From the NCBI GenBank assembly GCA_017441505.1, contig JAFRXL010000019.1, positions 1-39,878 of the forward strand: a DNA stretch of 39,878 bases. The letters run 5' to 3'. This DNA comes from Ruminococcus sp. GTDB taxonomy: Bacteria; Bacillota; Clostridia; Oscillospirales; Ruminococcaceae. Both the position numbers and the translations under genes were made by a program. The notes beneath the pieces were generated by a model, which worked only from the letters and a program-made list of their open reading frames with translations, made no database searches and was not told the DNA's origin. Positions 1 to 39,878 of the stretch are shown one piece after another. The first letter of the stretch is position 1. The number at the start of each line of letters is the position of its first letter.

Positions 1-21
1 GCTTTATTTCAGGTTTCAAAA

Positions 22-137
<116 letters not shown>

Positions 138-144
138 ACAAATC

Positions 145-175
145 AAAGGATCGCAGATTGCGGTCCTTTTTTATT
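145..175 (+). terminator. Rho-independent terminator of the 5S/rRNA operon
   Basis: An 11-bp stem (AAAGGATCGCA pairing with TGCGGTCCTTT, one G-U) with a short loop is followed directly by a T-run. It lies just after the 5S gene. Confidence 0.9.
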
Positions 176-192
176 TTATAGCATTATTTAGC

Positions 193-221
193 TTGACATA
201 TCGCTGAATATGTGGCATAAT
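193..221 (+). promoter_or_regulatory. Sigma-70-type promoter of the GH9 cellulase gene
   Basis: TTGACA at 193-198, a 17-bp spacer, then CATAAT at 216-221. The leader that follows holds a 7-bp-stem hairpin at 255-275 (TAGCCGG/CCGGCTA) and the ribosome site AGAGGAGAG at 286-294. Confidence 0.8.
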
Positions 222-304
222 TAAGTTGTATAGTTGTGTTATACTCGTGAGGGATAGCCGGCTTACGTCCGGCTAAATAATTATGAGAGGAGAGTAGCTA
301 AACT

Positions 305-2932
305 ATGTTTAAACAAATCACAAGCGGAATAATCTCCGCAGCTCTGTTATTCACTTCACTAAATGTGCCGAATACCAGAGAAAACAAAAACGACTCCATT
401 GCTGTTGCTGCCGGAAGTACGCAGAATTATGCTGACGCTATGGATAAGTCGCTCTATTTCTATGAAATACAGCAGGCTGGTCCGCTTCCTGAGTGGAACA
501 GAGTTGAGTGGAAAGCAGATTCAACTATGACTGACCCTGTTCTCGGAGGCTGGTACGATGCCGGAGATCACGTAAAGTTCAATCTCCCTATGGCTTATTC
601 AGCTTCTATGCTCGCATGGGGACTCTATCAGTATCCAAAGGGACTTGATGATACCGGTCTGATGGATACATACGTAAACAACCTTGAATTCGTTCTCGAC
701 TATCTTGCTGATTGTGATCTGGGCACTGAGGTCATCTATCAGGTAGGAAACGGAACTATGGATCATACTTGGTGGGGACCTATCGGACTTATTCAGTATG
801 GTATGGAGGACAATGGCCATGATTATAATGAAGTTCGTGCGGCTTTGAAGTCCTCTAAGGGATGCACAGCCGTTTTCGGAGAGATGTCCGCAGCTCTTGC
901 TTCAGGATATGTTGCCCTCGACGGACGTATTGATGACGCTAAGAGAGCTGATTACCTCAAACACGCTAAGAATATTTACAAAATAGCTGCGACTGACCCT
1001 AACGATGACGTTTATAATAAGAGCGACGCTCAGGGATTCTACCAGTCACGTCATTACTATGACCAGCTTTTCTATGCTGCTAACTGGCTGTATATAGCTA
1101 CCGGCGACAAGTCTTACCTTGACGATGCAAAGAGCTACATTCCTAAGCTCGATAAGATGCTCGGAGAGGGAGATACTGTTGCTTACGGCTGGTGCCACTG
1201 CTGGGACGATAATCTTCAGGGTGCTATGCTTCTCTACGCTATAAATACAGGTGATTCATCCGCTATTGCTCATGTTAAAAAGCATCTCGACCGCTGGGTA
1301 AATTCCGAGGAAGCTACACTTCTTCCGGGCGGTTTACGCTGGCTCACTGAGTGGGGCAGCCTCAGATATGCAAATACAGCAGCTTTCATCGCAGAAGTTG
1401 CAAGTGATACTATTTTTAAGGGACAGAATAATAGCTCCTATATCGAATTTGCTGAGACTCAGGTAAATTACGCTCTTGGCGATAACCCTGACGATTTCAG
1501 CTACCTTGTTGGATACGGCGAGAATTATCCGCAGAATCCACACCACAGAACTGCTCATGGTTCATGGAAAAATGACATGAAAGTACCTTCAAAGACTCGT
1601 CACGTTGTTTACGGCGGACTTGTCGGCGGTCCTGACAGAACCGGTAACTATGTAGACGACCGTGAAAAATATGTATACACCGAAGTTGCTACAGACTACA
1701 ACGCTGGATTCACAGCTATGCTCTGCAAGATGCTTGAAGAGTACGGCGGAACAGTTGACCCGAATTTCCCTCCTAAGGAAGTTCACGACGGTCCGGAGTT
1801 CTATGTTGAGGCAATTCAGAAAGAGAGCGGCGGCTCAGGTGTTACTATCAGCTTCAAGATAACAAACCACTCCGCATGGCCTGCAAGAGTACAGGATAAC
1901 ATCTCATTCCGTTATTATATGGACCTCAGCGAGGTCGTTGCTCTTGGCAAGAATCCAGAGGATATTGTTATCCGCTGCGACCGTGACCAGTCAGGTATGT
2001 ATTCCGGAAGGGGTGTAAAGCCTGCTGAAATATCCAAGGTCAAAAAGTATAAGGACAATATCTACTATGTGGAAGTAAATCTTCCGGACGGAAGAGCTGC
2101 TCTTCCTATCTCTGAGGGCGTTCATCAGTGCGAGATAATCCTTGCACTCGTTATGCCGGATTACGGCAGCGGCTGGGATTCATCCAACGACTTCTCCAGC
2201 AAAGACCTCCTCAATGCTAAGCCTACAACAAACGAGGAAGGCAAGGAGTGCGGAATCGTATCACCTTACGTTCCTGTTTATGTAAACGGCAAGCTTTACT
2301 ACGGTTACGAGCCTGACGGCACTTACGCTGACGGACTTGGCGGTTCAGGTGATGAGCCAAAGGTCACCACAACAAAGGTAACTACAACAAAGACTACGAC
2401 TACAACAACTACAACAGTACCAACTCCTGCGGAAAAGACCCTTAAAGTTGAGAACGCAGTTGTTGAGGCTTATACTCCTTATAAAGTCCTTAAACTTGAA
2501 GGCTATGACACTTTCTATCTTAATATGGATACCAATATGGATGTTGACGTTACAACCCCTGACCTGAAGAAGGGTGATATAGTTACAGGTACTATATATT
2601 ATATAGAAAATGCATCCGGAATGGAGTCGCCATATGTTCCTACATTCTTCCTTAAAGTTGTTGGTCACAGCGACGATGAAAGAGTTTGGGGCGACGCTAA
2701 TTGCAGCGGCGAGGTAAAGATGAACGACTCTGTACTTATCATGCAGGCACTCGCTAACAGCGACGAGTTTGGTGTCGGCGGAACTAACGAGAATGCTATG
2801 ACAAGTAAAGGCGAGCTTAATGCTGACGTTTACGATAATGGAGGAGGTCTTACTAATCAGGATGCTCTCCAGATACAGAAGTATCTCATCCATTCTATTA
2901 TTTCACTTGATCCTAAGGATTATATAAACTAA
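305..2932 (+). CDS. Secreted GH9 endoglucanase with CBM3c, X module and type I dockerin
   Basis: Cellulosomal family 9 glycoside hydrolase (inverting beta-1,4-glucanase), 875 aa. An N-terminal signal peptide (about residues 1-35) is followed by the GH9 (alpha/alpha)6 domain (about 40-485). The GGWYDAGDHVKF motif supplies the general-base aspartates D85/D88, the HHR motif lies near residue 417, and the proton donor E460 is in YTEVATDYNAGF. A CBM3c-like module follows (about 490-665), as in processive GH9 enzymes. Next come a poly-Thr linker (about 683-706), an unassigned beta-rich module (about 710-795) and a C-terminal dockerin with two Ca-binding repeats (GDANCSGEVKMNDSVL and LNADVYDNGGGLTNQDAL). 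The dockerin should bind a scaffoldin cohesin encoded elsewhere. The start is fixed by AGAGGAGAG upstream of ATG 305. Confidence 0.96.
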   Translation: MFKQITSGIISAALLFTSLNVPNTRENKNDSIAVAAGSTQNYADAMDKSLYFYEIQQAGPLPEWNRVEWKADSTMTDPVLGGWYDAGDHVKFNLPMAYSASMLAWGLYQYPKGLDDTGLMDTYVNNLEFVLDYLADCDLGTEVIYQVGNGTMDHTWWGPIGLIQYGMEDNGHDYNEVRAALKSSKGCTAVFGEMSAALASGYVALDGRIDDAKRADYLKHAKNIYKIAATDPNDDVYNKSDAQGFYQSRHYYDQLFYAANWLYIATGDKSYLDDAKSYIPKLDKMLGEGDTVAYGWCHCWDDNLQGAMLLYAINTGDSSAIAHVKKHLDRWVNSEEATLLPGGLRWLTEWGSLRYANTAAFIAEVASDTIFKGQNNSSYIEFAETQVNYALGDNPDDFSYLVGYGENYPQNPHHRTAHGSWKNDMKVPSKTRHVVYGGLVGGPDRTGNYVDDREKYVYTEVATDYNAGFTAMLCKMLEEYGGTVDPNFPPKEVHDGPEFYVEAIQKESGGSGVTISFKITNHSAWPARVQDNISFRYYMDLSEVVALGKNPEDIVIRCDRDQSGMYSGRGVKPAEISKVKKYKDNIYYVEVNLPDGRAALPISEGVHQCEIILALVMPDYGSGWDSSNDFSSKDLLNAKPTTNEEGKECGIVSPYVPVYVNGKLYYGYEPDGTYADGLGGSGDEPKVTTTKVTTTKTTTTTTTTVPTPAEKTLKVENAVVEAYTPYKVLKLEGYDTFYLNMDTNMDVDVTTPDLKKGDIVTGTIYYIENASGMESPYVPTFFLKVVGHSDDERVWGDANCSGEVKMNDSVLIMQALANSDEFGVGGTNENAMTSKGELNADVYDNGGGLTNQDALQIQKYLIHSIISLDPKDYIN

Positions 2933-2947
2933 TAGCTGAATATTTAT

Positions 2948-2988
2948 CGGAGCAGTCATTTCTTCGGAAAGGACTGCTCCGAATTTTT
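2948..2988 (+). terminator. Rho-independent terminator of the GH9 gene
   Basis: A 10-bp perfect stem (CGGAGCAGTC 2948-2957 with GACTGCTCCG 2972-2981) is followed by AATTTTTAT. It sits 15 bp after the GH9 stop codon. Confidence 0.9.
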
Positions 2989-2990
2989 AT

Positions 2991-3027
2991 ATTATAAAAA
3001 TTGGGGAGACTTTTTTGAAGTCTCCCC
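2991..3027 (-). terminator. Rho-independent terminator of the kinase gene
   Basis: The stem GGGGAGACTT/AAGTCTCCCC (3003-3012 with 3018-3027) is followed by AATTTTTATAAT only when read on the minus strand. It lies just beyond the stop codon of the minus-strand kinase gene. Confidence 0.88.
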
Positions 3028-3032
3028 TGAGT

Positions 3033-5465
3033 TTATTGTATATCAAACATCATCACTGACCTGTCTGAACTTTTTGCATAGAGTACATTTTCAGTTATGA
3101 CCGGATATGAGATATATCCGAGGTCACTGTATACTTTAAGGTCGTCATTGTTGAGGTCGAGCACGTTAAGGTTGTTGCTGCTGTCGGTGAAATAAGCTTT
3201 AGTACCTATAATATTCGTATGCTTGGTGTAGCCCTCGTGTACGAGCACCTTATCCATGCCGTCAAACGAGATAGAATAGAGGTCACGCTTATTTCTGTCG
3301 GACGAATAATAGATGCGTCCTCCTGCTATACAAATATCAGAAGTTTCCTCTCCAACGAGAGTGTGAAGGTCACTTCCGTCACAGTTCATAACGTCAAGAG
3401 TGCAGCCGCTGTTGAAGTTGACGAAATATATTCTTCCGGAATTAATAGTCATATACCAGCTCTTGACCTCAGCAAGACGAGTGTAATCTGAGCCGTCTGG
3501 TCTCATGCGGCAAATGCGGTCTTTACCGTATTTAGACTCTGAGAAGTACAGCCAGCCCTCATAGTAAGTCAGCTCATAGCATTCTTCATAACGCAGCACC
3601 CTCATATCTGAGCCGTCACGGTTTACACTGCACAATGAATTATTGAGGTCAACATCGCAGAAATAAATTTTTCCGTCTGCGAGGTTCATATAATGTGCTT
3701 CCGCACCTAATATCATCTCGGAATTGCCGCCGTTTATGCGATATATGCCGTTATCATCGGAATAGAACATCTCGCTTCCGTCCATGCAGGCATAGCTGCC
3801 GTTGGCGATATTAGAAGTACCTGTATTTGAAGGGTCAGGAACGACTTCCGGCTTCTTTTTCTTTGTGACAGTCACCTTTACTTTAGCTTCTGCCGCAGGG
3901 TTATTATCGAAGGTGAGGAGTATCAGGCATTCGCCCTCGCTGATACCTGTGACCTGTCCGGCATCGTTAACGGTAGCAACCTCTTCGTCCGTACTACGCC
4001 ATACCTCGTTGCTTTCGCCGGAGCCGTCCGGATACTCGGTAATAAGAGCGAAACGCTTTGTGCCGATTTCCATGGTGATACTTTCATCAGCAAGCTTGAC
4101 GTTCGTATCCAATGTGGTGGTGACTGTGGTGGTGGTTTCGGTCGTAGTGGTAGTAACGGTAGTAGTTGATGTGGTTTCGGTCTCTTCCTCTGTTTCGGTT
4201 GTAGTGACGGTCGTAGCGAGCGGCTTGGAGCTTTTATCGCTGCTGTCATCATCTACCTTGCCTTTCAGAGCTAAGAGAAGTACAAAAGCAAGTATTACGA
4301 ACAGAAGTCCGGCGACTATCCCAATGAGTATTTTTGAGGTCATCGCATCAGAATTTTTCTTGCGTTTATCTCCGTATGAAGCCTGATACTGCGGCTGAGC
4401 ATACTGCTGACCGCCGGCAGGTTTCCTCACATCGGCATAACCTGTATTGTAGTTCTGAGGTACTCCGTTATAGCCGGCAGGCTGTCCCTGATAATTATTG
4501 TTAGGTATCGGCGGCGGAGGAGTTTGCACCTGTACTGCCGCCGGAGCAATAGCTCTACCCTCTGAAACAGCTCTGAGGTCACTGAGCATATCGCCTATAT
4601 TCTGGTATCTGTCGGCAGTATTGAATGCACACGCTTTCAGTATGACTGCCGCAAGCTCCCTTGAAGCGTACTTCGGAGGCGGCAGCGGTTCACCGTTCAT
4701 GCGGCGGTCGATAGCGTCTTCCGGCAGACAAACGTCGCCGAAAGGGAACTGATAGTCATTCAGCAGGCAGTAAAGCGAGATACCGAATGAATATATGTCA
4801 GCCTGTTTGGTGTAGCCGTCAGTACCGTATCGTGCGTAGTATATCTCCGGAGCTATATATCCCTCAGTACCGGCAAATGACATCGCAGATACAGATTTTT
4901 TCGAGATATTGAAATCTCCGAGCTTATATGTACCGCTTTCTGATATAAAGAAGTTTCCGGGCTTTATATCACGGTGTATTACGCCAATATCGTGAGCGGC
5001 TTTGATACCGCTTCCTATATCTATTGCGAGTTTGAGTATATTATTCTGAGAACGGTCAAATGTGCCGTCCCTCATGAGCTGACGGACGCAGGTGAGGTAC
5101 TCCATACGTATGAGCATATAGTAACCCATTTCCTTGCCGCTGCTGTAAAAAGGCTTGATAGTTTCGTCCTCATAGAGCACGATATTCGGAGAGGTACGAA
5201 GCTTATACATGATAGTAGTTTCGTTCTCTGCTTCAAGCCTTTTCCTTTCGAGGAAGGCTTTGCGTTTCTCGTCATCTGCGTAGAGTGTCTCGTCAGCAAC
5301 GATAGGCTCTATTTTAAGTGCAGAAACGTCGATACGATTCTCACGCTTTGCCTCTATCCTGTAGACGACGCTTGAAGCTCCGGTCCCTATCTCTTCTTTT
5401 ATATACCAGTTATCCCAGAGGGGCTGTTTGATCTGTTCAAGAATAATTTTCTGTATATCGCTCAT
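3033..5465 (-). CDS. Membrane Ser/Thr protein kinase with Big_2 and DUF5050-like ectodomain
   Basis: Hanks-type kinase, 810 aa. The cytoplasmic kinase domain spans about residues 20-300: Gly loop GTGASSVVY, ATP Lys in SALKIE, catalytic loop HRDIKPGN (Asp near 165), and GTEGYIAPE activation segment. The metal-binding motif reads DFN (184-186) instead of DFG. A Pro/Gln/Tyr-rich juxtamembrane linker leads to one transmembrane helix (about 378-400) and an outside Thr-rich linker. A Big_2 Ig-like domain (about 460-545) and a C-terminal DUF5050-like propeller (about 555-810; repeats of the type I-Y-F-...-N-x-D-G-S-D) complete the ectodomain. The extracellular part presumably senses a cell-wall or carbohydrate ligand (inference). 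AAAGGAG precedes ATG 5465. The gene is divergent from greA and probably monocistronic. Confidence 0.93.
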   Translation of the reverse strand: MSDIQKIILEQIKQPLWDNWYIKEEIGTGASSVVYRIEAKRENRIDVSALKIEPIVADETLYADDEKRKAFLERKRLEAENETTIMYKLRTSPNIVLYEDETIKPFYSSGKEMGYYMLIRMEYLTCVRQLMRDGTFDRSQNNILKLAIDIGSGIKAAHDIGVIHRDIKPGNFFISESGTYKLGDFNISKKSVSAMSFAGTEGYIAPEIYYARYGTDGYTKQADIYSFGISLYCLLNDYQFPFGDVCLPEDAIDRRMNGEPLPPPKYASRELAAVILKACAFNTADRYQNIGDMLSDLRAVSEGRAIAPAAVQVQTPPPPIPNNNYQGQPAGYNGVPQNYNTGYADVRKPAGGQQYAQPQYQASYGDKRKKNSDAMTSKILIGIVAGLLFVILAFVLLLALKGKVDDDSSDKSSKPLATTVTTTETEEETETTSTTTVTTTTTETTTTVTTTLDTNVKLADESITMEIGTKRFALITEYPDGSGESNEVWRSTDEEVATVNDAGQVTGISEGECLILLTFDNNPAAEAKVKVTVTKKKKPEVVPDPSNTGTSNIANGSYACMDGSEMFYSDDNGIYRINGGNSEMILGAEAHYMNLADGKIYFCDVDLNNSLCSVNRDGSDMRVLRYEECYELTYYEGWLYFSESKYGKDRICRMRPDGSDYTRLAEVKSWYMTINSGRIYFVNFNSGCTLDVMNCDGSDLHTLVGEETSDICIAGGRIYYSSDRNKRDLYSISFDGMDKVLVHEGYTKHTNIIGTKAYFTDSSNNLNVLDLNNDDLKVYSDLGYISYPVITENVLYAKSSDRSVMMFDIQ

Positions 5466-5532
5466 GTGAACTCCTTTTTCAGTTCTTAGAACTCTATAAT
5501 CGAAAGATGTTGTTATTAACCAATCAAACTAT

Positions 5533-5561
5533 ATTATAACATATTTTTATCATGAATTCAA
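5533..5561 (-). promoter_or_regulatory. Promoter of the kinase gene
   Basis: Minus strand: TTGAAT (5561-5556), a 17-bp spacer, then TATAAT (5538-5533). The start codon lies 68 bp downstream. Confidence 0.75.
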
Positions 5562-5594
5562 GGCTGAAACAGCAGAAAATCCGCTGTTTATGTA

Positions 5595-5623
5595 TTGACA
5601 ATTTTCCGGAAATATATTATAAT
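5595..5623 (+). promoter_or_regulatory. Promoter of the greA-lysS operon
   Basis: Perfect consensus: TTGACA (5595-5600), a 17-bp spacer, then TATAAT (5618-5623). It drives greA at 5691. Confidence 0.88.
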
Positions 5624-5690
5624 ATTATGTAATGCTATTTTAGGGGAGTATATCCCTGCTAACTATATATAACATAAGGAGTGCATTAAT

Positions 5691-6161
5691 ATGGCTTTAA
5701 AGAAGATGTCCAGAGAGAGCTACGACAAACTGGTCGCTGAGCTCGATGACCTCAAGATCAATAAACGTAAAGAAGTTGCTGAGAGACTGAAAGTTGCCCG
5801 TTCTTACGGAGACCTTTCCGAAAACGCTGAGTACGATGAGGCTAAAAATGAACAGGCTATCCTCGAAGCACATATCAGCGAACTCCAGTACACTATCGAT
5901 AACGCTGAGATAGTTGAGGATTCAAACATCTCCGTTGATGAAGTCGGAATGAGTTCAAAGATCACTATCAAGCGTCTTGATACAGGCAAGATCGAGACTT
6001 TCACAATCGTTGGTACTAACCACGCTAACGTAAGAGAAGGCAAGATTTCAGATGAATCTCCTATCGGCAAGGCAGCTATGAAGAAGAAGGTCGGCGATAT
6101 ATTCCTCGTTGACGCTCCTGCTGGCGAGCTTCGCTTTGAAATAGTTGAGATCTCTAAGTAA
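5691..6161 (+). CDS. greA: Transcription elongation factor GreA
   Basis: GreA binds the RNA polymerase secondary channel and stimulates cleavage of backtracked RNA. The 156 aa are the normal length. The N-terminal coiled coil (about 10-75) carries the conserved tip ARSYGDLSENAEYDEAK with the acidic residues needed for cleavage. The C-terminal FKBP-like domain ends in SPIGKAAMKKKVGD and a final beta segment. TAAGGAG at 5676-5682 sets the start. It lies 21 bp before lysS, so the two are very likely co-transcribed, an order seen in several Firmicutes. Confidence 0.98.
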   Translation: MALKKMSRESYDKLVAELDDLKINKRKEVAERLKVARSYGDLSENAEYDEAKNEQAILEAHISELQYTIDNAEIVEDSNISVDEVGMSSKITIKRLDTGKIETFTIVGTNHANVREGKISDESPIGKAAMKKKVGDIFLVDAPAGELRFEIVEISK

Positions 6162-6182
6162 TTTCCGAAAGGTTGTAATGTA

Positions 6183-7802
6183 ATGAGCGAAAATCAGGTA
6201 AATTCAGCTGCTCAGAATGAGGAGCAGGTACAGGATATAAACATTTTAAAGAAGGATCGTCTCGATAAGCTCGCTGACCTCAGAGAGCTCGGCAAGGATC
6301 CTTACCAGATAACTAAATTTGACGTTACCGGTCACGCTGCTGACTATAAGGCTGAGTACGAGGCTAAGGAAGCTGAGATACTCGCTGAGGCTAACGGCGA
6401 CGAGGGAAAGGCTAACGCTGCACTTGAAGCTCTTCACGAGAACATCATCAGCATCGCAGGCCGTATCATGAGCTGGAGAGATATGGGTAAGGCTAACTTC
6501 ATCGATGTCCGTGACGGCTCTGACCGTATACAGGTATACGTTCGTTCAAACGATGTTGGTGCTGACCTCTTCAAGGAATTCAAGAAGAAGTGGGACATCG
6601 GTGACATCATCGGTGTAGAGGGCTTTGTTTTCAGAACAAGAAAGGGCGAGATCTCCATTCACGCCAAGAGCATAAAGCTCCTTTCAAAGTCGCTCCTTCC
6701 GCTTCCTGAAAAGTGGCACGGACTTAAAGATCAGGATATGAGATACCGTCAGCGTTATGTTGACCTTATCGTAAATCCTGAGGTGAAGGATACTTTCGTA
6801 AAGAGAAGCCGCATTATATCAGAGATAAGAAATTACCTCGATAACCTCGGATATATCGAAGTTGATACACCTGTACTCCACACTCTTGAGATCGGTGCAG
6901 CTGCAAGACCTTTCGTTACTCACCATAACACTCTTGATATGGATATGTACCTCCGTATCGAGACAGAGCTCTACTTAAAGAGACTTATCGTCGGCGGATT
7001 TGAAAAGGTATACGAGGTCGGACGTATCTTCCGTAACGAGGGTATGGATACCTCCCACAACCCTGAGTTCACTTCCGTTGAGATGTATCAGGCTTTCACT
7101 GACTATATCGGCATGATGGACCTCATCGAGAATATGTACCGCACTATCGCAAGAAATGTTTGCGGAACTGCTAAGCTCACATATCAGGGCGTTGAGATCG
7201 ATATGGAAAGTCCTTGGGAGAGACTCACAATGATCGAGGCAGTTAAGAAATATGCCGGCGTTGACTACAACGATTGGGCTGACGATGCTGCTGCAAGAGC
7301 TTGTGCTAAGGAAAAGGGCGTTGAGGTCGACGAGGGCGACTCCGCTACTAAGGGTCACGTACTTATCGCATTCTTCGATGCTTTCGTAGAAGAAAAGCTC
7401 GTACAGCCAACTATCATTTACGATTATCCTGTTGAGAATTCACCTCTTGCTAAGAGAAAGCCTTCCGACCCTGCATTCACAGAGCGTTTTGAGTACTTCA
7501 TCTACTGCCGTGAAATGGGTAACGCTTTCTCAGAGCTCAATGATCCTATCGATCAGAAAGAGCGTTTCGTTAAGCAGGTTGAGGCTAAGCGTGCTCAGGG
7601 AGCTAATGCAGAAGTTGATGAGGACTTCGTTACTGCTCTTGAATACGGTCTGCCACCTACGGGCGGTCTCGGATTCGGTCTTGACAGACTTGTAATGCTC
7701 CTTACAGACAGTGCTTCTATCAGAGATGTACTCCTCTTCCCGACTATGAAGCCGATTCCGGCTAACAGCGGAAGACCTGCTAAGGAAGAGACTGAGGAAT
7801 AA
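6183..7802 (+). CDS. lysS: Lysyl-tRNA synthetase (class II)
   Basis: Charges tRNA-Lys with lysine using ATP. The protein has 539 aa: a Glu/Lys-rich N-terminal extension, an OB-fold anticodon-binding domain (about 75-190, VAGRIMSWRDMGK-type start) and a class II catalytic core. Motif 2 is in GRIFRNEGMDTSHNPEFTSVE, the Lys-binding region in FEYFIYCREMGNAFSELNDP, and motif 3 in GGLGFGLDRLVMLLT. It is somewhat longer than the usual 490-510 aa because of an insertion between motifs 2 and 3 (WADDAAARACAKEKGVEVDE region). AAAGG precedes ATG 6183 by 10 bp. It is co-transcribed with greA. Confidence 0.98.
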   Translation: MSENQVNSAAQNEEQVQDINILKKDRLDKLADLRELGKDPYQITKFDVTGHAADYKAEYEAKEAEILAEANGDEGKANAALEALHENIISIAGRIMSWRDMGKANFIDVRDGSDRIQVYVRSNDVGADLFKEFKKKWDIGDIIGVEGFVFRTRKGEISIHAKSIKLLSKSLLPLPEKWHGLKDQDMRYRQRYVDLIVNPEVKDTFVKRSRIISEIRNYLDNLGYIEVDTPVLHTLEIGAAARPFVTHHNTLDMDMYLRIETELYLKRLIVGGFEKVYEVGRIFRNEGMDTSHNPEFTSVEMYQAFTDYIGMMDLIENMYRTIARNVCGTAKLTYQGVEIDMESPWERLTMIEAVKKYAGVDYNDWADDAAARACAKEKGVEVDEGDSATKGHVLIAFFDAFVEEKLVQPTIIYDYPVENSPLAKRKPSDPAFTERFEYFIYCREMGNAFSELNDPIDQKERFVKQVEAKRAQGANAEVDEDFVTALEYGLPPTGGLGFGLDRLVMLLTDSASIRDVLLFPTMKPIPANSGRPAKEETEE

Positions 7803-7861
7803 AAATTACTTCCCTCGGCTTGACCGACGTTAGTTTTATTATTACTTTATTGATGATAACA

Positions 7862-7891
7862 GGGCGGATAACATCCGCCCATACTTCTTTT
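7862..7891 (+). terminator. Candidate terminator after lysS
   Basis: Strong 8-bp stem GGGCGGAT-AAC-ATCCGCCC (7862-7880) followed by an interrupted T-run (ATACTTCTTTT). The tail is weak, so partial read-through into the gene at 7905 is possible. Confidence 0.55.
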
Positions 7892-7904
7892 GACCGGAGG
7901 AAAA

Positions 7905-8852
7905 ATGAGTAAAAAGGAAAAAGCTCCAAAGCCGGAGGAAACTCCCGTAAAAGAAAATAATATCCCTGATGACGATGATAAGCTCGATATACAGAAAAGC
8001 GTTTTAGAGGTAAACCGTGAATTCCAAAAAAAGCGTCAGGAAGAGCAGGAAAGGCTCGAAAGGGAAATAGAGGAAAAACGTGCTGCTAAGGAAAAGCAGA
8101 AGCGTGAGGAATACGAAAAAAAGCTCCTTGAAGAAAAAAAGGAGCTTATGAGGCTGAAACAGGGACTTATTGAGGAAAGTGAGACCATACACGAAGTCCA
8201 CGAGGAAGCCGTGATAATGACTCCGTGGCAGAAATTCCGCAACTTCATCTATCATAACAAATGGTGGCTCGGAATTGCTGTCGTTTTTGCAGCACTCGCC
8301 GGATTCCTCATATATAACCTCGCAACTAAGCCTAATCCGGACGTTATCGTTCTCGTTATGTGCAACAATAACGCTGTAGGCAACGAATCTGAGCTTGAAG
8401 ACTACGTTAAGCAGTTTACCGATGATCTGAACCATAACGGAAAAGTTCAGGTAGCTGTTTACTATATCCCTATCGCCGAGGATATTTATGTGAATTATGC
8501 AAACGGCTCTGATACCAAGCTGACCACTCAGCTTGAATCCGCCGACAGTGTAATTGTTATTGGTGATAACTCGCTTATGAAGCTGTTTGGTCCGGACGAT
8601 GATGTCTTTGTCGACCTTAGTGAGTTGTTCCCTCACAGCAAGTATTTCAGAAACGGTAAATTCTATCTGCAAGGCACGGATTTCGCCAAAAAAATAGGCA
8701 TCGAGGATAAATATATAACTTACGATATGTTCATAGCTGTCCGTAAGCCGAGAAAACTGCTGTATGCCGACAAGGACGATATGCAGGAAACTTATGATAA
8801 ACAATTCCCTATTGTAGAAAAGATAATAAATGATCTTATGGCAAATGAATAA
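7905..8852 (+). CDS. Single-pass membrane protein with charged coiled-coil N-terminus, function unknown
   Basis: No family recognised. The 315 aa comprise a very charged Lys/Glu N-terminal half (about 20-110; long EEQERLEREIEEKRAAKEKQ-type helix, predicted coiled coil), one transmembrane helix (about 120-140, LGIAVVFAALAGFLIY) and an outside domain of about 170 aa. The outside domain includes PDVIVLVMCNNNAV and VIVIGDNSLMKLF, which look like alternating alpha/beta strands. GGAGG at 7896-7900 just before ATG 7905 decides the start. An upstream in-frame TTG at 7890 lacks such a site. Type II topology (N-terminus in) is inferred from the charges. Confidence 0.8.
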   Translation: MSKKEKAPKPEETPVKENNIPDDDDKLDIQKSVLEVNREFQKKRQEEQERLEREIEEKRAAKEKQKREEYEKKLLEEKKELMRLKQGLIEESETIHEVHEEAVIMTPWQKFRNFIYHNKWWLGIAVVFAALAGFLIYNLATKPNPDVIVLVMCNNNAVGNESELEDYVKQFTDDLNHNGKVQVAVYYIPIAEDIYVNYANGSDTKLTTQLESADSVIVIGDNSLMKLFGPDDDVFVDLSELFPHSKYFRNGKFYLQGTDFAKKIGIEDKYITYDMFIAVRKPRKLLYADKDDMQETYDKQFPIVEKIINDLMANE

Positions 8853-8859
8853 CAAAAAA

Positions 8860-8907
8860 CGGATTTTGAGCATTGTATACGCATACAAGCTTAAAATCCG
8901 CTTTTTT
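8860..8907. terminator. Bidirectional terminator between convergent genes
   Basis: The stem CGGATTTTGAGC/GCTTAAAATCCG (8860-8871 with 8889-8900) encloses a nested TTGTAT...ATACAA hairpin. It is followed by CTTTTTT on the plus strand and by a T-run (from AACAAAAAAC) on the minus strand. The stop codon of the minus-strand DUF2752 gene overlaps the plus-strand T-run. Confidence 0.85.
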
Positions 8908-9274
8908 AATACCATTTCCATACCGGAAGATTTCTTACTACACCGAATATGAGCATTATCACTATCGAAACTACCTCTACAGTTTTTATGATTTTTTCAC
9001 CTTTGTCAAACAGCCAGAGTACTGCACAAATCCCCCATAGCGGCATTAAGCAGAATACTATCGGATTCCAGTGGAAAGCTTCAGAAAAATTGAGCTTCAA
9101 AAGACTCCTGCACATTCTTGTCGCACCGCATCCTGGACAGAGCAGATGTCCGTGAGTGAACTTTTTTATGGGACAAGGTATTGAAAATTCTGTAGTAAAA
9201 ACGAGGATAAAATAAAATATACCTGCTGCGATTAATTGCAGCAGGTCTTTTAGTTTGCGATGATTAATTTTCAT
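8906..9274 (-). CDS. DUF2752 membrane protein
   Basis: Small integral membrane protein, 122 aa, with three hydrophobic segments (about 11-28, 70-90 and 97-113). It carries the DUF2752 signature CPGCGATR (46-53) after a PCPIKKFTHGH segment. The biochemical role of the family is not established; the paired cysteines suggest metal binding or redox chemistry (inference). Its ATG overlaps the stop of the upstream DUF4234 gene by one base (TAATG), so the two are translationally coupled. That pairing suggests they act together in the membrane. Confidence 0.88.
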   Translation of the reverse strand: MKINHRKLKDLLQLIAAGIFYFILVFTTEFSIPCPIKKFTHGHLLCPGCGATRMCRSLLKLNFSEAFHWNPIVFCLMPLWGICAVLWLFDKGEKIIKTVEVVSIVIMLIFGVVRNLPVWKWY

Positions 9275-9738
9275 TATAATGAATTGAGTTCATCTTGCAT
9301 AAGTGCAAGACCAACAATTGTTAATCCAAAAATTGAAAGCAAAAGATAGAGTGCACCGAATTTTTCAGGAAGTCCTCTCATTCTTCTTGCATTGTTGAGT
9401 TTTTCGCCCTGTTTATAGTTCCAGTAAAGTGAGTAAATTCCGCAAGTGATGAATGACAATAATATTACCATACCACCGGATGTTGCATTTGTTTCACCGG
9501 CAACAGCATTAGTATCATCATTCAAACGTACTATCCATATCAACCCATAGATACCGCAAGTAATAATAGTCAGTATTATACAAGTTGCGATTGAACGTTT
9601 TTCTACTGATGATCCGAAGCCTACCCCAGCTCCGTAACTGCTATAGTTGTTTGCCTGTGAATTTGCGTCTGTGTTTGATGCACCGCAATTCGGACAATAC
9701 TGTCCATAATAATCGGCACCGCATTTTGTACATTTCAT
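9274..9738 (-). CDS. Zinc-ribbon DUF4234 membrane protein
   Basis: The N-terminal zinc ribbon has C3-x2-C6 and C15-x2-C18 (KCTKCG...YCPNCG). A low-complexity Asn/Ser/Gly linker follows, then three hydrophobic segments (about 50-70, 88-108 and 128-147). The repeated ITCGIYGLIWI / ITCGIYSLYWNY signature and the basic NNARRMRGLP loop are typical of DUF4234. Function is unknown. The gene is first of a two-gene unit with the DUF2752 gene. GGGGG lies about 10 bp before ATG 9738. Confidence 0.88.
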   Translation of the reverse strand: MKCTKCGADYYGQYCPNCGASNTDANSQANNYSSYGAGVGFGSSVEKRSIATCIILTIITCGIYGLIWIVRLNDDTNAVAGETNATSGGMVILLSFITCGIYSLYWNYKQGEKLNNARRMRGLPEKFGALYLLLSIFGLTIVGLALMQDELNSL

Positions 9739-9773
9739 GGTTAATTACCCCCAATTAAAATTTTGATGTAATT

Positions 9774-9802
9774 ATTATATCACGTTTATGTTCACTTTTC
9801 AA
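9774..9802 (-). promoter_or_regulatory. Promoter of the DUF4234-DUF2752 pair
   Basis: Minus strand TTGAAA (9802-9797), a 17-bp spacer, TATAAT (9779-9774). On the plus strand, a separate TATAAT at 9821-9826 without a good -35 may serve the lipoprotein gene at 9871. Confidence 0.72.
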
Positions 9803-9870
9803 TATCTTACAGAAAAATTTTATAATATTTTTTTGGAATAGGAATATATTATTTTAATGAGGTGATGTAT

Positions 9871-11022
9871 ATGAAAAAACTATTGATACTGCTGCTTGCA
9901 CCCTGTCTTTTTTCGTGCGGGACGCTGAACAGCTCGTCCGGACTGAATGACGCAGAAGCTCCGACAGCCTATATACAGGAAGAAGGACAGCTCTGGCTGG
10001 ACTCAGTCCCCAAAAGCAAATATATCAACTTTAAAAATCAGGTCGGCAGGTGGTACCCATATATGCAGTACGAAAACTATATGACCGGAAAGACTGCCGA
10101 TGAATTCAGACAGTCGGTGAGGGAGATGTTCACTTCTGCCGCAAATGAGGGAGTTAACACAGTGTATCTCCACGCACACCCAAATGGCGACGCTTACTAT
10201 AACTCGGAGCTTTTCCCAAAAGGAAGTCTGCTTGACGGCGACTATGACCCTCTTGCTATAATGACCGAAGAGGCTCATAAACTCGGACTTTCAGTCCATG
10301 CGTGGATAAATCCGCTCCGACTTCAGACCGTCGAGCAGATGAATTCCGTACCGGAAAGCTACATTACTAAACAATGGGTCACGTCCGGAGCTCCCTATGT
10401 GAAAGAGGTCAGCGGACGCTGGTATCTTGACCCTGCTTATGATGAGGTCACACAGCTTATCACGGACTGCGTGAAGGAGATACTCAATAACTACGCCGTT
10501 GACGGAGTTCACATTGATGACTATTTCTACCCGACGACTGACCCTGAGTTTGACCGTGAGGCTTTTGAAGCGTCCGGAAGCAGTGACCTCAGTAAATGGA
10601 GAATGGACAATTGCACTCGTTTTGTCAAGGCGATTTATGACACTGTAAAAGCTAAGGATAAGGAGCTTGTTTTCGGGATAAGTCCGCAGGGGAGCATCTC
10701 CGGCAACTATTTAAATCAGTTTGCAGACGTAAAGCTCTGGGCTGGTAAAAGCGGTTACTGCGACTATATTGTGCCGCAGATATACTATGGTTTCAAGAAT
10801 ACTTGCTGTCCGTTTGAAGCTACTCTTGCGGAGTGGGAGAAGATACGTGGGGACAGCGAAGTGGCTCTTATAATCGGTCTTGCAGGATATAAGACGGGTA
10901 AAGAGGATAAATGGGCTGGGGCTGCCGGAGAAAATGAGTGGATAGACGATCCGGATATTATTGAGAAGCAGATAGAGGCAGTGAAGAAGTCGAAAGCAAA
11001 TGGATATGCTATATATTATTAA
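9871..11022 (+). CDS. GHL10/DUF187-type glycoside hydrolase-like lipoprotein
   Basis: Secreted lipoprotein of 383 aa. The signal peptide ends in the lipobox LFSC (lipidated Cys16). The body matches the GHL10 (family 10 glycosylhydrolase-like, DUF187) TIM barrel: EMFTSAANEGVNTVYLHAHPNGDA, GLSVHAWINPLR, DGVHIDDYFYP, and FGISPQGS...YCDYIVPQIYYGF. The acidic pair in HIDDYFYP sits where catalytic acids are found in related barrels (inference). Members are thought to act on cell-wall or other glycans; the substrate here is unknown. Alternative start ATG 9865 exists, but GAGGTG at 9859-9864 is best placed for ATG 9871. Confidence 0.88.
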   Translation: MKKLLILLLAPCLFSCGTLNSSSGLNDAEAPTAYIQEEGQLWLDSVPKSKYINFKNQVGRWYPYMQYENYMTGKTADEFRQSVREMFTSAANEGVNTVYLHAHPNGDAYYNSELFPKGSLLDGDYDPLAIMTEEAHKLGLSVHAWINPLRLQTVEQMNSVPESYITKQWVTSGAPYVKEVSGRWYLDPAYDEVTQLITDCVKEILNNYAVDGVHIDDYFYPTTDPEFDREAFEASGSSDLSKWRMDNCTRFVKAIYDTVKAKDKELVFGISPQGSISGNYLNQFADVKLWAGKSGYCDYIVPQIYYGFKNTCCPFEATLAEWEKIRGDSEVALIIGLAGYKTGKEDKWAGAAGENEWIDDPDIIEKQIEAVKKSKANGYAIYY

Positions 11023-11042
11023 ATAAAAAAGAAAAATAAAAA

Positions 11043-11278
11043 CCGGCGAAGCCGGCATAATGAGAGTCCAGAGAGAGGTTCTCTCTCTGGCGGGAAGGTG
11101 TGCGAGGTTACCCCTACCAGCGGTAGGGGATGTCAGCTTGCTGACAGGGGTGGCTGGACCCGATTAGGGTGGGCAGAGCTCTTCCTAAAAAGTAGTAAAA
11201 ACAGCGTAGCGAGTTTTTACGAACCGTCCGCATTGCTTTTCTCGGCTTGACCGACGAAAAAATTATGCCGGCTTCGTC
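11043..11278. repeat. 230-bp multi-hairpin element with 15-bp terminal inverted repeats
   Basis: This fills most of the gene-free stretch 11023-11371. CGAAGCCGGCATAAT (11047-11061) is the exact reverse complement of ATTATGCCGGCTTCG (11262-11276). Inside are five perfect hairpins: CCGGC-GAA-GCCGG (11043-11055, overlapping the left arm), a 10-bp stem (11068-11077 with 11081-11090), an 8-bp stem (11111-11118 with 11122-11129), a 6-bp stem (11131-11136 with 11141-11146) and an 8-bp stem (11195-11202 with 11213-11220). A TCGG-CTTGA-CCGA hairpin lies at 11242-11254. No ORF or T-run terminator fits. It could be a MITE-like repeat or a structured RNA; the sequence alone does not separate these. Confidence 0.7.
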
Positions 11279-11306
11279 ACTTTTTAGTTGCTATTGTATA
11301 TTACTC

Positions 11307-11335
11307 TTGACATATCTATAAATATATTATATAAT
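11307..11335 (+). promoter_or_regulatory. Promoter of the dockerin-protein gene
   Basis: TTGACA (11307-11312), a 17-bp spacer, TATAAT (11330-11335), all consensus. It begins about 30 bp after the hairpin element ends. Confidence 0.85.
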
Positions 11336-11371
11336 ATTTATAATATATTTATTGTAGAAAGGGTGGATACT

Positions 11372-13282
11372 ATGTTAAAAAAACTATTTGCTGTTGCCGC
11401 TGCATCTGCATTGGCTGTTCAGTCATTACCGTCAGTGACCTCATATGCTGCTGATGCGTCAAGCAAAGACGTTGACGCTTTGCAGTACACCTATGAGATA
11501 TATCCTCTCATGGCTCCGTTTAACGAGTATTTCTTTGTCAAAACTGATAACCCGAATCCGGAGTCGTTCCGCTTTTCCGATAAGGACTCGCCATATTCCG
11601 AGACTTCGGTCATCTATAATGACGACTCTTCCTATGCCGATGTTGAGTATGAGGACACTAAAATGCATCGGGTGAACGGCGGATATATCTTCAAAAGTTT
11701 CACTACTGACGGCGGTGAACTTACCTTACAAGTCCACGAGGACATCACAAGAGCAGAGTTCAACACAGCTGTATATGGTACTCCAAATCCGGAGTTCACA
11801 GGCTATTCCCCTTATCACGGTATGCCTGTTGGTTCGTATGACAAGCATTATGAGGGCTCTTCAAGCTATTCGATAGTTGGTTATTATAAATGGGTGGATA
11901 CCGATATAAAATTCAATCTGCCGGAGCTTTGTGATGACTGCGATTACCTTATAAATAAGTATTCTTCCGGTGAGGATTTCTTTGCGGATATGGATGCTGT
12001 GCAAAGCGGCTTTTCTAAGGACTGCCTTTACAGCGGCTCTTACATCCGTGGCGAGATATACCGCTCCTCAGATAAGGAGTGGAGACTGTATACTTCTCCT
12101 CATGTAGACCAGATATTCTATATTTACAGTCCATACAGCCGCAGGGATAATAAGTCACTGTTTGCTTCTGCACTATATCCGTTCAGATATGACTCGCTTG
12201 GTTTCCCGGGAATGATGGGCAAAATTTCAAAGAGACTCAACGCTGATTCATCCTATGAGTGGAGCAGTTCAAGTCACGCTCATATACAGGTGACTTATAA
12301 CGGTGAGACCAAAACTTATGGCGGAGCAGGAAATGGTGAAGGTCAGGGCATATCTGAGGACAAGCTCACTCATGTTTTCACTTTCGGTGATAACGATGAA
12401 TCAATTACACTGAGCGATGCAAGAGCTATACTCGATGAGTACGCTGCGGTCGAAATGGATGACGATATTCCTCGTGAGGGTCAGCTGACTTGGAAGGATA
12501 TTTATGATACTGTCGGCGACGGTGCATGGGTCGACATGGGCGGCGGCAGATACGATTACCTCTATCAGCGTGATGATAAAGCAAGCTTCACCTGCGAAGA
12601 ATGGGGAGTTGGTCACAATATCTATTGGGGCGGCAGTCTCGGCTACGGCTCGGATATGTGGATAGACGGAAGATATGTCAGCAAGTATGAGAGCATGGTC
12701 AAGGGAGCAGCTTTCGCTGACCACCCTCAAAGTGCTATTTTACTGCCAGAAGCTGTTGTTCCTGAGATAGTTTCTTATGAACGGAAATGGGACAGCTCCA
12801 CCGGAAAATATATTTATACTTCCGCTGAAATTGCAGAAAAGACCGTTAAAAATGTCGTTTACCGCTACGACTCCACTGAGCAGCTCTGGAAAGCAACTAT
12901 CAACTGGGGCGAATACGGCAATTCTATGTCCACTTTCAAAACTCTTACCGACACTGGTATAATCGATGAAAAATACTATGATATGCTCACTCTCACTCAG
13001 GAAGAGGCTGAGGCGATAGTTAATAACGGAAAGTCCTCGGCGGCTCCAGAAAGCGGATTCATCTTTGACGGCACTGCTCCTAACGGTACTCCGTTTATAC
13101 GTGGTGACGTAAATGATGACGGTTATGTAAATATCGCTGATGTTGTTACACTCCAGAAGTACCTCCTTGCTTCCGGTCAGCTTGCTAATGTGCGTAACGC
13201 TAACCTTTGTGAGGATAAACTTATCGATTCCTTCGACCTTGTTTTGCTTAGGAAGATGCTTTTACAGAAAGAAAATAAGTGA
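11372..13282 (+). CDS. Secreted dockerin protein with unrecognised 550-aa module
   Basis: Probable cellulosome component, 636 aa. The start is ATG 11372, preceded by GAAAGGGTGG; it opens a clear signal peptide (LKKLFAVAAASALAVQS...TSYAADA). Residues of about 30-565 match no glycoside hydrolase or binding family I can name. They are Tyr/Asp/Ser-rich, with clustered aromatics such as HNIYWGGSLGYGSDMW and DGAWVDMGGGRYDYLYQ. The C-terminus is a type I dockerin (about 575-632) with two Ca-binding loops, GDVNDDGYVNIADVVTLQKYL and NLCEDKLIDSFDLVLLRKML. The first loop is canonical; the second is slightly degenerate (CEDKLIDSFD). The unknown region may be an enzyme, an adhesin or a protease inhibitor; I cannot choose. 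Confidence 0.88.
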   Translation: MLKKLFAVAAASALAVQSLPSVTSYAADASSKDVDALQYTYEIYPLMAPFNEYFFVKTDNPNPESFRFSDKDSPYSETSVIYNDDSSYADVEYEDTKMHRVNGGYIFKSFTTDGGELTLQVHEDITRAEFNTAVYGTPNPEFTGYSPYHGMPVGSYDKHYEGSSSYSIVGYYKWVDTDIKFNLPELCDDCDYLINKYSSGEDFFADMDAVQSGFSKDCLYSGSYIRGEIYRSSDKEWRLYTSPHVDQIFYIYSPYSRRDNKSLFASALYPFRYDSLGFPGMMGKISKRLNADSSYEWSSSSHAHIQVTYNGETKTYGGAGNGEGQGISEDKLTHVFTFGDNDESITLSDARAILDEYAAVEMDDDIPREGQLTWKDIYDTVGDGAWVDMGGGRYDYLYQRDDKASFTCEEWGVGHNIYWGGSLGYGSDMWIDGRYVSKYESMVKGAAFADHPQSAILLPEAVVPEIVSYERKWDSSTGKYIYTSAEIAEKTVKNVVYRYDSTEQLWKATINWGEYGNSMSTFKTLTDTGIIDEKYYDMLTLTQEEAEAIVNNGKSSAAPESGFIFDGTAPNGTPFIRGDVNDDGYVNIADVVTLQKYLLASGQLANVRNANLCEDKLIDSFDLVLLRKMLLQKENK

Positions 13283-13361
13283 AAGAGAACTGTTCTTAAA
13301 AATGTCCAGCTTTACTTTAACGTGTAAGTCTTATTTATATCAATTTTTAAGGAGCAATATA

Positions 13362-13889
13362 ATGAAAAATCTTTTTGTAATTGATCTGCACGATTATGAG
13401 GATAATTACTCCGTCTACAGACGTCCCTCGGCAAGAGGGATAATCATTAAAAATAATAAGATCGCTCTTGTATACAGCACTAAGGAAAAATACTACAAAT
13501 TTCCCGGAGGCGGTATAAAAGGTGACGAAGATATGAGAGCTGCTCTTATAAGAGAGGTCAGGGAAGAAGTCGGACTTAACGTTATCCCTGATAGTATCAA
13601 AGAGTTCGGCAGCGTTTTGCGTCGTCAGAAAAGTGACCTTTCTCCAGATACCATTTTTGAACAGGAAAACTTCTATTTTCTGTGCCAGACTGATACTCAG
13701 ATGCTCGGTCAGGAGCTTGATGACTATGAGAAAGATGCCGGTTTTTCACTGAGGATAGTCGATATTGATGAGGCTATCAAGGTCAATGATGAGTACCATA
13801 GCTCCGATAAATTCAACGAGATCATGATAAAACGTGAGCTGAAGGTGCTTCGGATCGTTAAGGAGAGGTTGATGCGGTTGGATAAGTAA
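13362..13889 (+). CDS. Nudix hydrolase
   Basis: Hydrolyses a nucleoside diphosphate linked to another moiety (substrate not predictable), 175 aa. The Nudix box is complete: G-x5-E-x7-REVREEVGL within GGGIKGDEDMRAALIREVREEVG (about residues 46-69). The Mg-binding glutamates of REVREE are present. ATG 13362 is chosen because AAGGAG (13349-13354) sits 7 bp upstream; an upstream open frame overlapping the dockerin gene has no such site. No separate promoter is obvious, so co-transcription with the dockerin gene is possible but not required functionally. Confidence 0.93.
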   Translation: MKNLFVIDLHDYEDNYSVYRRPSARGIIIKNNKIALVYSTKEKYYKFPGGGIKGDEDMRAALIREVREEVGLNVIPDSIKEFGSVLRRQKSDLSPDTIFEQENFYFLCQTDTQMLGQELDDYEKDAGFSLRIVDIDEAIKVNDEYHSSDKFNEIMIKRELKVLRIVKERLMRLDK

Positions 13890-13909
13890 AATGAATTGTT
13901 TGAAATGAA

Positions 13910-13942
13910 AAAGGACTTTCCGTGGCGGAAAGTCCTTTCTTT
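13910..13942. terminator. Bidirectional terminator between Nudix and DUF4097 genes
   Basis: A 13-bp perfect stem, AAAGGACTTTCCG (13910-13922) with CGGAAAGTCCTTT (13926-13938), loop TGG. It is flanked by A-rich sequence on the left and TCTTTG on the right, between convergent genes. Confidence 0.85.
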
Positions 13943-13957
13943 GTAATGTTAGAATAA

Positions 13958-14686
13958 TCAGTTGTTGTAGGAAATGCTGAATTTACCGATTCCTTTGTCA
14001 ACTTTGAGGGAATATTTGCTATTAGCTCCCTTGAAGTCGCTTTCTGGGTTTGTAAGATCAATATCAACATTGCCAATACCGCATTTAATGTCTATATCAC
14101 CGTTTACAGTACCATCAAAATTAAATTCTCCTACTCCGAAGTCTGCATCAAGACCGCCGGTAATGCTGTCGGAGATATCTATAGAACCAGCTCCTCCGTT
14201 TATGTTCAAGATGTCATCAGCTTCTATATTTTTGATGTCAAGTTCACCGGCACCGCAATCTATATCGATAGTGCTAATGCTAAGATCTTCGATTGTTGTA
14301 TCACCTGCACCGAGGTCAAGATCAAGCTTTTCATAATCCTTTGAAGGGACTTTTATAGTAACACTTGTTTTTGCGTTCTTTGGGGCTACTGTACCTGCCT
14401 TAGTATTAAAATCTACAATAAGTACACCGTTTTTGATCTCAGATTTGAATGTATCAGGTACATCTTTTGCATCTACTGTGACTTTATTATCACTGCTTGG
14501 AATGATCTTGAGCTCTCCCCAGTCGATGTCTGCATCGATTTCAGTGAAGCTTTTGTCGGTAAATGAGCGATTGAAGTCATCCAATTTTGCTTCTTTAACG
14601 TTAACATTTACACAGCTTGTGAGTGCAGTTGCTGCTGCAATTGCGGTTGCACCGCAGAGTGCTGCTTTGAGTACTTTTGAGAACAT
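13958..14686 (-). CDS. DUF4097-family lipoprotein
   Basis: Exported lipoprotein of 242 aa. The signal peptide ends with lipobox ALTSC (lipidated Cys25). The rest is a right-handed beta-helix-like repeat typical of DUF4097: successive short repeats such as LDLDLGAGDTTIEDLS, IDIDCGAGELDIKNI, LNINGGAGSIDIS, LDADFGVGEFNFDG and IDIKCGIGNVDID. Molecular role is unknown for the family; some members lie beside stress-response or PspC genes. GGAGGGG precedes ATG 14686. It is divergent from the two-component system, and whether it is a target of that system cannot be told from the sequence. Confidence 0.85.
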   Translation of the reverse strand: MFSKVLKAALCGATAIAAATALTSCVNVNVKEAKLDDFNRSFTDKSFTEIDADIDWGELKIIPSSDNKVTVDAKDVPDTFKSEIKNGVLIVDFNTKAGTVAPKNAKTSVTIKVPSKDYEKLDLDLGAGDTTIEDLSISTIDIDCGAGELDIKNIEADDILNINGGAGSIDISDSITGGLDADFGVGEFNFDGTVNGDIDIKCGIGNVDIDLTNPESDFKGANSKYSLKVDKGIGKFSISYNN

Positions 14687-14759
14687 GAAAGTTCCCCTCC
14701 ATTCTTAAAAATTTTAGAAAATATTATAATATATGTAAGAGGCAACAGTGCCTTATTAC

Positions 14760-14772
14760 CAACAATTTGTTG
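14760..14772. promoter_or_regulatory. Palindrome in the lipoprotein/two-component intergenic region
   Basis: CAACAA-T-TTGTTG is a perfect 6-bp-arm palindrome between the divergent genes. It could be an operator; no matching family site is known to me, and it does not resemble the LytTR repeats. Confidence 0.3.
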
Positions 14773-14812
14773 TATACAGGTAGTATATTTTTGCGTTTTT
14801 TCAAAAGAAACG

Positions 14813-14841
14813 TTGAAAAATTTTTTCTTTTATGTTATAAT
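14813..14841 (+). promoter_or_regulatory. Promoter of the two-component operon
   Basis: TTGAAA (14813-14818), a 17-bp spacer, TATAAT (14836-14841). No ACCGTT-type half-site is seen upstream of its -35, so self-activation is not evident. Confidence 0.75.
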
Positions 14842-14879
14842 ATAATAAAGCAGTAGCTATTACAAAGGATGTGGTATAA

Positions 14880-15584
14880 TTGGGATTAAAAGCCGCAATA
14901 TGTGATGACGAAAAAACTATCAGAGATGAATTGACCAAAACGCTCACAGAAATAAAAAAAGATATTTCTATTGAAGAATTTTCTTCTGGTGAAGAACTCC
15001 TCAGTTCTATTGAGCATTATGATGTCATCTTCCTTGACGTTGAAATGCAGGGAATAGACGGTATGGAAACAGCTAAACGGATAAGACGTAAAGATGTCAA
15101 GAGTTACGTTGTATTTCTTACCGGTCATATGGAATTCATACAGGATGCTTTTAAAGTAAGGGCATTCAGGTATCTGAATAAACCTATAAATGTAAAAGAC
15201 CTGAGCGAAACTATCAGTGATATTGAAGATGAGATACAGGATAATGCACAGTTCATATTTAAAAGCAATGGTGGACTTGTTTCACTGAAATATGAAGATG
15301 TTGTATGCGTAGAAGCATTTGGAGACGGAATTTACGTGTATACAAAGGATATGATCTACACAAGTCCGATGTCATTAAAGAAATGTATTGATGAACTTGG
15401 TGAAAAACAGTTCATACAAGTACATAAATCTTATGTAGTCGCCTACAGACATATTAAAGCTGTTAACAAAACATTTGTTGACATGAATTATATAAAGGAA
15501 ACTGTGCCGGTATCACGAAGGAAGTATCAGTCATTAAAGAACAGTTACTATGAATATGTCCATGAAAATGCTAAATATGTTTGA
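14880..15584 (+). CDS. LytTR-family response regulator (AgrA-like)
   Basis: DNA-binding response regulator, 234 aa. The receiver domain (about 4-120) has the acidic pair DD (9-10), the phospho-acceptor D53 in FLDVEMQG and the conserved Lys in LNKP. The LytTR DNA-binding domain (about 130-230) shows FIFKSNGGLVSLKYEDVVCVEA, FIQVHKSYVVAYRHI and VPVSRRKYQ, characteristic of AgrA, VirR and ComE. The start is TTG 14880, with AAAGGATGTGG upstream; no ATG exists before the receiver domain. The histidine kinase gene follows within 10 bp. LytTR-type repeats upstream of the PKS-NRPS operon and the peptide ORF make these its likely targets (inference). Confidence 0.93.
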   Translation: MGLKAAICDDEKTIRDELTKTLTEIKKDISIEEFSSGEELLSSIEHYDVIFLDVEMQGIDGMETAKRIRRKDVKSYVVFLTGHMEFIQDAFKVRAFRYLNKPINVKDLSETISDIEDEIQDNAQFIFKSNGGLVSLKYEDVVCVEAFGDGIYVYTKDMIYTSPMSLKKCIDELGEKQFIQVHKSYVVAYRHIKAVNKTFVDMNYIKETVPVSRRKYQSLKNSYYEYVHENAKYV

Positions 15585-15593
15585 GGTGTGTAC

Positions 15594-16880
15594 ATGAAGG
15601 AATTGTTTTTTAATGAAATGTCATTTGCTATTGAGTTCCTAAAGCTTATGCCGATGCTGTTTTTGTTCTTCGGACTTCAATGTGTTCCGAAGAAAAATGT
15701 GTTATGGATAACAATTAGTTCAATTGTTGTACTTACCATTTTATTTTTGGCAGCACCTATGGCTCCTTCAACAGCTATAACAGCTGTTATATTCGGATGT
15801 GCTTTTGCAATGCTTGAAAAGAAAAAAAATATTTTTATTGCTTTGCTCATCTACATATACATAAGCTTGCTTGACATGATATTCAATGGATTTATAATGT
15901 ATTTCTGTGGACTCGATACCAGCGATGTTCAGAATGGAACATGGCTTTTCCAATTAGTGAATATTCCGTCACTTGTTGTGATCGCATTGATGATCCTGAT
16001 AAAGCGATTACGCTGGAGGTCACTCAAATACACATTATCAGCTGACTATATGATAGTGCTGATAGCAGGTGGTTTGGCAATATCATTCTATATTACTTCG
16101 ATACAGCTCATTGCTTTTTCAGACGAAAAAGTTGAAGATACCAAATCAATAGCCTTAGCACTTGGAATATGCAGTCTTATATTTATTTTTATTATCATGA
16201 TGCTTATGGGAAGCAAAGCACAGAATGAATCCCTTAAAAAAGAAAACGGTACGGTAAAGCAGATGTCATCTGCACTTGAAGAATACTATCTCATGCTCCT
16301 CAAAAAAGAGGAGGAGACAAAAGCTTTCCGTCATGATATAAAAGGACATCTTTACTGTATGAACGCTCTTTTTGCAGAGGGCAAATACGATGAATGTAAA
16401 GAGTATCTTGCTGATCTTTCAAAGGGAATAGAGAAAATAAAAAGCAGTGCTGATACAGGCAATGACCTTATGAACGCCATAATAAATGACCTTTCAGGTA
16501 AATATCCGGCAGAAGTAAAGATAAAAGGACATATGCCGTCAAAACTTTCAGTACCATCGTATGATCTTTGTACCATATTTTTCAATGTTTTGAAAAATGC
16601 TTTTGAAGGAGCTGAAAAAGCTGGCAACAAAAACATTGATGTTTTGATAAAAACACTTGGGACAAATTTGATCGTAGAAGTTACTAATAGTTCGTTTGAA
16701 GTTCCTAAACACAATGGAAAATGCTATCTTTCCTGTAAAAAAGAAAAGGGACATGGTTATGGGATAGCTAATGTCAGGGAGTGCCTTGATAAAATCGGAG
16801 GAGAATTCCGTCTTCGCTTTGAAAATGGTTTAGCGGATGCTGAAATATTCATCCCTGATGCTATTAGTGTTGAAATATGA
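15594..16880 (+). CDS. GHKL-type sensor histidine kinase (AgrC-like)
   Basis: Membrane sensor kinase of 428 aa. About six hydrophobic helices fill residues 10-205, as in peptide-pheromone receptors. A coiled-coil linker leads to the phospho-acceptor His in KAFRHDIKGHL (H247). The C-terminal GHKL ATPase has the N-box IFFNVLKNAFEGAEKA and the G-box GHGYGIANVRECL. ATG 15594 is preferred over GTG 15588, because GAGG at 15583-15586 is correctly spaced from ATG; that site overlaps the regulator stop, indicating coupled translation. Partner of the adjacent LytTR regulator. No agrB-like maturation gene is in the window, so the ligand is unproven. Confidence 0.92.
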   Translation: MKELFFNEMSFAIEFLKLMPMLFLFFGLQCVPKKNVLWITISSIVVLTILFLAAPMAPSTAITAVIFGCAFAMLEKKKNIFIALLIYIYISLLDMIFNGFIMYFCGLDTSDVQNGTWLFQLVNIPSLVVIALMILIKRLRWRSLKYTLSADYMIVLIAGGLAISFYITSIQLIAFSDEKVEDTKSIALALGICSLIFIFIIMMLMGSKAQNESLKKENGTVKQMSSALEEYYLMLLKKEEETKAFRHDIKGHLYCMNALFAEGKYDECKEYLADLSKGIEKIKSSADTGNDLMNAIINDLSGKYPAEVKIKGHMPSKLSVPSYDLCTIFFNVLKNAFEGAEKAGNKNIDVLIKTLGTNLIVEVTNSSFEVPKHNGKCYLSCKKEKGHGYGIANVRECLDKIGGEFRLRFENGLADAEIFIPDAISVEI

Positions 16881-16893
16881 GTTTAGATCAATC

Positions 16894-16926
16894 AGAAGCT
16901 GGCATTGATGCTGGCTTCTATTTTTT
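16894..16926 (+). terminator. Terminator of the two-component operon
   Basis: The imperfect hairpin GAAGC...GCTTC with inner CAT/ATG pairing (16894-16919) is followed by ATTTTTTAC. It starts 14 bp after the kinase stop codon. Confidence 0.75.
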
Positions 16927-16984
16927 ACGTTTATTAATGAAAATTTAAAAATACAAGCATTTTATTGCGTGTTCTGAATATGGC

Positions 16985-17032
16985 TTATCTTTTGAAAAGA
17001 CGCCATAGCCAGTTGGTTAGTGAACCTATCAT
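16985..17032 (-). CDS. Putative 15-aa signalling or leader peptide
   Basis: A short ORF encodes MIGSLTNWLWRLFKR then TAA. It is supported by a full AGGAGGT ribosome site 6 bp before ATG 17032. A promoter on the same strand (TTGATT-N17-TAGTAT, 17092-17064) sits about 30 bp upstream, with a LytTR-like half-site ending 7 bp before that promoter's -35. The peptide is cationic (2 Arg, 1 Lys), Trp/Leu-rich and could form a short amphipathic helix. There is no Cys, so an AgrD-type thiolactone is excluded; a lactone or linear peptide remains possible. The frame extends upstream to an in-frame ATG 11 codons earlier and a GTG at 17173, but neither has a ribosome site. No family is recognised; translation is unproven. 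Position between the LytTR/GHKL pair and the PKS-NRPS promoter suggests a pheromone or membrane-active peptide. Confidence 0.55.
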   Translation of the reverse strand: MIGSLTNWLWRLFKR

Positions 17033-17063
17033 AGCTATACCTCCTCTTTTTATTTTCCTATTC

Positions 17064-17111
17064 ATACTATCATATAAATTAAGAAAAATCAATACTTTTC
17101 CGGCGAACGGT
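17064..17111 (-). promoter_or_regulatory. Promoter of the 15-aa peptide ORF with LytTR-like half-site
   Basis: Minus strand: ACCGTTCGCCGG (17111-17100), 7 bp, TTGATT (17092-17087), a 17-bp spacer, TAGTAT (17069-17064). The half-site matches 9 of 12 bases of the proximal site before the PKS-NRPS promoter, at the same distance from the -35. A second copy 21 bp further upstream is not recognisable. Confidence 0.55.
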
Positions 17112-17210
17112 ATGTTTTTCACTAAATTTTCAATTTTTATGGATAAAAAGCCGAAAAATTGATACGATATCACGCTGGTTTGGTTAATAAAAACTGATTT
17201 TTTCTCTATG

Positions 17211-17243
17211 ACCGCTCACCGTACATATGTTACCGTTGACCGT
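17211..17243 (+). promoter_or_regulatory. Tandem LytTR-type binding site upstream of the PKS-NRPS operon
   Basis: Direct repeats ACCGCTCACCGT (17211-17222) and ACCGTTGACCGT (17232-17243) match at 10 of 12 bases and start 21 bp apart, two helical turns. This fits the known LytTR target form: two imperfect 9-bp direct repeats with a 12-13 bp gap (here 12). The proximal repeat ends 7 bp before the -35 at 17251, a usual activator position. The likely ligand is the LytTR regulator encoded at 14880-15584 (inference). Confidence 0.72.
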
Positions 17244-17250
17244 GTGCTTG

Positions 17251-17279
17251 TTGAATTAATAAGTGCAATTTGCTATACT
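17251..17279 (+). promoter_or_regulatory. Promoter of the PKS-NRPS operon
   Basis: TTGAAT (17251-17256), a 17-bp spacer, TATACT (17274-17279). A leader of about 130 nt, A/T-rich and without a convincing hairpin or coupled uORF, separates it from the thioesterase ribosome site GGAGGG (17405-17410). Confidence 0.75.
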
Positions 17280-17416
17280 TTAAATTAGGTGTATATAAAT
17301 TTCGAATGATGTTTATATGGTATGATATTGTGAAGATAAATAAAATATTTTTATGAAATTCAAACTATCACAGACCTGAAAATGGGTGGTATTATATCAT
17401 AAACGGAGGGATAGTT

Positions 17417-18157
17417 ATTTTTCAGGATAAAAAATTAAAAGTAGTTGTATTTCCTCATGCCGGAGGAGGTACTTTGTTCTACAGGGATTTTAAAAGTGCT
17501 TTTAAGAATTCTGACGTATCAGTCATACAGTATCCGGGACGTGAAGAGAAATATGCTCAGGTTATGCCGGATACCGTTGGTGAGCTTGCAGATGAGATAT
17601 TCAAAGAGTACAGAGATCTCTTTAAGAGCGATTATGTGATATGGGGACATAGTATGGGGAGCACAGTGGGCTATGAAGTTGCCAAGAGGTGTGAGGAGAT
17701 ACTTCATAATCCTCCGATAGTATTCTTTAGTTCAGGAGCTGCTGCACCATGCAATCCTACAACTAAAAAAGTTAAATTATCAGTAGATTCTGATAAGGAT
17801 TTTGAAGAACTTATGGATATGTACGGCGGTATAAGCGATGAGCTGAGAAAGGATAAGGATTTCCGTGATTATTTCTATCCGATAATTCGTGGGGATATGA
17901 AGCTTCTATCTGATTACAGGGATAATGAGCATATAAAGCTTCGCTGTCCGGTCAGACTTATAGAGGGCACCGAGGATGGATGTGTTATTGACAAGTGGAA
18001 GTTTTATACCGATTTTGACATCAATGTTAAATATCATAACGGCGGTCATTTTTTTATAAACGATCATAAACAGGAAATTGCTGATTATATCGAGAAAAAT
18101 GCTATGGAAGTACGAAGTAGACGAAGGGGAACTTCCGGATACCGAAAAATAACATGA
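17417..18157 (+). CDS. Type II thioesterase of the PKS-NRPS cluster
   Basis: Stand-alone alpha/beta hydrolase that removes mis-primed or stalled acyl groups from carrier-protein arms, 246 aa. It shows the family opening VVVFPHAGGG, the nucleophile elbow WGHSMGS, the acid in LIEGTEDGCV and the His in NGGHFFI. The conserved FPHAGG segment begins at about 17450, and no ATG, GTG or TTG lies upstream in frame before the stop at 17354. The only well-placed codon is ATT 17417, 6 bp after GGAGGG, so a rare AUU start is proposed. A TTG at 17474 would delete FPHAGG. It is the first gene of the operon, 34 bp before the dehydrogenase. Confidence 0.88.
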   Translation: MFQDKKLKVVVFPHAGGGTLFYRDFKSAFKNSDVSVIQYPGREEKYAQVMPDTVGELADEIFKEYRDLFKSDYVIWGHSMGSTVGYEVAKRCEEILHNPPIVFFSSGAAAPCNPTTKKVKLSVDSDKDFEELMDMYGGISDELRKDKDFRDYFYPIIRGDMKLLSDYRDNEHIKLRCPVRLIEGTEDGCVIDKWKFYTDFDINVKYHNGGHFFINDHKQEIADYIEKNAMEVRSRRRGTSGYRKIT

Positions 18158-18191
18158 GTTTATAATTTATAAACAGAGAGTGAGTTGTAAT

Positions 18192-19037
18192 ATGGGAAAT
18201 AATAAGATCATTGGCGTAGTTGGTGCCGGTGTCATGGGAAAAGGCGTTGCACAAAGATTTGCACAGTACGGTTTTAATGTTATCATACATGATATTTCCG
18301 AGAAGGCATTAAAGACTGCCAAAAGGGAAATAAGCAGAGCTGTTGCTTTTTCAGCTATGATGAACAAGAGCATCGATGTTGACGGTACTGTTTCACGCAT
18401 AAGCTTTACAAATTCCTATGAAGGATTTGAGAACGCTGATTTTGTAGTTGAAAATGTTACAGAAAACGAAGAAATAAAGCTCAGTGTTTACCAGGAACTT
18501 GAAAAAGTCTGCAAAGATGAATGCATATACATGGTAAATACTTCATGTATCCCGATAACAAAGATCGGAAGTATAACTTCCAGAAAAGAAAAAGTTATGG
18601 GGGTTCATTTTATGAATCCGGTGCCAATGAAGAATTTTGCAGAAAGCATCAGGGGCTGGTATACTTCTGAGGAGACTATTGAGTCTGTAAGGACACTCCT
18701 TGAGGCAGTCGGAATTGAGATTGAAGTGGTTAACGATAGTGCGGGATTCGTCTCAAATCGTATTTCTCATCTCTATATGAACGAGGCTATGTATCTTGTT
18801 TATGAGGGGGTTGCTGAAGCTAAGCAGATAGATAATATCTTCAAGAAGGCTTTTGCTCATAAAATGGGACCTCTTGAAACTGCTGACCTTATCGGTCTTG
18901 ATACTGTTCTTGATTCGCTTGAAGTGCTTTATCATCAGTATGAGGATTCAAAGTATCGTGCTTGTCCGCTTCTGAAAAGAATGGTCGAAGCTGGACTTCT
19001 TGGAAGAAAGTCCGGAGAAGGCTTCTATAAATATTGA
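18192..19037 (+). CDS. 3-hydroxyacyl-CoA/ACP dehydrogenase, FkbK/ZmaG-like
   Basis: NAD-dependent dehydrogenase of the 3-hydroxybutyryl-CoA dehydrogenase fold, 281 aa. The Rossmann motif GVVGAGVMGKGVAQ is at the N-terminus. The catalytic His-Glu region is HFMNPVPMK, and the C-terminal domain has VNDSAGFVSNRI and MGPLETADLIGLDTVLDSLEVL. The long DSKYRACPLLKRMVEAGLLGRKSG stretch resembles FkbK-type enzymes that oxidise glyceryl-ACP on the way to hydroxy- or methoxymalonyl-ACP. The next gene, a stand-alone ACP, supports that over a role in butyrate metabolism. FkbH- and FkbI-like partners are not in the window. ATG 18192 is chosen; GTG 18180 in frame is an alternative. Confidence 0.88.
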   Translation: MGNNKIIGVVGAGVMGKGVAQRFAQYGFNVIIHDISEKALKTAKREISRAVAFSAMMNKSIDVDGTVSRISFTNSYEGFENADFVVENVTENEEIKLSVYQELEKVCKDECIYMVNTSCIPITKIGSITSRKEKVMGVHFMNPVPMKNFAESIRGWYTSEETIESVRTLLEAVGIEIEVVNDSAGFVSNRISHLYMNEAMYLVYEGVAEAKQIDNIFKKAFAHKMGPLETADLIGLDTVLDSLEVLYHQYEDSKYRACPLLKRMVEAGLLGRKSGEGFYKY

Positions 19038-19091
19038 TTAAAATTATAATGAAATAATATAAATTAAAAATCTGAAAGGTGAGTAATAATT

Positions 19092-19325
19092 ATGAATAAC
19101 GAGAAAGTTGTAATGGAGTTTTTAGGAAAGTATTTTGACGTTTCAAAGGTAAACAAGGATGCTAATATCTTCGAGCTTGGTTTTGTAAATTCACTTTTTG
19201 CAATGCAGATGGTAAGCTTCCTTGAGAATGAATTTGATTTTGAGATAAGCAATGATGAGCTTAATCTTGATAATTTCAAGAGCATCAATTCAATCCTTGC
19301 GTTTATTGATTCTAAATCTGAATAA
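19092..19325 (+). CDS. Stand-alone acyl carrier protein, FkbJ-like
   Basis: Discrete ACP of 77 aa. The phosphopantetheine Ser lies in FELGFVNSLFAMQMVSFLE (S36 in NSLF), not the common GxDSL. The NSLFAxQ form followed by FLE-x-EF and NLDNFKSI is typical of carriers for glycerol-derived extender units (FkbJ, ZmaD/ZmaH type), from what I know of those families. It would carry the hydroxymalonyl or related unit made with the upstream dehydrogenase and deliver it to a cis AT domain (inference). AAAGGTGAG precedes ATG 19092, and the gene lies 10 bp before the first PKS gene. Confidence 0.9.
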   Translation: MNNEKVVMEFLGKYFDVSKVNKDANIFELGFVNSLFAMQMVSFLENEFDFEISNDELNLDNFKSINSILAFIDSKSE

Positions 19326-19335
19326 GGAGTCTTGA

Positions 19336-22300
19336 ATGAATTTGGAAAACATATTCGGAAATCTTATTCAGGGAAGCGGCAAGGGAATAACTTTTACTCA
19401 TGAGGACAGAGACGATGAATTTTGTTCTTACGATGAATTGAAAGAACATTGTGCAAAGCTTGCTGCTTATCTGAAAAAGAAAGGTGTTAAGCGTGGAGAT
19501 GAAGTGCTTGTTCACAGTGCTGATCTGAAGTACTTCATTACATCTATGTGGGCTTGTTTTTACGGCGGATATATTGCAGTACCAATAGATAACGGAAGCA
19601 ATGATACTAAAGCACAGACTATAAAATATATACTGGATTCTATGAAGGATCCATATATCATCTGCGACAGCATTTCCAAGGAATACTACTCAGGCGAATT
19701 TGCTGACAGAGCTTTTGATATTACCGGCATTGACCTTGAAACTGATAAGTTTGAATGTGAACCTCCGGTAAGCATGAAGCCTGAGGATGTGATTTATATT
19801 CTGCATTCATCAGGCTCTACAGGCACACCTAAGGGAATAGCGATAAATTTAAAAAATGTGATAGTTAATGCACAAAGTGTCATACGTAAATATAATGTAG
19901 ATGATAAGGACGTATTTGTTGCCTGGCAGCCGCTGACACATTGCTTTGGTTTACTTGTATTTCATTTTGTGCCGTTTATTGCTAATGCTGATCAGATTCT
20001 TATTCCAACGGCTGATTTTATGAGGGATCCTTTAGTATGCTTGAGAAAGGTAGATATGTATCGAGGAACAATGCTTGGCATGATACCTTTTGCATTAAAG
20101 AAATTCATAAATTACTGTAAACAAAGTAAAGAGACTTTTCATTGTGATCTGTCATCATTACGAGGTATCTTCTTAGGCGGAGAACAGATCAATCTGGAAA
20201 TATGTGAAGAGTTTTTAGATGTGATCGAAAAATATAATTCGGGAAGATGTGTTTTCATACCTACGTATGGTCTTACAGAAGCAACAGCTATTATAAGTTT
20301 ACATGATAATCGGGAATTTATGAAAAAATATCATATTGTCAGTGGAAGCATTGAAATAGGAAATAAAATAGATCCGTTAAATGATATTAATAGTTCTTGT
20401 TATTATATTGGAAATGGAATGCCTTTAGATTGTATGAAAGCAAAGATCGTTGATGAAAAAAATAATGATCTTGATGAAAATACAATTGGAAGATTAGTTG
20501 TTTCGGGTGAGAATATCTCACCTGGATCATATTATAAAGGCAAAGTAACTCCTTTGAAAGAATATGAAAACGGCTGGCTCGATACCGGAGATCTTGCTTT
20601 TATAGCTGATGGTAAAATAGTTATAGTTGGTAGGAATAAAGAGATCCTTGTAATGAATGGTATGAAATTTGCTGTAAGTGATATTGAAAATATTGTGATC
20701 GATACAGTAAAGGATGTTTTCTCTAAGGTGGCTGTATGTAATGGATTCTGTAAAATAAAGGCATCTGAGCAGGTGTATGTTTTTATCGAAACTGATATTT
20801 CACTTGATAATATCAAAGAGAGAAAGATCTTCTTAAAATATCGTGATATTATAAGAAAAAATGTATTTGAAGAAACAGGTCTTTTAATAGAAAATGTATT
20901 TCCTATCGTAAAGATACCTGTGACAGGTAATGGAAAAACAAAACGTTTAGAGCTTTCAAATCAAATTAATCTGGGTGTGTGGGATGAGTGTGAAGATAAG
21001 ATCAAAGATCCAATGTACGCAGAAAAAAATGCAGGAGTTGATAAAATGACTATTGAAAAAGTAAGAGATATTATAAAAGAAATCATTTCCGGTTCAACCA
21101 AACTTCTGGTTGATGATATTGATATACAGTTCCACGATTATGGTATCGTTTCCGCAGAAATACCTCGTGTTGTAAAAGAGATCAATGAAAAATTCGGAAC
21201 TGATATTGAAGTATCAGGTATATTTAATTATCCTAATATCAGAAAGCTTGCAGATTTTGTATATGAAAATATGAACAGCAAAACAGCTGAAAAGCCTGTT
21301 GTTGTGGAGGAAGATAATTCCGATAAGAGCAATAAGCTTGCAATAGTTGGTATGAGCTGCCGTTATCCGGGCGGAGCAAACAGCATAGATGAATTCTGGA
21401 AAGTACTTGAAGAGGGGATTGACGGAATTATAGATGTTCCTGAGGACAGATGGGAGCTGGAACGCTATTATGACAGTGATAAGACAGCACCCGGAAAGAT
21501 GTATTGCCGTACAGGCGGCTTCCTTCATACTGATATATATGGATTTGACACAAAGCTCTTTAATATGTCTCCTAAGGAAGCTCTTGCAGTTGCTCCGGAA
21601 CACAAAATACTTCTTGAACTCACTCTTGAAGCATATGAAAACGGCAATCTGAATATCACCGATTACAATGGTACAAATACCGGCGTTTTCATAGGTATAT
21701 CCACAAATGAATATACAGCTACACAGTTATATTCAGGTGATTATAAAAAGATAGATGCATATGCACTGACTGGTACTTGTTTTAGTACTTGCTGCGGAAG
21801 AATTTCCTATACGTTCGGTTTTGAAGGTCCTTGTCTTGCCATAGATACAGCTTGTTCATCATCACTGACAGCTCTTCAGGTAGCTTGTCAGTCGCTTAAA
21901 GGCAGACAGACTGATACAGCCGTTGTAGGTGGTATAAACCTTATGCTCACTCCTGCACCTAATATCGGATTTTCTAAGCTTCAGGCAACATCTCCGGAAG
22001 GACACTGTAAGTCATTTGACGATTCTGCTGATGGTTACGGCAGAAGTGAAGGTGCTGGTGTTATCATTATCAAGCGTCTTGAGGATGCTGAAAGAGATAA
22101 TGATAAGATATTTGGTGTTATCCGTGCTGCTGCTATCAATCAGGACGGAAAGAGCAACGGACTTACAGCTCCTAATGGTGCTGCTCAGGAAAAGATCATC
22201 AAAAAAGCACTTAAAGAAGCTGGTATTGATGCTGGCATGGTCAGCTACGTTGAAACTCATGGTACAGGTACAAAGCTTGGTGATCCTATTGAAGCTGGAG

Positions 22301-25300
22301 CTCTCACAAAAACTTACGGTGAGGCAAGAAGAAATAAGTCACCTTTGATGATAGGTTCTGCAAAGTCAAATATCGGACATACAGAAGCAGGTTCCGGTAT
22401 GGCTGCTATGATAAAGGTGCTCATGTCAATGGATCATGATGAGATACCAGGAAACCTCAATTTCAATACTCCAAATACATTTATTGATTGGAAGAACAAT
22501 AATCTTTCTGTAGTAGCAAAGAATACAGAGTGGAAGTCTGACGGCGGTCACCGTTATGCTGGTATAAGCGGATTCGGATTCGGCGGTTCAAACGCTCATA
22601 TAATCGTTGAAGACTATTTCGACAAAACCCAGAGAGTATCAGATACCGGAGAAAAGGGCTGCGATCTTATGCTCAAACTTTCAGCTAAGTCAGAAGTTTC
22701 ATTGAAGCAGTATGCAGAGAAATATGTTGAATTCCTTTCAAAGTGTCCGGATGAGGATGTACCTTCTATACTCAAACTTGCAAATACAAGCAGAGTTGAC
22801 TATGAGAGTCGTCTTGTTGTTACAGGTTCTGATAAGGAGACTATCATTGCTCGTTTGAAAAGCTACATCAGCGGACAGGCTTCCGATGGTGTATATCATA
22901 ACGGAAAAGACGGTATATCCTATGTTAAGGAACGTACACCTGTATATATGTTCACAGGTCAGGGCTCACAGTATGTAGGCATGGGACGTGAACTCTATGA
23001 GAAGTCAGCAGTATTTGCTGAGAACATGGATATCTGTGCTAAGCTATTCAAGCCATATCTGCTCTGTTCTATAACTGATATGCTTTATGGTGAAAAGGCT
23101 TCTGATGAAAAGGTAAACAAGACCTGCTATTCACAGCCGCTCATCTTTGCATTTGAGTACTCACTCAGCAAGTATCTTGAAGCTTGTGGAGTTAAGCCGG
23201 CAGCAGTTATGGGACATAGTATCGGTGAATACGCAGCAGCTGTAGTTTCCGGAGTTATGTCTCTTGAAGATGCTGTTATGGCAGTTGCTATAAGAGGTCG
23301 TCTTATGGATTCTGCTCCTGGTCACGGAAGTATGGGTACATTGTTCGCATCAGAGGAAACAGTAAACGAGCTTATCGCACCTTATGCTGAAAAGGTATCT
23401 ATCGCCACAAGAAATGCTGAATCGAACTTCGTTATTTCCGGTGAGGCAGATGCTGTAGAGGCTATCTTACAGGAAGCGGAGAACAAGAAGATCGAAACAA
23501 GACGACTTGTAGTATCTCATGGATTCCATTCACAGCTCATGTCACCTATACTTGGCGAGTTTGAAGATATTATCAGTTCTGTCAAGATAAATGAGCCTGA
23601 GATCACTTTCGTATCTGCACTCTATGGTCGACCTGTAACATCAGCTGAGGAACTTTCACATGATTACTGGGTACGTCATATCCGTGAAAAGGTCGATTTC
23701 TACAGTGCAGTAAAGAGCATTGAGGATAATAAGAACTATATCTTCACTGAGGTAGGCTCACATACTGTTCTTTCTTCACTTTGCAAGATGATACTTTCTG
23801 AAAAGTCAGAGATATGTCCTGCACTCAGACGCAAGTTCCGGGATAATGCTCAGATAGCTGCAATGCTCGGAATACTCTATGTTTCAGGTATAAATATAGA
23901 CTGGAACAAGATAAGCTTTGACGGTATAAAGAATATTCCTAATCATACATTCCTTCCTACATATCCTTACGATAAGCAGCATATCTGTGCTGAACTTACA
24001 CTTGAGTTTGATAATACTGCTAAAACTGGAATCGATGGAGATCCGCTACTTGGACAGCATATTGAATCTCCTCTTCTTGATGGTGCAAACATATATCAGC
24101 GTCTTTTCGATGAACAAGAGCCTAAGTTCATGCCTGAGCACGTTATATTCGATAAGCCTATATCTCCGGCAGCAGGTCATATGTCTATGCTCATCTCAAT
24201 GATGAAGAAGAACAATAAAAATGCTAAGAGATGTATAATAAGTGCAGCTGAGTTCCGTGCTCCTCTTGCAATTGATACTGACGAAACAAGAGTTGTTCAG
24301 TTCTGTCAGGCTAAGCCTGATGCATCCGGAATCAGTGATGTATCTATTGTCAGCCATTCTGAGAATTCCGAGTGGCTTACACATATGGTCGGCAAAGCTG
24401 AGGTATCAGATGAATATGCAGTTTCTGAGGAAGAGTTTGATGTAAGAGAAGCGGAAAGAAAAGAGTTCAGACTTGATATTGAAGATACCGTTTATGGACT
24501 TATGCGGAGTACAGGTTTCAATCTTGGTGATACGTTCAGAAGAATTGAAAAATATATAGTGAACGGAGATTATGTTATTAGCTTCCTCAGAGCTCCGGAA
24601 AATCTTCCGGATGCTGATATATATACATTATATCCCGGAGTGCTGGATTCTATATTCCAAACAGGTCTTTGTGCAGTTTATGATGAAATAAACGAAAGAA
24701 ACAAAGAGAATAATGTAAATGATAAGAGTACAGTTATACCATATTACATTGAAAGTATCGAATTTAATTATGTATCGTTTAAAAATCTGTGGTGTACCGG
24801 AATTTCCAAGATAAAAGATGATATATTATATGGTTCTGCAAATGTATATAATGAAAATGGTGAGCTTGTTTTAAAAATGAAGGGATTTATGGGCAAGATC
24901 ACAAATCGTTCAACACTTCTTCGTGAAATGTCCGGAAATAAGGATAAAATGTTCTATCAGGTCAACTGGGAGAATGTTAAGCCTGAGATAAGCAGTAACG
25001 TCAATACTTTGCCTGTATGTGTTTTAGCTTCAAATGATGAGGATGCGAAGAGATTTGCAGATAAGTTTGCAGAGAAATGTGCAAAAACAGCATACGCTGT
25101 TTACAACAGCGACGGCAATGTTGATTCCTGTATAGGAGCATTCAAATCACTTGCTTCCGGAGCAGCTGATGACAAGTGCAAGATCATGTTTATATGCGGT
25201 GCTGAAAAGGCAGATGATACTTATCTTTATGTAAGAAATGCTTTTGAGATAGTAAAGGCAATTCAGGCAGACTATGAACTGAGTGGAAAAGCTGAACTTC

Positions 25301-26736
25301 ATTTCCTTACTCTCAACGCAAACAGTGTTGAAGAGAATGAGGGAGCAGATCCTGCTGATTCACTGGTATGGGGCTTTGTAAAGAGTGCTCGTGTAGAGCA
25401 TGGAGAGATCTTCGGCGGTATAGTTGATACCGATGAAAAGAACTTCAATGAACTTTCAGATATTCTTATCAACGCACTTACTGACAAGAGCGACGAAGAA
25501 ATAAGCATACGCAATGACAAGATGTATATTTCCAGACTTGCTAAGGCTGAAAAGACTTCCAAGCTCACATCTGAGCCGATAAAGTTCAGCGATGATGCAT
25601 CATACCTTATCACCGGCGGTACAGGAATGCTTGGTCAGGTATATACAGAGCAGCTTCTTGGTCATGGAGCTAAGAACATCGTTCTGGTTTGCAGAAAGCA
25701 GCCTTCAGATAAGGTAATGGAAAATCTTAACAGAATGAAAGCTGAATATGATGCTGACATTACGATTGAGTATTGTGACCTGAATGAACTTTCAAATGCG
25801 GAAGAGCTTATTTCACGTCTGGCTTCAAATGGCAAGACTATAAAGGGTATCGTACACTGTGCAGGTGTTCTTCGTGATACAACAATAAGCAGTATGACTT
25901 GGGAGAACTTCCAGTTTGTACTTGAACCAAAGACTAAGGGTATCCGCAATATCGTAAATGCAGCAGGTAAGGATAAGCTTGATTTTGTTATAATGCTTTC
26001 ATCTGTAGCTTCTATATTCGGAAACTATGGACAGAGCAACTATTCAGCTGCCAATAATTTCCTTAATGGTTATGCTGCTCAGCTCAATGCAGAAGGAGTA
26101 AATGCATATCCGGTATGCTGGGGACCATGGCAAGGCGGCGGTATGGCTTCCGGTAATCAGAGTATTGATGAAAATCTGAGCAGAATGGGTATAGAATCAT
26201 TCTCACCTGAGATCGGTGGAGAAATAATAGGTTCACTTTTAGATAAGCCAAGAAAACACGTTGTTGCTGCTGATGTAAATTGGAAGCAGTATGCAGAAAA
26301 TATTGGAAAGACTCAGGCAGAACATTTCATTGTCGAGCTTATTGATAAATCTGATGCTGATGATGCATTATCTGATTCAGATAACGGTAAGTTCGTTGAA
26401 GAACTTAAGGCGTTGTCAGAGGATGAGAGAAAAGAAGTTCTTCTTGAAAAATTACAGAAGATATGCAGTGATATAATGGGATTCCAGGGAGATCAGAAAC
26501 TGGATCCGTATTCATCTATCAGTGAACAAGGTGCAGATTCATTAATGACTTTCACAATGAGATCTAACATAAATAAATTACTTGGAACAGAGTTAACAGT
26601 ATCAGTATTCTTCAACTATCCGTCACTGGATCAGCTGACAGACCACTTGCTGGAAGATGTCCTTGAATTTGATGAAGAAGAGCAGGATGAGGATATAGAC
26701 GATCTGCTTGAATCAATAAATAAATTAACTGAATAA
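19336..26736 (+). CDS. Modular polyketide synthase, AL-ACP-KS-AT-DH-KR-ACP
   Basis: Loading plus first extension module, 2466 aa. The acyl-AMP ligase (1 to about 560; [25 protein letters not shown]) activates a starter, probably a fatty acid. ACP1 has S606 in the odd context GIVSAE. KS (about 667-1090) is intact: DTACSSS with C840, VETHGTGT and KSNIGH. AT (about 1200-1485) has S1295 in [10 protein letters not shown] and a specificity motif HGFH, not the usual HAFH. DH (about 1565-1855) keeps H1602 and D1771, but the Gly of HxxxGxxxxP is Asp. KR (about 1870-2300) has TGGTGMLG, catalytic Ser-Tyr (Y2236) and an LRD in place of LDD, fitting a B-type reductase. ACP2 has S2402 in GADSLM. The starter would be extended once to an enoyl or hydroxyacyl chain. 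AAGGAG sets ATG 19336. Confidence 0.95.
21052..21285 (+). other. Loading ACP domain of the PKS
   Basis: Carrier between the acyl ligase and the KS. The arm-bearing Ser is in DYGIVSAEI, so the Asp of the usual DSL is Val and the Leu after Ser is Ala. The Ser itself and the helix III pattern ([17 protein letters not shown]) are kept, so loading is still plausible. Confidence 0.85.
24037..24900 (+). other. Dehydratase domain of the PKS with altered motif
   Basis: The hotdog dehydratase keeps H1602 ([14 protein letters not shown]) and D1771 ([10 protein letters not shown]), spaced 169 residues as expected. The third conserved position of HxxxGxxxxP carries Asp instead of Gly. Activity is uncertain, so module 1 could give an enoyl or a beta-hydroxy product. 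Confidence 0.8.
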
Positions 26737-26755
26737 TCAAGAGGGTGTAACGTAC

Positions 26756-29700
26756 ATGAGTGAGGCAATCTCAAAGAATAAAGAAGCAGTATATAAAGAA
26801 GCTTTGCAGAAAGCAAAAAATAAAATAGAACAATTACAGGCTGAGAATGCACAGCTTAGTTCTGAAAATAAGAAATGTGAAATAGCTGTAACAGGTTATT
26901 CATGCAGATTTCCAGCCGGAGCAAATAGTCCGGAAAAATACTGGGAACGTCTTTCAGAAGGATTTGACGCAGTAAGTGAGATAAAGCGTTTTGATATTGA
27001 TGATCTATATGATCTAAATGCGGATGCTCCTGGAAAGATAGCAACGAGATATGCCTCATTTCTGGACATTAATGTAAAAGAATTTGATAATGTTCATTTT
27101 AATATTTCAGCAATAGAGGCGAAATCACTTGATCCTCAGTACAGACTTCTTATGGAAGTGTGCTGGGAGGCTCTTCTTGATGCTGGAGAAGATCCTGAAA
27201 AATTAAAAAATAGTAAAACAGGTATATTCATCGGAATAGATTCTTCGGATTATACAAGAGCGGTATTTGGTTCGGGGGATCCTGAGAATATCGGTTCTTA
27301 CACACTTATGGGAATATCTCAGCATACAGCAGCAGGACGTATAAGTTATTATTACGACTGGAAAGGACCGGCAATTGCTTGTAATACTGCCTGTTCGTCT
27401 TCGCTGTCAGCCCTTAATTGTGCTATAAGCAGCTTGAAAAACGATCAATGCGATATGGCGGTAGTTGGTGGGGTAAATCTCATATTAGACTCTGATACCT
27501 TCGTTGGACTTTCACAGTTGAATTCTCTTTCTTACGATGGCAGATGCAAAACATTTGATGCATCAGCAGATGGATTCGGTCGTGGAGAAGGATGCGGAGC
27601 GATCATACTCAAGAGACTTGACGAAGCTGAAAGACAGGGAAGAAATATACGTGCGATAGTAAAGGGAATATATGCTGGTCAGGACGGAAAGTCCAATGGC
27701 TTCTATGCTCCTAACGGAAAAGCAGAGCAGAGAGTAGTAGAGAGTGCAATAGAAAATGCAAAGGTTTCTGTAGATGATATTGATTATGTAGAAACTCACG
27801 GAACAGGAACAGTTCTGGGTGATCTTATCGAATCACAGGCTCTATGCGGAGCTTTCAAAAAGAAGAAAAATAAACTGAAGATAGGTTCAGTCAAATCAAA
27901 TATGGGTCATCTTGAGGCAGCAGCCGGAATGGCAAGTATTATCAAGGTGTTGCTTTCTATGGAGCATCATATGCTTCCACCAAGCATCAACATAAAACAG
28001 CTTAATCCTGAGATAAACTGGAATAAGCTTGAAGTTGTGCAGTCACTTACAGAGTGGAAAAAAGAAGACGGCTCACCTTTGATCGCTGGTATTAGTTCCT
28101 TTGGTATCAGCGGTGCATTGGTGCACACCATATTTGAGTCATACGAAAAGGAAGAAAATACAGAAGCCCTTCCTGAAATACCATGTTCACTTCTTACGGT
28201 TTCAGCGAAAACTGAAAAACAGCTTCGTGCATCTGTAGAAGCTGCAAAGGATTACATTGAAGGAAATCCTGATAAATTCGATGACATCATTTATTCAATG
28301 CAGAAATGCAGAAGTACTCTGCCTATAAAGTATGCAGTATGCGGTAAGGACAGAGAATCACTCTGTGCAGAGATACAGGCATCACTTGACAGCGAAGATG
28401 TATATGATACATATACAAAAGAGCCGTCTGCAAAGAAGCATAAGATAGCTTTCCTGTTCACTGGTCAGGGAGCTATTTATAAAGATATTGCTATTGAACT
28501 TTATAACTGCTCACCAATCTACCGCAAATACTTTGACCTTTGCAATGAGCTTTTCAGCAAAACACTTTCAGTATCTATCCATGATGCAGTATTTGGAGAA
28601 AATGAAAACTGGGTAAAGAGAGCTGTATACTCACAGGCAGTAACATTCAGCGTGGAATATTCACTTTATCAGTACTGGACATCACTTGGAATAGAGCCCG
28701 ATATAATGCTTGGACATAGCATAGGTGAATATGCAGCGGCTTGTGCATCAGGAGTTATGGCACTTGAAGATGCGGTGCAGATGATCTCATGGCGTGGACA
28801 GATGATGGATTCTGTAGAACCTACCGGAAAGATGATGGGAATCCTATCAGACCGCAGTTCAGTAGAAGCAGCAATAGCTGAAAGCGGAACTCAGAATGCC
28901 GGAGTTGCAGCCTGCAATGCGGATAATAATGTTACCCTTGCAGGTCTTGCAGATGCTGTAGATGAGGTAGTTAATTGTCTCCAGAAGAAAAAACGAGTTT
29001 TTGTAAACGACCTGAATATCCCATATCCTTTCCATACAAAGCTGATGTCACATTATGAAGCTGATTATTCAGCAAAAATGGAGAAGATAAATTTCAGTAA
29101 ACCGGATAAAACTATCGTATCTACAGTAACAGCGGATAACGATGGAAGTGTATTTGCCGACAGTCATTACTGGGCAGAACATCTGTCAAAAACAGTCCGT
29201 TTTGCAGAAGCAATACGTAAAGTCAAAGAGCTTGGAGCAGATATATACATAGAAATTGGTGGAGCAGCAACACTTACCGGACTTTCTGGACAGTGTCTCG
29301 GAATAAATAATGATATGCTTTTCCTGCCGTCACTTAGAAAGGGCAAGAGTGCATATGCACAGCTCTCAGAAACTATTCAGCAGCTTTATCTGAATGGTAT
29401 CGAAATATCTTACGATGCACTTTATGCCGGACTTAAACACTCATATACTGATCTTTATCCATATCAGTTCCAGAGGAAAGAATTCTGGATAGAAAATGAT
29501 AAAGGCAGTGATAGGAAACTGCCCAAAACAATAGTTGAAAGTGAGAAAGTTGTTATGCCAAAGGAACAGAAAAATGATGATAAAGTAAACAGAGTAAAGG
29601 AAAATCTGCTTAACGAAATAAAGAGAGTAACGGGAAATGATATTGAAGACATCAGAACAGATCAGGATATGTTTTCACTTGGTCTTGATTCACTAATGCT

Positions 29701-32700
29701 TCTTTCTTTAGGGAAGCAAATAGAGAGCAGCTTTGGGGTAGAGATCCCAATGGATACATTCTTTACAGAACTCAATACAATAGATGCACTTGCTGAGTAT
29801 CTGGCAGAAAACCAGATGGAAATGCCGGAAGAAGATACGGCAGAAACTGATCCTGTACAGTCAATGAGCGAGGCAGATACAGAAGCGGAAATACCAGTAA
29901 ATTCTGAAGCTGTACCTATTCAGTCAACTGGTTATAATGTTCCAGCAGCAAATATCCCGGTCGGAAATGAAGATGATATATCTTCACTTTTCAACAGACA
30001 GCTTTCAATTATTCAGGAGCAGCTTGCGGTAATGAAGATGCTTGGAGGAAAGATGCCTGCTGGACAGACAGTTCAGACAGCTGTACAGGTTGTTCCGGAA
30101 GTTCAGAAAAAAGCAGAGGCACCCAAAAAAGAAGTAAAGAAAATGGATACTTCCTACTATAAGCCATACCATAAAAATGACTATAAGGCAGCAGACATAA
30201 GCATTACCGGAAGCCGGGAGGAATATGTCAAGGAAGTAATGAGCAAATATGTTGCTAAAATGCCTTCATCAAAGAAGTATCTTGAAAAATATAGATTTGT
30301 AAATGCCAATGCAAGACATAATGCCGGATTCAAAATGGAATTCAAGGATATGTTGTTCCAGGTCGTTGCAGAGAGCGGACACGGATCACATATAAAAGAC
30401 TTGGACGGAAACGACATAATCGATATAACAATGGGATTCGGAGTAAATATGTTTGGCTATGCACCTGAGTTTGTAACAGATGCATTGACAGAAGAAATGA
30501 AGCAAGGATTCCCACTTGGTGCACTTGGAAGAAAAACAGGTCAGGTAGCAGAGCTTATTTCCGAGCTTACAGGAAATGAAAGAGTATTCTTCTGTAATTC
30601 AGGAACAGAAGCAGATATGTTTGTTGTAAGAATAGCAAGAGCAGCAACAGGAAAGAAGAAAATAGTATACTTCGGTGGAGCGTATCATGGAACATCCGAC
30701 GGAGTACTGGGTCTGCCATTTTATGAAAAAGACGGATCGATATCTGCATTTCCGATGGTGCCCGGTATTACTGAAGGAGCTGTATCAGACCTTGTAGTTT
30801 TGAATTATAATACTCCAAGTGCTCTTGAATACATAAAAGACCACTCTGATGAGATAGCAGGTGTGCTTGTAGAACCAGTACAGAGCAGAAGACCTGATAT
30901 ACAGCCAAGAGAGTTCCTTCATGAGCTAAGAAAGATAACTGAAGAGAATAATGTAGCTCTTATTTTTGATGAAGTTATCACTGGTTTCAGAATATGTGCA
31001 GGAGGAGCACAGGAATATTTTGGAGTTAAAGCAGACCTCACAACTTATGGTAAAGTTCTTGGTGGAGGAATGCCTATAGGTGTAGTTGCAGGCTCTGCAA
31101 GATTTATGAACAGCGTTGACGGAGGAGTATGGAATTTCGGAGATGATTCAGCACCAGAGTACGAAAATCAGAGAACACTTATCACAGGTACATTCTGTCA
31201 TCATCCTCTTACAATAGCAGCGGCATATGCAACATTGTCACATATAAAAGCAGAAAAGGATACTCTCTATCCTGAAGTGAATAAAAAAGCAGACTATATG
31301 GTAAATACACTGAATAAATTCTTTGAAGAAGAGAAAGTGCCGTTCCATATGGTAAATTTCGGAACACTTTTCCGCTTTATGATGGGCAAAGAGTATGAAA
31401 TATTCTATTACTCATTACTTGAAAAAGGAATATTTGTATGGGAAGGAAGAAACTGCTTTATCTCTACAGAGCATACATATGATGATATTGAGCGTATTAT
31501 TTCAGCAGTAAAAGAAACAGTACATGAAATGAAGGAAGCAGGTTTTTTTCCTGAATCTTCTGCACTGAAAACAGACGCAGGTGTAGAAGATAAAAATACG
31601 TTAGCAGATGGAGTAATAACCAAGCCTGCATCATTGATCCAGCAGCGTCTGTATATAGATACAAAATTAAATGAATCAGATCCTTATGATGTTGTATCAG
31701 CTTTTTCGCTCACTAAGAAGATAGATGAAAAAAAGCTGGAGAATATAGTTAATAAAATAATTCAGCGGCATGAAGTACTTAGAACGTCATTTGCAGAAGA
31801 AAATGGCGAAATCGTAATGAAAATCCATTCGTCATGCAGAATAAAGATAAAGCATATGGAATCCTCAGAAGATCATGTTAAGCTGATACAGGATTCTCTG
31901 ACAAAGTTTGATCTTTCCAAAGCACCGCTTGTAGAAGTAATAATCGTAAAACATGAAAATGAAGATGTTCTCATATTCCATTTTCATCATATAATAGCAG
32001 ATGGAATGTCAATGAGCAATTTCAATCAGGAATTTATGGCATTGTATGAGAATAAGAAAATTCCGGAGCTTAAGAAACAGTATTCAGGATATGTAGATTA
32101 TGAAAACAAGCTGATGACAGATAAATGGATAAGCGACAGGAGAGAATTCTGGTTAAATGAACTTGAAGACTGTGTTACAGGAATACCGCTGCCGTATGAC
32201 TGCACCCCTGATAAAGCGACGATGGCAGGTTCGACATATGTAGAATATATCGATAAGGATATCACTGGTAAATTGAAGAAAGCAGCCATGGAGCAGGGGG
32301 TATCACTGTTTATGATCCTTTTGTCAGTTATGGATGTAGTTCTGCATAAAATATCAGGCGAGAAGAATTTTGTGATCTCAACACCTGTTACAACAAGATT
32401 TGCCGGCGGCTTTGAAGACAATATAGGTATGTTCACGAATACAATGGCTTTAGGCTGTCATATCGGGCCAGGTGAAAGTTTTGCTAAGTTGTTGAAAGAT
32501 GTAAAGAAGATAAGTCTTGCTTCATATAGCCGGTCAGATTATCCGTATAATATGCTTATAAATGATTTAGATGCAAGAGATGAAAAAGCAATAAATGTGA
32601 ATTTTGTTTATGAGAATACAGACGGAAGAGATCCAAATCACGGAAGTGACTTTAATTTAAAATACATACCATTTGTTAAGCCTGTTCAGGAAAATGAGTT

Positions 32701-35700
32701 GAGCATAGAATTCCTTGAGGGAAATGGTGAAATAGAAGTACAAATTGGATATCAGACAGATTTGTTTAAAGAAGAAACAATAGCAAGGATATTCGGATAT
32801 ATTAAGAATATCGTTAATATTATAACTGAGAATCAGGATGTACGTATTACTGATATTGATATATTGTCTGATGAAGAAAAACAGCTCATCCTGAACAACT
32901 TCAACGCAACAGAAAAAGAGTATCCAAGAGACAAGACAGTAGCAGAGCTGTTTGAAGAGCAAGTAAAGAAGACACCAGACAATATTGCACTTGTATTCGA
33001 GGATAAGAAACTCACATATTCCGAGCTTAATTCAAGAGCAAATAGTTTGGCACATAAACTGAGAGAGCTTGGAGTAAAGCCGGATGATTTCGTAGCGATC
33101 ATAGCAGACAGAAGTCTTGAAATGATTTGCGGAATCTATGGAATAATCAAATCAGGCGGAGCATATGTGCCAATAGATCCGACATATCCAGAGGATAGAA
33201 TAGCGTTCATGCTTGAGGATTGTCAGCCAAAGGCAGTGCTTAAGTATACAACAGAGAGTATAACGATAAATAATGAAATACCGGTAATAGACCTCAGCGA
33301 AAGCGAGGTCTGGGAAGGTGCGTCTGACGATCTGGAAACTGTGAATAAGCCAGAGGATGCGATATACTGTATTTATACATCAGGTACAACAGGAAAGCCT
33401 AAGGGAGTAATCAACAGAAACTATGGTCTTATAAACAGGATCATGTGGATGAACAGCAGATATCCAATAGGAACAGGAGATACGATACTCCAGAAAACAA
33501 CCTTTACATTTGATGTATCAGTTTGGGAAATCATCTGGTGGAGTATAGTAGGAGCAAGAGCAGCTTTACTTATCCCTGGAGGAGAAAAAGAACCAGATAC
33601 GATATGTGATACAATTGAGAAGTACGAAGTAACAACAATGCACTTTGTACCATCAATGCTTTCTATGTTTGAGGAGTATGTGCAGGAAACAGTTGGAGCA
33701 GCAGAAAAGCTTAAGAGTTTAAAAAATGTATTTGCAAGCGGAGAGGCACTCAAAAAAGTTCATGTAGATAATTTTTATAAGATAGCTGAAAGTGCAGGAC
33801 TTGGAATGAAGCTTGCAAACTTCTACGGACCAACAGAAGCAAGTATCGACGTAACATACTATGACTGTGTAGTTGAAGACAGAAATAGTGTTCCGATAGG
33901 AAAGCCGATAGACAATACACAGATATATATTGTAAATGGAAAGAATCTGTGTGGAATTGGTATCCCGGGAGAGTTATGCATAGCTGGAGATGGACTTGCA
34001 AGAGGCTATCTTAACAGACCAGAGCTCACAGCCGAGAAGTTTGCAGATAATCTCTTTGGAGAAGGAAAGATGTATCATTCCGGAGACCTTGCAAGATGGC
34101 TTTCTGATGGAAATATCGAGTATCTTGGAAGAATTGATGATCAGATCAAGATCAGAGGACAGAGACTCGAATTAGGTGAGATCGATGCAAAGATTCGTGA
34201 AATAGAAAATATCAAAGATTGTGCAGTAATAGCAAAAGCAGACAGCACAGGAGATAAGGCAATATATGCATACTATACAAGTGACAGTGAAGTGAGTGTA
34301 TCCGAGATAAAGGATAGGCTCAGCGAAAGCCTGCCTGAATATATGATGCCAGCATATATGATGCAGATTGAAGCAATACCAGTAACAAGAAACGGAAAGC
34401 TTGATAAGAGAGCACTGCCTGAGATAGAGGCAAGAGCAACAAAGGAATATATTGCTCCAAGGAACGAGATCGAAGAGAAGATATGCAATATATTCAGCGA
34501 GATACTGAATGTAGAACAGGTCGGAGTAAAGGACAGTTTCTTCGAGCTTGGAGGACACTCATTGAGAGCAACAAGACTTGTAAACAGAATAGAAGCTGAA
34601 ACAGGTACAAGAATTGCCCTTAAAGATGTATTCAGTCATCCTACAGTAGAGCAGCTTGCGGTACTTGCAGGAGCAGAGAGTGAAGAATATATTCCGATAC
34701 CAAAGTCAGAGGAGAAGGAGTATTATCCGATGTCCTCACCTCAGAAGAGAACATATCTTATCCAGCAGATGCAGCCAGAGTCAGTAACATATAATATGCC
34801 AGCAAATCTGAAGCTTACAGGAGAAGTGCGTCCGGATGATCTCAGAGCAGCATTGCAGGAAATGACAGAAAGACATGAGATACTGAGAACAGAGTTCCTG
34901 ATGATAGACGGAGATCCTGTACAGAAGATACTTGACCATGTAGAAGCAGACTTTGAGTATGTGGTAAGTAGTGAATCAGATGAAAAGCTGATGAAGGACT
35001 TTCTGAAGCCGTTTGACCTTGCGAGCGGAAAACTTGTAAGAGTGAAGCTTGTAAACAAGGGCAAATATTACCTTATGATGCTGGATATGCATCATATTGT
35101 AGGCGACGGAATGAGCATGAATACATTTACAACAGAGCTTATAGCGTTGTATAACAGAGAAAAACTCGAACCACTTACACATCAGTTCAAGGACTACAGT
35201 GAGTGGATGAGAAGCCGTGATCTGAGCGGACAGGCAGAATATTGGAAGAGTCAGTTCGATGATGAGATACCTGTGCTTGATATGCCAACAGACTTCCCAA
35301 GACCGCAGGAACAGAGTTATGCAGGAACAATGTTCTTTGAAACCATTAATGAAGATATAAGCAGAAATATTAAGGAGCTTGTAAAGAAAACAGGTGCGAC
35401 AGAGTACATGGTATTTCTTGCAGCAGTAATGGTTACATTAAGTAAGTACAGCAGACAGGAAGATATTGTAATTGGCTCACCTATCAGTGGACGTACTCAC
35501 AGAGATACTGAGAATATGCTCGGAATGTTCGTAAACACACTTGCAATGCGAGGCAAGCCGGAGAAGAACAAGACATTCAGTCAGTTCCTTGAAGAAATCA
35601 AGAATACTTGCTTAAGGGCATATGAGAATCAGGAATATCCGTTTGAAGAACTCGTTGAAGCAGTGGATGTACAGAGAGATATGTCAAGAAGTCCGCTGTT

Positions 35701-38700
35701 TGATGTGATGCTTGTAATGCAGAATAATGAGAGTGCTGAATTGAAACTTGGAAGCAGTAAAGCGGAAATATTTGAATATAACGGAACAATAGCCAAGTTC
35801 GATATGACATTCAATATTTCCGAGAATGATAACAAGTTCGTAGTAGGATTTGAGTACTGTACTGATCTGTTCAAGGCAGAGACAGCTGAGAGAATTGTGA
35901 AGCATTTTGAAGAAGTGCTGAAAGCTGTGACAGAGAATGCAGAGCAGAAGCTTGGCGATGTTGAAATGGTGACAGAAGAAGAGAAGTCACTCATCCTGAA
36001 CGATTTCAACGCAACAGAAACAGAATATCCAAGAGACAAAACAGTAGTCGAACTGTTTGATGAACAGGTAAAGAGAACACCGGACAATATTGCTTTAGTG
36101 TTTGAAGGCAAAGAAATGACCTATGCAGAGCTTGATGAAAGAGCGAATCGACTTGCGAATACACTTGTAGAGAAAGGTGTGAAGAGCGGAGATTACGTAG
36201 CATTATTCATTGAGAGAAGCTTTGAGATGGTTATCGGAATTTACGGAATAATCAAAGCCGGAGGTATTTACGTACCGATCAATACAATGTATCCGGAGGA
36301 CAGAGTAGAGTACATAATCAACGACTGCGGAGCAAAAATACTACTTTGCGGAGCAACATCGCTTGAAGTAGGATTCAATGGAGAAAAGATAGACATCAGA
36401 GAAGAATCAGCATATAGTCAGAACAATATTGCACCGAAGGCAGAGCTAACACCTGAGAGTGGACTTTATGTAATTTACACATCAGGAACAACAGGAAAGC
36501 CAAAGGGCGTAGAGATCATGCATAAGAACGTTGTCAGACTTATGTTTAATGATGATTTTGAGTATGATTTCAATGAAAATGATGTATGGACAATGTTCCA
36601 TTCATATGGATTTGACTTCTCAGTATGGGAGATGTATGGTGCAACACTGTACGGAGGAAAGCTTGTAGTAGTAAGTGAAGATGAAGCAAAGGATCCTGAA
36701 TTATTCATAAAACTGCTTAGAGAGCAGAATGTAACAGTATTGAATCAGGTGCCTACAGCGTTCTATAATCTAATGAGAGTAGACAATGGAGACAAGCTTG
36801 ATGTAAGATACTTGATATTCGGAGGAGAAGCATTAAATCCAACAAAGCTGAAAGATTGGAGAGAGAAGCATCCAAAGTGTAAGATCGTGAATATGTACGG
36901 AATAACTGAGACAACAGTACACGTAACATACAGAGAGATCGGGGATGCAGAGATTGAAAGAGGAATTAGTGATATAGGAAAGGCAATACCGACACTCAAA
37001 ACATATATCATGAATGGTGATACTATGTGCGGAATAGGTATTCCGGGTGAGCTTTGTGTAACCGGAGAAGGACTTGCAAGAGGCTATCTCAACAGACCGG
37101 AGCTTACAGCAGAGAAGTTCGTAAAGAATCCATTCGGTGAGGGCAGAATGTACCGTTCAGGAGACCTTGCAAAATGGCTGCCAGATGGAAATCTTGAATA
37201 TCTTGGAAGAATCGATGAACAGGTAAAAATAAGAGGATTCAGAATAGAACTTGGGGAAATCGAAACAAGGATAAGAGAAGTTGGAGGAATAAGTGACTGT
37301 GCAGTAATAGCAAAGGCTGACAGAAACGGAGAAAATGCAATATTTGCATACTATACCGGAGAATCAGAAGTTGATCCAACAATAATAAGAGAACAGCTTA
37401 GTGTAAATCTCCCTGACTATATGATACCTGCGTATATGATGCAGATAGAAAGTCTGCCGATTACGAGAAATGGTAAACTCGACAGAAGAGCACTGCCTGA
37501 TATTGAAGGTAAAACATCAAGAGAATATGTAGCACCGAGAAATGATATTGAAAAAGCTGTATGTGAGGCATTTAGTGATATACTGAATGTCGAAAGAGTT
37601 GGAGTACAGGACAGTTTCTTTGAACTTGGAGGAGACTCAATCAAGGCAATAAGAATAATCTCGAAGCTTAGAAATGCAGGCTATACAGCAACAGTGAAGG
37701 ATGTAATGAGTGGAAAGACAGCAGAGAGAATAGCACTTGCTGTAAAGAATGCAAATGAGAGACAGAAGTACGAACAGGGAGAAGTAACAGGTAAGATAGA
37801 AAGTACACCAATCATTAAGGAGTTCTCAAAGTGGAACTTGGCAAAGCCTGAGCACTTCAACCAGTCAGTGATGTTCCCTATTGATGGAATAGACAACAAT
37901 ATAATTCATGAAGCAATCGACGAACTTGTAAAGCATCACGATGTTCTTAGAGCAGTATACAGGGAAAATACGCTGGAGATACTGCCAATATCAGAGAGTA
38001 AGCTTTGTGACTTCTATGAGTTTGACTACAGCAATGAAGCAGATAAGTATAAAGCAGTAGAGGATAAGTGTACTGAGATACAGGCAAGTATTGATCTTGC
38101 CAACGGTCCTCTGGTAAAGATAGCAGTATTTGAACTCGGAGATACAAAGCAGATGATGTTCTGCATACATCACCTTGCAGTAGACGGAGTATCATGGAGA
38201 ATACTCAGCGAAGACTTTGAGACAGCAGTAAGCCAGATCAAGGAAGGAAAAGAAGTAAAGCTTCCTGAGAAGACGGCATCCTTTATTGAGTGGAGTCAGA
38301 AGCTAAAAGAGTATGAAGAGAGGCTTGGAAGCAAGGAAAAGGAATACTGGAAGGAAGCAAATTTAAGGATATCAGAGGGATTGGTTGTAGGAGAGTATAC
38401 AGAAAACGAAATTGGATCCTCAGTAGTTGAATTTAGTAAAGAAATAACAGAAAAACTACTTACCAAGAGCAGCAATGCATATGGAGCAAAAATAGATGAG
38501 GTACTTCTTGCCGGATTTGCAAGAGCAGTAGGAAGAATAACCGGTCAGAAGAGCGTTGCAATAAAGCTTGAGGGACACGGTCGAGAGGAGATACACGAGC
38601 CTATTTCAATAGACCGAACAGTAGGCTGGTTCACAAATATATATGCAATAAGTCTGAAATGCTGCGAAGATAATGATGAATCGATAATAAATGCGAAAGA

Positions 38701-39103
38701 TACCATAAGAAGTGTACCGAATATGGGAATGGGATATGGATATGTTGAGCATAATGTAGAACCAGATATTTGCTTTAATTATCTTGGTGAGATAATCGAA
38801 GGAGATGTCCAAAATATAAATCAATATAGCAGCGGTTTGGAGGTCGCAAAGGAAAATGAGGGGCTTGATAATATTTTGGTAAATGGTCAAACCATAAACG
38901 GAAAGCTTAGTTTTGATGTGATTTGTCAAAAGCGGTATGGACAGAAATTTGCAGAACGACTCAAAAAGGAATTTGAGAACAGTTTGATTGAACTTGTAAT
39001 ATCGCTTGACAGAACAGAAAAAAATACTAAAACTTTATCAGATATGGAATTTGATTCACTTGATAGTGATGGACTTTCATTTATAAATTCATTATTAGGT
39101 TGA
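26756..39103 (+). CDS. Hybrid PKS-NRPS, KS-AT-ACP-AMT-C-A-PCP-C-A-PCP-E
   Basis: Single 4115-aa polypeptide. An N-terminal coiled coil (about 1-42) probably docks to the preceding PKS. KS (about 41-461; C213 in NTACSSS), AT (about 562-858; S655 in GHSIGE, specificity motif YPFH) and ACP (S979) add one unit with no reductive domain. A PLP aminotransferase (about 1145-1598; K1433) can then turn the beta-keto group into a beta-amine. C1 (HHIIADG, about 1624-2032) joins this to Ser (A1 about 2062-2555, PCP S2602). C2 (HHIVGDG) adds Thr (A2 about 3100-3578, PCP S3628 in GGDSI), and the E domain (H3806 in HHLAVDG, about 3680-4090) epimerises it. There is no thioesterase domain; the chain passes to the next NRPS. 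The order copies iturin/mycosubtilin synthetases. GAGGGTG precedes ATG 26756. Confidence 0.95.
30190..31550 (+). other. In-line PLP aminotransferase domain
   Basis: Class III aminotransferase resembling glutamate-1-semialdehyde aminomutase, as in MycA/ItuA. It shows the cofactor-ring Asp in [11 protein letters not shown], the Schiff-base Lys in [12 protein letters not shown] (K1433) and the phosphate-binding [10 protein letters not shown]. It follows a linker with [18 protein letters not shown], a segment also placed before such domains in lipopeptide synthetases. It predicts a beta-amino acyl intermediate. Confidence 0.9.
32940..34420 (+). other. Adenylation domain 1, predicted L-Ser
   Basis: Reading the ten pocket positions by alignment to GrsA gives D-V-W-H-F-S-F-I-D-K, from [30 protein letters not shown] and the A10 Lys in RNGKLD. 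This is one or two conservative changes from the known serine code (DVWHFSLVDK/DVWHLSLIDK). Confidence 0.85.
36050..37490 (+). other. Adenylation domain 2, predicted L-Thr
   Basis: The pocket residues read D-F-W-N-I-G-M-V-H-K, from [30 protein letters not shown] and the A10 Lys. This is identical to the classic threonine code. With the following E domain, the residue should leave as D-allo-Thr. Confidence 0.9.
37800..39020 (+). other. Epimerisation domain
   Basis: E domain with the intact [10 protein letters not shown] active-site motif and the late NMGMGYGY and FNYLGEI motifs that separate E from C domains. It follows a PCP of the GGDSIKA type usual before E domains, and the next gene starts with a C domain suited to a D-configured donor. 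Confidence 0.9.
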
Positions 39104-39123
39104 TCGGAAAGGGCAAATATATT

Positions 39124-39878
39124 ATGGTAATTGTTAATGATAAGATCCAGAACATTTATCCGTTGACTCCTCTTCAGAATGGAATGTTATTTCATAATTT
39201 ATATGAAAAGGAGTCAAGTGCGTATTTAATACAACTTGAAATAAAAATAGAAAAAAATATAGAGATCGGATCAATTAAAAAGGCATTAAAGCTTTTATCT
39301 GACAGATATTCGGTTTTACGTACTTTTTTTGTACATGAAAAAGTTAAGGAACCATGTCAGGTAGTATTAAAAGAGCGTGAATTAGAATTTGAATATGTTG
39401 ATCTGTCAGATCGCATTGAAACTGATAAAAATAATACAGTAAAAGAAATACTTTCTTTAGATGTGAAAAGAGGATTTGATCTTCAAAATGATCCTTTGCT
39501 CAGATTAAAGTGCATAAAGCTTTCTGATAAAGAAAATATATTTATATTCACTAATCACCATATTATTATGGATGGATGGTGTAATACAATACTGTTTAAA
39601 GAGCTTTTTAATTATTATGAGAGACTTAATAAAGGAGAGTCTTATGATACTATCCATGATGAGATAATTCAAAATAATGAGATAGGATATGATTATGGTG
39701 ATTATCTGAAATGGCTTGGTAAGCAGCCTAAAGGAGAAGCCGAAAAATACTGGGCAGAAGAGCTTGAAGGATATGATAATGAATGTGACATAAAGCCAAT
39801 AGTCAAGCCTGAAGCTACAGAAGACCAGATAAGAGAATTTTCATTTGAATTGGATCATGATACGACAGAGAAGCTCAA
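39124..39878 (+). CDS. Nonribosomal peptide synthetase, N-terminal condensation domain (partial)
   Basis: A reading frame from ATG 39124 stays open to the right edge (251 codons seen). It starts with IQNIYPLTPLQNGMLFH, the C1 motif typical of DCL condensation domains, and contains NHHIIMDGWC, an intact HHxxxDG active site with the Trp common in this subtype. That suits a donor ending in the D-residue made by the upstream E domain. GGAAAGGG (39107-39114) lies 20 bp after the previous stop codon, so it is the next gene of the operon. Adenylation specificity and chain release lie outside the window. Confidence 0.92.
   Translation, partial: MVIVNDKIQNIYPLTPLQNGMLFHNLYEKESSAYLIQLEIKIEKNIEIGSIKKALKLLSDRYSVLRTFFVHEKVKEPCQVVLKERELEFEYVDLSDRIETDKNNTVKEILSLDVKRGFDLQNDPLLRLKCIKLSDKENIFIFTNHHIIMDGWCNTILFKELFNYYERLNKGESYDTIHDEIIQNNEIGYDYGDYLKWLGKQPKGEAEKYWAEELEGYDNECDIKPIVKPEATEDQIREFSFELDHDTTEKL

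What the first reader, a model, noticed from the sequence alone, without database searches (positions are those of the whole stretch)
16985..17111. Hidden 15-aa peptide gene with a LytTR half-site at the same position as in the PKS-NRPS promoter
Minus-strand ORF MIGSLTNWLWRLFKR has a perfect AGGAGGT site and a plausible promoter. That promoter has ACCGTTCGCCGG exactly 7 bp before its -35, matching the divergent operon promoter in both sequence (9/12) and distance. It lies between an AgrC/AgrA-like pair and its probable target. This suggests an undescribed autoinducing or membrane-active peptide co-regulated with the lipopeptide. It would be missed by any normal gene caller.
Basis: partly seen in the sequence, partly recalled or inferred. 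Interest (0 to 1): 0.85.

Follow-up and report, generated by a model that had tools for sequence, protein, structure and literature searches.

The report
Hidden signal-peptide gene beside its receptor
A 15-amino-acid tryptophan-rich peptide gene, too short for ordinary gene finders, lies next to a membrane sensor in a Ruminococcus genome and recurs in related gut bacteria; it looks like an undescribed kind of bacterial cell-to-cell signal that may control antibiotic production.

Summary
The ORF MIGSLTNWLWRLFKR (17032-16985, minus) has AGGAGG 7 nt before ATG and a LytTR half-site 7 bp before the -35. A promoter model built only from relatives ranks this promoter and the PKS-NRPS promoter first and second among the matches it reports in the window's genome. 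Of 16 closely related AgrC/ComD-like kinases found in 125 genus genomes, 15 have a LytTR-type promoter beside them and a short ORF with a Trp in its last ten residues. Between the window and G079 the block NWLWRLF is kept while all five non-Trp codons differ synonymously. Peptide similarity tracks the kinase's membrane sensor domain after controlling for kinase domain and response regulator (partial r 0.376, p 0.0005), as expected for ligand and receptor. Several LytTR promoters in relatives precede bacteriocin-like precursors. Best reading: a leaderless aromatic autoinducer of the adjacent HPK10-type kinase, with positive feedback, controlling the PKS-NRPS. Gene and promoter are well supported; expression, secretion and sensing are inferred. 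The locus has no AgrB and the peptide no leader. New variant of a known kind.

The parts
16985..17032 (-). 15-aa peptide ORF MIGSLTNWLWRLFKR (ATG to TAA)
   Evidence: relatives; synonymous-only divergence of NWLWRLF against G079
17040..17045 (-). Shine-Dalgarno AGGAGG, 7 nt before ATG
17064..17092 (-). peptide promoter: -35 TTGATT 17092-17087, 17-bp spacer, -10 TAGTAT 17069-17064
   Evidence: read; R1 match 17119-17068; not listed by the generic scan
17100..17111 (-). LytTR half-site ACCGTTCGCCGG, 7 bp before the -35; the half-site 21 bp upstream is degenerate
17211..17243 (+). full LytTR tandem (ACCGCTCACCGT / ACCGTTGACCGT, 21-bp period) of the PKS-NRPS promoter
17251..17279 (+). PKS-NRPS promoter TTGAAT-17-TATACT
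14880..15584 (+). response regulator, receiver plus LytTR domain; one of two LytTR matches in the genome
15588..16880 (+). AgrC/ComD-like (HPK10-type) GHKL sensor kinase, probable receptor; hydrophobic N-terminal half
   Evidence: HATPase_c_5; hydropathy
16894..16919 (+). terminator-like hairpin after the kinase gene, between it and the convergent peptide gene
17417..18157 (+). thioesterase, first gene of the divergent operon (GGAGG at 17405-17409 suggests an ATT start at 17417; the listed ORF starts at TTG 17474)
   Evidence: start codon inferred
18180..19037 (+). 3-hydroxyacyl-CoA dehydrogenase-like gene of the operon
19336..26736 (+). PKS subunit (AMP-ligase, KS, AT, DH, KR, carrier domains), probable target
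26756..39103 (+). PKS-NRPS subunit (KS, AT, carrier, class-III aminotransferase, C and A domains), probable target
39100..39876 (+). start of a further NRPS gene (condensation domain), cut by the contig end

Best explanation
The ORF encodes a leaderless aromatic signal peptide. The response regulator next door (14880-15584) binds the CCGTTnACC-type repeats and switches on the peptide promoter and the PKS-NRPS promoter. The peptide leaves the cell by an unknown route, without AgrB or a double-glycine leader, and is sensed by the membrane domain of the adjacent HPK10-type kinase, which phosphorylates the regulator. This makes a positive feedback loop that turns on synthesis of a lipopeptide-type product at high density. 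Supported by sequence: the ORF is kept as protein; the promoter is LytTR-type and recurs with this kinase subfamily; peptides co-vary with the sensor domain; several LytTR promoters in relatives precede antimicrobial-type genes. Inferred: transcription, translation, export, binding, phosphorylation. My probabilities: real LytTR-controlled peptide gene about 0.93; autoinducer of this kinase about 0.7.
For: Conservation: 16 kinases at >=329.6 bits in 125 genus genomes, the next at 156.3; 15 of 16 have a LytTR-type promoter and short ORF. Coding constraint: synonymous-only differences in window/G079 NWLWRLF (5 codons), L160/L180 CIINLFGWLWD (6), L071/L072 IDWLWWLF (3), L084/L088 whole ORF (3). 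Promoter: R1 ranks both window promoters first and second among its reported matches in the genome; 13 of 125 genus genomes have an R1 site at E<=1e-5, 12 of them among the 14 genomes with an in-group kinase and 1 among the other 111. Ten of those 12 gave a site to R1, so only the rarity elsewhere, G000 and G076 are independent, and G076's sites at that cut-off are not at its kinase. Co-variation: partial Mantel sensor-peptide given kinase and RR 0.376, p 0.0005, n 26. Place varies (same strand after the kinase, convergent in the window, divergent from or upstream of the regulator) while a LytTR-type promoter is kept. Other LytTR promoters precede GG-leader precursors, a C39 ABC transporter and a thiopeptide-like precursor. 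6 of 14 in-group genomes have no AgrB match (two of the six are only 53% and 73% complete).
Against: No transcript, peptide or binding data. The window promoter has one good half-site only. No export or processing gene was recognised beside the peptide, and none was sought genome-wide. G010 (1 of 16) has no site or peptide; its kinase is flanked by what I read as transposase genes. G113's site is weak (R1 15.7 bits, E 0.019). Three of the 15 in-group peptides fail a strict aromatic rule. Several relatives have LytTR sites that drive longer genes, not peptides (L083, L092, L096, L098, L099, L102, L103). In the next 40 kinases only 6 have site plus aromatic ORF by one rule. The faster-evolving sensor could track phylogeny better than the kinase domain, which would mimic co-evolution.
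Confidence: 0.7

Rival explanations
1. The peptide is a secreted membrane-active effector (phenol-soluble-modulin-like or leaderless antimicrobial) that is merely a target of the two-component system.
For: The window peptide is strongly amphipathic (hydrophobic moment 0.66, 99th percentile of its own shuffles, net charge +3) and 8 of 26 listed peptides, 7 of them in-group, are at or above the 94th percentile. Some LytTR promoters in relatives precede antimicrobial-type precursors.
Against: Amphipathicity is not shared by all: 7 of 26 (L072, L074, L077, L084, L088, L089, L104) are at or below the 13th percentile. One relative ORF is only MWDWLFG. Peptides track the sensor domain, which an effector need not do. 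Streptococcal pheromones can be amphipathic too (recalled).
Confidence: 0.14
2. The peptide is a small membrane regulator that binds its own cell's kinase from the membrane (feedback connector), not an extracellular signal.
For: Hydrophobic, no secretion leader, no exporter recognised beside it, tied to the sensor domain by co-variation.
Against: 7-16 residues, some with charged tails, are short for a membrane span. Placement and LytTR control resemble pheromone loci.
Confidence: 0.12
3. Chance ORF; the RNA (untranslated, or antisense to the kinase 3' end) or nothing is functional.
For: Very short; the generic promoter scan does not list the promoter and shows no terminator-like site on the minus strand there.
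Against: Synonymous-only divergence in close pairs, 15 of 16 conservation, SD-like sequence of 4 nt or more before each listed in-group ORF, chance estimates.
Confidence: 0.04

Closest known systems
ComCDE / Blp systems of streptococci (HPK10 kinase, LytTR regulator, CSP-type pheromone)
   Same: GHKL membrane kinase next to a LytTR regulator; 9-bp direct repeats 12 bp apart shortly before the -35, the LytTR geometry (PMC6193735, passages); short peptide under the same control; some targets are bacteriocin-like. Mature S. mutans CSP SGSLSTFFRLFNRSFTQA (PMC4873836, passages) resembles GSLTNWLWRLFKR by eye (not tested).
   Different: No leader and no double-glycine site: the ORF is about the size of a mature pheromone.
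agr (AgrBDCA)
   Same: AgrC-like kinase, AgrA-like regulator, LytTR sites with divergent promoters; in three relatives a ~600-nt region divergent from the peptide recalls RNAIII (comparison recalled, not tested).
   Different: No AgrB at the locus (the genome's one AgrB match is on C33, beside the other LytTR pair); no Cys and no AgrD-like layout in the window peptide.
Rgg-SHP / ComRS (RRNPP) peptides
   Same: Short aromatic peptides; some SHP and XIP contain Trp pairs (recalled).
   Different: Receptor there is a cytosolic regulator; here a membrane kinase plus LytTR regulator are adjacent.
Phenol-soluble modulins
   Same: Leaderless, short, under AgrA-type control (recalled); this peptide is amphipathic.
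   Different: Amphipathicity not consistent across the family; peptides co-vary with the kinase sensor.

Membership tests
HPK10-LytTR peptide quorum sensing (general kind) | GHKL kinase with multi-span membrane sensor adjacent to a LytTR regulator | tested here: met
   HATPase_c_5 in 15588-16880 and Response_reg+LytTR in 14880-15584; hydrophobic stretches within residues 12-206
HPK10-LytTR peptide quorum sensing (general kind) | peptide gene under LytTR direct-repeat control | tested here: met
   R1 match 36.1 bits, by sequence only and with only one good half-site in the window
HPK10-LytTR peptide quorum sensing (general kind) | peptide is secreted and activates the kinase | not testable with these tools
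   only indirect: sensor-peptide co-variation
agr (AgrBDCA) | AgrB gene at the locus | tested here: not met
   the one AgrB match in G000 is at C33, not on the window contig; 6 of 14 in-group genomes have no match at E<=1e-3
agr (AgrBDCA) | AgrD precursor with Cys/Ser ring residue between leader and tail | tested here: not met
   MIGSLTNWLWRLFKR: 15 aa, no Cys, no room for leader plus tail
ComCDE / Blp | double-glycine leader on the pheromone precursor | tested here: not met
   no leader, no GG in the ORF
ComCDE / Blp | C39-type ABC exporter in the locus | tested here: inconclusive
   none among the 18 window ORFs scanned (43 ORFs of >=90 aa are listed); the contig ends at 39878
RRNPP (Rgg-SHP, ComRS) | adjacent cytosolic RRNPP receptor gene | tested here: not met
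   neighbours are a LytTR regulator and GHKL kinase on one side and the PKS-NRPS operon on the other
phenol-soluble modulins | amphipathic helix | tested here: inconclusive
   window peptide 99th percentile of shuffles; 8 of 26 peptides at or above the 94th, 7 of 26 at or below the 13th

The most novel reading that the evidence does not exclude
A widespread, undescribed class of quorum-sensing signals: ribosomally made, leaderless aromatic peptides of 7 to about 35 residues with a WL(F/W)-type core, made without AgrB or double-glycine machinery, each the cognate ligand of an adjacent HPK10-type kinase in Ruminococcus and Lachnospiraceae, controlling bacteriocins, thiopeptide-like RiPPs or a PKS-NRPS, and in one clade an RNAIII-like regulatory RNA.
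Probability: 0.55. Interest if true: 0.92.

Novelty: new variant of a known kind. Interest (0 to 1): 0.85.

Why it matters
Peptide signalling in dominant gut and rumen Clostridia is poorly known; a review passage (PMC10838665) calls the evidence in ruminal bacteria limited and names agrA/agrB genes. Signals of 7-20 residues lie below usual gene-caller limits (general knowledge), so whole circuits stay invisible. If right, each signal is encoded in full, so many can be synthesised directly and used to induce silent antibiotic clusters, including the PKS-NRPS here and bacteriocin-like genes of cultured R. flavefaciens. It also poses the question of how such peptides leave the cell.

Tried and rejected
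Agr with hidden AgrD: rejected, no AgrB at the locus. Genome-wide count of the bare 12-mer: uninformative (71 matches at <=2 mismatches against 50 for the reversed control). Leader 17-mer of the Lachnospiraceae-type loci: 0 of 391 class genomes, so breadth there rests on loci. Phage DNA search: 27 short weak places in 25 records, none covering 80% of the query, best E 0.3 among the 5 rows shown. NCBIfam on six peptides of 22-32 aa: no match at E<=1; Pfam was not run on peptides. Rfam on L071, L069, L203, L209 at E<=1: only a T-box in L203 and a sub-threshold match outside the RNA in L069; the window has only a 5S rRNA at 22-138. RNA fold of the peptide transcript: z -3.14, but it contains the reverse complement of the kinase terminator hairpin, so not used. 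Mantel runs: void (coding slip left the sensor columns empty); on 14 of 26 kinases (filter too strict) gave partial 0.250, p 0.0197 (in-group 11: 0.329, p 0.0140); searches use all 26. The control (127 of 4095 windows) was contaminated by loci of other kinases; redone on own-genome loci. The second kinase system of the genome (C33) showed no CCGTT tandem or aromatic ORF by eye. Kinase structure was not obtained.

Not in print: ten full-text searches of the open-access PMC library listed no description; I judged by titles and abstract starts. No preprints and few subscription papers are held. Papers opened by term search only, passages seen: PMC6193735, PMC13289728, PMC4873836, PMC10838665; PMC8895600 returned no passage.

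Full report
WHAT IS THERE. The window is contig C50 of a 2.24-Mb, 79.55%-complete genome (G000). Named relatives found with the kinase profile are Ruminococcus (7 of 80 loci labelled R. flavefaciens), Lachnospiraceae and other Clostridia. A receiver-LytTR regulator (14880-15584) and a GHKL kinase (15588-16880) lie left of the intergenic region; a thioesterase, a 3-hydroxyacyl-CoA dehydrogenase and PKS/NRPS genes lie right of it. On the minus strand is the 15-codon ORF 17032-16985, tail to tail with the kinase, with AGGAGG 7 nt before ATG. In addition, the PKS side has a full tandem with a 21-bp period, while the peptide side has one good half-site and a degenerate one 21 bp upstream.

RELATIVES. 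A kinase profile over 125 genus genomes gave 16 kinases at >=329.6 bits, then a gap to 156.3. Scans of their flanks for the tandem, a -35 at fixed distance and a 17-bp spacer, completed by eye, gave a promoter plus short ORF in 15 of 16: G000 MIGSLTNWLWRLFKR; G023 MNGPKAVIDWLWWLFH; G080:C56 MKGLVDWFWWIFG; G086 MKSLVDWFWWIFG; G069 MQKMILIDWLWWLFQ; G135 MFLCNVVACANFDWVWEWLFGNGSGN; G079 MLTKLNWLWRLFF; G031:C25 MNLYGLITSVFAASESVDFWSEIIKWLTGNGG (GTG start); G031:C40 MFSTTIATLGVCATAACGAVTQGCQGIFAIFSRWF; G011 MISVCIINFFAWLFG; G075 MALCIINLFGWLWD; G080:C47 MVVCIINLFGWLWD (or one residue longer); G018 MANNSVKNTAYIGIFDWLFGKN; G113 MNVTLLMFSGFFRWLFG; G076 MEIGYASSMGNFNFIRYTWQYLFG. All 15 have a Trp in the last ten residues. 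Not all sites are equally good: G031:C40 and G113 have ACCGAAAA-type repeats and G076 has CCGTTTAAT/CCGGAAACC; these three, with G113 weakest (R1 29.2, 15.7 and 26.6 bits), were accepted by eye. The miss is G010, whose kinase is flanked by what I read as transposase genes and whose best reported R1 match is 19.0 bits. A fixed strict aromatic rule passes 12 of the 15 (fails G031:C25, G018, G031:C40); applied to 29 arbitrary loci of the window's genome it gives 1 hit in 18,420 intergenic strand-bases, and in 40 loci of other kinases 10 hits in 46,878, six of them behind a LytTR-like tandem of another type.

BEYOND THE IN-GROUP. In the 80 named loci, which partly repeat the in-group genomes, 52 tandem-plus-promoter sites lie in 38 of 80 loci (five shuffled controls: 3, 4, 2, 0, 0 sites). 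The first ORF is short in 28 of 52 (200 shuffles of the downstream DNA: mean 15.5, maximum 24), with 22.2% aromatic residues against 9.9% and 7.8% Trp against 1.7%. Examples outside the in-group: MFGMLCHWDFFRFLRRYYG, MILCDFDIFWFWKRRR (two loci), MRCHYRWLWWFFGR, MNILLWSGFWGWFFG. Loci L117-L119, L128, L132, L133, L139, L145, L146 have 13-15-aa ORFs with TTG or GTG starts behind a shared leader; clear 21-bp tandems were seen in some (L117, L146) and not in others. Among the next 40 genus kinases (ranks 17-56), 25 of 40 have some site and 6 of 40 site plus aromatic ORF; ten shuffles gave 2-12 and 0-1. One more, G031:C23, has only MWDWLFG, seven residues, behind its tandem, and L258 has MGDFLEWLLAALL; both fall outside my rule.

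CODING CONSTRAINT. Fifteen pairs were compared in blocks chosen because the peptides align. Synonymous only: window/G079 NWLWRLF 5 codons (sensor domains 24% identical); G075/G080:C47 CIINLFGWLWD 6 (two nonsynonymous codons outside the block); L071/L072 IDWLWWLF 3; L084/L088 whole ORF 3; L069/L070 1 (one nonsynonymous outside). No change: L118/L128 in the block. With protein changes (synonymous/nonsynonymous codons): L071/L069 0/4, G011/G075 4/3, G011/G080:C47 3/3, L085/L094 4/6, L118/L117 1/6, L078/L079 0/2, L108/L120 1/6, window/L071 1/2, window/L072 1/2. So the core is held in close pairs and turns over between groups, as specificity determinants do. The choice of blocks favours matching residues, so these are not dN/dS estimates.

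PROMOTER. R1 was built from 19 relatives' promoters without the window. In G000 its two best reported matches are the two window promoters. Across 125 genus genomes at E<=1e-5, with stricter filters that lose weak matches, 13 have a match: 12 of the 14 genomes with an in-group kinase (not G010, G113) and 1 of the other 111 (G147). Ten of those 12 contributed a site to R1; the independent part is the rarity elsewhere plus G000 and G076, and G076's matches at that cut-off lie on C78, not at its kinase. In G147 the site lies about 200 bp before a GG-leader-like precursor, with a 1,016-aa ORF after it. The geometry fits LytTR sites: repeats mostly 12 bp apart and 4-11 bp, often 10, before the -35 (PMC6193735 passages); here 12 and 9 counted from the 9-mers.

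LIGAND OR EFFECTOR. For 26 kinase-peptide pairs, peptide similarity correlates with sensor-domain identity (0.471), kinase-domain identity (0.338) and regulator identity (0.241). Partial correlations: sensor given kinase and regulator 0.376 (p 0.0005, 2,000 permutations); kinase given the others 0.149 (p 0.08); regulator -0.105 (p 0.83). In-group only (15): sensor given kinase 0.445, p 0.0007; without three close twins (23): 0.392, p 0.0003. This is what a ligand-receptor pair predicts. It is not proof: the sensor evolves faster (mean identity 0.218 against 0.404) and may hold more phylogenetic signal. For the effector rival, 8 of 26 peptides (7 of 15 in-group) are at or above the 94th percentile of hydrophobic moment among their own shuffles; against it, 7 of 26 are at or below the 13th.

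TARGETS. Of 11 R1 sites looked at, three in R. flavefaciens XPD3002 (G031) precede GG-leader-like precursors, one a CAAX-protease-like gene, one a secreted hydrolase-like gene and one a small Gly-rich hydrophobic ORF; in G069:C49 MFWDIFKKIFG is followed by a Cys/Ser-rich thiopeptide-like precursor. G031:C23:863 and G069:C41 have no gene close behind; G000:C46 and G023:C53 precede ORFs of other kinds. A further G031 site precedes a C39-type ABC transporter, and in G018 a site precedes a small Cys/Gly-rich ORF. These names are my reading; no family search was run on them, and not all R1 matches were fetched. XPD3002 is reported to have six class II lanthipeptide core peptides (PMC13289728 passage). 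So a PKS-NRPS target fits, without being proved by, a pattern of antimicrobial-type targets.

NO AgrB, NO LEADER. Of 14 in-group genomes, 8 match AgrB at E<=1e-3, 5 over the cut-off, 6 not at all (G023, G011, G069, G135, G113, G076; G135 and G113 are 73% and 53% complete). G000's AgrB is at C33, beside its other LytTR pair. The export route is unknown; I made no genome-wide search for exporters.

VERDICT. A conserved, LytTR-type-controlled peptide gene, most likely the autoinducer of the adjacent kinase and co-inducer of the PKS-NRPS. It works like ComCDE or agr but meets the leader or AgrB criteria of neither. I found no published description in ten open-access searches.

Noticed in passing
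L071:3250-3885 (also L069:3562-4215, L070:3563-4215; G023, G080, G086): A ~600-nt region with its own LytTR promoter, divergent from the peptide gene, ending in a strong terminator-like hairpin. Found in 3 of 125 genus genomes (the query genome G023 and two at 90% DNA identity). Predicted ends pair in a long helix; C-rich stretches (TTTCCCACTCC, CACCCCCAG) recall anti-SD loops of RNAIII (recalled). No Rfam family. Only 1 of 183 predicted pairs shows a double change, so the fold is not proved.
   Followed up: partly
L203 and L212 (G076:C78:7779-8016): Two LytTR-type promoters in a row, each before a short stretch sharing CCATGCTCATCTCAAACA and followed by a hairpin: possible sRNA pair.
   Followed up: no
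L276 (G031:C23), site at + 5542: Seven-residue ORF MWDWLFG with an SD-like sequence directly behind a LytTR-like tandem, in cultured R. flavefaciens XPD3002.
   Followed up: partly
L241 (G069:C49:21390-21459): 11-aa ORF MFWDIFKKIFG and, next, a thiopeptide-like Cys/Ser-rich precursor behind one LytTR-type promoter.
   Followed up: no
L117-L119, L128, L132, L133, L139, L145, L146: Lachnospiraceae-type loci with a shared leader (GTCCGGACAATACA..GTATATACGGAAAGGA in most) before 13-15-aa ORFs that start with TTG or GTG; the exact 17-mer was not found in 391 class genomes sampled.
   Followed up: partly
window 17405-17419: The thioesterase gene of the PKS-NRPS operon probably starts at ATT 17417, 7 nt after GGAGG, an unusual start codon.
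   Followed up: no
window 19336-39878: Domain content AMP-ligase, KS, AT, DH, KR, then KS, AT, class-III aminotransferase, C and A domains resembles iturin/mycosubtilin-type beta-amino lipopeptide synthetases (recalled), here in a Ruminococcus-like genome.
   Followed up: no
L009 (L264), L013, L015 (L246), L022, L166 (L249), L251: Another kinase group has repeats of the type CCRTTCACTCC (21-bp period) before ORFs such as MGDFLDWLFGGRR, MWNWLFNYIFRKG, MPWDEIWDRIWGKGR.
   Followed up: partly
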